Shown in pieces: positions 1 to 64,000 of a stretch of DNA of 64,000 nt. Source of the stretch: Rhodamnia argentea (taxonomy: Eukaryota; Streptophyta; Magnoliopsida; Myrtales; Myrtaceae). Location of the stretch: assembly GCF_020921035.1 (NCBI RefSeq), contig NC_063151.1, positions 30,262,934 to 30,326,933 on the forward strand, written 5' to 3'. The notes beneath the pieces are model-generated. The model did no database searches. It worked only from the letters and a program-made list of their open reading frames with translations, and was not told the origin of the DNA. The stretch's first letter is position 1. Each line of letters starts with the position of its first letter. The position numbers and the translations under genes were made by a program.

Positions 1-1983
1 CGGCATTAGATGAGAATTTTTATCATACACTCGGAATAATAATACACTCGCCATTGATTAATTAGGTGACTTGCGGATGAACTCGGTTACGCGATTTATG
101 TCATCGGCGTTTTGATGTTTCCAAGGTTCTCACTCGTGTCCGTAAAAACATGGACCAAATCGCCATTACATGTACGAGGAACTCGCATTCTACAAGCAAA
201 TGTCAAGACGGATTAAAAAAGAACGAAGGAAAAAAGAAAACCCGAAGGGGATTTTACAAGCTCCGATGTCAGAAAAGAGATTCAGTTTTATAAATAGTAT
301 CAACTAACTCTGGAGTAGTTCAAGGTGCTACTGGAATGTTTGCCAAAAGAAAATTATCTCACATGGGTTTGATGGGTCTGATATATTCTGTACGTGAATA
401 ATGTTTCCAAGTGTTCTTTTTTCTCTTTCCTATTTTGGGAATTCGACCGTGAGTCGGGTTTTATTTACATGCCTTGCTTGTTACCATCGGACCGTGATGC
501 TAGCAGGCCAAGCGCCATGATTTACGGTGTCCTCGTGCCCACGAATCGTCTGAAAAATTCGAGGTGTGTGAGAGAGAGATTTAGATGTTCCGAAAGCTAA
601 ATTAATATAGTTGAAATTTCGTTGTACTAATTTTTTGGTTGTTGCATTCTTGCTTGGTGGGGCTTTTTAGTACACTGCAGCTTTCTAATAGTCACGAGAA
701 TGTGCCAAGGAAACGGGTGAGCCATGCCTTTTATAGCACACTTGCATCATACATCCACACATAGCCCCACCATTCACATCGACAAGCACAATATGCTGTC
801 TTCTTACAAGATTTATACATCTATCATGTGAATCTGAGCACCATACATACATGCATACAAGCTTTCATATTACGGTAAAGCAGTTTGCTGATGAACATCA
901 AGATCACGCCGGTTCTGTTCTGAAGTCTTGACCACCTTCTGGTGTTTCTGGTACTTGTCCCTGTTCTCTCTCTTGATCTGGGGCCGTATGAGTAGGCACC
1001 AACTGCATCAACTTGACCCGGAATATCAAAAGCTCGAAACTTTGGAGTTTGGCGAGGATTAAAATTTACAAATGAAACAAAACTGAGGAAGCCCATTTGG
1101 GATAGTTAATGCTCACTTTCATCCCGCGTCACAAGATCACACACAAAAAGAAGTTGCTTTTTCCAATAAAGAAGACAATTCTTCAATCTCTGTCAGCATG
1201 CAAAGGACCCTTTTCAACTGGCCCCACCAGTAGTTCATGTTTGGGGGAGACTGAGGAAGAAAGTGGTGAATGAAACTCTCCTGTATTTCCTGCTAAAGTT
1301 GCTCTTGACAAAAAGTGCGAACTCACAGAAACCTAAGCAAAAGAAAAAAACAGTTGCATCTTTTTCTTGAGCTTCACTCAAATACACACACATTCATTCC
1401 AATGGGTGGCTCTGGGTTGACTTCAATCCCATCTCTTCTTTCCCTCCCAGCAAGACATCTCCTCTGTTTGGGTTCCTTCACTACTCTTTTGCTCTTTCTC
1501 ATGGCCAGAAAGATTTAGTAAATTAGTGCTATGTACAAATTTTTTTTTTTTCTGTTCTGCAGAAACTTTCTCATCATCATCAACACTAGTGGGTCAGTTC
1601 GGATCTTTCCCCTGGCTGTAAAATCAAGCCTGGCATGAAGACGCAGAAAAGATAAAAACACAAAAGTCGGACACATGATATGACCCGGAGAGGGACCCCA
1701 CTTTGAGAAAACAAAGAAAGAACCAAGAGGGTTCCTCAAAGACCCCAAATTGTTCCCAACATCATAAAGCATCACCAAGAAGAAAAGGACCCCCCCAAAA
1801 AAAAAAAAACTAAAAACTATCAGAAAAAGCTCGAAAGTTGAGTTTCCACCGATGACCTGAAGGACTTTTTTTTTTTTTCCTACACTTCCTAGGAACATCA
1901 AAGTTCTGAGCTTTTTAACAGTGGATTCTTGCTAAACCGAATTTGTCAGAGGGAATGTACAAAAACCAGCTCCCCTACATGGT
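1..1983. other. intergenic DNA downstream of the zinc-finger gene
   Basis: No gene is supported here. The open frames are short, lack recognisable domains and have no splice partners. The part next to the zinc-finger gene (about 1500-1983) probably includes its 3' untranslated region, with several A and T homopolymer runs (about 1540, 1796, 1868). No transposon ends could be identified. Confidence 0.6.
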
Positions 1984-3450
1984 TCAGACACCACAAGGCC
2001 CAGAATCAGCACCAAGACCAGCAACCCCTTCCTTATCATCCTCCATTGGTGGGAGCTCGTTGAGGTCGAAACCCAGGACTTTGCCGCTCGTCTCGCTGGC
2101 GGCGCCGGGCGAATTAGCCGCTTGGCTAGATGGGGTACTCAAGTCTGCATTAAGCTTGTAACTCCCGCGCACTGCCGAGAACTCCGCCCACACGGATCCG
2201 TTATCGCTTGCGATAGTTCGACTGTTCTTGGTGGGCTTGTTGTGGTTGGACTTGTGACCACCCAAGGCTTGGTGGCTTGAAAAGGACTTGTTGCAAATAC
2301 TGCACTTGAACCTAGAAGGTGTCACAGGATCCATGATCCTTTTTTGGACGTCGTAATCAGCATGTACTTCTTCCAAGTCTCTCAACCTCTTGATCCTTTT
2401 CCTCTTCTTCAACTTGCGGACGAGTTCATAGTAGGAACACTGCACCTGTTTTTCTTCAACACAGTTCATCATCATATTTACAGGCTCTTTACGTTTTAAT
2501 CCAGTTTCTGAAAAGGCCTCCAGGTCTTTGTATTCTGCTGTTTCACTGCAGTTTCTAGCTTCAAAAACAGAATAAGAACCTATGAAGCAGTTCGCTTTGT
2601 AGTTCTCCATCTCCTTGTCGTCAGTTGTTGCCTCAATTCTGGGCCTGATCAATGGCGAGACTTTACTCGGTGGATTCCCATTAGCAAGCATCACAAGAGC
2701 TTCTTGCGCCTGTGCGTCAAAACCCACACCGTCGCCCGAGCCTGAACCGGACCACGATCCCGATCCGGAGCCCGAGGCCGAGCCAGTGACAGAGGGTGTA
2801 CCAGCTTTCTTGCCTCTCTTAGCGGTGACCCCCCATCCAGGGACGGACTTCGATAGATCAACAACACTTGAGCTCCTCTCCTTAGCCTCATCATCATAAC
2901 CAGTCTGATCATCGTCCGCCTTCCGAACGACCACGGAATTCGAGACAGTGGATGACGAGCTTTGTTTGGCCGTGGTGGCTGGAGGAGGCTGCACTCCCCT
3001 CCATTTCCTCTCGGGATGCGATCTCATGTGCCCGTACAACGACTTCATCGAAGGGAAACTCTTGTGGCAAATCACACAAGTCGGAAGATCCTCCTGGCCT
3101 CCCGCCATCTTGGCCGAGCTCCCCCGGCTGTTGTTGTTGCTACCGCTTCTCTTGAGCTTCTGTCTGTGAATCTTCTTGCGCAGAGGCTGTTTAGTGGACT
3201 GAACGTGAATTCTCATGTGACCGCCCAAGGCTTTTCCTGAGCTAAACCCTTTCCTGCAAAACATGCATACCTTTGAAGTCGACTCAGTTGCCGCTGCCGG
3301 CGGATACTCAGCATCCTCCTCTTCTTCCTCATAGCCGCTGCTGTCGTCCTTGTCGCTGCTGCACTGAGCTTTTTGGATGTTCAGCTTGATGTAGAACACG
3401 CGGCGGCTGCTAGCCATCAGCTTAGTCTCTTGGTGAAGATCTTCCTCCAT
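1984..3450 (-). CDS. C2H2 zinc-finger transcriptional repressor (ZAT-like, three fingers, EAR motif)
   Basis: Single-exon gene of 488 residues. Three C2H2 fingers are visible at about residues 62-82, 125-145 and 383-403. Each carries the plant finger helix motif or a variant: KALGGH, KSLYGH and QALGGH. A C-terminal FDLNELPP (461-468) matches the DLNxxP-type EAR repression motif, so the protein probably binds DNA and recruits a TOPLESS-type corepressor; that is a family inference. Other features are an acidic stretch near residues 41-47, a Gly/Ser run at 222-240 and a basic Lys/Arg stretch near 346-356 that could serve nuclear import. The start is set at the ATG at 3450 (MEEDLHQ). The frame stays open upstream to an ATG at 3603, but that extension is translated GA microsatellite and looks like leader. 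It resembles Arabidopsis At5g56200-type proteins from memory. Regulatory targets are unknown. Confidence 0.9.
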   Translation of the reverse strand: MEEDLHQETKLMASSRRVFYIKLNIQKAQCSSDKDDSSGYEEEEEDAEYPPAAATESTSKVCMFCRKGFSSGKALGGHMRIHVQSTKQPLRKKIHRQKLKRSGSNNNSRGSSAKMAGGQEDLPTCVICHKSFPSMKSLYGHMRSHPERKWRGVQPPPATTAKQSSSSTVSNSVVVRKADDDQTGYDDEAKERSSSVVDLSKSVPGWGVTAKRGKKAGTPSVTGSASGSGSGSWSGSGSGDGVGFDAQAQEALVMLANGNPPSKVSPLIRPRIEATTDDKEMENYKANCFIGSYSVFEARNCSETAEYKDLEAFSETGLKRKEPVNMMMNCVEEKQVQCSYYELVRKLKKRKRIKRLRDLEEVHADYDVQKRIMDPVTPSRFKCSICNKSFSSHQALGGHKSNHNKPTKNSRTIASDNGSVWAEFSAVRGSYKLNADLSTPSSQAANSPGAASETSGKVLGFDLNELPPMEDDKEGVAGLGADSGPCGV

Positions 3451-3534
3451 TGGAGACTTGAGAGAAAAAAAGAAACAAGAGGATTGAGGAGCAAAGAGAC
3501 CAGCTATATATAGAAAAACTGAAGCTTCAGTGTT

Positions 3535-3538
<4 letters not shown>

Positions 3539-3582
<44 letters not shown>
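3539..3582. repeat. CT/GA microsatellite in the leader of the zinc-finger gene
   Basis: A pure dinucleotide run of about 44 bases (CT on the plus strand, GA on the coding strand) lies about 90 bases upstream of the zinc-finger ATG. It reads in frame as Arg-Glu repeats and so inflates the open frame. Confidence 0.95.
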
Positions 3583-3585
<3 letters not shown>

Positions 3586-3692
3586 AGATATTGCAGCACA
3601 CAAGAAAATTGACTGGTCGGAGAATATACTTAATAAAAGGTACAGAAAACTAGGTCACCCAGATAAGAAGAACATCCTTAAATCGATCAGTC

Positions 3693-3695
<3 letters not shown>

Positions 3696-3728
<33 letters not shown>

Positions 3729-4055
3729 AGAAAGAGATTATGAAGATCAAGAAGAGGTCGCTTAGCTGGTAAGGAACATACCCTTTTGAATGCGTTGGCC
3801 CTCCAAGATGACCCCAGAAGAAGATACTGCTGAAAACCAAACGGCAAATCAGCTCACATTTACACAAATCCCCGATCAAATCCGGAAAAGGCGATCAAGA
3901 GAGAGATTTCGAAGCAGGCGATCGCGCTAAGGGAAAGAAACCCACATGAGAAGCTCAGGAGGAGGAGAAGGAGGAGAAGAAGCAAAGACGAGAGCGATGG
4001 TGATGATGAAGAAGAAGAAGAAGAAGAAGGAGAGAAGGAGGAGAAGGAGGAGAGA
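3696..4055. repeat. second GA microsatellite and purine-rich tract upstream of the zinc-finger gene
   Basis: A GA run at 3696-3724 reads CT on the coding strand. From 3959 to 4055 a long purine tract of GAG, GAA and GGA triplets follows. Together they probably mark the transcribed leader or core promoter. The minus-strand open frame here (poly-Ser/Leu) is an artefact of the tract. Confidence 0.7.
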
Positions 4056-4614
4056 GCTAAAGAGTCGCAGTGTTGAAAAGTTTCTCCTCTTCTTCGCGTG
4101 ATTTGATCTTTAAAACTGCTGTGGACGAATGGAAAATGAAATTGACGGTCACGTTCTATCTTTCCCACTTTGGCCTCTCCCTCTCTTTCCGTTTCACTTT
4201 CACCCCTCTTTCAGAATCTCCTCTTCCCATAAGTAAGACTCTTCCCCCCTACCCTTTTTACTTTGACCATCCACTTCCAAAAACAAAAGAGAAAAAGTGA
4301 CAACAATCCAAAAAAGAGAAATATCAAATCGACAAAGGAGTTGTGGCTCGCAAGGCAATTATCTTCTCTTTGACGATTTTGTTCACTAATTAAAAAAAAA
4401 AGTATTTTGTTTTTGGGGAGATTAATGAAAGATTGCCATCTAGATTACATTTATCTTGTTGGGTACATCCCACTTCCCTCAAATTATTCTTTAGAAATTT
4501 ATTTAAACTTGAAAAACTCTCCGCACTACCACTTGAATTTTTAGATTTTTCCTTTTATGGTGACCACCCTGATAAATTAGCTAGGCTCTTCATTAAAAAT
4601 CGGTTAATATCATG

Positions 4615-5035
4615 AAAATCCTCCAATTGCTACACTCATCGCAAATTTTACCCAAATTAATTTTTTGACCACAAAAAATCCCAATTTAATACACTTTTGA
4701 TAAATTTACAGTTAGTTTCCTTTACATTTTACAGTCTAATTGCTGAATTATATGACACGTGAAGTTGACGGGTGTATCGGTTTGAGATTTTTACCCTTCG
4801 TTTGCCATAAGTGTATTTGTTTGGGGCTCTTGGTGCTATAAACCAAATTTAATGGTAACTAACGGAGGATAAATTCATCACAAGTACACTGATTTTGAAT
4901 TTTTGATGGTCAAAAAAATTAGTTTTGAGTAAACTTGTCACAAGTGTACCAACTTAGATGTTTTATAATCAAAAATTATTTTTAGTTAAATTCATCACAT
5001 GTGTACTTAGTTTGATATTTTTCGTGATATTAAAC
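4615..5035. repeat. dispersed AT-rich repeat with a reiterated CACAAGTGTAC-like motif
   Basis: A motif of the kind ATTCATCACAAGTGTAC, followed by TTTTGATGGTCAAAAA-like sequence, recurs three times at roughly 60-base spacing (about 4873-5020), with diverged versions upstream (about 4620-4850). Related copies lie at 18230-18625 and near 63560-64000. It is non-coding and probably a non-autonomous transposon family or a decayed satellite-like unit. Ends are approximate. Confidence 0.55.
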
Positions 5036-5441
5036 CATCAGAAAAGAAAAAACAAAACAAAGAATCCATCTGATGGTGTGGGATTCACAATTAGCATAAG
5101 ATAACTATGGTAATCCACGATTCCACATGGATGGTTTCCTAATTTAAAGGCAATCAAGATATCAATTACCAACAGAAAGAAAAAAAAAATACCAAAAGGA
5201 GGAGGACAGAAATTGCCCATGATTCTAAGTAATAGCCCTCTAATTACACTTTTTGTTCCACGCGGTTTCCACTTTGACACTTTGAAACTTCAGCTTCTTA
5301 GCTAACATCCGTATTTACCCCTCAATTTCAGATTCGACTTACTTCATGCCTTGCTCACCAAGTTTTTTTTTTTTTTTTGGTCCAAACCTTTCTTACCAAG
5401 TTGAAAAGTCATACGAAGGGAGAATGTTCCAAGCCTTTGTC

Positions 5442-5601
5442 TCCGTTTAGGCCCCATGTATTTTTTTTTTAAAAAATGAATAATTTAAAAAATATTTTCT
5501 TAAAAATCAGACAAAAAATATTTTCATTACTGGCATAATTCATACCTAACTATTTTCGCGGACAATGAAAATATTTTTCATTTTGTGAACAAACGCACCC
5601 T
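5442..5601. mobile_element. small MITE-like inverted-repeat element
   Basis: The left end (AGGCCCCATGTATTTTTT) and the reverse complement of the right end (AGGGTGCGTTTGTTCACAAA) are similar, and both lead into AAAAATATTTTC-type sequence. The AGG(G/C)..GTTTGTT-type end suggests a hAT-like MITE. No target duplication could be fixed. Confidence 0.4.
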
Positions 5602-6811
5602 TAATTACTAGTTGGATTAAATTGGACCCATCTCTTGACACCAACCCGTAAAGACTTTATGATTTTTTAATGTCCGTTGGTAAAGCGTGCGACTAAGAAG
5701 AAAGCAATAGGAACACGTAATGATAGGGGTTTTTTTTTTTTTTTTAATTCAAGGAGGGTTTCACATATTTGAGAGCTACCTAGATGGAGCTAAGTAGAGT
5801 CGGACTCAACTTCACTCCGAAAAATTATGCGCAAATCGAATATGGATGAAGTCAATATGATTAGCAATTTCGAAATTTTGAACCAGAGATTGATTAGCCT
5901 ACATAACAAACGAACCGTGTAGTTTTGGTATGGATCATCTTCCAAAATTGATTTTACGTGCCTTCAAAAAACCTAAGCCCCCCAATTCGATCCACAAAAT
6001 AAGGACTTTACTTGATTGGATGGCGACACCATGTTCGATGCACTTAGTGCTCATTTGCATACATGATTTTAGCAATCTCCTCATGAATGTGGTGCGAACA
6101 AGAGACTTTATTACGGGAATTATAGCCTCGTAAAAGTCTAGTTGAGCTTTTTTTTTTTATAATTTTTATTCTGGAACACGGAAAAACACAAGGCTTTATT
6201 ATCACTACAATTACATTTTTCAACATAATGTGTCGTTGTATATAATACTGAGTGTATTAGTCAATTGGGCAACTAAGTTCTTTTACGGGCTTTCCCTTTC
6301 TTTGCTCCAAATGAAAATCAAACTCAAAGCTGAAATTTAGTTTAATTCATTAACTGGGATTCCTAAACCAACCTTTGACCCGAAATCAGATGAATTATTA
6401 CGAAGTCTCAGCTTTGACTATTCTCGATTTCTCCCGTCGTCCCGTCCTATTCACGCACGCCTTCAAAATTTCCATGAGGAAGTATCGCCCTGCAATTATT
6501 TTAGCGGGAAAGTATCGTTTTCAATCGGAAAGATAGGTTACTCATGTCACTTAATATACACTAGCGAAAACGGCACGTAAAAGGTAAGTATAAACAACAA
6601 AAATTTAGGATGCATATGTAAGTCTTTCCGCGGATGGAGAAATTTATTGTAATATAATGCAAAGCCTGTCGGAGATTTAGCACCGTGATTATTTTGTTTT
6701 TTGAATAAGAACTTTTATTTTGATGATATGCCGTTTTGAATCATTTAATTTGTCAATAGTCATGCTTTTGACAATGTTAACTGTGCCATCAGAGATGTCA
6801 ATTATCAATAA

Positions 6812-7024
6812 AGCTCCGTTTATTATGTAAAAAAAATAAGTGATTTCAAAAATATTTTTCAGAGTCAATAAGAATTATTTTTATTATTGATGATAATTTG
6901 TGTTTAAATATTTGCTTAAATGATAAAAATATTTTTTATTCATTTATCTTTTCAGATAATATAAGTGATTATTTTTTTAAAAATAAATGTTAAATTACTT
7001 ATTTTTTGCAAAACAAATGGAATC
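6812..7024. mobile_element. small MITE-like inverted-repeat element
   Basis: The left end (GCTCCGTTTATTATGTAAAA) pairs with the right end, whose reverse complement reads GATTCCATTTGTTTTGCAAA. Both continue into AAATAAGT(G/A)ATTT. The interior is AT-rich and non-coding. It resembles the ends of the larger elements at 21772 and 40171. Confidence 0.45.
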
Positions 7025-7320
7025 AGATTGTGGTTGAAAAAAAATGATGAAAATGAAACGACCTACTAAGACGAAACTTCAATACAAGTTCGTAGATAAA
7101 GCAGACCGGCACCAAACTCATGGAATCATTTCTGGACCTTTAACATAGAGAACTGAATCGCAGAAAAAAAAAATGGCGGATCTTCATGGTTCGCACAGAG
7201 GATTCAACAGAAGAGGAGTTGGACATGAAAGCAGCCTAATCGAAGATAAGAGAAGCTATACAGATACGGGTTCTTGACTTGAGGGAGGGACCGACAAAAT
7301 CACGACGGAGCAGCGGGTCA

Positions 7321-7809
7321 TTAACCGAAGAACTTGGGGTCGTAGCCGTTGCTGGTGGTGGCGAGGATGTAGTAGGCGACGATGTGGCCGATGGAGCCCC
7401 ACGCTAGGACGTCGACGATGTTGAACCCGACGGGGTCGTTGGACTTGAGGAGGCTCACGTACTCCTGGGCCCTCACGTCGCCGGCCTCGAAGTGGGTCTT
7501 CCCGTTCTGCTCCGGCAGCCCCTGCTTCGCCACGTTCTCCCTCTGGAAGTTGAAGAACACGAACCGACCCAGGAACAGCGACAGCCCCGTGCTCAGGCTT
7601 ATCACCACCGGCGCGCTCAGCTCCGCCCTTATCGCCCCCGATCGCCTTGCTGCCCCGGCGGCGGCCGAGGAGGAGGCGGCCCTGGCGGCCTTTTTGGCGA
7701 GGGGCCTGAGGCCTTGGAAGGAGACGTTGGCGGGAGAGAGGCCGCCGTTGTGGCACCTCGAGGGGGCGCCGGCGTAGGGACAGAAGGCGGCGGAGGATGC
7801 GGCGGCCAT
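7321..7809 (-). CDS. PSAG: photosystem I reaction centre subunit V (PSI-G), chloroplast precursor
   Basis: Single-exon gene of 162 residues, close to the usual precursor length of about 160. The first ~60 residues are rich in Ala, Ser and Arg with few acids, as expected of a chloroplast transit peptide. The mature part starts near [18 protein letters not shown] and keeps two hydrophobic segments (about [19 protein letters not shown] and [19 protein letters not shown]). They are separated by a stromal loop with the family signature [20 protein letters not shown]. The protein ends in NGYDPKFFG. PsaG sits at the edge of the photosystem I core and helps anchor the LHCI antenna belt. The start is the ATG at 7809 (MAAASS); an in-frame upstream ATG at 7884 would spoil the transit peptide. 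The coding part is far more GC-rich than its surroundings. Light-type promoter motifs lie upstream. Confidence 0.95.
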
Positions 7810-7978
7810 CGTCGGAGAAACGTTGGTGAGCGGGTGGGAGGTTGTGTGGAGGGAATGGAGGGGAAGGGGATAGGGATAAATCATAATAAAAGGCGGAGGG
7901 GAGAGGGAGAGAGAGATTTTGGGAGGTGAGGTGGATGAATCTGATTGGTCCTTTTCGGATGAGAGAGATCTTCCTGTT

Positions 7979-8029
7979 CCACGTGGCGTCTATCTAAGCC
8001 CCAGCAACTGTTTATCAACGGGGGATAAA
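7979..8029 (-). promoter_or_regulatory. light-responsive promoter motifs of psaG
   Basis: A perfect palindromic G-box, CCACGTGG (7979-7986), lies about 170 bases before the psaG start. GATAA-type I-box cores follow on either strand at 8011-8016 and 8024-8028, and a CCAAT (reverse of ATTGG) lies near 7943. G-box plus I-box pairs are the known signature of light-regulated photosynthesis genes. Use of these sites is inferred. Confidence 0.55.
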
Positions 8030-8030
8030 A

Positions 8031-8919
8031 GACGCAACCCAACTGTATCAGTTACATGAAATTAACAAAGGGAAAAAAATAAAAGAAAGTTAGATCGAAT
8101 TTAAGGAGTTAGAGAAAGTATATACATCTTAGCACCTCTAAGGTTAGGCAATTTTTTTTGGGTCTGCCTAAAGTTCCGGAGTGAAACTGAGTTACGCTAA
8201 TGCCATAGTACTTTTGGGTCTGCCTAAAGCTCGAGGACGAGCTACTTAATTATATTTTATCACATACAGTTCGAGCTCACTCATACTCTGTTGAATGGAC
8301 TTTTTGAGTTTAGTCGGGATTTTATTATTCCGAGCAGAAATCTTCGAAGAGTCACTAGATATACCTACATTATTCAAACTTTCCATTAGACCTTGAGCTA
8401 CGACGCCGGTTTCTTCATATATTGACGATGATCGAAAAGACTCAAGCTTGACCCAAAAAAAAAACAAAAATCCGATCCAAGTTTGAATTGGGTTTCGAGC
8501 ATCAAATATGCCATTGGCATTGTATCAGCTCAATTTAACTCAACTTGATGACACCGCCCGGCCCAAAGTAACTGCGGCTTTCCGATTAGCATTGGGGTCT
8601 GGTTCTTACATTGTCTCCGTTGGATATTGTCTTCTTAATCATGCGGGAAGACTTTAGACATGATCATTAAAAAGAACTCGTTATTTCTTCAGAAGCTTAC
8701 CGAGTTCTTCTCCATAGATAAGATTGGAGCTAATTTAAGACCCCGTTAACCTGATGGACGGATCATTTCATCAAACATCTTCAATGTCCAACCAAGTCCG
8801 TGCTTAATCAACAAATGTCCATAAAACAATTTACATTGGACATCAATCCACCTGTTGCGCGTGCATAAATGATAAAAAGAAGTTATTTTCTCTTACACAA
8901 TCAAAATCATTTGATTTCG
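8031..8919. other. intergenic DNA upstream of psaG
   Basis: No gene is seen. A 17-base sequence (TTTGGGTCTGCCTAAAG) occurs twice, near 8156 and 8213. No mobile element ends are evident. Confidence 0.5.
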
Positions 8920-9850
8920 TTTCTTGCTCTCCCTTAGCAGCGGGAAAGGAGTCTCTCTACCGGCCTCACTTTCGTAGATTTCCCCCAGCGCAATCCTTAA
9001 AAATTCCACGAATCCCTTGGTGGATAAGTCCGACAACATAGCAGAACTGCGGAATTGAGTTTCTTGTCCGGTGGATATGATCTACGGTTAGGGGGCAATA
9101 CATACCAAAAGGTATGAATAAGGAAGGCGCATAAGAGTAAATAACCGACCCATCCTTCTGTATAACCTATTCACATTAGAAAAGAAACTGGATGCATAAC
9201 ATAAGGGAAGTGCACGTTTGTGAGACCATAGTCGGGATGGGGCATCCATCGACAAGCAGAGAAGAGGGTGGTACCATAGTCCCTCCCTAAGTAAAGGTAA
9301 AGTCTCTCATTCGGGTAGAATGGTTAGAAATGGAAAGAAGTGGAATTAGACCATGTTGTGACTTCACTTGACCTTTGGAACAACTACTAGATTCACCCGT
9401 GGTTTGTCTATGTCCCGATTGGAAAGACCAATGTGTTAAGTTCAACAAAAAAGTGGGGGTCGATGTTTAGATGTTATGACTTAATCCATCAGAGTTGATG
9501 TCCGCTACCTTTAATGGGCAGCTTGTGCATTGAAGTTGTGCAATCTCGTCTTTGGTAAATGAGCAACGACATTCCCGACATACTAAGATGAATCATCTAA
9601 GTTCCCTACCATCTTGATTGATGAGCTCAAATAGCCGGTTGATGGCAATGAATGGGTGAAACAACAAAGGCTTTAACTTTGAAGTTTGGACTTAGGCAAC
9701 AAAGAGAAAGAGGCGAGAAAGAAAGTCTCACTTGTTTAGTTTGTCTGTTTCTCAATGTTGATGACTCACTTGAGGTTGAACCCGAACCGAGACCTCTCCC
9801 GTCTTCCAAAACCAAGCAATGAAGCCAACTCTATGAAGGGGTTTCGAGAT

Positions 9851-10614
9851 TGTCAAAAACGCTGCGGAATATAATTCTAAACCGAAACTCTAGATAGGAT
9901 CCATGCGTATATTGAAATCAATAGGAGTTCAAGACGTACCTTTTGCGGATCGAAGATAAATTGACGATAGTTGTAAACGGATTAGCGCCCCAAGTGTTGC
10001 GCCTCTATCGGTATCCACACGCACGAACCGAAGTCTCCAACGATCCAAGTGCTAGCTTACGGATCTTGGAGCTTCTCTTGCTAGATTGCCTTTGATCTTC
10101 GAAACTATCTCAAAGATTTAAGAACAGAGAACCATTCTTTGTGTTTCCCTTTTTATATTCTCCTTCGGAATAAGACTCTTTTTATTCCAATAGAATCTCT
10201 AGGGTTTTCCCTTGTCTATATATATAGCCTCAATATTTACACTTAATAAAGAAGTGGGGTTGGGCGATTCGGGCCCGCTAAACCACCTATCTCCAATCGT
10301 GCGTTCAATCGTTATCTCATAACATGCACGATTGCGTAGGTATTTAGAATAGGAGAATAAATTAAAATTTACTTCTTAAGTAGATCAAGGCGCAAAGAAA
10401 ATATGAACTCGGTTCACTTTTTGTGTGCGACCTTGTAAGTTCACTAAATATTAGCAAGTGTGCTTAAAATTTTTTAGGCCCACAAGTTATAAGCGATCTC
10501 TCGTAACACATTATGACAACCTAAGTATAGTGAAGGTCATTTTTCGACACAACTTAATCCACAACTAATATTAAAGTATCAACCTTGATTAATTCCTAGG
10601 GCGGATCGCTAACA
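9851..10614 (-). mobile_element. possible solo LTR (764 bp, minus orientation)
   Basis: Read on the minus strand, the segment starts TGTTAGCGATCC and ends TTTTTGACA, the TG..CA form of an LTR. It has a TATATATATA promoter-like box at about 10217-10226 (minus orientation). No primer-binding site or polypurine tract adjoins either end, so a solo LTR is favoured. The 5-bp flanks (GAGAT and CTCTA) do not match, which weakens the call. Confidence 0.4.
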
Positions 10615-11375
10615 CTCTAACCTTCAATTGATAGATGAAGAGCCCTACCAAATCAATGAAAATTGAGAACGATTTGACAGCTTGAAAGGCAGCTAAGAGC
10701 ACATCCGGTCTTCACGCAAAGAACGAGAGAGGATCGGTAATGAGTGGAGTTCTCTCCCCAGTTAGACCAAAGTCAAAGGAGCGTCAAGCCACTATATCGA
10801 TAAGTGCAGGAGTGTAGGCACTCATGAGAGGAGCAAACCCAAAAGCAAAGTCCAATAACGAGAATCATGCACACAATGTATTAAACTGAATAAAGCTAAG
10901 CTTAGGTAGGCTACAACCACTCTCAAACCGTGAGCTCATAAGCCGTTGGTTCCACTCTCTCTTATACATCATTTTATGATCTTGATGTGATGGTTGGGTA
11001 TTGTGACCTAGCTACCGAATTGTCTTAATGAAATGGTAGACATGGGCAAAGGGGGTTCAAATGGCAACGAGAACTCGCACCTTTCTTCTAGGAAGCCATG
11101 CTGAAGGGGGGAAGCCCGGAATAGTAGTAATCCAATGAGAACGCGACAAATCCAATTCAAAGAAAAATGTAAGTCACATTGATTCAGTCTTTGGGCTCAC
11201 TTGATCTTTTTAGGAACAGAGCGTACACTACGAAGAAGAGAAGAGAGTAGCCTGGGACAAGATATCTTATTTAGGCAACGACAACCCGACCTTCCGCTTC
11301 CGGAACGGATTTCTTTGTGACAAGAAAAGAGTTGAGATTTTTCTTTCCAAGCCGTTGCCCTTGTTAGAGAGATTC

Positions 11376-11698
11376 GGGAAAAGTACACTAGAAGTGCCAT
11401 AACTTTTGTACGGCGTTCACTTGAGTGCCATAACTTTCAAAACGTTCACTTAAGTGCCATAACTTTTAAAAATCGTGCACTTGAGTGCCATATTGACGTG
11501 GTAGCCGGAAAGTTCTTGTAGACGTCGAAAAAGTTACTGTAGACGCCGGAAAGATGACGTGGCACGCCGGAAAAGTTACTATAGCACTCAAGTGAACGAT
11601 TTTGCTCCAATGTAGCACTCAAGTGAACGATTTTTGAAAGTTATGGCACTTAAGTGAACGCCGTACACAAGTTATGGCACTTCTAGTGTACTTTTCCC
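11376..11698. mobile_element. Mutator-like MITE with perfect 9-bp target duplication
   Basis: The element is 323 bp, begins GGGAAAAGTACACTAGAAG and ends with the inverse. It has long inverted arms (over 100 bases) built from reiterated GTGCCATAACTTT and TTCACTTGAGTGC motifs. Perfect 9-bp direct repeats GAGAGATTC flank it at 11367-11375 and 11699-11707. A 9-bp duplication with long arms is diagnostic of Mutator-like elements. It has no coding capacity, so it is non-autonomous. The intact duplication suggests a fairly recent insertion. The ends match those of the larger element at 43873-46233. Confidence 0.88.
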
Positions 11699-12980
11699 GA
11701 GAGATTCCTTCATTTAATGGAATAGAAAGACTCATTCGCGTACCGAAAGGGAAATAAAAGGCAGGGCATGCTCTTCCTTTAAAGTCCTTTAGACGGCAAT
11801 GAAGCGAAACAGCTCAACCAAAGCGAAGAGGAGATGTTGGGAGAGAAAGGAAGTCTTTCCTTCAGCCATCAAGCATAACTAATCCTCTCTCTTGAGGAGA
11901 GATTGGAGTAGAGAGTGTATCCATGACCCACCTTGACTTCAAGAAGTCAGCTATGCTTTTGGAAAGACATATCGGGCATACTCATCCGACTACTAGCTTG
12001 GGCTAGTAGGACTAGGATAAAAGCCGTATCAAGCGACTTGCCTAAGCCGACTGGGTTTTGTTTAGGTTTCACATTGGAGATTTGAATCTCTTTCTTGTAA
12101 ACAAAGCAGCATTTCATTTCTACTTTTCCAGGAGTGAAGCTACTGTCCCAATAGGTGAATGATCTAACCCTTTGGCGGAGGAACTAGCTCTAACATAAGC
12201 GATTGGAAGATTTGATCCTTCTTTGAAGACCGATCCGATTGAAGTTGAAGTAAAATAAAGACGCCGAGGTTACGAAAGAAATCAATCATTGTCTTGTCAA
12301 CTTGAGGTCAACTTTCTTATTTTCTTTTAATAAGATGATTTATAATCGGGTGAACCTATCTCCTATAGTCCACTCAAACATAGAGAGATTAGGGACCGAA
12401 TGGCTAGCCCTCCCTATTATATCTTAGTGTCTATAGGCCGGTATCTGTGTCAGCCAAGGAAACGGGTCCTATGAGACGAGTTCTTTTTTATTAGGACACG
12501 CAACCACACAACAGGGAAGTAGTCAAGAATGTAGCAAGAGTGGAAAGAGATAACATTCGATCATCGTGCTTGGGAAAGGATCTACCTCTATGCTATGAAT
12601 GAGCAAATCACGAGCTCTATCAATTAGAAAACAACTTTCATAGAGGGATCAGTGTAGCTATTGATTCCATTGACTGAAGGAATGCCATTGCTGACATCTT
12701 CTGTGATGGAAGCCAAGGGAAATGCCACCAAGAGAAGAAAGGAGGACGTAGCCGGTTATACACGTTCCCTTTCTTATATATGCAAGAAAACGCCCTTTAA
12801 CATAAATGTACATTTTATGAGAAATTGATTGGTCTAATGATATTAATTATAGTTAAAGACAAATGAGAGCTCATGATAAGTGCTTCACAGCGAATAGCGC
12901 ATACATGTTAACTGGCACTTAGGTGAAGCATTTTTGTGCAAAATGGAGCAAATTTCTACATTTAACATTCTAGTTATTAA

Positions 12981-14049
12981 GGGCATGTTTGGTAACGATT
13001 TTCATTCTCTAATTCTATTTCTCGAAACAGAAAAAGATGAGAAACTTTTTTGGTGACGTAAATGATTTTGATTCTCAAATTATCTAATTCTGTTTTCGGG
13101 AATATATTTGGAGCAAAAACAAAAATAAAAAAATGTAGTTTTTGTTCCGGAATCACTTTTGAAAAAAAAAAGACCATCTCACTTTGTTCCCGTCGTTGTC
13201 AGTCGGAGAAGAAGGAAAATAAAAATAAAAATAAAAATAAAAATACTTTTTTAAAAACATTTAACGATAATTTCTTTTAAAATATTAAAAAAATTCGCTG
13301 TATTGCATGAAAGTATTTTATCAATATGATTTTTCTTAACAAATTATAAAAAGTAAATATTTCATAATTTGATTTAGCATAGAAATGTTTAAGTAATACG
13401 AGCTAGATCGGGTATGGGTTAGGTCAAGTATGGGCTATTAGATTTGTACTGCATAAAAATGAGTTAAAGCGGGTTAAATGAGTCAATATGAAGATTCAAA
13501 ATAATTAAAAATAGAAAATTCTATTGAAATTTTTCATAGCTTTATTTTAGTGAACCTGTAAAAAGATATAAGAGTTAGTGAATTGATGTTCCTACTCTTA
13601 ACTTTAAGTAAGGTTTATTCATAGTTGGTCGATCCCCCATGGCACGATTTCTCGCCTTTCACGAATGTGTCTCCCCTCGCATCATATTCGACCAATCCAA
13701 ACTTGATCCGACATACCCGTTTGACACCTTTAGTTTCATGTCAATTCGTGACAACAATTTAAGTGCAAATTGCATATTAAGCTTATGTTTTTTCTTAAAG
13801 ATCTTACATATCTTCGCGCTCCATGAAATAAATAGACTAATTCATATAGGTTAACTTTATATTGACAAGACGTAATTATTTGACTAATGAAAAAAATTAA
13901 GAAGAGAAATTGTTCCCAAAAATACAAAACTTGTGCAGTAATTAAACGTGTTCTAATTCTCTAAAACTCGTCCAAGAAACAAAATTAGAAAAAAATTAAT
14001 TCTAATTAGAATTGATTTTTTTGGAAAAGAATCATTGCCAAACGCAAGC
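12981..14049. mobile_element. non-autonomous hAT-like inverted-repeat element (~1.07 kb)
   Basis: The left end GGGCATGTTTGGTAACGATT matches the reverse complement of the right end, GCTTGCGTTTGGCAATGATT. Both lead into TTCTAATTCTA-type sequence. The interior is AT-rich with a (AAAAT)n stretch near 13215-13245 and no recognisable coding sequence. The GCNTGNNTGGTAACNNTT-type end recurs at 42245. No clear target duplication was found. Confidence 0.5.
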
Positions 14050-14376
14050 TAAGAGTCTAATGAGTCATTAGAAGAGGTGAATTTTTTAATAACTCTTTAG
14101 AATGTGCTCTATATAGATAATATATGCAAGCCATGACAAAGGTGGTTAAGCCATTTGGAAGAGATCTTCCGCATAGGGGAGAGCCTGTTATGAGCATGAA
14201 AATTTCTGTGCCAACTAAAGTAGAAGACATCACAATTCTAATGACTTATGTACAATATTTCACCCTCACAAAGTGGAACTCCCTTGTGCACCATGCTCTG
14301 TCCACGTGCTCACACATTATCATCCAAAAAGCTGCACAGCCAAAAGAAAATTATTAACAGTGCCCTCCCATTCTAC

Positions 14377-16929
14377 TCAGATGATGGAGTCGAGGTACGA
14401 GAAGTTCCGTCGCCGGCCATACTCAAGGAGGCTACCATACGTTCGGTCCCACACTCCGATGAAGAGCGATTCAGTGTCGGGACTGAACGACAGGCCGGAT
14501 ATCTCGCCAAAAAAGTCGATCTCCTGCTCTTTCTCGTACCCCGTTTTTGTATCGTAGACATGGACAAAATCTGCAGGTTCTGCCATCGCCATATACCGGC
14601 CATCTGATGTATAGCGGATAGACCTAATGGCTCCGAGGTTGCCTTTCAAAACAGCAATTGACTTGGATAAGTTCCGTATGTCCCAAATCCTACAAGTTTT
14701 GTCCTGGTTTCCCGTAGCAAAAGTGACACCATCTGGGTGCCACTCTGAAGCAAAGGAGAAATCCAAATGCCCGCACAATGGCATAATTGTCTGCAAAGAA
14801 CGAGTACTCTGGTAAGTATAAAGACTAATCAAAGATATGTGATCGAACGAACTAAGCCGACAAGATGTGGAAGAGGATATTACTTTTCCAGTTTTTGCGT
14901 CAACCAAAATACCATCAGGATCATCGCCAACTATGACAAGAAGCTTCCCATCCGGACTCAAAGAAGTATGCTGCAACCAAATAAGTAAGCACACACAGAT
15001 ACCGACTCTCGGAATAAGAGACCAACAAACATCATCAAACTGAAACCATCTCTCAAATCACCAAAGACTGAAAACGCAAGATCCTTACATTCACAGGCCA
15101 AGGGAAACGGAAATGTTTGGACAGCTCAAAATTTTCCATATCAAAGTCTCTGACTCCACAGTCATTGTTCGATGCTATAAAGTGAATTCCACCACTGAAA
15201 ATTAAACAAGAGGAATTAGCATCATATTGAACGGAACTAATTTGAAGAGGGAAATATCATCGAGGTAGCAACATTGGACCTGGGACTGACATATATCTCC
15301 ACCGCATTTGTGATGGCATTATCATCATAAGTTGTCCTGGAACAGAAGCTAATTCCAGGCCGATCTAGAAACTGCACACCAACAGGATAAGTGATAATAT
15401 CTTACCGACAGATATACCAATGTTTAACTCACAGCACTTTTTTATTTAATATAGTTGCAGCCAAGGTAATTCCTTTGATTATCCCATTAAAGACAATATA
15501 TCTAAAAGTCACAGCTATAAGTCATATTTGAGAGCATCCATGAAGGAAACTTACCAAATCAAATGTTTAAGCCGAATAATTGAATATTTCGTGAAGAACC
15601 CCCGATCTTAATATTTTTCATATGGAATCATTTAAACATGGAGAGAATTTTTTACCCAATCTAAATCCACCGTTACAGAATTTACCTTACATATGAGCTC
15701 TCCCTGAAACCCGCCTGCAACTAGAAATCTATCCTTTACTGCCAGAGTACTAACTTGAGTCTGCGTAAATCCTTCCAATAAGCTTCCAGGATGTTTCTGA
15801 GAACAATATTTATCTCGTTAATCAGCAGCTCACAATAATCATAAACCTCGATAGAGTGATAATTGAAAAGTACCCACCTCATTAGGTGCCACATGTCCTG
15901 CGAGATTAAGAACTTCAGACTTCTTGCCCGTCAATGAAGACCAATGAACGACAGAATAATTTGACATCAAGTACACATCGTGCTTTGATGTCGCCCAAAC
16001 CAAGTTCCTCAACTACAATGACCAAAAAGAGATGAAGATATGATCAGTCCTACACATCGCACGACTGCAAAAGCTTTAAACTTGCCCACTCAATAAAAAA
16101 AATACCACTATTGATTGTAATACCATGCGCTGAAATGACCAATTTATTTCAACGTGCAGATATCAATTCAAACTCAGAACCCGATGTAGACAACCAACAG
16201 CTATAGGATGCAAAACCACCCTCCACTAACCTGGAAATGAAGAATGGTAGATTTGACAGATCTTGAGTTCCGTCTAAACTCATAAAATGAGTTACCTTTC
16301 TCCGTAACTGTGCGATCCTATTAAGTAGACACACACATCAAATGAATTTAGACTCACATCAATCCAGCAAAAACACTTTCAATCCCTTTTATTACCAATT
16401 GATAAAGATGGGCGTTAAAAAGAGAGGAAAAGATTGCAAAATAAACTGGTTTTACCTTCCCTGATTTCTCTCCAGACTGAGGAACATTTTCATAATTCTT
16501 ATATTGTTCTAGCCTAGTCTGCCGGTACTTCTCCCTTGTGATGCTAAGCCTTTCCCAAGGAATTCCCTGAATATCTCTTCCTCTTCTTGCTTGATCAGCA
16601 GTAGTATCGGTAAATCTATTATTCTGCACACGAGAAATACCCCACGAATAAAAGTGGGGAGAGAGAGAGAGGGCAAAAATGAGTTACTGCTATGTAATGG
16701 CCGAAGTGAAAAACTTTTCAAAATGCTTGAAACACAAATTAAAATGATCTGAGCCTTAAATACAATGGCAAGGATAACAAAACGGATTACTAACCGAAAA
16801 GTCTAATTCATCAACATCAGATTCTGGGTCGGCCAATTCGCTGCCATGAAAATCTTCATCAACATCAACATCTTCTGCTTCGTAGTCGTCTGCCACATAC
16901 TCACCATCGTCCCCTTGGTAGTGGGACAT
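14377..16929 (-). CDS. WD40-repeat protein (transducin family, C2A9.03-like)
   Basis: Eight coding exons, read on the minus strand, with GT-AG junctions that keep frame: 16929-16795, 16623-16456, 16012-15878, 15796-15686, 15371-15280, 15194-15089, 14970-14884 and 14790-14377. The predicted protein is about 415 residues. The N-terminus (MSHYQGDDGEYVADDYEAED) is strongly acidic. The rest forms WD40 blades, including SLSPDGKLLVIVGDDPDG, FASEWHPDGVTFATGNQDKT with CRIWDIRN, RYTSDGRYMAMAEPADFV and SFSPDTESLFIGVWDRTYGS. The C-terminus reads RRRNFSYLDSII. It matches the plant family annotated as 'uncharacterised WD repeat-containing protein C2A9.03-like' (Arabidopsis At5g56190/At1g55680-type, from memory). 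WD40 proteins are scaffolds; the partners of this family are not established. An upstream non-coding exon probably lies at about 17901-18115. Exon borders are by eye from splice consensus and family match. Confidence 0.88.
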
Positions 16930-18125
16930 GTTTATCCCAACAATGAACCCACTGACAAGCAAATTGACATTAGATCACCGAAAACAAACAGAGAAAGCTA
17001 CATTGAATAAAGCCATGTGGACATTTCTACACAGTTAGCCATATGATACAGAGTGCACAATGAAAAAACCAAGGGGACGAGGGCAAAGAACATATGAACC
17101 CCAGAAAAATAAATTGAAAGGACTGAAAAGCACATTCACCAGCTCTATGAGGCACCAAATGGCGGTGCAATTGATACTGTAAGGAAACATGAGCTACAAC
17201 AATTTTCCACTCGTGCACATGAAACCATATACACTGATCCATACCCAGGAGCTCAACTGCCCTTGTGACCCAAAACCACAAAAGAAAGCAACAAACATAA
17301 AAAAGAACGCCAACCACACTTATCACCCGTATAAGGAGGAGGGGAGTGCAACATGGCGTTCACATAACCCTATAGAACCAATTTGTCCACTCTCCAGAAA
17401 TGCAAATGCGGAAGCAATGGAATTACTCTATTTTCGACAAACTAAAACCCAACTCAAAATTTTGTTTCCTCCGTCCTATCACTGTAATACACTAACAACA
17501 CGAACAGCAAGACAGTAGGAACAACTATCTGTCAATACCCTTCCACATGCTCGAGATACAGCTAAGTGCCCACATCACTCACAAGCCACATACTTGGACG
17601 AACTCTGCACAAACAGCACCCAGCAACCTAATCCCTACCAGAATCTCAATCTCGACGGCGACACTCAAACACAGCAACAACAACAACACGACGCAGGACA
17701 AAAAGTACGCGTGCACAGACCACTGAACATACCGATCCAAACAAGCTCAATACACAAAGAGAGCCAACCCGCCTTCGGCCAAAAGTAAAACCCTACAGCA
17801 AAAACCCGCAAGACAATGGAATCGGAAGAAGCAGAGTCGATTCTCAAGCGACGAAACCGAATCGAACACAGAGAGAAGAAAAAAAAAAGAAAAAGAACAC
17901 CTTGGCGGATTCGTGCGATTGGAGAGAGGCGGATCGATCTGGAAACGGAAAATCTTCCGCGACAATATTGGGTTGCGTAATTTCTCAAGCGAAATTCATG
18001 ACGAGGGGATTCGCAAAAGAGAGAGAGAGAAAAAGCGATATACAGTGAGGCCAAAGCGATTGACGGTGAAAGGATCCCGACAAGTCCAGAGAGAGAGAGA
18101 GAGAGAGAGAGATGGCAGAGCAGCG
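16930..18125 (-). other. probable leader intron and 5' untranslated exon of the WD40 gene
   Basis: A 3' splice site (CTTGTCAG) lies just before the coding exon at about 16954, and a 5' splice site (CCAAG|GTGTTC, minus strand) at 17900. A non-coding first exon from about 17901 to 18115 fits between the splice donor and a CT run (18088-18112, GA on the plus strand). The intervening ~950 bases hold no recognisable gene. Transcript evidence would be needed to fix the borders. Confidence 0.5.
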
Positions 18126-18229
18126 CCAATTATCTTTATCCATTGATGAAATTTCAGAAATATATGACATCGACGGATCTCCATACGTAATTATATTAAT
18201 AATTAATATGACGAAAAATTATAAATTCA

Positions 18230-18625
18230 TACATTAAGAAATTTAACATAAATTAATTTATCGATCATCAAAAGTTTTAAATTGATACGCCCTGCGACAA
18301 TTTTATTATCTATCAATTTCTATTACATTTTGCGGTCAAATTAGTGAGTTGGATGACACACGAGAGTTAATTTATGGCTTTCACCCTCTGTTTGTCAACG
18401 TGTACCAGTTTAGGGATTTTCGTAGTATTAACTCAAATTAACAGAAATTAATCAAGGGTAAATTAGTCACAAGTATACTAATTTTATGATTTTCGATACT
18501 AAAAAGTTAATTTGTGATAAATTTGTCACATGTATATCGGTTTGGAGTTTTTGGTAATCAAAAAATTAATTTTAGATAAACTTATCATGAATATATCATT
18601 TTAATGTTTTTCGCGATATTAACGC
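18230..18625. repeat. dispersed AT-rich repeat, same family as 4615-5035
   Basis: It repeats the motif order seen at 4615-5035: a TTGGATGACACACG-like segment, then TTAGTCACAAGTATACTAAT, TTTGTCACATGTATATCGG and TTATCATGAATATATCA-type units ending in TTTTTCGCGATATTAA. The shared order shows one repeat family. Ends are approximate. Confidence 0.55.
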
Positions 18626-18884
18626 TGATCTTAATGATTTCTCTTTCCTATCGGAAATTATCTAGATGTTTCATAAAACGGCTTCTGATGAAATTTGTTG
18701 TTAGGTTAAGAATATGTTTGGACTGATTTTCATTTTCAACATTTTTCTTTTGTCAAATCCTGTTGTTTGCAGTATTTTGAACATTTCAGAAAGTTTCACA
18801 GCATGTAAATGTCCACCCCCAAATTAACACATAATTTTTTTCAACTTTTCGAAATTTTGGAAAAAAATTTCTTCAGTAAATTAT

Positions 18885-19190
18885 CAAAATTTCTCGGTGG
18901 TAACTGCACTTGTGCTGGACAGAGGTGTTGACTAAGGTCCGATAAGGGCCCTTGGAAAGATCTAGCATTTCTAAAGTCATACAGTGACATTTTTGCATTT
19001 GACTTAGAATTTAAAGTCCGATAAGGTCTCTTGAAAATATCTGGCATTTCAGTGAATCACCAGAATTTCTCTGTGATAGCTACACTTGTGCTAGACAGAG
19101 GTGTTGCTAAGGTTCAATAAGGGCCCTTGGAAAGATCTAGCATTTCTAAGGTCATATAGTAATATTTTTTGCATAACTTAGAACTTAAAG
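18885..19190 (+). repeat. local tandem duplication, period ~175 bp
   Basis: The segment from about 18889 (AATTTCTCGGTGGTAACTG) recurs from about 19063. Both copies share ACTTGTGCT(G/A)GACAGAGG and AAGGGCCCTTGGAAAGATCT, and a partial third version of the middle lies at about 19010-19050. It is non-coding and the copies have diverged at several percent. Confidence 0.75.
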
Positions 19191-19239
19191 ATATCTTTCT
19201 TTCCTTACCCAAAAAAAAAAAAAAAAGATATCTTTCTTT
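19187..19239 (+). mobile_element. tiny poly(A) retroposition scar with 16-bp direct repeats
   Basis: Perfect 16-bp repeats (AAAGATATCTTTCTTT) at 19187-19202 and 19224-19239 enclose CCTTACCC and an A run. This is the expected product of LINE-type target-primed insertion of a severely 5'-truncated, polyadenylated element. The residual TTACC before the A run resembles the end of the SINE at 52036-52223. Confidence 0.65.
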
Positions 19240-19669
19240 TGTCAATTTGTCTCATTGATCGATTTAATAGGGAATTTTATATGCAATATGTGTGTAGATG
19301 GTTCTTAAAGGTGAAGCACAATGGTATAAGCAAATTGTTCTTGTTTCAAGCTGTAACGGCAGAATTGTTACTTGTCATAAATCAACTCATCTAATGGTCT
19401 AATTTACTAAATATATCTTGATGCACCTTTGAACTATAAATGATTTAAGGCATTGCAACATAAACCACGCTGGAGGCATAGGTGAGGAAGCACTGAAACT
19501 ATACGTGCTTTTAATATTGATATATAAGCTCGGCCATTGTATTCATCAATAGAATTTTCCTATAAAATTGATCCTCATTTGCATAAAATAACTAAATGAC
19601 AAATTATTTGTATTTCACTTTTTTCGAATAACATGCGTTTTAGGTTAGGATCAATAATTTTACGTAGAA

Positions 19670-19902
19670 TATCTTGTTTTTATAATGTTCTAAAAGTAGA
19701 CATTTTCAATCGTTACCGAAGAAATTCTGTTATAGGAGCAAAAATTTTGTCCTATTATCGAATGTATTTCTCTGGTCAGAAATTATCTTCTAAAATAGAA
19801 GTAGAAAAATTAATTTCTCTACTTAGAAGGAGAAGTAGAAAAATCAACTTATGATAAGAAATTAATTTATGAAGCAAAAGTATTATCATGCACGCCCTTA
19901 AA
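19670..19902. mobile_element. partial hAT-like MITE (right end only)
   Basis: The right end, GCAAAAGTATTATCATGCAC followed by GCCCTT, and the preceding AGAAGTAGAAAAAT and TCAGAAATTAT blocks match the right half of the element at 42245-42972. A matching left end was not found, so the copy is truncated. Confidence 0.5.
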
Positions 19903-19960
19903 TACCGACGGTAAAAAAGAATAAGAGAGAGTTATGTTGACTTTGGAAATAGGACTAATT

Positions 19961-20618
19961 TGTTAGGATACCCATAGAGAAGTCCTACATTGAAAAATTG
20001 ATGTGGTGTTGAGCAGTTAATATATTTATATTTGGCCCATAACTCATTGGCTTAAGCTTTCGTGTGAATGTGTGTTTAATAAATATTTTGATTGACTCGG
20101 ACTTGGATTCCTTTTTGGGGATCTCTTCCGGCGAAGGTATCGGACTTCTACTGTGCTCTCCCAATGAATGGTATCAGAGCCGATGGTTGATTGTTACCCC
20201 ACTCCTAATAAGTATCGGTGTTTGGTGAATATCTCGATGAATAAATCTGGTGATCAATGCCATTTCTATAAAGGTGAGCGTTGTGGTATAGCAACGCGGG
20301 CCCAATAGGCATTGATGGAGATTCAAGTTGAGATATATGAAGGATATCTAATTTAAGAGGGAGTAAACCTAACACCGAGTTCACACTTGAGGGGGAGGTT
20401 GTTAGAATGCACGTGTGAGTTATAGTAAAGAAGTCCCATATCGAAGAATTGATGTGATGTTGAGCAGTTAATATATCCAAGCTTAGCCCATAACTCATTA
20501 GCTTAAGTTTTTGAGTAAAAGTGGGTTTGACTAGATATGTTGATGGGCTCGGACTTGGACTCCTTATTGGTGATCTCACCCGGCGAAGGTATCAACCTTT
20601 TACTGTGCATTGCCAACA
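19961..20618 (+). mobile_element. TRIM-like miniature LTR retrotransposon (658 bp)
   Basis: Two direct LTRs, about 19961-20166 and 20400-20618, begin TGTTAG(G/A)AT. They share AGTTAATATAT, the word CCCATAACTCATT and CCGGCGAAGGTATC. Directly after the first LTR is TGGTATCAGAGC (20169-20180), the standard primer-binding site for initiator methionine tRNA. Directly before the second is a polypurine tract (GAGGGGGAGGT, 20389-20399). The internal part is only ~230 bases and encodes nothing. Flanks TAATT and CAATT are a near-perfect 5-bp target duplication. All cis-signals of an LTR element with no protein genes define a terminal-repeat retrotransposon in miniature. Confidence 0.85.
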
Positions 20619-20970
20619 CAATTTGTATCCCGTTGAGATGACAACCACTCAGCATTAAATCATTAAACGTGGCATAGGTGAGCTCGAAATCACAAAATGA
20701 TTTTCGAAAAAATTTCTTTCCACATTTTTTTTCATTTTTCTTATTTTTGAAGTTTGGGTTAACTTGGCAATTAATTGGATGCCATAAATTGTGTAAAGAC
20801 ACCAAAGTGTCATATATTGAGTAACTAAGATCAATGTTTGACGACTTAAATTTCAGAATCACAAAAGTTTGATACCCTTCAAATAGAATTTATTGCATTT
20901 ACATCCATAGTTTAGAAGTATTATGTCATTAGTACATTTTTTATACGTGAAAAGCTATAGATCTCCTCTT

Positions 20971-21632
20971 GAAATCGTTATAAAAAGTCTTAAATTTGTT
21001 GCAATTTTGTCAATTCGGTCATCAACCTTTTAATTTTACAAATTTAGTTATAAAACTTCTGCATTCGTACAAATTCAGTCGTAAATATTTTTTGTGTCTA
21101 TTCACTCGTAAACTTTTGCATTTATGTCAATTCAATCTATTTGACCAACTTTGACTAGCCGGCATTGATGTAGATAATTTTCATAATATTTTAATATTTT
21201 GCTAATTATTTTTTTCCTTTTTCTTTGCTTTCTTTTTCCCGTTTCTTCTTCCTCGTCGGCCTCGGGCGTGACCTCGCCCGCATTTGGCATGGGTGAGGTC
21301 ACCTTGCCTAGCAACGACGAGGCGATCTCGCCAGCGTCCGGCCGGAGGAAAAAGAAAGGAAAGAGAAAAAATAATTCCAAAAAAATTAAAATATTATTAA
21401 ATTTTATCCATGTCAACGTTGTCATCCATATCAGTACCGACTAACATCCACATCAACGTCGGCCGATCAAAATTGGTAAGATAGAAAGAATTGGCACAAA
21501 TGTAAAGAATTTAGGACGTATGTGGTAGAGATACAAAAGTTTTAGGACTGAATTGACAAAATTAAAATATTTAAGATTGAGTTGACAAAAGTGTAATAAA
21601 TTTAGAACTTTGTTTTTTGACAATTTTCTCCA
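20971..21632. mobile_element. inverted-repeat element with GC-rich core
   Basis: The left arm (AAGTCTTAAATTTGTTGCAA then TTTTGTCAATTCGGTC) pairs with the right arm, whose reverse complement reads AAGTTCTAAATTTATTACAC then TTTTGTCAACTCAATC. Between the arms is a core (about 21240-21345) with CGACGAGGCGATCTCGCC, flanked by polypyrimidine and polypurine stretches that also pair. It is non-coding; the open frames on both strands are by-products of the palindrome. Confidence 0.6.
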
Positions 21633-21771
21633 TATCCATGCATGCCATATTTGGGATGAAAAAGGGCAAGGAAACAATGGGCCAAATTTCCTTCAAAATC
21701 ACCATTTTTAGTGTGGGTCTGAATGTCCATGAATTTTTTCTGTCTCATAAAACGTACCGATTTTTAGGATC

Positions 21772-22860
21772 CGTTTGTTTGGCGGAAAACATCTTCTAAA
21801 AAAATATTTTCCTCATTTTTCAGCATTTGGAGGATGGAAAACGAATGATCAAAGAAAATATTTTCTGATCAACACAAAATGCTCTATTAAAATTGAGGAA
21901 AATGATTTCCGTTTTCCATCTTTCTGGCTGCTGCTTCCCTTGAGAGCTGCTCCGGTCACCATCAACCCCCTCTCTCTATAACACTCACCATCTCTCTCTC
22001 TCTCTCTCTCTAAATCCATGGCAAAAACCCCAAAGAGGAAGCAAGGACACTCGTTTGAAGCCCGCGAGCCGGAGCCTCGCCCGATGTGTCTTGGCGAGCC
22101 TTGGTCGAGGCGGCGAGACTAGCCTCGAGCACGCCGGATCCAACGAGATCCGGGCTCGAGCTCAATTCTAGCCTCCACTCAAGCTCGAGCTTGATTTTGG
22201 CTCAAGCTCGATTCTGGCTCCAACGATTGTCATCTTCTATCTCGGCCTTGCCAGATCCACCGCTAAACCCTACCGCAGCTACAAAGACCCCGGAGTTGCC
22301 TCCGCCGAAATCGATGACGCTCTCCCGGTCGGTCTTCCACCGGGCTCACTCTGAACCTTGCCCGCGAGCTCTGGCTTCACCACATGCTCCGAGCGGCTTG
22401 AGTCCATGTGCAACCCGGAAACCGAGTCCGACGTGTAGAAGTGCACCAAGCCGCTTCGAGCGAGGCCGAGCTTGGGAGTAGATGGGATCGGCTAAGCCTC
22501 GAGCTCGTTGGCCTGCGTCATGGCCGACGGCCGAGCCGAGGAAGGAGGAAGGAGCGGCCAAGGAAGGCACAAGAAGGAGCGGAGAAGGGGAAAAGAAAAA
22601 AGAAAAGACAAATTTAAAACTAAAATATTCGAATTAAAAAAAAACAAATAAAAAATGAAAATAAAGTAAATTTAAAAATTATTTTAAAAAAATTATGTGT
22701 GGCGGAAAATATTTTCCTTGCCAAACGGCGAAAAATATTTTTTAGATCATTTTCATATTTTAGCTAAATATCAAAAAATATCGTCATTTTCCTAAAAAAT
22801 GACTTTCGAAAAAATATTTTTCAAAAATACTTAATTTTTCTCGAAATAAACAAGCCTTAG
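21772..22860. mobile_element. inverted-repeat element with a large GC-rich core
   Basis: The left end (AGGATCCGTTTGTTTGGCGG) pairs with the right end (reverse complement AAGGCTTGTTTATTTCGAG). Inner arms share GGCGGAAAA and AAAATATTTTCC words. The core (about 22055-22590) is strongly GC-rich with repeated GAGCCTCG and CTCGAGCT words and yields false open frames on both strands. A related element lies at 40171-40814. No transposase is present. Confidence 0.55.
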
Positions 22861-24254
22861 TCAATACTTCAATTTGGTCACCGACAAGTTTCCCTCCAAT
22901 GAGCCATTAAAGACTCGACATGTATCATTGTAGAATCATTGTAGATGTAGCTGGAATCGAAATAGTATCAAATCAAACAAGAGAAGGAAACATGAGCGTT
23001 CAAGTTCGGATTTTGGCAACAGGATCGAAATGGAATAAAGAAGCACGAACGAATGCTTCATCAGGTCCAAACATGTTCAGAAAATGAAACAAACGAAACA
23101 TTGAACCCATAATTGCTCTAACAAACAACTTGTAAATACTAACTTATTAAGAATTAATTGGATTGAAGCTATGGCGTCATCATTTGCTGAGTTTATGTCT
23201 GGAAATGAAAGACAATTCCGAATTCATAATTGCTGCATCCAAAAATGAAAAGAAAAGAAAAGCAGTTGGCACTGTGGGTGATTCTTCCACATCAACACAC
23301 TCGCGGAGTACCGAATACACGACAACCTAACAACATCAATTGGTGGAAACTTGACGACAACCGGATTTAACTGTCAATTAAAAAGAACTTAACCACAAAT
23401 ACAGTTTCGACAAAAATTGAGGTTAAAAAACTATAGTTAATTTTATTTTGTAATAAAACAGTTCAAATTAAAATTTAAACCCGAGTTAAATAATACTTTT
23501 CAAGAAAATTGGACCGAAAAACTTCGAACCAAAAAACTAGAAATAATGACATAAATAATTCATGAACTTCAATAAAATATGTAATATAATACATGAACTT
23601 TTAATTTCATTTAATGTGACCCTTGAACTTTAGTCCCAAAATAACATTAAACATTTTTATACGATCCAAAGATTATTTTGAATTGGTACTATATGATCGG
23701 GGATCACATCGAACAAGTTAAAAAACGACACATCGAGCTAAAATTCAGAAACCACATTGAATAAATTAAAAATTCATAAATCACATTACACCTTAAGTTA
23801 AACTTCAAGAACTATTTGTGTCATTTTTCCAAAGAACTAATAACAAAAACAACTTGCCCCAAATAATAGTCACCGCCACTTCACCAATGCAATCTTACAC
23901 ACGTCCGACAGGAAGTATTCACGACACATACCACAATTTGAGACAGGAACTTGTATTAACTCATCAATTATATTTTGCAGACTAAAAGGGAGACATCGTA
24001 ACCATTCACATCCAACAGCAAGACAATTAAAGCAAGAAGGTAAAACACCCCGACTAAAAACTATTTAAAGACCCGACTCAATTGCACCTCGGTTCCAAGG
24101 AATCCACATATAACCTTTTTCTAACCCCCAAAGGGACAATAAGAACCAACCAAACTAAAAAGTTTCTCCACAGCAGACCCACCACTGATTTCTACTTATT
24201 TAGTAAAATTACTAACGGGCAGCGAGATGATGTATCTCATAACCAAAGAGAGCC
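22861..24254. other. intergenic DNA, including a small inverted-repeat element at 23540-23830
   Basis: No gene is seen. The 23540-23830 part has a left end (GAAATAATGACATAAATAAT) pairing with the right end (reverse complement GGAAAAATGACACAAATAGT), a MULE-like MITE related to the element at 43184-43787. The last ~200 bases are probably the 3' untranslated region of the UBC gene. Confidence 0.5.
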
Positions 24255-25583
<1,329 letters not shown>

Positions 25584-26670
25584 CCCAAAGTCAAGAGCTC
25601 CTGAAGCCTCTACTTCCTGAAATCAAAATTATGGCCAAGTTAATTTCATATTGATGAATTCCAAAAACTTGAGCTATACCAGCCAAACCAATCATGGGCA
25701 GGAGCTATCAGCTGCGAATTTCAATTCCATGCAAATACAAAGCACGTTCACCCAGAACTTCATAACAGTCAGTAGTATTGTCGTGTCCACGGAGTCATTG
25801 CCCTCACTTGTTTATGCACAAACAGAATATCAGAAGCCCATGTCATTGTTTAACCAACTTCAGAAAAGTCCTTGTAAGCTAACTCCTCCGCGGACATCAA
25901 ATATGATCAGAAAGAAAACTAGCGAACCAATATCCTTAATCCTCAGTTTCCATCAATTCCATCATCAGACCAGAACTACTCAGGTTTAAACCGACGCAGC
26001 AACAAGTAAACCTCAACAAAAAAAAAAAAAAAAAAGAGTGAACGAATTAATGATCAAATTCCACAAAATTATTACCAGTACAGAAACTCTGGAGCTCTAA
26101 TGAAAACCAAAAAACTACTCAAGCTACGACAAAGGGCACCAAGCACCGCATATTCACATGCGAGAAGACACTTGAAAAACCGGAACGAATCTCACTATCG
26201 TCGCATCGCTCGGAGGTCAAAGCCGACCCACCTCCGAAAAAAAACAAAACAAAACTATCAGACGCCCATTGAAATACACACAATCGATGAAACAAAAGAG
26301 AGAAAAGAGGACAGAATCACGATCGAGGAGGTACAGACGCAAAAACCCAGACGATCAAGCGACGATTACGGCCGGAAAAGGACGAAACTGGGCAGAATTA
26401 CACAAGCGAACACATGAGCACCACCCAGCACAAGCGCACAAAAGAGGCGACTCCAGTCTCGAGAGTTGAAGACCAGACGGATCGAGATCGAGATCGAGAT
26501 CGAGAGAGAGAGATGAACCTGGAGCTGTGCGGGGGTCTAGGGTTCGCGATCGGGACTGCGAGCTGGGGAGAACTTTCGAGGAATCAGGAAGAGTGAGGAA
26601 GAGGAAGACCGAGGGCCGGGATGCGAAGAGGAGAGACGGGCTCTGTGGCGGTGATATCTGCCACGTGTGC
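25584..26670 (-). promoter_or_regulatory. leader and promoter region of the UBC gene
   Basis: The region holds an intron and a non-coding first exon, probably ending near 26330-26600. It includes a GATCGA-repeat and GA run at 26476-26513 (CT on the coding strand). A CACGTGT element (26662-26668), an ABRE/G-box-like core, lies just outside. No other gene is supported; the open frames are low-complexity. Confidence 0.4.
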
Positions 26671-27971
26671 TCGGCTTTCGTAGAGATAATTATTATATCA
26701 GGATAGGATGCCCATTAATTTAATTTTGAATAACTTGGCAAAATATGCTCAAGCTAAGATAATTTTCGGAAATCCAATAAGAAACGTGATAACGAGATCA
26801 GCTTTTCTTTTTTTCCTCAAACTATAGGGGAGGTCACTTTTGGCATTTTATATATTTTTTTCACCCTTATTATGCCTTCGTCACACCTGCATGGGCTGAC
26901 TGCGTGTTTAGGCCCATTAAAGAGTGGCCCACACCAATAGGCCGGGCCTATTTCCACCCCCACTTTAGCTCGGTACACCGTACGCCATTTTCATCGGTAA
27001 GTGACCGAAATAACCTTGAAACCAGATCAATAGCCTGTTCACTATGGGTGATCGGTTCCGACGGTCAAATAGAATCGGTGAAAAAAAGATGGGAGAAGCG
27101 CTGGCGATGGTGGGAAACAAAGCACGAGAAAAGGTATGCTTAATTAATGATTAATGATTTTCTTTTAAAGTAGAAGGGATATTTTAGTCGGTTGGCAACA
27201 AAGATAGAAGGCGGATAATAGTGATGGAAGACACAAAAGTAGGGCGAATGGGTAATTGATTTTCTCTCTTAACATCGAAAGTCATTTTGATCAATTGATA
27301 ACAAAAGGCGCATATCAAGTTAAATAAGGCATGGAAATAGTGCCACCTTGGGCAAGTTATAGCCGGTTTTCCATCGATTTTCATTTTCCATCTTCGATTT
27401 ATCAAACCTGCACTTTGCATCTCAATTCAAAAATCAAATAACGATAAAGTTAAGAAACTATATGTAAATAGATTGATTTATCTACTTGAGAAAACTATTA
27501 ATAATTCCCACACTTCTAACCATCGAAAAAAATAGAGTTTTTGTGGCGCATCAGAACGGGGCCCATTAATCTCCCTATCATTGAATCAAACATGCGCAGG
27601 GTAGTTGATAAGTCCACACAGTTTTCTCTAATCATCTTTTCTAATAATAGGGTTAGCCTCTCTGGGCATCGATTAAGCATGTTTAGCTAAAAAAGTACGA
27701 ATTTTTCTAACTGTCGATTATGCATAAAACGAAAATAAAACATCATTATAATCAGTTTTATGTAGTGACTCACCAGGTGTTCCACGACGCTCGTCGACAT
27801 AGCCTTTAGTAACCGGAGGCGAACCAAATTCCGACAGTTGCCCCGCACACGGGGACACGGAAGTACTATGATCATCGTACATCCATTAGGAGCTCGAAAG
27901 AGTTTCGAACGTCCTATCATTTCCCGGAAGAAAGGAGAGAATCTGCTAATTGTCGGGTTGAAGACTTGTGG

Positions 27972-28009
<38 letters not shown>

Positions 28010-28199
28010 CAATTATTGGAAAGAGCAAGAACGGGTGACCCCACGTGACTCACTCTTTCTCTGATCTTAATCGCAAAATTATTTCGGATTGGAATGAATC
28101 GTTTTTTTCCGTCGGATCAGTGGGAGGAAGGAGGAAGGAAAAGTCAAATGGGAGGAGGGATTAATTAGTGCTGTGTCCACAATAGCCGCACAGATCGAG
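26671..28199. other. divergent intergenic region between the UBC and CML genes
   Basis: The two genes are transcribed away from each other. No further gene is seen. A GA microsatellite lies at 27975-28005 and a G-box CCACGTGAC at 28041-28049, near the expected promoter of the CML gene. Confidence 0.5.
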
Positions 28200-28266
28200 A
28201 GAGCTACGAGCAAGACGTGGTGAGTGCTCCACTCATCTTGCCTCCATTTCCAACGATCACTACCAG

Positions 28267-28302
<36 letters not shown>

Positions 28303-29791
28303 TTCTATCTTTGGAAAAGAAGCCCTCTCTCTCCTGCGGGTTCTTGTTTCTTGTTTCGGCTGCGAACGGCGTTCTGGGGTCATTTTATTTTTCCCGTTTG
28401 CTGAATCGGCGAAGTTGGGTTTCCAGAATTGGTAGTTTCGAAAGCTGGGGAAAATCTCGTGGAGAATTTGAGAAAGGCCTCGCTCGGTCCTTTTTGTGTC
28501 TTCGATTCTGATCGCTTTGAGGTGAGCCCTTGTTCCCCTGTTCTTAGTCTCGTAATCTGCTCTTCCTAGGAAATTCCCACGTTGTTGTTTACGATATTCT
28601 GAAGGTTTCTGTTCCGCGAGTACCCACAAAAGAGAAAAAAGGAGAGCCACGAGGAGCATCAAATTAATCGAGCAGCTAAAGCTTTTGGAGAGTTTATTCG
28701 AATTTGACCACCCAAAAAAAAAAAAAAAAGTGAACTTTGACATGGTATCAAAGAAGGGTGGAAGTTTTGCGGTCTTTTCCTCTTTCTGTCTCGTTTAGTG
28801 TTATTCCCTTATTGACAATTTCTCTTGTTGCTACAGCAGATTGCGCTTGTTAGGCTTTTCCCATTCTTTTTGGTAATATGGGGAGGTGTTAAGATTTGAA
28901 GTATGAATTATGTCACCTTCAAACTGTTTGAGCTTTTGAAATGTTTGGCTAAATACTAGTTAGCAAGGTGAGGCAAGGTAATTCATCAAAAAGTTAGTTT
29001 CTAATATGTTTGATGGACATTCGGATTGATAACCAGTCCAGACTGCTGAAGACTTTATCTATTGTACCAGCATAAAAGAAAGAAAATTGTTTTGAGGCTA
29101 TTAAGTCAAGATGCAATTCATATAGTGATGATTCGTTTTAGTGAAGACATTCACTGGTGGATCTTCTAGATTTGAGATAATCGATTAGTTCTATGCATCA
29201 TTTTGTAATCTGATGTTATGTGTCGTGGTGGGCTTGAAGTGGCAATCCAAGGTAGTGCCTTGTGCCCATGAGATGGGATCATGATGCTCAACCGTCAAGG
29301 AAAAAAATAATTTACTCCCATTTTGGAAATGTTAGTGACCTTCTTGTTTATTTTCCATGACAATGTTTGTGCTGACTTCGCATTTATTACTCTTCTTATT
29401 ATCATCTGGTCTTTTCAACAGAAAATGCTCAATAAACCTGTTGTTAGCTGGAGATTGTTCTGATAAACTGGTAGCACTTGCAGAAGTAACTGCTTCACTA
29501 ATGTCTTAAAAAGTAAAATTTTCTTGACATGGCAGCTGGATCCGGGTACTTTACGGTGTAGCCGTAAATATGCACTTAGATTTCTGCTCTTTAATCTTTG
29601 GGGGAAGTTATTGGAGATCAAACCTTCGGAATACGTGAATACCTTAAAGTTTGCAAGTACTCTTGGAGTGCTGTTGCGGAAAGAATATTACATCTGCCAC
29701 TTAAAAGATGGGTTGAAATAGCTTCTCAGTGTTGAGATTGGTCAGATCACTGTTTTCTCGTTGACCTATAACTTTTCTCATATATATGCAG
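28200..29791 (+). other. probable 5' untranslated exon and leader intron of the CML gene
   Basis: A CT run (28268-28299) precedes a 5' splice site at about 28519 (CTTTGAG|GTGAGCC). A 3' splice site (TATATGCAG) lies at about 29791, just before the coding exon. The 1.27-kb leader intron holds an A run (about 28713-28729) but no gene. Confidence 0.5.
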
Positions 29792-29836
29792 GTTCTTACT
29801 TGCAGAATATCCAAATATTAGTTTCTGTCAATTACA

Positions 29837-30988
29837 ATGGGCGGCGTAATAGGAAAAGGTAATTCACCTAAAAAGGCATGGGTACCTGAGACGAAACTTG
29901 AGGCTAAGATGGTCGAAGCTATGCAGAGGAGGGCATCTGGAGGTAGCAAGATGAAGTCGTTCAACAGCGTAATTCTGAAGTTTCCCAAAATCGACGAAAG
30001 CTTTCGAAAATGCAAATCTATATTCGAACAGTTCGGTAAGCGCTAGACTTCAACATCCGCTTGTCAATGGGAACAACTAATTGGTCCTTTGGATTCTTAC
30101 GGTCTTGACTCTTCATTGATAGATGATAATTCAAACAACGTAATAGACAAGGAAGAGCTGAGGCATTGCTTTAATAAGCTGGAGATTTCTTTCTCGGAGG
30201 AGGAGATCAACGATCTTTTTGAGGCATGTGACATCAACGATGACTTGGGGATAAAGTTCAATGAGTTCATAGTTCTTCTCTGCCTTGTACATCTTCTCAA
30301 GGACGATCCCGCTGCCCAGCTTGCTGTATCCTGACTAATATATGAGAAAACAGTTACTTTTAGCAAAGACCAGAATTTTTTTCTTAATATTTTGGGATTC
30401 TGCTCATAATTTGTTCTGCACGTCCCATTCTATTCGTTTCACATATTCTTGGAACTGAAATGAACGGTCTTTTCTGCATACTCTTTGATTCCTTAGCACA
30501 TGTAGAAAGCGAAGATGGGAATGCCAGACCTGGAAACCACGTTCGAGACATTAGTGGATGCTTTTGTGTTCTTGGATAAGAACAAGGATGGGCATGTCAG
30601 CAGGAGCGAGATGATTGATGCCATAAATGAAACTGCATGTGGAGAGCGCTCCTCTGGACAAATTGCAATGAAAAGATTTGGTCTCTCTCTCTCTCTCTCA
30701 CGTACACGGGGAGCACACACAGAAACACCGAGCCGTATGCACCCACACAGGAATGTGCTATGCAGTCTTAATCCTGCAATGCACGGGATTTCACATGTTA
30801 CCCATGTAGGTGTTTGCGAATTCCCACAAGTTCTAAGTTTTCTTCTTTTTCCCCATATTGCAGAAGAGATGGACTGGGATAAGAATGGGATGGTGAACTT
30901 CAAAGAATTTCTGTTTGCCTTCACCCGTTGGGTCGGCATAGATGAGATGGATGACGAAGACAATGATGAAGCTGGTGAAGAGGTCTGA
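29837..30988 (+). CDS. calmodulin-like EF-hand calcium-binding protein (CML21 type)
   Basis: Four exons, 29837-30035, 30123-30325, 30506-30680 and 30864-30988, encode 233 residues. The N-terminus MGGVIGKG has Gly2 and could be N-myristoylated. Family words PETKLEAKMVEAM and KSFNSVILKFPKIDESFRKC follow. Four EF-hand loops are seen. Loop 1 starts at D67 (DDNSNNVIDKEE, Gly6 replaced by Asn). Loop 2 is DINDDLGIKFNE. Loop 3 is DKNKDGHVSRSE, canonical. Loop 4 is DWDKNGMVNFKE, canonical. The tail is acidic. It matches Arabidopsis CML21 (At4g26470) by memory. Role: calcium sensor, target unknown. Intron 3 (30681-30863) is 183 bases, a multiple of three with no stop, so retention would insert 61 residues between EF3 and EF4. 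Confidence 0.92.
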
Positions 30989-31996
30989 GTCGTGCAGCTT
31001 CAGTATCCCATGATGTAGAAAGCTTGCCAGAGGGATGAGGGCGATTGCATGGCAATGAACGGTTTTTACAATAATCTTCGAGATGACGTGAATTGCGAGT
31101 GTGTGATTCAGAGTATATAATCTTGAGAGCTACCGACTAGGACCATTTCTGGTATGGCTGATGAATCTGAAACTATAGAGATTTGATAAGAAGAATTGCG
31201 TTAAACACAGCATCCGATTATAATCACGTACTTCTTCCTTCTCCTTTCCTTTTATTGCAAAGAAGCATTCTCAATTCAAGTAAGGCAAAGAAATTCAGTC
31301 TATTGGATCCAAACCAGACGGAATTGAAATTCCAAATTGGCAATAAGTCCTCTGAGTATGCTGCTAGGCGTTTGGGAAAAGAGGTGTAGATCAAGGTTAG
31401 AGAGTGAAATTGAACTTAGAAGAGAGAAGACAGGAAATGGCGTCAGCTGAAGCAGATAAACTGTAAGGACAAAACTGGAAACTGATAATAGAGAGTTGAC
31501 ATGGAGATTAATTGCAGTCAGCAAAGCTTTAATAATAAAGAATATGTTTTAGCAAATATAAATATGACTACGCTCACTAATACAAAACACACTCCAATCC
31601 AGACATAAACGAGAGCACATCACACTTTTGTCTTCCTCTGTGTACCATCCAGACCCGAGCCTTCTCAGAGAAAACCCCTCATTAACATTCCCAAAACTGT
31701 CATCACAAGTTACCATTAAAGAGCCTCCTCATACTAAGGGCAATCTCAACCTGACAATCTCTGGACTAGGACTTACCTAAAACAACACGAAGATGCAAGC
31801 CTCAGAACTCGAGGGCAAGTTACTGGGTTTTAGCGTAAGCAACCATTCCCAGCGACCCATTACACATCATATTTGGAGACTAGTGCGGGGAATCTGTGGC
31901 GGCGGTGACCAGGGGCTGTCAGAGGTGTTGACCATCACACCTACCACTCATAGCTGGAAGCTCACACAATATCCAAATGCCTGCTAACAAAATCAA
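30989..31996. other. convergent 3' regions of the CML and KH genes
   Basis: The two genes face each other here. The sequence contains their 3' untranslated regions and no recognisable gene. Polyadenylation sites could not be fixed. Confidence 0.5.
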
Positions 31997-34900
31997 TCAC
32001 CCCCTGGTCTTGGCCCTCTTCAAACCGAGGCTCGTGTTGAAGGGAGACAAGGAACCTGACATAGGAGAACTCTCATCACGAAGCGTGCCATTGAGCATTG
32101 CTAGCTCTCGTAACTGCTGCTTCTTGTAGAAGTCCTGAGATTCGTCCTATACAAACAAGAGATGTAAATATGATCAGGCACAATGCCCTATATCGATGAT
32201 ACCGCTTTAGCCGAATAATGCACGCTGGGAGTAAGGCAGAAGAGTTTACCACGGGCTTAAGCAAATCTTGCAGGACGTCACGAGCTTGAATTAAGCGAGC
32301 ATCAATTATTTCAACAGGTAATTCCGCCTCAATGAGGATGTGAAGTGGTTCATTCAAATGCTCATATCCTGGTTTGCCCCTCATCATTTCCTCCTTTTAA
32401 AGAAAATTAACAGGAGAGAGTGGCATGAGTTCATACGAGAAGTGTGAGATCCATATGATTCAAAAGAAATGAAGGAAACGAGAAAGTAAACAAGTTCCTA
32501 GCACCAACATGATTGAAAGCGAACCAAATGAAGAAGTGACCATTTACTTCTTTCGTGAGCACAAAAAGATGGACAGTACAGAGGACACATCTTTGGTAAG
32601 TACAATCCATGCAGCACATGCAAGACTCATGCCAATATTTTACCCACTTGATGAGCTCCTGGTCATTCTTGCTTTTCAAAGTGAAGGACAATAAATCATA
32701 TGGTAGCAATCAGTTGCCAGATCAAGCCACAACTTAACAAGGCTGACATCCTTTGCAAACTCTATCTTGGAGGCCAGGGTTGTTTAAGAAACTATTTAAA
32801 AAGAAGAAAAAGAAAATTGCACCTTCAAAAGATGATTACAATGTTTTCTACTGCCATTTCTTTTGTTTTGGTAGTTTCTAGTTTCATAATCGTCTATTGT
32901 ACAGCTTCAGCAATTAAAATATTTCCTAAGGATGCTTTGCTTGTTTTTTTCTTTTTGGTTGAAATGCTAGCAAAATTAAAAGAGTTAATTCTCTCATGTA
33001 TTAGACCACATTCATCTGGTTCTCAACGCCCTCGAAAGACAGTTTTCTATCAACCAACAAATACAGAATGAGCTCCAGAACAAAGAAAATCCCATAGAGA
33101 AGCATGAGTAAGAAGCATAGCATCAAACTCATTCTGCAATTTCTTTGCTACCACACTTTCTATATGCTAGCAGTTTCCAGAGAGGTCCATAATAGTAACC
33201 ACACAAAGACTTCTCTCCGTACTTCCCCTAACCTCACAGAAACGTGCCCACCTAAAAGAAATATACACAGAAATATACATAAAACATAAACTAGTCAGCT
33301 CACAGAGAACCAATCTGACCATACCCTAGTAGGATCTTTAATGCTGCCGCGGCCTCTGATTAGAACGCGGCACTCAGTACTTGCTTCCACTCGTTTAAGA
33401 GAGTTTCCCCTAGGGCCGAGGAGGCGCCCAACAAAGTTGTACTGCAGCATTAAATCAGAGTTAACTCGTGCTGGATGAAAAGAGATCATCTCAGAAACAC
33501 ATAAAAGACCAACCTAATCTTACATTGGGAAATTTGTCAACTGGAATATCCAATCGAACGGTTTTCTTGACAAGAAGACCGGATGAGCTAACCTGAGAAT
33601 TCATCCAATTTTGTGCTAATGACGGCTGCAATTAACCCGATATCAGCATTTAAGAGTGGTTATATGCATAAGGTTCATGACTCTGAAAGACCTCAAGAGC
33701 CATTAACTCGACCCAGTAATCAATGAGGAAGAACAATTCATACTATGAAAAGAGCAGATAAACAAAACATACAGGCAATAGATTTCAGAAACAAATAGGC
33801 ATACTCGGCAGATAGTAGAACCGATGCTCCAATGCATGCAGCAGGTGATAACCTCCAAAACAAAAATTGACACAACCAACAGACAATAGAATGAAAGACA
33901 TTATGAACAAAAATATAAATATATTGAGAATCAGCGTACTCAGCAACCATGTTGTTGGACTAATGAATGCATTTCCATAGGAAGATGCCAGGTTTCTTCT
34001 TCTTTTTTAACTTGTAGGGACCAGCGGATGATTTTTTCTCAAGGAAAAACTCACTATGTCAGTGGAATCATACTCATCATGAGATGGTTAATTAAAGAAA
34101 TTAGGGCACAAATGAGCAAAGAAACTCCTCTTGTCTAGCTCTCAAGTTTTGCATTATCACAGGGTTAGATAAGAGCATGGTTATAGTGGTACAATAAGAT
34201 CACGGTTATATTAGTTCTAAGTTCTCGATCTGCTCATCAAATATCCATCTTGTCTCGGCATTTACCAAGATGGAATTACCTACTTCTAAATTGAGATCTA
34301 AAAGTAGATGCTAAGAAATAAGTACCTTTCATTTCCTACGACGCTAGCCCAACTGAAAGTAAAAATTCAAAGTACAAGCATTTAAACAGATGGTCATAAG
34401 TTAGCATGAACAAGGAGAAGAGTGTGTCGGGAATGCTTCTATAAACAGTAAAATTAGATGGAGAAAGGTTATGTTAATGGTTAGCATCGTACTTCTGATT
34501 GAAACCTTGATGGCCATCCATTCAATTCTGCTCCTCCATTCGAAAATATCCCTCCTGAAGCCAGGGGGCTAGCATGTTCAAGCCCACTTTGACCTAAAAC
34601 TGATGCATTCTCCAAGAGTGTAGTTACACGCACTATTTCTGCTCCAAAATGTCAATTTCCAAGAATAACACGTACCAGTTAGCATGAGTTAAACAATCAG
34701 TTAGCAGTCAGCACAAAATTCATAAACTAAATTTGTCTCCAGGTCAGTAGAATAGTAAACTCTCAACTCCTTTGGGAAAAAAATTGTCTTTCAATGGCCA
34801 AAAAGAGTAAGATAATCTTTGTGCCTAAGCAAAGTTATCTGAAGGAAGAATAAGAGAAGTACAACCCTAGTACACTGGAAGTGCACAAAAGAACATACCA

Positions 34901-37395
34901 GGAAGACCTACACAAAAATAACCAAACGAGAGAGAAACATGGAAAAAAAGCCCTGGAAAGAGATCCAAACTTCGTCTATTCCATAATAATACTCATCAAA
35001 CAAAAAGACGACTACTTGAGTCTATCAAACATTCTTCTACTTTTTTCAAAAGGGGAGAAGAAAGTCAGACCAAAAGAAAATGGTTTGAGTCCTTGGATTG
35101 CCCATTTGGGAGTTAAGACATACATTTGTTTTACCTATCAAAGAAAATTTTCTTAGGCATATTCTAAAAAGCTCAAGTCAGGAATGTTATGACCTGAATG
35201 CCAAATATAAAGGTGAAAGATAGCATAGTCGACAGTTTGATTATTGGTTGACCAAACGGAGAAAACATATTTTCAAGCCTCCATATACATCATGACTCAA
35301 GCCATAGTTGTCGATATATAGTTATGATATAAACTGATGAAAAATCATTTGCTTACTGAAGGCTCTCAAAATAATCGCAAATGTGAGAAAAGAAAACCAG
35401 TTTCCGCGAAAGATTAAACACGAAACCTCATACTGTTTTCTCACTCCAAAAAGTACATGCAGTGGGAGAGATCAATCCCTCATAATTCGACCAGCTCTCT
35501 AACAAATTCCAGCCGCTCAATCTACAATATCTCATATGGGATTCAATCAGATCTCACTTGTCAGTTTCAAGCTTTTCCACTGATCCCACAAAAAAATTTT
35601 ATGCTCCAAGACAGTCCATAATATCTGAATAGCAATATTCTTCTCAGCCTTATGCACTCCACATGATGCAATCACTCCCAATATTGTGAGAACTAATCTA
35701 CACCAATAAAGGTCATTCAGCAATGTTGTCCTTGAACTTCAATCATTTTGACAGCCACAAGTTCTCTCGACTGAGAGCCAACGAGAAATGTACGTGAATA
35801 TCCACAATCAGCTTAGATAATGATTGTCAAGGACTGGCTCAAGATAAAATATCTGAATTTTTAGACAGTGTCATTGACGCTGTCAGTTCACAACATTAGC
35901 TGCAACCCCCCCAAGTCCAAAGAGATGAGGGAAGTTAGTCTTAACAAACAATATGTCAAAAATTTATATGAGGAAAGATTGTTATAAAAGAGTTCTCAGA
36001 AGACTGGAAAAGAGAAGTTGAATTAGCTATAACCCTAGACATACTTTAGCCCATATCAGTATTGGCGGTATTAAAACCTTATATCAGCTTAACCTTAAAA
36101 GTCACAACTTTACCAACAAAAACAACTCTCTTCACAGTTCAACATCATAATGTAAATTTTGATATATATATGTGGGGAAGCATGGGATGTTGCAACAAAC
36201 AACTATCTGCAGGAAGGAAACCTGAGGGCACTCATAAATTGGCAGAAGCTGATATAAAGTCAGATTGTGTCAATTGGTGATTCCATGCATGGGAACCGTA
36301 ATGCCAGTCATAGTCAGCTTCCCTAACCAATAACGTCTGCTTAGAATGTGCACAGGAGAAAAGGGCTCAGTTGTCGAACATGCGCATAAGAGGAATAAGT
36401 AGCTCCTTGCATATTCCTTTGACTTTTCCAAAAGAACAAAAAGGAGCTGCTTTCAGCAATCCCTAAATTGCAACTGGTTTTTCAATGCAAATGCCACATC
36501 AATAGTTGTAAAGCTTACCTTGGCTTAACAGACGATAGCAAGTTGGAAGCACAGCCACAAAAGGACTTAATTTCAGGCGTTCTGCTAGTAGTTCATTGAG
36601 ATACCTGCCATCGAGATATCAAAGCAAGAAGAATGAAACTTAATCATACAAATGCATCCAGTACTCCAGCATACTTTCAAAAACTAAAATTTCAGGTGAC
36701 AGGAAGCAGAAGAACCAATCACTAAAATATCCACATGACAATCAAATTAGAAAATAGATCAACCACCGGAACTGCACAAAAATTTGTGATTGGACCGTTT
36801 ACATTATAGATCCTCTGGACGATGTATCATGAAGGCAGACAGACAAAATGAAATTTTCACAGAAATGACGCCTCGCAATGCCCTCAAATTGAACAATCCA
36901 CCTAACACTGAGTAAAACCTATCCAGAAAGGCAACAGCAGAGTGGTTGCATAGATCAGTCAAACAAAACTACCTTCACACAGAACAAACTCCGAAAAATT
37001 CAATCATCAGATCAGCGAAGACGGAAAGTAGCTTCCAAGTGAGTCTCTGTCACAAACGAGCACTCAAGCACTGATCCGATGCAAGCAACGATAGTGATGA
37101 ACCAGAGTTACCAGATCTAAAGTCAACACCGATCCTAACATCAACAGAGGCAGTTCAAAACGTCATCTATTCAAGACCACACCAAACGATCCAGATCCTC
37201 AATCGCAGCAACAGACAAACAAAGACCGATTCACCGATCAAATTCAGAGAGAGAGAGAGAGAGAGAGGAGTATTACTTCTCCTGCTCGGCGAGGGCGGAG
37301 GAGGTGGAGCGGAGGCCGGAGAGGTGAGGAGAGTGAGGGGCGGTGGAAGGGGATGGCGAGTAGGCCATGAACCTGCCGCCGCCGGAGGACGTCAT
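31997..37395 (-). CDS. STAR/KH-domain RNA-binding protein (quaking-like)
   Basis: Seven exons on the minus strand: 37395-37277, 36604-36519, 34638-34493, 33625-33524, 33441-33325, 32393-32250 and 32146-31997. All junctions keep frame and give 287 residues. Parts in order: Ser/Pro-rich start ([17 protein letters not shown]), a QUA1-like dimerisation segment ([16 protein letters not shown], ~40-55), then a single maxi-KH domain (~140-235) with the GPRG loop at residues 160-163 ([20 protein letters not shown]). A QUA2-like region (EELPVEI-type helix) and [19 protein letters not shown] follow. The C-terminus GLKRAKTRG is a nuclear signal of quaking-family proteins. The family binds pre-mRNA and regulates splicing or stability. 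It matches Arabidopsis At5g56140 type from memory. A GA run at 37246-37267 lies in intron 1, just downstream of its donor. Confidence 0.93.
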
Positions 37396-38449
37396 AATCG
37401 CCACCGATGGAGAGCGCCTCGGGACCGCCGAAACGATCGGTCAAAACGCCGGCATGCGAAGCGGCGGCCACCACAGGCAGCGGCGATGCGGTTCGGTGCG
37501 GATGGTGTGGCTGAGACTGGTGGGAGGTTTCCCACCAGAGGTTCTCCCTTCCCCTTCCTTCTTCAATCAAGGGCGTCGGTGGAGCAATCCCTTCATATTT
37601 ATAGAGTTGCGTAAATCGTATTTTGTACAGTCGAGAGGCAATTGTCGCATATTTACGGACAAGCCACTGTATTACTGAACAGTGAATGCGGTGAAGAAGA
37701 AGAAGAAGACGACAGACAAGCCGACGACCCCGACGAAGGAGAAGGGCCGGTGAAAGAGAGCAAAACCGAAAGCGGTTAATCGGAAGTACAGTAGTTGGCC
37801 GTGCGTGGAGGGAAAATTGTTATCGCCTTTATTCATTTAAATGTGGAACAATTTCAAATAAATACACGAAATGTCCTCTTTTTTTTTTTTTCAAATAAGA
37901 GTTTGAAATAAACTTTATTACATGTAAAGTTCTGACGTGGTAAAATCGTCTCAAACTTTTGCCAGAGAGCATGTGACTATTTCGACCGTCAAAATAAGGG
38001 TATTTTGGTAAAATAAAAAAAGAAAAGGGAAAGGAAAAGAAAAGAAAAACAAAAAAAGGGAAAAATAATTTTAAAAGTAAAATGACGACAATGCCCTTCG
38101 GCCGGCTAGGTCAAGCCATTCTTCAAGACTTATAAGGTCACTTCAGGCTATTATTTGAAACAAGATTCACTTCAGGCCCTCATTTAAAATTTTCCTTTTA
38201 AATATTTATCAAGTCAATCGATATTATTTAAATGTATTGAATCGATATAACATCTCTCGTTAAAATTTTCCGTTATATTTGATCAGCAACCGATTTCTAT
38301 TACGACCAAAAAAAAAAAAATGAGGTGCGATTATCCGAATCAATTTTAAAGATCGTGTTAACTAGATAAGGAATTTATTTTATTAAGCGATTCGTTCGCT
38401 TGTCGAAGTATCTTCGATGACCATTATATGGTACTTAGAAGAATTATGT
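37396..38449. other. KH-gene promoter region and a small inverted-repeat element
   Basis: 37396-37700 is GC-rich and contains the presumed leader and promoter of the KH gene. A small inverted-repeat element lies at about 37877-38208. Its left arm is TTTCAAATAAGAGTTTGAA, the right arm reverse complement has AAATTTTAAATGAGGGCCTG, and the core is CTTCGGCCGGCTAGG near 38096. It resembles those at 41391 and 41758. No coding gene is seen. Confidence 0.5.
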
Positions 38450-39700
38450 GAAGTCTTGATCAAAATTAATAAAGAGTTAGGAGAGGTACATGGTGCTAAC
38501 GCTTGTTGTTAATCTATTGGCTAAAGCACTCTCCTTTGGAGAATCCTTTAATGCCATCTATCAAAACGGGGATTTGGTTACTCCCAACCACCAAGCTTAG
38601 TACTCAGGATTCAACACGTTAATCAAAAGGGAAAACAAAAATGTCATTGTCTTAAATGCTTTAGAATTATTGGGTAGAAACTGATTGCTTGTTTTTAAAA
38701 TTTTACAACCGGGTAAAGTATCATTCCTCCTAGTATATATCCATCCCTCGAGATTAAAAAAAAAAGACGTTTACAAAACGTTGGGGTAGATAATATATTT
38801 ATAGCTTCAATCTCCATCAAGGTGATTATTGTTTTATTATAATCACTAAAGTAATCTTTCCTCTTCGTAAATAATCGATAATTCCGCGTAAACTCCTTTA
38901 TAATTAGCGAAGTTGGGTGGAGTGTTGGGAGACCTTTGGTTCTGATGGTCGCCGGTTCTGATCCCACCAACTATCTGCCACAAAAAAAAAGAAAAAAGCC
39001 TTTCGGGTCAAGGCCATCTGCACAAGTAAAAGACTTGAGCTCAATCGGTTTGCAAGGCCGCATGGTATTTTATGAATCTCCAATAGGCGGGTCTCGATAC
39101 CGATGTTTCTGAATCTCCATCAAATGGGCTAAAAAGCATCAAATATGATTTATTTTCGTGCCGGATTGGGTGATTGGAGTACGTTAGTCAACTTCTCTAA
39201 TTAAAAGTACTAATCAACCCTAATCAACTTTTTAATAAACAATACTATTAAACTTAAAAGAAGCAAAACAAAAGTGGAAAGAATTCGCGGGCCATTTCGT
39301 TTCTTAGGTTGCTGTAATCGAGACAAATGGGCCCGCTCAGCTTTCCTCGGGCGCGTATCTAGAAGTTGGACTTGGTCCGTCCATGTTGGACTTATTAAAA
39401 AAAGGAAAATTTAAAGGCCTTCGGTTCAAGCAAAATTAGAGAAAAAAGATTTAACTTTTCTGTCAAAATTTAGAATATTATCTAAGATTCAAACAAATAA
39501 CCAACAAAAAATTAAAGGAGGCTAGTTTTTTTTATTGATCTGTTCTATCCCTAACTCTCCTTTCTTTAACTTTTGATTTGTCTCTTTGCAAAGTGCGGGA
39601 GTCGAATCTCACGTTTACGATACTAACGTCCCCACCCCACAATTCGTTTGCCATGAGACCAATTCATGTGTCGAGATTTGCATGTTGTGAAAGTTTAAGG
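38450..39700 (+). repeat. left part of tandem duplication unit A (non-coding)
   Basis: 38450-39130 aligns with 50846-51420, sharing AGTTAGGAGAGGTACA(T/C)GG, ATGCTTTAGAATTA and TAAAGTATCATTCCT. 39280-39700 aligns with 52600-52945, sharing CAAATGGGCCCG, AGAAGTTGGACTTGG-type words and TCGAGATTTGCATG. The order and orientation are the same, so this is one duplicated segment later broken by insertions in each copy. Confidence 0.8.
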
Positions 39701-40170
39701 AAAAAAATATGAGAGATGGCATAAAATTGCAAATTTTACACATTTGTCTATGGATAAGAAAAGAACGGCCCTATTTCCGCCCCATCTTTGGCTTGGTACA
39801 CACCTTTTATCATTAAGTGACCTTTTCACCCTGATTTTTTTTTTCCTCTCTCATCTATTTTCTCCATCTTCTATGTTTATTGTTAATTGATTAAAACATC
39901 TAATCATTAATTAAGCATGCTCTTTCTCTCTCGTGTTTTTTTCTTACTACCACCATTGCTTCTCCCATCTTCTTTGCTAATTATGATCAATTGAATTTTG
40001 AAATACTGTCAAGTTTTCTACTTTGGTCCATAAAATTCTATTTGGGTTTTACCTGTCTCATCTTGCTCCATCTATTGCCTTGTCTGATGCCCTCGGAAGA
40101 AACTTGCCCCATTTGGGATAGAGCCTTGGGCTCGTCCCATCACTATTAAGATGCACAGAAAAGTTACATC
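39700..40170. other. unassigned AT-rich intergenic DNA
   Basis: Nothing recognisable is seen; it is the start of the ~7-kb insertion-rich stretch that separates the halves of duplication unit A. Confidence 0.5.
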
Positions 40171-40814
40171 AAGGCTTCATTTGTTTCACGAAAAATAACT
40201 TCTGAAAAATATTTTTCAGATTTTTTGATGTTTGGTTCGCGAAAAAACAAGCTAGTTAAAGAAAACATTTTCACCCATGAAAAAATTCTTTCAAAAGTGA
40301 GGAAAATATTTTCCTCTTCTTTCATTCCTCCTTTCTTTCACATTTTCTTTCTTTTTAATTATTTTTTTTACTTTTTTCATTTTATTTGTTTTTCTGGATC
40401 CAACAATTTCATTTTTAAATTTTTTTTCTTTTCCCTTCTTCTTCTCCATTCTTCTTTGGTCGGTCACTTTGGCCACAACCGTGGCTAGCGACCAGCCATA
40501 GGCAAGTAAGGCCAAGGGTCACCGATGGCGAGCTCAAGGTTGGCGAGGCTCGACGGCCAAAATCGGGCGAGCTCGAGCCTTGCCGGCCGGTTGCCAACCA
40601 AAATAGAATAGAAAAATAAAAAAAAAAAAAAAAATTTTATTAAAAGATGTATACTGTAAAATTTGATTTTCCTTACCAAATGGAGGAAAATATTTTGCAA
40701 TTCATTTTCATGTTTAAGCAAAACACTGAAAAATATCATCATTTTCCTGGAAAACGACTTTCCGAAAAATATTTTTCAAAAATGCCACATTTTCTACGAA
40801 ACAAACCGAACCTT
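40171..40814. mobile_element. inverted-repeat element with GC-rich core
   Basis: The left end AAGGCTTCATTTGTTTCACG pairs with the right end (reverse complement AAGGTTCGGTTTGTTTCGTA). Both lead into TGAAAAATATTTTTC. Inner arms share GAGGAAAATATTTTCC. The core (about 40475-40595) is GC-rich with GGCGAGCTCAAGGTTGGCG and CGGGCGAGCTCGAGCC. Same family as 21772-22860. It has no coding capacity. Confidence 0.65.
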
Positions 40815-41390
40815 GAAGAATTAATAGTCTAAGTAAAGTGTGGTTTTTTGGACCAAAGTAACAAACTTAAGAGAATTTCAAATTTTAATTAACCATAAGA
40901 TACAAAAAAGATGGGAGAAGCGGTGGCGGCAGATAGAAACAAAACATGAGAGAAAAATGCTTAATTAGTTAAAGAAAGGCGAAGAAAAGAGATGGGATAG
41001 CAAATATTAGAGAGAAATGGTGATTAATTTTGTTAAAGTGCCGTAGAAATAAAGCTCGCCCAAAGGAAAATCGTATTGAGGTCACTTAACACAATGTCTG
41101 AATGTTATCTGAACGTTAGAAAAGAAAAAAAAATGTATTATCGTACAAACACTTTTTATGTATATTCAGACTACGAGAGAAGAATATAAATTTATTTATA
41201 TAGTATACAAAAACCCTCCTAATCCTTTCGAATCATATTTGGACATACTTGGAGGAATATAAAATCGACAATATTGTGCTTTTAAAATCACTTCTCTTTC
41301 CGACCAACAAAAACAAGAAAAAAGAAACAATCGCTTCTCTTCCCTCCTACCAAATTATGTGTAAAAGTCAGAGATCCTCTTTGTTTGATA

Positions 41391-41735
41391 TAAGAAAAAA
41401 TTTCAAGGAAGTGTCTAAAGTAGATTTTCTTTCAAATAAGGATATGAAGTGTCTTCATTGTTTTAAAGAAGAGCTTAACCAAGAGTATTTTCGTCATTTA
41501 AATTTTTTACTTTTTTTTTCCTTTTTTTCCCTTCAAGGAAGGGGAATGGCCACCGGCAAAAAGGAAGGGAAAAAAATAAAAAAAATAAAAAGTAAAGGAA
41601 AAAAGGAAAAAAATCAGAAAATGTAAATGACGAAAATACCATTGGTAAAACCCTTCTTTGAAATAATGAGAACGCTTTAGGCCCTTATTTGAGAAAGTGA
41701 TAACAATTCATATCCTTATTTGAAAATTTTCCTTA
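41391..41735. mobile_element. small inverted-repeat element with GC-rich core (family of 37877)
   Basis: The left arm (AAAAAATTTCAAGGAAGTG) and the right arm (reverse complement GGAAAATTTTCAAATAAGG) match. The interior has an A/T-rich hairpin around GGCCACCGGC (about 41548). It is non-coding. Confidence 0.45.
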
Positions 41736-41757
41736 CTATAATGATATAAAAACATGA

Positions 41758-42138
41758 GAATATTTCAAATAAGGGCTTGAAGTGCTCTCATTTTTTTTAA
41801 ACAAGAGCTCAAAGTTGTTCTTATTTTAAATAAAGGCCTGACCAATGCATTTTCCTCATTTTCTTTTCCTTTTTTCCTTTCCTTTTTTTCAATATCTTTT
41901 TTTTTCCTTTGTTTCGGATGGCGAGGACTTGCCTCGCTTCGATGGCCGAAACAGAGGAAAGAAAAACAAATGGGACAAAAGAAAAGAAAAGAAAAGAAAA
42001 ATAAATAAGAAAAATAAATAATTAATTAAAATGATGAAAATGTCATCGGTCGGGCGCTTTTTTGAAACAAATAGGGCACTTCATATCTTTATTTCAAAAA
42101 ATAAAAGCACTTTATTCCCTTATTTGAAATTTTCCCTA
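41758..42138. mobile_element. small inverted-repeat element with GC-rich core
   Basis: The left arm (GAATATTTCAAATAAGGGCT) pairs with the right arm (reverse complement AGGGAAAATTTCAAATAAGG). The core ATGGCGAGGACTTGCCTCGC (about 41919) is palindromic. It is adjacent to and related to the element at 41391. Confidence 0.55.
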
Positions 42139-42244
42139 GAAACATGTGCATTTTCATTTATCTAATTAGACAATACGTTTTAATCCTATAAGTATGCAAC
42201 TTTATACTCTCCATCGCTATATAACCATCGCTATGTGGATTATA

Positions 42245-42972
42245 AGGGCGTGCATGGTAACACTTCTGAAAATGAATTTCTGCTATGGAATTCTGTTATA
42301 GAAATGCATCTAGAGCAGAAATTCGTTCGATTACGCAACGTTGCATTTCTACTTTTGAAGTTTTTTTAAGCCAATTTCAAAAGTTAAAAAAAGTTCCTTC
42401 TCTTTCAGAAGCAGAAATTTCTCAACATCAATATTTCACTCATTTCGATTTCTTTTCATTTTCGGTGCATCTCTCTCCCAACCATGTGTCCGCCGTCACT
42501 GCCTACCGCCGACCTTCATCAACCGCCATTGCCCCCTCCGCTGCACCGCTACCGTGACCATTGCCCATAGTCGCCAACCGCCAACCATTGTCGATTTTTG
42601 CCGCCCATTGCTAACCACCGCCTATCACCGTCGCCCACCATAGACCATTGCCTGTCATAGAGTCACCGTCTCCGACTGCCGGAGTAAAAATTAAATAATA
42701 ATTTTTATTTTTAACAAGTAAATAATATTTTTTAATAATAAAATTTAATTTTAAGGAAAATTTTAAAAAATAAATATGAAGTAGAAAATTTTCAATCGCT
42801 GAAAATAATTTTTCATCAAATATTTTGTATTAATAATGTTCCAAAAATATAAATTTTCAATGGTTACCAAATGTATTTCTACGATTAGAAATCAATTTAC
42901 GGAGCAGAAGTAGAAAAATTTATTTCCGGTCAGAAATTTATTTTAAAGTAAAAGTATTGCCATGTGTGCACT
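42245..42972. mobile_element. hAT-like MITE (~730 bp)
   Basis: The left end AGGGCGTGCATGGTAACACT pairs with the right end, whose reverse complement reads TAGTGCACACATGGCAATAC. A GC-rich, trinucleotide-like interior (CCGCC, CACCG, GCCATTGCC words, 42480-42680) gives a spurious open frame. A truncated relative lies at 19670-19902. Confidence 0.6.
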
Positions 42973-43183
42973 AAATTGCAGTAATCCACATAATTCAAGC
43001 AAAATTATCTTTGAGATTCATTCGTTCTTAACTTTCTCCCCATAAATATCTCTATATTAATTTTTATATCTTCACATTACTTAATTAAATTCGTGCCGCT
43101 AACGTGGTTGCAATTTTTATTTTTTCAAATTGGAACTTCTAAAACTTTTATCATATTTAGCATTGATGTGCAATATCACATGA
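42973..43183. other. spacer between two MITE-like elements
   Basis: AT-rich and non-coding; nothing recognisable. Confidence 0.4.
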
Positions 43184-43787
43184 GGAAAAATGGCATAAAT
43201 AGCCCATGAAATTTGAGTTAATGTGCAATGCATCCTTGAATTTTTAATTTATTTAATGTGATCATGAACTTTAATCAATAATGTAATGTTGTCCCTAAAT
43301 TTTTAATTTGTTCAATGTAGATCCTAAACTTTTTGTACATGTTTAATTTGTCATTTCATTACCCAATTTGAATTCCAACCCGATACGTATGAACGACAAA
43401 AAAAAAAAAAAAAGGCATTCAACGTATATTATTCATGTGAGATATTCAACTCAAAAGAATTATTATATTCTAATTTGAGTTGAATTTGATGGTTGAATAT
43501 TTTATATGAATAATCCAAGCGTATTGTTACTTTTTTGTCCGTTTTTCAAACTCATCCGAGTGAAAGCCAAATTAGAAAATTCCGTTAAAATATCGGACAT
43601 TTCATATAGTCTAGAGACTAAACTAAATATTTACCAAAAGTTTAGAGATCATAATGAATAAATTAAAACTTCAAGGACAACATTGCACATTAAGTTAAAG
43701 ATCATGTCCACTTTGAACAAATTACAAATTCAGAGTTGACATTGAACATCACGCCAAAGTTTAGGGACCATTTGTAAAATTATCCTT
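43184..43787. mobile_element. MITE-like inverted-repeat element with reiterated arms
   Basis: The left arm (GGAAAAATGGCATAAATAGC) pairs with the right arm (reverse complement AAGGATAATTTTACAAATGG). Arms are built from repeated TTTTAATTTGTTCAATGTG and ACTTTAATCAATAATG-like blocks. The middle contains an inverted TTCAACCATCAAATTC-type pair. A shorter relative is at 23540-23830. Confidence 0.55.
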
Positions 43788-43872
43788 CATATAATTTTTC
43801 AAAGTTTCTGAAAATTTAAAAAATATTAATTTTTATTTCGAGGGAAAATAAAAAGAAGAAATTATAGTTCTC

Positions 43873-46233
43873 GGGAGAAGTACACTACAACTGCGATAAG
43901 TTGTGTACAGTGCTAACTTTAATGCCAAAAATTTCAAAACAATCACTAAAGTATCAAACTTTTTTTTAAAAGCGATCACTTAAGTACCTACACTGATTTG
44001 CTTGTCAAAAATCATACGTGGCTCGCCGAAAGTACATGTGGACTTTCGAGTGACTTAAACTTAAAAATTAACTAACCAATTACAAAAAATACATTAAATG
44101 GAAGAAAAATAAGCTGAAAACTAAAAAAAAGAAAGAAATTTGTCCGGGGGGCAAGGGTTGTTGCTCTCACCATTGCCAGCAAAGGCCTGCAAGGGTGGGG
44201 GCTGGCGGGTGAGGCACGACCTCACAAATCTGGACGAGGTCGAGCCTCGCCGTCTCTGTAACCCATTCCTCTTGTTTGTCCACAAACTGTTCTTTGTTTT
44301 GCCAAAAAGAAAGAAAAACAGAGAGTTTGAGGAAGCTTGTGGGTGGAGGAGGAGGAGAGGAATTTTCTGGTCTGGGGGAGGTGAGGGGACTCCCAGACTT
44401 TCAAAAGCACTCGTCTTCCTCATATTATATTCTCTTTCATCTCCGGTCTTGATTTTTCCCATCCTTTGATTGATTATATTGTTGGGTTTCTATTTATTGA
44501 GCTTGAAGCTCAACTACCTAGATGTGCTCCAGCTTCTGCATATTTGGGAGATTGCTGGCTATTTGGGACTCTGTATCTCCCATAGAAACATTCATTTATT
44601 CATCTCGTATAAATGCGACCAGTTTGGATGTCAGTATTGTTGACGGCGAGGCTCGACCTCACCCGGATCCGCCAGGTGTTGAGAAAATCTTCGCTAAAAT
44701 ATTTTGATATTGACAAAATTGTGCTTATTCGTAATGAATCCAATGAATCCAATGAATACTTTAAATATTTTATCTCAAGTGATATATATGAATGAAGAAA
44801 CTTATATTGATCTTAATTAGTGTTCGGACTCTAAACAAGGTCATTGTCTATTTACTTATGAAAGAGTTGAATCGTATTATCCATATTGAGTAAAGTGTCA
44901 CTCATGTAGATCTAATTGTATCTTTGAAAAAGATTTTATTGAGCTCAAATTCAGAGTTCTAAGAGACTGTTTCTATTTTTGAAGAGTGTTGCAACATATC
45001 AAATTCCAAATTTTGTTTTTATTAGAAGACCCATGTATAACATATATCAATATGGCTGAAGAATTGTTTCTAAGGAAGTTCGTAATTCTCTATTGATGAG
45101 ATAGTTCCATAACGGATGATAGAATATCCCTAATTGGAGATTGCCTTTATTGAAACAAGATAACTTCCATATTGGAAGAACTCCACTTATGAAAATCAAA
45201 GATTGAGTTGTATGGGCGATCGAACATGAGAAGTTTAGATTCAACACCAACGGTTATCAAATCTCGTTAAATACAGTCTTATTCAATCAAGATTGATGGC
45301 GTTCAATCAACGATTGAAGAGCGATCCTTTGAAGATTTGTCTAACGGCTAATTTGGGGGTAAATGAGATAAAAAGGAGATCAATGGTGCTCTCACTAGTG
45401 TGCAATCGGAATAAAAAATTTCAAATTGTTAGAGTCCTTCATATTTTACTTTTATTGATTTCGTGAGCTGCATACTGCAATCTTTGAATAGCTTTGTAAG
45501 TGTGATTGAGAAAAGATATGTGATCATTCTAAAATAATTTCATCGTTTGTAAACCCTAATTAATTCAACTAGCGAAATCTAACCTATCGGTTGTCAAGGA
45601 AAGTGGACACATGCTTGATCTAAGCCGAACCACTATAATTATCGTGTGCAAATTTATCTATCTCGAAATTCTCTTTACTATACCCGATAGAATATTGCAC
45701 TCGTGTTCGGAATAAAAAACTGCATGCCTTTAGATTCTGATTCCTCGCGATATTTGATTTGATTCTTTTTATTCCACAATTTCCAGTAAAATTCGTTTAA
45801 AATCACATGTTTAACCCCTTTAGGATACAACATCAAGTAGAGCCTCGTCTAGGCCGGGCGAGGCCCCGCCACTTGTCGGCGAGGGTCGTTGGGCTAACCC
45901 CCACCCTTGCCGGCCTTTGCCGACGCCGGTGGGCCGGCAGAGGCACAACTCTCATCGCTTGAATAGTGCCCCTTTTAAAAAAAAAAAATTTCAGCTTATT
46001 TGTCTTTTATTTAATTTTTAGCTTAGAAGTCTACGTGAAATCATGTGGCCGGAGTTTTATTAAAAAATATGCCACGTCAGATAATAAATTTAAATATAAA
46101 AGTCATGTATTTTTTTATCGGAAAAAGCCACTTATTTCATTTCATCGAAATTTCTACGATTTGGCGCTGCTCTAAAAACTTTAAAATAAGTGCCGTACGC
46201 AACTTGTCGCACTCACGGTAGAGTACTTCTCCC
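43873..46233. mobile_element. Mutator-like fold-back element split by a solo LTR
   Basis: The ends GGGAGAAGTACACTACAACT (43873) and the inverse of 46194-46233 match each other and the ends of the MITE at 11376. Arms extend several hundred bases; for example GCAAAGGCCTGCAAGGGTGG (44178 region) matches the inverse of 45899-45930. Flanks (ATAGTTCTC and ACATATTTC) are only a weak 9-bp duplication, so the insertion is old. Excluding the LTR at 44677-45832, the element is about 1.2 kb and non-coding. A 35-base inverted pair at 44222-44256 and 44642-44676 (GGCGAGGCTCGACCTC) forms its core. Confidence 0.68.
44677..45832 (+). mobile_element. solo LTR inside the fold-back element (SIRE/Maximus-type Copia, 1156 bp)
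   Basis: The segment begins TGTTGAGAAAATCTTCGC, continues TGATATTGACAAAATT, and ends GGATACAACA, the TG..CA ends and wording typical of large Copia LTRs of the SIRE/Maximus lineage as I recall them. CCGAACCACTATAATTATCG near 45627 fits the 3' part of such LTRs. No primer-binding site or polypurine tract adjoins. The flanks CCAGG and TCAAG are a poor duplication. Its insertion separates two halves of an otherwise continuous palindromic core. Confidence 0.6.
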
Positions 46234-47324
46234 ACATATTTCCAGTTGCTTATGGCCACGCTGATCGGTCCGGCTGGCGTTGCCCTCCACTTCATCACTG
46301 TGAAATGGACGCCAGCCGAATTTCCACGGTACAATCACCGTTCCGATTAGCTTGGACGATCCATTTTACTCTTCCTTGTTCATTGTTGATTCTGAATCAG
46401 GGTCGTGCTAACCTCGAAGTTGTTATCGCATTGTTCCTGTTTCAATTTTGTTGGAAAGCCTCTCGACTGGAGTGTCTGTAGCGTCTGAGTCGTCGGATTC
46501 AATGGCTAGGGTTTTGAGTGTTCTTGACTGTTCTTGTGTCGTGTTGAGGAATTGATGGTCAGAGTTTGGCCATAGGGTTTCAGACAGATTTATCATTTAT
46601 CAGCATATGAGTTTGAAATTCCTAGTCCTCGGGCAATGCGATGGATCCTGCAATTCTGTCAAGTGCGAACAATTGCTTGCTGACCTCTGTGCATCATTCG
46701 TAGACGAGCATTTTCTGTAACAAGATGGCGTTTTTTGTTTTCTTCTTATGCAAGCAATTCGAACCATGACGTTAGTATGCCAAAGCTTTCATGGACCTAG
46801 GAGAAAGGGGGCTCAGTGTTTTCTGATTTTCTCACCAGTCGCTACCGCTAATTTTGGGCAAATACATGTTTGGTTACTTTGCATCTGTTTCTGCCAAAAT
46901 GAGTTTTGATATTAGAAGCGGTTGTATTCGGTCTCCTGCCTGAAAATTGTGTGTTGCTGCCTCTAGCCGGTTCAGCTTCCATCTTATGTTAAATCCATTC
47001 CTGACAAGCAGTTTAAGACTTTGTGGCCCAAAGAGGTTTGTTATGTTTTCCCTCAAAAAGATCTCGCAAAACATCAAGACCAATTTCTGCAGCGGGGTGA
47101 CAGCTGCTGTTGCGATGTTCGGCAGGCCGACATTGTATTTCTAACTACATATAAGTGATTGCATAGTGAAGGAATGGCCCTTGACAAAACAAATTTTAAT
47201 AGTTTATAAAGGTCTCATGTACATTTGTTGTCATTATTCACTGCTTTGAGAAGTTCATTATTTCCTTCAATTTCAGGGGGTCTTGCTTCTTTGCCTAGTA
47301 CCTGCTGTAACTTGACAAGCCCCG
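46234..47324. other. 3' flank of MYB80 copy A
   Basis: No gene is seen. From about 46665 the sequence aligns with 52950 onward in unit B, for example GACGAGCATTTTC and AGCCGGTTCAG. This marks the resumption of the duplicated unit. It probably includes the 3' untranslated region of the MYB gene. Confidence 0.6.
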
Positions 47325-48628
47325 TTACATGATGGGATTCATGAGATCATCTGCTGGTAAATCCCATAAAATACAGTTCGAGTTGAATATGCTGGATCCG
47401 CTTCCTAAATCTTTCTCTCCCTTGGACTCCTCCTCATTCTCTTCCTCGATTATTCCATCTAACCGGCCTTGTTGGTCCCCCACAGTGCACGTGCTTCCGG
47501 TACACATACTTGGGTTCCAAGGTGATCCATCCCCTTTGTTGCCAAACCCTGAATGGTCATACTCAAAATCTGAGGTAGATGGAGGGAAGCCACTGCATTC
47601 TCCTATGAAGTTCATTGCAGGCACCCCCATTGGCTCCCATGGCTTGGTTGGAGGCAGCATGTCAGGTTCCAGAATGGCCCTTGATAAGCCCAGCCTGATC
47701 TTATCCACAGGGTCCTCTTTCTCATTACTTTCAGTGGTGAGACAAGTGGATGTACCGGTCCCTTGTGGTGCATTGGATTGTTGGAGCTGGAAGTTGACAT
47801 GTTTCTTGGTCAGCAGGTGAAGCATTTCATCTTTGAAGCAGCCAAGGGCTGCCTCTGCGAGATGGGCCACGTGCGGTGGGGGCAGTGCCGTAGCAATCTC
47901 AGCCATGAGGTGGGAGAATGGCTTGTGAGTAACTGGATCGATTCCCATTCCTGAAAGTTTCTTTTTCAGCTTCGTGTTCCAGTAGTTCTTGACATCATTG
48001 TCCGTGCGACCGGGCAACTGGGCTGCAATTATTGACCACCTGTAGCAAAATCCAATTGTCATTTCTCAATCTTGGAAGAACAGAATGGCGGTAATGTAGA
48101 GGAGTTGAGAACAAGCTTCTGCAGAAGAGTGGATTGATCGATTGATTTACCGGTTACCAAGGACAGCATGGAGCCTCATGATGGTTTGCTCCTCTGCTTC
48201 TGAGAATTCACCGTGGTTCAAGTCCGGTCGAAGGTAGTTAGTCCATCGCAGCCTACAGCTTTTTCCACATCTCTGCAGCCCTACAAATTTGGTAATTCAG
48301 TTACTCGTTTTTTTCTTTGGCTTTGGGCACTTGTCAAATACGTAAATAAAAAAAAGATTGTCATTGTCAATACACTGCTTTTCTTGTTTTGTGTGCAATC
48401 TTTGGTATGGTAACAAGACCTTTTCTTATTTCCTTTATATTTCCTCTGAGTGCGTTTGTGCGAGAGAGAGAGAGAGAGAGAGAGAGAACTGGCACCGGCA
48501 TTTTTGGGAATGAGGCGCCAGTTACGGGTTCCGTGCTGGGCGATGTAAGAGGCGAGCTTCTTGTCTTCTTCAGGGGTCCATTGTCCCCTTTTGACATTGT
48601 CCTTCTCACAACAAGGAATGCGCCCCAT
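47325..48628 (-). CDS. MYB80: R2R3-MYB transcription factor, MYB80 type (copy A)
   Basis: Three exons on the minus strand: 48628-48496 (133 bases), 48280-48151 (130) and 48039-47325 (715), giving 325 residues. It starts [20 protein letters not shown], the MYB80 signature. The R2 repeat holds its spaced Trp residues, followed by the R3 repeat ([20 protein letters not shown]). After the repeats lies the MYB80-specific segment [19 protein letters not shown] and the [15 protein letters not shown] block. The C-terminus is [17 protein letters not shown]80 (formerly MYB103/MS188 in Arabidopsis) controls tapetum function and timing of tapetal cell death, so a role in male fertility is inferred. Odd points: Asn replaces the conserved Lys66 in LRPDLKHG, the first intron donor (CCG|GTGCCA) is weak, and a CT run lies just inside intron 1. 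All frames are open. Confidence 0.93.
48461..48487. repeat. GA microsatellite at the start of intron 1 of MYB80 copy A
   Basis: A 27-base GA run (CT on the coding strand) lies a few bases inside intron 1. The matching place in copy B (about 54560-54572) has only a short remnant, so the run has expanded in copy A or shrunk in B. Confidence 0.85.
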
Positions 48629-49993
48629 CTTCTGTATTCTTGTATCTTAGGAAATTCTGATGCTTTGGTACAGATAGATGAATTAGTTGATAGTTTTGGA
48701 TGAAAAAAGCAAATGAAGATGATTTCTCTACTTACACTCTTTTCAAGGATATCTTTTCCCTTCTTCTTTGTGTGCTTCTTGTGAAAAGAAACTCAAGCAA
48801 GACTGTTGTTTAGCCAATTTTCTATCCTGTATGTGAATGTGAAGAAATGGTGTGAGGTTTTTAATAAAGGAAGTGGTGTCTTCTTATATCAAGGGTTTGC
48901 CTTGCATGTGGCTATGGGCGATATAGCCCAAGTTACCATCAAAGGTGCGTGATTTAATTAAAGAATTCAACGCCACGGTGTGTGTGAGAGAAGGGCAGGT
49001 AGCTCACCCACAAGATGCTTGGTCAAAATCTCTCTCTCTCTCTGCGCGTACGTGTGTATTTAGTTGACTGTATCGGGGTTCTGCTAAAACTGGTGTGCTA
49101 ACAGTTAAGGTCACACATAATTGCCTCATGGAAGAGCTTGTCTTTCACAAAAGTTGAGGTTGCTGCACATGCGGGTCTTTCTGGCACTCGGTCTATCACT
49201 CCTAGTTCTAACGCTTTGGAAACATAATCATTCTGTGACTGCAAGAATGGCTGGTGCTTGCTGCTTGCTAGCAACTGGCCACAAAGAAAAGAAAATGGGA
49301 CCATGGACAATTTAGTCCCAGTCGTCTGTTGATATCTTATCAGTCCAGGACTAGTTATCAGTCCTCTCTTTTATGAAGACTCTTGACATCAGAGTGCAAG
49401 AATCTCGTCCACTGAGAAGATCGAGTGTCAAATATAATAATTTCCAAGCTTCTGTTTGTCACTGAGGTAGTTTCTTTGTCGATCTGCACATTTGTTTTCG
49501 TTATTTTTTCAAAGACGTATTCACAAACTAAAAAGGCGACTGATTTGCAGAACCATAATTGGTGCATGCTGTTGGCACAAGTCAAGCATATGACACAGAA
49601 TGCACGTATAGTCTAGTCTCACATTTTAGCTGTTAAAAATTGGAGAGAAGCTCCTGTTTCTTACCTAAGCTCAAGCAACCACCTTCTAGTGAGAGGAATG
49701 ATTCTGTACTTGGGATCTGAATGGGGGAGTTGAGATTCTATGATGCAAGGAATGTCTACATGAAATTCATCCAGATTCGTTCTTATTGATAGCAATCAAC
49801 GCAGGGGTTTGCTTGTATCTATTCATTGGCCATACTCATTGCCTGTTTCCTGCTCATTTTGTGCTTTTTCATTCCACGTCGCTCTAATCCCTGAATAAGT
49901 GCGAAACATGAATGTCTAGTACAGCAGCAAATTGAACAACTTTGGTGCTCCCTTTCGTATTCCCATAAGGAAGGAGAATTACAGTTTCTCAGC
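48629..49993. other. 5' region of MYB80 copy A, duplicated at 54707-56115
   Basis: No gene is seen. The sequence aligns with the matching region of unit B, for example ACAGTTAAGGTCACACATA (49101 and 55180) and the block TCACCCACAAGATGCTTGG. It contains the promoter of MYB80 copy A. Part of the 3' flank of the amino acid permease remnant is at its right end. Confidence 0.6.
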
Positions 49994-50290
49994 TTAGTTT
50001 GGCACTGATAAGCGCCTAAAAAATGAGCCAATGAAGCACAAAACTGTCGCAAGAAAGCAAACGAAGCTGATACTGAAGCAAACCACATACCCACGTCCTT
50101 TTCCTGCCTGAAAATGGACATCTGAACATAATAGGATCTCGACCTCCCCACCCTCCCCTCCTGCACCCAAATTAATAATAATAATAGGATCGGCACACCA
50201 AGGACCGCCTCGTCTAAAATAAATTTCCTCGCGCAAAATCACACATCCATTTTGGATAATGAAGTACGTAAAAGAATATTTTGCAACAAC
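49994..50290 (-). pseudogene. fused remnant of an amino acid permease (AAP) gene, unit A
   Basis: The first ~75 bases match the 3' end of exon 7 of the intact permease (56121-56200). The rest, from about 50068, matches exon 3 and the following intron 2 sequence (57764-57900). Exons 1 and 2, exons 4 to 6 and most of exon 7 are missing. The junction shares AAGCT on both parent sequences, as expected of a deletion by short-homology repair. The stop codon is altered and there is a frameshift from a T-run expansion (FFRR for FEAL). The gene is dead in unit A. Confidence 0.85.
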
Positions 50291-50845
50291 ATGTGTCGAG
50301 GCAAGACTCAATCTAGCCAAAGAATATTTGGCGACACAAACTTAGGGCAAACTTCTACATGATGTTGCCATCAATGAAAGTACTTCAAAAGAGAGAACTA
50401 TCACCGGATAAAAGTGCATTTACTTGTTATAAGTAGAAGTGCGGGTCAGTCCCGATCTCACCTGGGCATCGAACCTACGGGTTCTCGGTGGTTTCGACAA
50501 GAACTGGTTTAGCTCCCAGTAGAATGACCGATCTGGTTCTCGGCTCCTAGGGAAGGAATCATACCTATTGGCGGAACCAGAACCGACTCAGAATGTGCAT
50601 ATGTGTGTACATATATGTATGTATTATTTTAATAGAAACCACACAAAAAAAAAAAATAGAAGAGAAAGTATTTATAGCAGAAATCATAAAAAAAGAAAAA
50701 TAACACCGCCGGTTTTGGGACAAATCGGGACTTGCCGGTCCGTTTCCAAGGTGGACAGGGTCGGTCTATGGTTCCATAGACTAGGAATCGATCTTATCAG
50801 GTCACATTCTCAATTTCAGGATGTGAATTGATTATCCTTAACAAT
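50291..50845. other. junction between duplication units
   Basis: No gene is seen. It lacks a match in unit B and includes a fragment with the word GGTTCTCGG repeated. It contains the breakpoint between the end of unit A and the start of unit B. Confidence 0.5.
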
Positions 50846-52035
50846 TAAGTCTTGATCTAAATTAATAAGAAGTTAGGAGAGGTACACGGTGCTAATGCTT
50901 GTAATTAATCTGTTTATGCTGTCACTCTATAATTGGCGAAAGCATTCTCCTTGGGTGTCGTTCATCAAATGGGGGCCTTTGTCGCGACCACCAACTTTAG
51001 TACTCATGATTGGCGAGTTCTCTCCGTGAAAAAAATGACAAGAGAAGGATTCAACAAGTTAACCATTCATTTATTCATGCTTTAGAATTAATGGGTGAAG
51101 ACTGATCGGTTGTTTTTCTATTTTGCAATGGAATAAAGTATCATTCCTTCTGGTATGTATCCATTGCCCGAGATTAAAAGTTGTGTTTAAAAAGTGGTTC
51201 CTCTTCTTAAATAATTTTGTGTAAACTCTTTATGATCGGTGCAATTGAGTGGAGTGTTAAGAGACGTTTGTCGTGCGTTCTGATCCCATCGATTGCGTGC
51301 ATAAAACTCCGAGTCAATGCCACCTGCACAGATCAAAGGCTTGGATTTAATTAGTTTGTTGGGCCTGCGATGTTTTATCGATCTCTAAATAGACGGTCTT
51401 CACGCCGGTGCCTGTGAATCATTAGACACACTTCTTGCGAAATACTGATGTGAACTCCCTCTTAGTAAACTACAAAGGAAATCGAATTCGTTTTACAAAT
51501 GACACATAAATAAGATAGATAAATAAAAAAATGGCAATGCGTATCGTATGAGAGTCCTCTTTCTAAATAGAAAAAGAAATTGGAATCAATTTCAATAATT
51601 TTTTGTCATCTCACCGTGAATTGTTAAGTAATCATACAGCGTCACGGTTGCAACAGATGTTAAGAAATAAATTGTTTGTTTATTGTGCTTGAACTGTTTT
51701 CTGAGTTCCCTATTGTCACGCTTTTCTTTTCTTTTCTTCGTTTCTCCTCCTTTGATGGACATCCGAAAAGCTGGTGAAAAGTGATTTGAACCGTCTATTT
51801 TTGTAGATCCATAATTATTTTTGAGTTGATTGTCACAGATTCTACGGACAATACAAGACTTTGGTATTTTCAATGTATACAGATAGAATAAAATATACAT
51901 TTAATAAAATTGAAAAAATATCACAAGAAATCCTATCCGGCAACACATGGTCATCTTAGCATGAATTGACACCTTGAAAGATTGATTATAACCACTTTTT
52001 TAATATATCACGAATTTAATTACGAAAGTAAAAAC

Positions 52036-52223
52036 CAATGAGGCGTTGGTTGAGTTGGTGAGATCCTTGAGCCTTAAACGGTTAAAGCGATGAGGTTCCA
52101 AGTTCGAATCTCCCCAGCCTCGTCTTGGGGGACTTAACCGGTGGCATTGGCGCTCATACCCTCACCACCCCTAAGGAATAGTCCATTACACGTGGGAAAC
52201 CTCGGTTACCAAAAAAAAAAAAA
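52036..52223 (+). mobile_element. tRNA-derived SINE (~188 bp)
   Basis: A box-A sequence TGGTTGAGTTGG (52047-52058) fits the pol III consensus TRGYNNARNNGG, and a box-B sequence GTTCGAATC (52102-52110) lies ~50 bases on. The element ends GGTTACC plus a 13-base A run (52211-52223). It fits the standard tRNA-type SINE pattern. No protein is encoded and no clear target duplication was found. Confidence 0.82.
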
Positions 52224-52225
52224 GA

Positions 52226-52577
52226 GGGAAAACGCTACCAAAAACCCTAAACTATGCTCATTGTGACACATTTACCTCAAACTTTTCTTTGTGACACAAA
52301 AAGCCCTAAACTTGTACGCATGTGACACATTTACCCCAAACTTTTAGGCATGTGACACATTTATCCCAAATTTTGAGGTAAATGTGTCACATAAAATATA
52401 AGCTTAAGATTTTTGATGTCAAAAAAAAAAATATTTTGAGGTAAATATGTCACACGGGTACAAGTTTAGGGTTTTCGATGTCACAAGAAAAATTTTGGAG
52501 TTTCTGGTGTCACAAAAAAAATTTTGGGGTAAATGTGTCACAGTTGACATAGTTTAGGGTTTTTGGTGGTTTTTTCC
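52226..52577. mobile_element. MITE with reiterated TGTGACACATTTACC motifs
   Basis: The left end (GGGAAAACGCTACCAAAAAC) pairs with the right end (reverse complement GGAAAAAACCACCAAAAACC). Both arms read CCTAAACTATG, TGTGACACATTTACC and CAAA(A/C)TTTT in inverted order. The 352-bp unit is non-coding and MULE-like in arm structure. It lies directly beside the SINE tail. No clear target duplication. Confidence 0.7.
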
Positions 52578-52945
52578 GAAAAAAAAAATTGAGAAAGTAA
52601 AAGGAAAAAGACAGGAAAGAATTCGTGGGCCATTTCATTGCCTGGGTTGCTTTATTCGAAACAAATGGGCCCGTTGCTCCCATAGGCCCATATCTGGAAG
52701 TTGGACTTGGACTGTCAAGTCGGACCATACGATAAGGAAAAGTATAAGGCCTTTGGATTAAGCAAAATTATAAAGAAAGAGTTTTTTTTTTTTTTTTGCG
52801 CTCCCGTCAAAATTTGAAATATTATTCAAGTTTCGGAAAATGAAAAAAAAAATTATAGAGGAATTTTTTTTTTTTTTGGATCTCTCCTTTCTCTGACTTT
52901 TGCTTTGCAACTTCAAGTGTCGAGATTTGCATGATGTGTCGAATA

Positions 52946-53503
52946 GTTACTCTTTGACCTCTATACATCATTCATAGACGAGCATTTTCCGTAAAAAGAT
53001 TTGCGTTTTTATTCTTTTCTTCCGCAAGCGATTCGAACCTTACTTCCTAAAGCTCTTTAGAGCGTGGTTCTATTCTAAATCGACGATCAGTCACTTCTCC
53101 CCACCGCTTTTTTTTTTTTTTTTGGGTAATATACATGCTTGGATGCTCAGCATCTGTGTCCGCCATAATGAGTGTCGACATTAGAAGCATTTGCATTCGG
53201 TCGCTTGCCCGAAAATTGCGCGTTTTTCTGGATCTAGCCGGTTCAGGTTCCGTCTAAAGTTAAATCCATCCATGATAAGCAATTGCTGTCGGGATGTTCG
53301 TCCCCGCCTAGATTGTATTTCTAACTGAAGAAGTGCGGTTGCATCGTGAAGGGATGCACCTTGACGAAATCTCTCAATAGTTTATAAAGTGTCGTGTACG
53401 TTTGGCGTCATTATTCACTGATACGAGAAGTTCATTGTTTCCTTCAATTTCAGTGGATCTTGCCTTCTTTGGCTAGTGCCTGCTTGTTACTCGATGAGCC
53501 CCG
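52946..53503. other. 3' flank of MYB80 copy B
   Basis: Continuation of unit B aligned with 46665-47324. It contains the 3' untranslated region of MYB80 copy B; no other gene is seen. Confidence 0.6.
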
Positions 53504-54706
53504 TCACATGATGGGATTCATAAGATCATCTGCGGGCAAATCCCATAAAACACAGTCCGGGTTGAATATGCTGGATCCGCTTCCTGAATCTTTCTCTCCT
53601 TTGGACTCCTCTCCATTCTCTTCCTCGATTATTCCATCTAGCCGGCCTCGTTGGTTCCCTGCAGTGCACGCACCTCCGGCGCACATACTTGGGTTCCAAG
53701 GCGATCCGTCCCCTTCGTCGCCAAACCCTGAATGGCCGTACTGGAATTCCGGGGCGGATGGAGGGAAGCCACTGCATGCTCCTATGAAGTTCATCGCAGG
53801 CGCCCCCATTGGCTCCCATGGCTTGCTTGGAGGCAGCATGTCAGGCTCCAGAATGGCCCTCGATAAGCCCAGCCTGATCTTCTCCACAGCATCCTCTTTC
53901 TCATCGCTTTTAGCGGTGAGACTAGTGGATGTGCTCGCCCCTTGTGGCGCACTGGATTGATGGAGCTGGAAGTCGACGCGCTTCTTGGTCAGCAGGTGGA
54001 GCATTTCATCCTTGAAGCAGCCGAGGGCAGCCTCTGCCAGATGAGCCACGTGCGGCGGGGGCAGTGCCGTAGCAATCTCAGCCATGAGGTGGGAGAATGG
54101 CTTGTGAGTAACCGGATCAATTCCCATTCCCGAAAGCTTCTTTTTCAGCTTCGTGTTCCAGTAGTTCTTGACGTCATTGTCCGTGCGACCGGGCAACTGA
54201 GCCGCAATTATCGACCACCTGCAGCAAATTCCAATCGTCATTTCTCAATCTTGGAAGAACAGGATGGCGGGTAATGCAGAGGAGTCCGAGAACAAGCTTC
54301 GGCGGAGGAAAAATGACGTGGAAGGATGGAATGGTTGATTGGTTTACCGGTTACCAAGGACGGCATGGAGCCTCATGATGGTTTGCTCCTCTGCCTCTGA
54401 GAATTCACCGTGCTTCAAGTCCGGTCGGAGGTAGTTAGTCCACCGCAGCCTGCAGCTCTTGCCACATCTCTGCAGGCCTACACATTGATCATTGGCAATT
54501 CGGTTACTCGTTTTTTCTTTTAATCTTTGGCCTTGGCCACTTGTTAAATACGTAATACAGAAAGAGAGCGAACCTGCATTTTTGGGAATGAGGCGCCAGT
54601 TGCGGGTTCCGTGTTGGGCGATGTAAGAGGCGAGCTTATTGTCTTCTTCAGGGGTCCATTGTCCTCTTTTGACGTTGTCCTTCTCGCAGCAAGGAATGCG
54701 CCCCAT
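53504..54706 (-). CDS. MYB80: R2R3-MYB transcription factor, MYB80 type (copy B)
   Basis: Three exons on the minus strand, 54706-54574, 54477-54348 and 54218-53504, with exactly the same lengths as copy A (133, 130 and 715). The product is 325 residues. R2 and R3 repeats are complete, with the consensus LRPDLKHG and a normal 5' splice site (GCAG|GTTCGC). The MYB80 post-repeat block and C-terminal [14 protein letters not shown] are conserved. An in-frame upstream ATG (at about 54748) would add [14 protein letters not shown], but MGRIPCC is the family start. The C-terminal region differs from copy A at many sites, yet frames are intact, so selection has kept both genes. By family knowledge the role is regulation of tapetum development and pollen formation. 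Copy B is closer to the consensus and is the likelier ancestral-function gene. Confidence 0.94.
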
Positions 54707-55084
54707 CTTCTGTATTTTATCTTTAGGAAATTCTGATGCTTTTGGCACGGATAGATGAAAGGCAAATGAAGAAAGATTTCTCTTCTTACTCTCTTTTTCA
54801 AGGTTATTTTTTTCCCCCTTCTTCTTTGCGCGCTTCTTGTAAAGAAAATCAAGCGAGGCTGTTGTCTAGCCGAATTTTCTATCCTGTATGCGAGAGTGAA
54901 GAAATGGTGTGTTGATTTTTAATAAAGGGGGCGGCGTCTTCTTATATTAAGGGGTTGCCTTGCATGTGGCTCTGTGCGATGTAACCCGAGTTACCATCAA
55001 AGGTGCATGATTTAATTAAAGAATTCAACGCCACAGTGCGTGTGTGAGAGAAGGGCAGGTAGCTCACCCACAAGATGCTTGGTC

Positions 55085-55121
<37 letters not shown>

Positions 55122-56122
55122 TTGCGTGCGTGTGTATGTAGTTGACTCTATTGGGTTTCTGCTAAAGCTGGTGTGCTAACAGTTAAGGTCACACATAGTT
55201 GCCTCACGTAAGAGCTTGTCTTTCACAAAAGTTTGAGGCTGTTGCGCGTGTGGGTCTTTCTTGCACTTGGTCTATCGCTCCTAGTTCTTACGCATTCGAA
55301 ACATATGCTGTGAATGCAAGCATGGCTGGTGCTTGCTGCTTCTTAGCAATTACTTTTAACATGAACAAGTTAGTCCCAGCCGTCTGTTTATATCTGCATC
55401 AGTCCTCTCTTTTATGAAGACTCTTGACATGAGAATGAAGAATCTCGACGACTGAGAAGACGGAGTGTCAAATATGGTCATTTTCAAGCTTCTGTTTGTC
55501 AGTGATGTAGTTCTTTGTCGATCTGCATGATTTATTATCGTTATCTGTTAAAGACGTATTCAGAAACTAGAAAGACGACTGATTGGCCAAGCCATAATTG
55601 GTGCATGCTGTTGACACAACTCAAGCACGTGACAGAGGGTACATGTATATTCCCACTTGTTAGGTGTTAAAAATTTGAGAGAAGCTCCTGTTTCTTACCT
55701 AAACTCAAGCAACCACCTTCAAGTGAGACTAATGATTCTGTACTTGGCATCTGAAGGAGTTGAGATCCTAAGGTGCAAGGATTATCTGGATGAAATTCGT
55801 CCAGGCTTGGACTTGATCTACTGTAGACCTGGTTATTTGCAACCATTGATAGTACTTAATCCAGGGGTGTGATTGTATCTGTTCATAGGCCAGTGCATGC
55901 CAGTATTCATCACTATCTGCTTGGATGTATAGCCTGTTTCCTGCTCATTTTGTGCCTTTTCATTCCATGTCGCTTGTATCCCTGAATAAGTGCGCAACAT
56001 GAATATTTGGTACGTCATCAACTGAAGGACTTTGGTGCTCCCTTTTTCACCTTAGCAAAACAGGGAACTAATCATCTGATCTCCCCTCTTGTATTCCCAT
56101 AAGGAAGGAAAATTACAGTTTC
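54707..56122. other. promoter of MYB80 copy B and 3' flank of the permease
   Basis: Matches 48629-49993 in unit A. It includes a CT run (about 55091-55118). No gene is seen; short open frames have no domain. Confidence 0.6.
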
Positions 56123-58345
56123 TTAGCTTAGTTTGGCACTGATAAGTGCCTCGAATGAGCCAATGAAACTCAAAACTGTTGCAAGAAAGCAGACGAAGCT
56201 AAATATCCTAAGGATGACCCATTTTCTCGTCCAAGCTCCGATTTTCTTTTGCACAAAGTACATCTCCACTGGGAAATATATCGCCAACGGCCAGAAGTTC
56301 ATCGCACCCAACACTCCTAGAACCGAGTTGAAGTAAGGAAATACCATGGCTATTCCAGTTGTGGATATGACAAATACCGTGCGGAAGCACAGCCTGAAAA
56401 GATTCATCCGAATAGCCGGCACCAAGGGAAGCCTGAATGTGTAGAATTTGTTCACAAATCTGCTATTTGGGTATGTGCTGCTGAACCATCTCTCTGCTGC
56501 TGCAAATATGGGCTGACTGTACATCTGAGCAAAGAGACTCGGCATAAATGATGCAACCATGTTTTCAAAGTCTTAATCAGTTGTCAGAGTGCATAACCAA
56601 TTGAAGATCGAAAACGAGTTTAATATTGAGATAAAAACTTAAGGCAGGTATTGGTCAATTCCTTTTTTTTTCTTCCTATAAAAATCGGGTATTGTCATAC
56701 ATATACCTGGTATCCTCCAACCAAGTGGATAATAATGCACACATTCGCAAAGTCGACCAGCCAGAAGGGCTCAAAGAATCCCTCCCCGTTCACTATCCCG
56801 GTCAGGAGATTCCCCGGCGTGCCATTGCCAAAGGCTGCATATCCGAAGCATCCGCAGCAGAAATAAAAGAAGGTGGTTATGAAGATTGCGGCCATGGAGG
56901 CCCTCTTCATCGTCTGGTTTTCTGGTGGAGGGGACTCCAAAGTGTCCTGAACGGGACAGAAACTCAAGATTCGGTAAGCCTCTAGGCCTTGTGGATTGTT
57001 CTGAAACAGAAATTGAATTGAGTTCAAATAATAAAGCCAAGGGTCACCTGTATCTCAAGAAGAATGAGTGAGTATGGATACGCAAAAGCAATATCTCCAA
57101 GCGCCTCGAAGGCATTCCATAACTTCTTCTCAGCTTTAGCAGCCGGAACTCCTGCAATCCCTCCGGCGATTCTTCCATTTTCTGGAGTTTTCAAGAAATC
57201 GAGAGAGTCATCGCAGTAACTCCTAGGAGCTCTAGGCAATACTAAGAGAGTACGAAATTGTTCCTCCATTTATCAGATAGCAAAAGGAACTGATTCAATT
57301 TTATTATGTTTCGCTTCAAAAGATCAACAAATTTCTCGAGTATGAACAGATGACAGCAAGCACACCAACCTATGACTTTTGCAAAGCCGAGTCCTAGTCC
57401 AATGGAAGAATAACAAAAGGACATGATCGCGGCGACAACTGAAAGCCATTTCATGTTGTGGATGTCTGGTATCAGTGACATTACGATCTGTATAATCCCA
57501 AATAGCAGCATGTAGAAGCTGCTCCCATAGTGACACCGAGCATTTTGCCCTTCTCTGTGATAGCAATTCGATTTCCCAATGGCCCTGCATCCACACAGGG
57601 ATGCAAATTTTCCAGGTAAACGCCCAAATTAACAGTCTACAATAAAGATACCCATAAACAAGGCAGATTCACCCGCATAAAATTACTATATTTCTCTGAT
57701 CATGGTACCTCATACTGGTTGCAGTAGTTATAACGTAAGCTATATCTGTGCCATACAAGCTCAGATACTGAAGCAAACCACACACCAACATCCTTTTCGT
57801 ACCTGAAATGGTCAAAGAACATACCAGGATCGACACATCAAGAACGTCGTGTAAAATCACACAACCAATGCGAACAATAAGGTAGGTAAAAGACGTGATT
57901 GTTTCCCTACCAAGAAATACTCTAACTGCCTCCATGTAAGAATAGTTCCGCGTCCCTTTTACAGGGTCGGGTGTCCGGTAACAATCGGACAGAAGGAAAG
58001 CGGAAATGTAGGTGACTATCGCGAAACAAAGCAAGCACACCGGCCCAGCTATCCACCCCAACTGTGCTGTACTCCAAGCGAGGGACAGGACTCCGGAGCC
58101 AATGACCGCGGTGATGATATGAGCAATGCAACTCCATAAGGTTCCTGAGTAAGTGGAGCAACTTCAGATCCGTGCTTTTAATGCTCGGACCTCCGGATAG
58201 GATCCAAATTTGAAAAGCACACGAAGGAACCACACATGCATGTAGAAGACATAAATTATTTAAAGAGAGCCTGACCGGTTCTCCGCAAATGCCCATCGTC
58301 GTCCACTGAACCGTCAGCGACCTCGAGGGAGTGATGGACTGCCAT
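56123..58345 (-). CDS. amino acid permease, AAP family (AAAP/ATF superfamily)
   Basis: Seven exons on the minus strand: 58345-58276, 58144-57911, 57802-57709, 57584-57370, 57181-57048, 56946-56707 and 56524-56123. All junctions keep frame, and the product is 462 residues, within the family range (about 460-490). Family words are clear: TGTLWSCIAHIITAVIGSGV, LSLAWSTAQLGWIAGPV, SNCYHREG, NMKWLSVVAAIMSF, SYPYSLILLEIQDTL-type (here AYPYSLILLEIQDTL), GCFGYAAFGNGTPGNLLTG, PFWLVDFANVCI and GGYQMYSQPIF. About ten to eleven hydrophobic spans fit an amino acid/proton symporter at the plasma membrane. Wording in the second half is nearest the AAP7 type as I recall it. The first exon MAVHHSLEVADGSVDDDG is a short acidic cytosolic end. 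Exon 1 splice site is CG|GTCAGG. Intact, unlike the copy in unit A. Confidence 0.93.
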
Positions 58346-59648
58346 TCTTCTTATGCAGTGCAGAAGATTCAAATCCGTCGATTTCCTTACCTGTGTGACA
58401 ACTAAAAAAACTGGGAGGAGCTGAAGTTATTTATATCAGCAGGATCTTCTGCAATATATAAGCATATGTAAATCCATTTAATTTCGTTCGTACCACTTAC
58501 AATCGATGTATGCTGCTCAGGACAGCAAGAATCATTTCAGTCGTTCTCACAGTAAAAAGAATATGGCCTTGATGGTGCGGTCGACAGATGTCTCATATCG
58601 ACATGGAAGCAATAAAGAAGTGATCCTAGAGTTTCCACAAGCAATCGCTATTTCAGATGGCAATAAGGAGTTTTCTCAGGACAAGATCTGCCCTACTTTG
58701 GAAATAAATATCGTCCCTCCTAAAAGAAAAGATCTCCCTCCACGGCGTACATATGGCCTTCGTCGATCTCGATCTTGTACGATTCTTCACTTTACGATGT
58801 CAAATGACTGTAGAAGTTGTAAAATCCAAATGGGTGAGTGGGTGAGTGGTCGAGTCCTCGTCTTTAATCCAAAGCAAGGAAAGATGACTCGGGACGGATT
58901 CTGTCTTTGATGGTCCAAAGCACTCACAAAGCGCCTACTTGAACAAAAAACGACAATCGCCAGAAAAGCCAACCTCCCTTTCCTCTCTCAGAGCTTGAAG
59001 ATCTCTTACACTTTTTTTTTTTTTTGGTAAAGGAAGATCTCTTACACTTTGATGCTGGTTACGTCAAGAACGTCGCCAGCTGAAGTCGCCTTCACCTTTC
59101 GGATCGGCTTTGGCTGATTTTTCTTGACACGTTTCGGGGACTTTCAGATTCGGTAGGCTTGACTCGAGGGAGTGTTGTGGACGGTATCATCACAACACTA
59201 GCAGCAGCCATCGGTTATTATCGTTAAGAACTGAGAGTCTGAGACCCACACGGAAGTCCTTGCTTCGAGTAAATTTGCTTCTCAAAGCAATCCATTGCTG
59301 ACCCTCGTTGCCAGGGTTACGTCTGCCGCTAATCCCATGCTGTGTTGTTTTTTTCGAGTTGCCGTCGGAATGGGTATCGGATCGATCGTCATGTGTGCAT
59401 CTGAAGACGGACGATTCGCGTCGGGAATATCGTAATTTGACACACAAAATCTCGATGACTTCATTCACTTGGTTAATCAAGTGTTTGGCAGTCTGCAAAG
59501 TTGGAGAATTATTGAAGATCTGCTTTATTGGTCCTATGTGCACTTTACGAGCGTCCGAACACAGTAAACAAAATGCTTTATCAGTTTGCAATTCCTGGGC
59601 CCGGACAAGAAGCGTTCATCATATGAGCGCAAAGCGAAGCGAAGTTCG
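58346..59648. other. intergenic DNA upstream of the permease gene
   Basis: No gene can be supported. A 134-codon open frame on the plus strand at 58506-58910 has no recognised domain, no partner exon and no family match, so it is left as noise. A poly(T) scar lies at 58997-59050. Confidence 0.45.
58997..59050 (-). mobile_element. tiny poly(A) retroposition scar with 18-bp direct repeats
   Basis: Perfect 18-bp repeats (GAAGATCTCTTACACTTT) at 58997-59014 and 59033-59050 enclose T(11)GGTAAAG. Read on the minus strand this is TTACC followed by an A run, like the end of the SINE at 52036-52223. It fits insertion of a severely 5'-truncated copy by target-primed reverse transcription. Confidence 0.7.
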
Positions 59649-62600
59649 TATTGGAGAAAGTATATCTCAACAATAAAGTAATTTTAAAGATTGCTCTCAA
59701 TCAGATCAAGACTAGCCAAGCAATTCCGATACTCATGACAAGTGCAGCGAGAGTTTCCAAAGTCGACGAATATTTTTCCTTCTTTGTATATAGGATTTTA
59801 TTTTTCTATGTATAAAAGTCATAGCTTATGATAGATATTGTATTACATTTATTCTAGCTAATATCTTTCCATAAAGTATTAGTAATCCTGTGCTTTAAAT
59901 ACTTGTAAGAAATAAAGTAATATTATTTCGTCCAATTCTTACATGGTATTAGAGCCTACTGCTCACAAGCATATCATTCATTTTTTTTTCAATGGCAGAA
60001 GGATCCTTAAACACTCCTACAATGGTCATTGGCCCTTCTTCAAATAACGCCTCCATGCTTGTGTCGATCAATGCGGCTGTGCAACTACCTTTCAAGTTAC
60101 TTCGATGAATTATCCGTCTTGGTTGGCTTAATTTAATTCTCTACTCTTGGGCTACGATTTAATGGGGTATGTAGATGGAACACTATTGTGTCCGTCTAGC
60201 ACCATTATTAGCGATGGAAAAACTACTGTCAATCCATCTTATTCTCATTAGGTACGCCTAGATCAACTATTGCTTCATGCAATCATAGCTTCCACTTCGG
60301 ACTCAATCGTTCTTCTCATTGCTTAAACCATATGCAAAACACAAACTCGAAAATCGATCGAAACCTTGTCTTGTTCTTGGTTACTCTCTCAATCAAAGTG
60401 CTTACAAGTGTTATGATCCTCAGCAAAACAAAGTTTTTGTCTCACGTCATGTGATTTTTGATGAGTCCATTTTTCCTTACTCCAAACACGCTAAATCGCT
60501 CCATCATACCAATTCTCAATCCCCGTTTCTACTATCTCAAATTACCCATGCACCCTCTCATTTTTTAATAGAAAATTCAGCCACCTCTTCCAGCACTAGA
60601 CAGCTAAGTCAACCAATACATAATCAATCGGGTCCTTCAAGTTCAATGGTTGGAGAAGATCTAGATCAACATTCGAATGGCCACACAAATTTAGTGGAAA
60701 ACACCAATTTAACGTCCCCAAGCACGGATCCATCATCAACTGATGAAGCTCCATCTATGTCTCCCGCACACTCAAACACTTCATTTGGCCCCTCAAACAC
60801 AATTCCACCAATGCCCATACGCCCACATCGGATAATCACTCGCTCTCAGAATAATATTTATAAACCCAAACAAATACATTCAACCTCCAAACATTCTCTA
60901 CCTCCATCACTTGAACCAACATGTGTTTCCCAGGCCTTAAAAGATCCAAAGTGGCGCGATGCTATATCGGAGGAATTTAATGCAATTCTCCGAAATGGTA
61001 CCTGGCAACTTGTTGCACCTAAGCCTCATCATAATATCATTGGCTGCAAGTGGATATTCCGAATCAAGCGAAACTCGGATGGTAGCATAGCTCGATATAA
61101 GGCACAACTTGTTGTTAAGGGATTCCATCAACGGCCAGGACTTGATTATGGTCACACGTTTAGTCCAGTTGTTAAACTCACCACAATATGGGTTGTTCTT
61201 TGTTTAAAATTATCCAACAGTTGGCCCCTTCTATAGTTGGATGTCAATAATGCCTTCTTACATGGCACTCTTATGGAGGAAGTCTATATGCAACAACCAT
61301 TGGGATTTGTCGATCAATCACATCCTAATCACATATGTCGATTGAAGAAGGCTATTTACGGTCTTAAACAAGCTCTTCGTTCGTGGTATCAAGCACTCCG
61401 TTCCTTTGTTATCTTTTTTGGATTCATGCAATCCAAATCAGATTCCTCGCTCTTTATATACAAACATGATGGCATCATTGCTTATTTCTTAGTTTATGTA
61501 GATGATCTTGATAGGAAGTGATACGAATTTTTTGCAAAAGTTCGTCGGTGCTCTTGCTAGTAAATTTTCATTAAAGGATTTAGGAGATCTACATTACTTC
61601 TTGGGAGTTGAGGTGATCCTCACAAAGTCTGGTCTCTTTCTCACACAACATAAATACATAAGGGCTATTCTTGATCGAGCAAACATATTAGAAGCTAAGG
61701 AGATTACCACCCCAATGGCTACCGGGAGCTCTCTCACTATTGTTGATGGATCACCTCATACAGATGCAACTAAATATGGGAAGAACATTGGTGCTCTTCA
61801 ATATCTTGCATTTACAAGGCCCGATATTGCTTTTGTCGTCAACAAACTCTCTCGGTTTATGCACCAACCAACAGAGTTGCATTGGAGTGCTATTAAACGT
61901 GTTTTACACTATCCGAAAGGGACTATAAATCTGGGCCTACACTTGTAAAGTAGTCCCTCTCCATCTCTCCATGCCTTCTCTGATCTTGATTGGGCAGGCA
62001 ATCGAGATGATCATAAGTCTACAACCGCATACATAGTTTATATTGGCAATAATCCTATATCATGGTGCTCTCAAAAGCAAAGATCTGTTGCTCGTTCATC
62101 AACCAAAGCCGAGCATCACGCAATTGCTACGACAGCATCTGAGTTCACATGGATTCAATCTCTACCGCATGAACTTGGAGTATCTTCTTCGACCACACCT
62201 AGCATCTATTGCGATAATATAGGTGCTACGTATGTGTGCACCAATTCTGTTTTTCACTCCAAGATGAAACACATTGCCATTGATTATCACTTTGTTCGCG
62301 GCATGGTTAACAAAGGTATGTTACGCGTGGGTCACGTGTCTACCAATGATCAACTCGCGGATGCACTAACAAAACCTCTTGCACGACAACGGTTTACTCA
62401 TTTATGGTTCAAGATCGGCATTCGCGATGGAACGCCTCTCTTGCGGGGGTGTATTGGAGAAAGTATATCTCAACAGCAAAGTAATTTTAAAGATCGCTCT
62501 CAATCGGATCAAGACCAGCCAAGCAATTCCGATACTCAAGGCAAGTGCAGCGAGAGTTTCCAAAGTTGACGAATACTTTTCCTTCTTTGTATATAGGATT

Positions 62601-62746
62601 TTATTTTTCTATGTATAAAAGTCATAGCTTAGGATAGATATTGTATTACATTTATTCTAGCTGACATCTTTCCATAAAGTATTAGCTATCATGTACTTTA
62701 CATACTTGTAAGAAATAAAGTAATATTATCTCATCCAATTCTTACG
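59649..62746 (+). mobile_element. internally deleted Copia LTR retrotransposon (3.1 kb)
   Basis: Direct LTRs at 59649-59943 and 62452-62746, both 295 bases, begin TATTGGAGAAAG (a G-to-A change from the usual TGTTGGAG) and end CTTACA/CTTACG. They differ at about 20 sites, so the insertion is fairly old. A 5-bp target duplication GTTCG lies at 59644-59648 and 62747-62751. The first LTR is followed at once by TGGTATTAGAGCC, a methionine-tRNA primer-binding site, and the second is preceded by TTGCGGGGGTG, a polypurine tract. Most of gag, protease and integrase is absent, so it cannot move alone. Confidence 0.92.
60319..62450 (+). pseudogene. broken Copia pol remnant (integrase end, reverse transcriptase, RNase H)
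   Basis: Pieces in order: integrase C-terminal wording (SKPCLVLGYSLNQSAYKCYD), a Ser/Pro-rich linker, then reverse transcriptase (DVNNAFLHGTLMEEVYMQQP, with the catalytic YVDD near 61498) and RNase H (SSTKAEHHAIATTASEF). An in-frame stop lies at 61234-61236, a frameshift occurs just after YVDD (about 61510) and another stop at 61946-61948. A short gag-like 5' piece starts at about 59991. The reading frame is broken at several points, so no functional protein is made. Confidence 0.9.
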
Positions 62747-64000
62747 GTTCGAATAGTAATTCTCGTGAGTGAGTATAAATGGCTCGGGGGCTCCCTCCCC
62801 GGCTTTTGATCCGTATCAACTAAGTAGAGAATCTCAATATGTTTAAACTGATGATTATTGCATAACCAATTTCCAATTAAGAATAGAAATACCGGATGCT
62901 CAATACATGGTAACTCGGGATTCAAATTCTACGAACTGGGTGCAATCTAGTCCGAGCCACAAGGCCCGGGGGACTTAACTGGTCCATGGAGGGATGGTTT
63001 CTAAGTCTCCCGATAGTCGAACATTTGCGCTTCGACCTGCTAGTTGTGCACGGCAGCCATCGACTTCTTCCGGCGGCATTTATCCGAACTTTTCTTGCTC
63101 GAGTCTATCGATTATAATGCAATCCGTAGCAGCTCTACAATGTGAATTCAACCCCAATGTGCATATACTCCTTTGACATATTCCCTTTCCAAAAGATGAG
63201 GATGAGCCTGGACGTTCCTTTAATTTTGTGCACCAGGCAGTAATAAATGAAGGGGCAACGTTCATCGCCATGCCCTTATCTTCATCCACTTCCTCACGTG
63301 GAGATTCCTCGAGCTCTCGACTTTCGGCCTAGGAGATATTCATTCTTATGGTCCAAGATTCATAGGCATCAAATTCAAGGGACCGCTCATATATTCCCTC
63401 ATCCTCAATAGTTTCATGATCATCCACATTTCTAAAGTGAATCTAACCACATGTCGTTCTCTTCTAAGCAAACTATTGCTCATTTGTTTTTCATTTGATA
63501 AAGGAGCGCGAACCATATCTCAACGGTGTCGGAAAATCCTAAATTGATTGGTATGCTTGTGATAAATTTACCTCCGTTAGCTTCCGTAAAATGTTATCGT
63601 GAAATCATTGAGCTGGATGACATATGTCAATAACTCAGTTGACTTGGCAAGTAGAAGATAAATTTATCTATTCACCCGTTCTTTTGACGAAGGAAGGGTA
63701 TCGGTCTTTCGATAATTAGGCTCTATGAACCAAACTCCACCACCAATAAAAGGTTTGCTCGGATATGGTCGAAAATCAATCTGCGCATCTATTGGATTTC
63801 TACATGGATTTACCAAGTCAACTTAGTTATTGCCACATGCGAAAAAAAAAAAAAAACTTAGTTATTGCTATCTGTCATCTAACTCATAAATTTCACTGTA
63901 AAATTAACGGAGAGTAAATATGTCATGCGTGTACTAGTTTGAAATTTTTGACAACCTAAAAATTAGTTTGAAGAAAATTTATTACGTCTATATCAGTTTG
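62747..64000. other. right edge: intergenic DNA with repeat fragments
   Basis: No gene is seen. A short block near 62940-62990 (GGGGGACTTAACTGGT) resembles an inner part of the SINE at 52036. From about 63560 the dispersed CACAAGTGTAC-type family of 4615 and 18230 recurs and runs off the window. A minus-strand open frame (63080-63289) has no recognised domain. Confidence 0.5.
63820..63868 (+). mobile_element. tiny poly(A) retroposition scar with 14-bp direct repeats
   Basis: AACTTAGTTATTGC at 63820-63833 recurs at 63855-63868 and encloses CACATGCG plus an A run. It is the third such scar in the window. The shared AA may belong to the A run, so the duplication is 13-14 bases. Confidence 0.6.

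Follow-up and report, generated by a model that had tools for sequence, protein, structure and literature searches.

Two constrained MYB80-like genes in a tandem duplication of Rhodamnia argentea, one of them within a bounded domain of probable CpG decay

Two collinear blocks, each with a MYB80-like gene

The window, the whole 64,000-nucleotide stretch analysed here, lies at C2:30262934-30326933 of a Rhodamnia argentea assembly that totals 346.7 Mb over 74 contigs. It contains two direct, collinear blocks, A and B, each carrying a complete R2R3-MYB gene together with all or part of an amino acid permease gene (Table 1). Self-alignment of the window gave same-direction matches between the blocks at 47105-48345/53284-54555 (85.8% identity), 48479-50068/54559-56200 (77.4%), 46681-47013/52955-53284 (71%), 38451-38759/50847-51179 (69%), 39276-39556/52614-52898 (72%) and 50064-50138/57757-57831 (82%). 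Local alignment with strict gap costs, scored against 200 shuffles (20 for the last pair), extended the blocks to 38357 in A and 50771 in B on the left, and to ~57893 in B on the right. The right end of A is soft: different alignments put it at 50197 or at 50275. The insertion in A also has a weakly supported right edge, where 5 of the 200 shuffles reached the score of the match (46659/52932). Local alignment with very cheap gaps was dropped because it returned long spurious alignments. The blocks are adjacent, keep their order and orientation, and share homology that extends past the gene; both the self-matches and the shuffle-controlled alignments thus confirm the tandem segmental duplication of a MYB80-bearing block, in the order claimed, that a sequence-only reading of this DNA had proposed.

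Table 1. Features of the duplicated locus (window coordinates)
Feature	Position	Strand	Remarks
Unit A, left part	38357..39689	.	aligns locally with 50771-52938 in three segments, all scoring higher than the 200 shuffles
Insertion splitting unit A, ~7.0 kb	39690..46658	.	LTR-like dispersed repeat inside at ~44677-45825
Unit A, right part (MYB80-A and permease remnant)	46659..50275 (right end 50197 or 50275)	.	self-alignment and local alignment
CpG-decay domain of copy A (putative)	46660..48930	-	3' flank, CDS, introns, 5' flank to about -302
MYB80-A, 325 aa	47325..48628	-	exon model: 48628-48496, 48280-48151, 48039-47325
Conserved promoter block, MYB80-A	48908..49038 (-280 to -410)	-	TTGAC -398, TACC -373, TCAC -359, TAAAG (reverse) -335
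Permease remnant in A	49989..50275	-	exon 7 tail joined to the first part of exon 3 and a piece of intron 2
Junction between units, 495 bp	50276..50770	.	no convincing homology to either flank
Unit B, left part	50771..52938	.	local alignment; ~1.15 kb extra at 51421-52570
Unit B, right part	52933..57893	.	self-alignment and local alignment
MYB80-B, 325 aa	53504..54706	-	exon model: 54706-54574, 54477-54348, 54218-53504
Conserved promoter block, MYB80-B	54966..55098	-	TTGAC -380, TACC -355, TCAC -341, TAAAG (reverse) -315
Amino acid permease B, 7 exons, 462 aa	56123..58345 (58345-56123)	-	Aa_trans; duplicated unit covers only 56123-57893

The junction was tested for being the permease 5' half, left flank or a repeat, and a 58-base A-rich stretch was all that could be aligned. 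Its match to 38010-38068 is borderline (score 136, against a shuffle maximum of 128 in one test and 145 in another, in which 2 of 200 shuffles reached it). Three other genome matches of 57-75 bases, from a search that skips very common words, fall in about the same stretch.

Both MYB genes have three exons of 133+130+715 nt, GT-AG introns and an open 325-aa frame, in agreement with the earlier claim that both are complete and share their exon lengths; intron 1 measures 215 nt in MYB80-A and 96 nt in MYB80-B. The proteins are identical at 290 of 325 residues (291/326 counting the stop). Within the first 168 residues they differ only at positions 23, 66 and 168 (H/R at the last), so that aa 67-167 are identical, and the remaining differences lie mostly in the variable part. 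Two stretches per protein match PF00249 (7.2e-35 for A, 8.6e-35 for B), which places an R2R3 MYB DNA-binding domain at the N-terminus, and MYB80-A matches the WER structure at 2.3e-43.

According to the available text of PMC4205283, MYB80 is an R2R3-MYB of the tapetum and microspores, with a conserved 44-aa region (aa 125-168), a variable part of 131-139 aa and an 18-aa C-terminal region. The pair resembles this layout, compared by description only, in having R2R3 in aa 1-115, a region up to aa 168 that is near-identical between the copies, and 139 aa between aa 168 and the last 18 aa in both. Unlike the MYB80 described there, it consists of two adjacent copies, of which copy A carries K66N and is CpG-depleted. 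On the features described in that source, the genes look like MYB80. Given the purifying selection on both copies (see below), each is very likely to encode a functional R2R3-MYB regulator of tapetum and microspores, a role suggested by these family features. The residues of the 44-aa and 18-aa regions presumably also resemble those of MYB80, and AtMYB80 is also known as MS188/AtMYB103. MS188 is treated in the accessible part of PMC10709546, and that of PMC10022486 describes the MYB80 of Rhodomyrtus tomentosa as positively selected. Among the best 123 of 428 candidates scored in the plant's own genome, there was no third MYB80-like gene, the next match to the pair having 67% identity over 92 aa. 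We found no report of tandem MYB80 copies among open-licence literature, judged on titles and abstract openings.

The upstream regions also share a conserved block. Here, 124 of 131 aligned positions are identical between the copies, compared with 84% in the other aligned 5' flank (p 1.6e-4). In the text available from PMC4205283, MYB80 promoters carry a block at ~-300 to -380 with the elements TTGAC, A/TACC, TCAC and A/TAAAG. All four elements occur in both copies near these positions, in line with a MYB80 identity, and are supportive only, being short, common motifs in a block compared with the published one by description only. Neither MYB80 gene has a TATAWA motif on its sense strand in the 500 bp preceding the ATG.

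Constraint on both MYB80 copies and loss of the permease in A

The permease of B has an intact frame, with PF01490 (Aa_trans) matching residues 23-457 of 462 at 4.1e-99; we presume that it belongs with the genes named AAP. Its counterpart in A is a remnant in which a ~1.55 kb deletion joins the tail of exon 7, differing by 2 bases in length, to the beginning of exon 3 and a piece of intron 2; the AAGCT microhomology at this joint and the stop position were read by eye. The permease is thus intact only in B, as the sequence-only reading had stated. The homology of A ends opposite ~57893, within permease intron 2, and local alignment with shuffle controls found no trace in A of the permease promoter or exons 1-2. 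The simplest reading therefore puts the breakpoint of the duplication within intron 2, with an A copy that never worked. It was probably truncated and non-functional from birth; truncation by a later deletion is possible. The sequence-only reading had used the dead permease as an internal control for selection on MYB80, and this argument fails: since permease A was probably born dead, its loss says little on whether the MYB80 copies were selected.

Constraint on the MYB80 genes was seen directly in their coding sequences. The comparison of A with B gave dN 0.047, dS 0.315 (bootstrap 0.227-0.406) and dN/dS 0.150 (0.098-0.236) by NG86, and dS 0.221 and dN/dS 0.249 by YN00; in the first 120 codons, dN/dS was 0.021 (NG86). 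Removal of codons with a CpG transition (293 of 325 kept) lowered dS to 0.19 (NG86) or 0.14 (YN00), with dN/dS of 0.18 and 0.28, respectively. Furthermore, the 978 coding bases contain no indel, whereas 40 fall in 2154 aligned noncoding bases, a rate at which 18 would be expected in the CDS (P about 1e-8). We also simulated one fully neutral branch, assigned half of the 48 observed synonymous differences, in 2000 runs. A stop was gained in 96.6% of these, and the first 168 aa took 38 replacements on average and never fewer than 10, compared with 3 observed. For the complete protein the runs averaged 73 replacements with a minimum of 24, a range that covers the observed 35, so full neutrality is excluded only by the conserved part.

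The scarcity of replacements and the absence of indels and stops make it unlikely that either copy went unconstrained through most of its history; a brief relaxation of one is possible. Selection for two MYB80 genes, as previously suggested, therefore holds in that both copies are constrained, with an overall dN/dS of 0.15 indicating purifying selection on each, but it does not follow from the fate of their neighbour.

The same divergence bears on whether the two units are allelic haplotigs set in tandem by the assembly. Outbred plants may be heterozygous, and assemblies do make such errors. However, a dS of 0.22-0.32 (0.14-0.19 without CpG-transition codons) makes alleles very unlikely, and noncoding K2P of 0.08-0.32 is likewise far above the usual allelic level. 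The blocks also carry their own insertions, the permease is truncated in A, and the window is free of N and lies in a long contig, C2, with matches to 35.8 Mb. Judged from the assembly rather than from reads, such an artefact is hardly credible, and we retain a duplication.

Probable CpG decay, insertion and residue change in copy A

The twin copies proved unequal in their CpG content, which was new and unexpected. They differ by 95 CpG transitions. From the insertion edge to 48930, 63 CpGs appear lost in A and 8 in B; upstream of 48930 the losses are 10 and 14. A split this sharp was matched by none of 5000 permutations. The boundary falls between 48930 and 48949, inside the conserved promoter block. 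By part, losses in A and B are 31:2 in the CDS (2:0, 1:0 and 28:2 in exons 1 to 3), 4:1 in introns, 20:5 in the 3' flank and 18:14 in the 5' flank. At fourfold sites they are 12:0, with non-CpG transitions at 4:3, and in the left unit and permease remnant they are symmetric (16:17). The CpG observed/expected ratio is 0.447 in A and 0.717 in B, compared with 0.719 for the permease and 0.748 for a C2H2 gene. The direction of change, A losing rather than B gaining, would follow from these values, judged without an outgroup and with other window genes ranging from 0.554 (an EF-hand ORF) to 0.97 (a PsaG/PsaK-type gene). This bounded domain, in which the copies are not equivalent, was absent from the sequence-only reading.

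Cytosine loss in the CDS is graded by context, with per-site rates in A and B of 0.29/0.04 at CG, 0.10/0.02 at CHG and 0.06/0.03 at CHH (CHG counts, 11:2). The order CG > CHG > CHH is that of usual plant methylation levels. In the 3' flank, the excess is confined to CG (CHG 4:6, CHH 21:17). We infer from this decay that the transcription unit of copy A may long have been methylated. The domain extends over about 300 bases of the 5' flank, whereas gene-body methylation typically spares the start site. Retained tandem duplicates with unequal genic methylation are treated in the accessible parts of PMC10400039 and PMC5453933, with depletion of gene-body methylation stated for tandem and proximal duplicates of 40 among 43 species. 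The present copies may likewise differ in genic methylation, although here the state is deduced from mutation patterns.

An alternative is that GC-biased gene conversion or recombination raised the G+C content of B instead of methylation depleting A. Outside CpG sites, too, CDS changes favour A/T in copy A (31:13, p 0.0096), and conversion in B could explain part of the asymmetry. Against this, the CDS excess is graded by context, W/S transversions stand at 4:2, non-CpG transitions at fourfold sites are even, and B has a CpG ratio near that of the permease and that of the C2H2 gene, although two further genes match neither. We regard conversion as quite improbable, and continue with methylation of copy A.

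The 7-kb insertion beyond the 3' end of copy A is TE-derived. Its dispersed repeat was matched by 38 of the best 40 scored of 6241 candidates, at 68-76% identity, and among the scored matches seven same-strand pairs spaced 3.3-6.1 kb apart are LTR-like. None of the four ORFs tried from the insertion had a Pfam match, and one of two ORFs of a copia element did; a clean flanking target-site duplication was sought by eye and not found, and Rfam gave no match across the window. Methylation spreading from the insertion is a candidate cause of the CpG decay.

Copy A also departs from its relatives at position 66. A whole-genome search with the motif W-x-N-Y-L-R-P-[DN]-x plus K or N, which also constrains the residue just before and passes over R2R3 genes of other forms, found K at 73 sites (copy B included) and N at copy A only. 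Among fetched loci, seven distinct matches have K, copy A has N, and four of the RWCNQLSP type have E. WER, c-Myb and B-Myb carry K at the equivalent position in R2R3 alignments. Since K is near-constant here, copy A is very probably derived at this residue. Position 23, K in A and N in B, varies among relatives. K66N, like the CpG domain, had gone unnoticed in the earlier reading.

These features raise the question of whether copy A is dying or silenced, with methylation spread from the adjacent transposon-derived insertion and the frame open because decay is slow. The decay adjoins an insertion with an LTR-like repeat, copy A has lost more cytosines in the CDS at both CG and CHG, K66N alters a residue that is K in 73 of 74 motif matches, and the intron 1 donor of A looks weak (CCG/GTGCCA, slash at the exon end). 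Silencing is nonetheless unlikely: copy A has neither indels nor stops, its first 168 aa hold 3 replacements where one neutral branch would bring 38, its promoter block is preserved, and beyond that block the two copies have lost CpGs in balanced numbers.

Proposed history of the pair

Taken together, the best reading is an old tandem duplication, ordinary in kind, kept by selection. An event of the unequal-exchange type would have copied the left flank, the MYB80 gene and promoter, but no more of the permease than its 3' half, after which purifying selection would have held both MYB80 copies. Copy B would have retained ancestral-like sequence and CpG content. Copy A would have gained the transposon-derived insertion just past its 3' end, taken on lasting DNA methylation over its transcription unit, as deduced from the CpG decay, and acquired K66N in its DNA-binding part. 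Retention would most likely reflect a partial split of job or dosage between the copies. We place the probability of this full account, in which B stays ancestral-like while A diverges in both epigenetic state and sequence, at about 0.85.

A more specific version is speculative, and we rather doubt it. Here, copy A would be a distinct, methylation-marked MYB80 in which K66N alters binding, making it a modulator, such as a weaker or competing variant that tunes MYB80 negative autoregulation; B would do the ancestral job, and the promoter block would act as a hard boundary to methylation.

According to the available text of PMC4205283, loss of MYB80 function causes complete male sterility in Arabidopsis, and copy number and division of labour therefore matter for breeding systems and engineered male sterility. 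A selected tandem pair in which one copy has a CpG-decay domain and a changed near-constant residue provides a compact natural test case for the retention of duplicated self-repressing regulators. In Rhodamnia argentea, a knock-out of a single copy might not cause sterility.

Intron 1 of MYB80-A and neighbouring genes

Intron 1 of MYB80-A, the MYB80-like copy in unit A, is 119 bases longer than that of MYB80-B in unit B. Its donor, CCG|GTGCCA, looks weak and is followed by a long CT repeat. The window also holds four neighbour genes, which may be syntenic with the neighbours of Arabidopsis MYB80.

Features in window positions
Feature	Position
C2H2 zinc finger gene	1987-3654
Photosystem I PsaG/PsaK type gene	7324-7989
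WD40 gene	14380-15057
EF-hand gene	30047-30985
Second repeat, unit A insertion	44254-44578
MYB80-A intron 1	48281-48495
SINE-like stretch, unit B left insertion	52030-52220
Copia-type element, right of unit B	59648-62745
Its LTR-like repeats	59648-59942; 62451-62745

Repeats in and beside the units

By eye, the unit B stretch appeared SINE-like, with an apparent tRNA-type B box and a terminal A-run; a counterpart was not found in unit A. An own-genome search matched the second repeat to one place on another contig (C8) at 86% identity. The copia-type element is shortened; self-alignment of its LTR-like repeats gave 93.6% identity, and Pfam matches to RVT_2 and SH3_retrovirus lie between them.

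Permease relatives

Related permease sequences were clustered at 10.71-10.81 Mb of the same contig, C2, ~20 Mb from the window (loci L019, L021 and L022; 51-78% identity per matched stretch).
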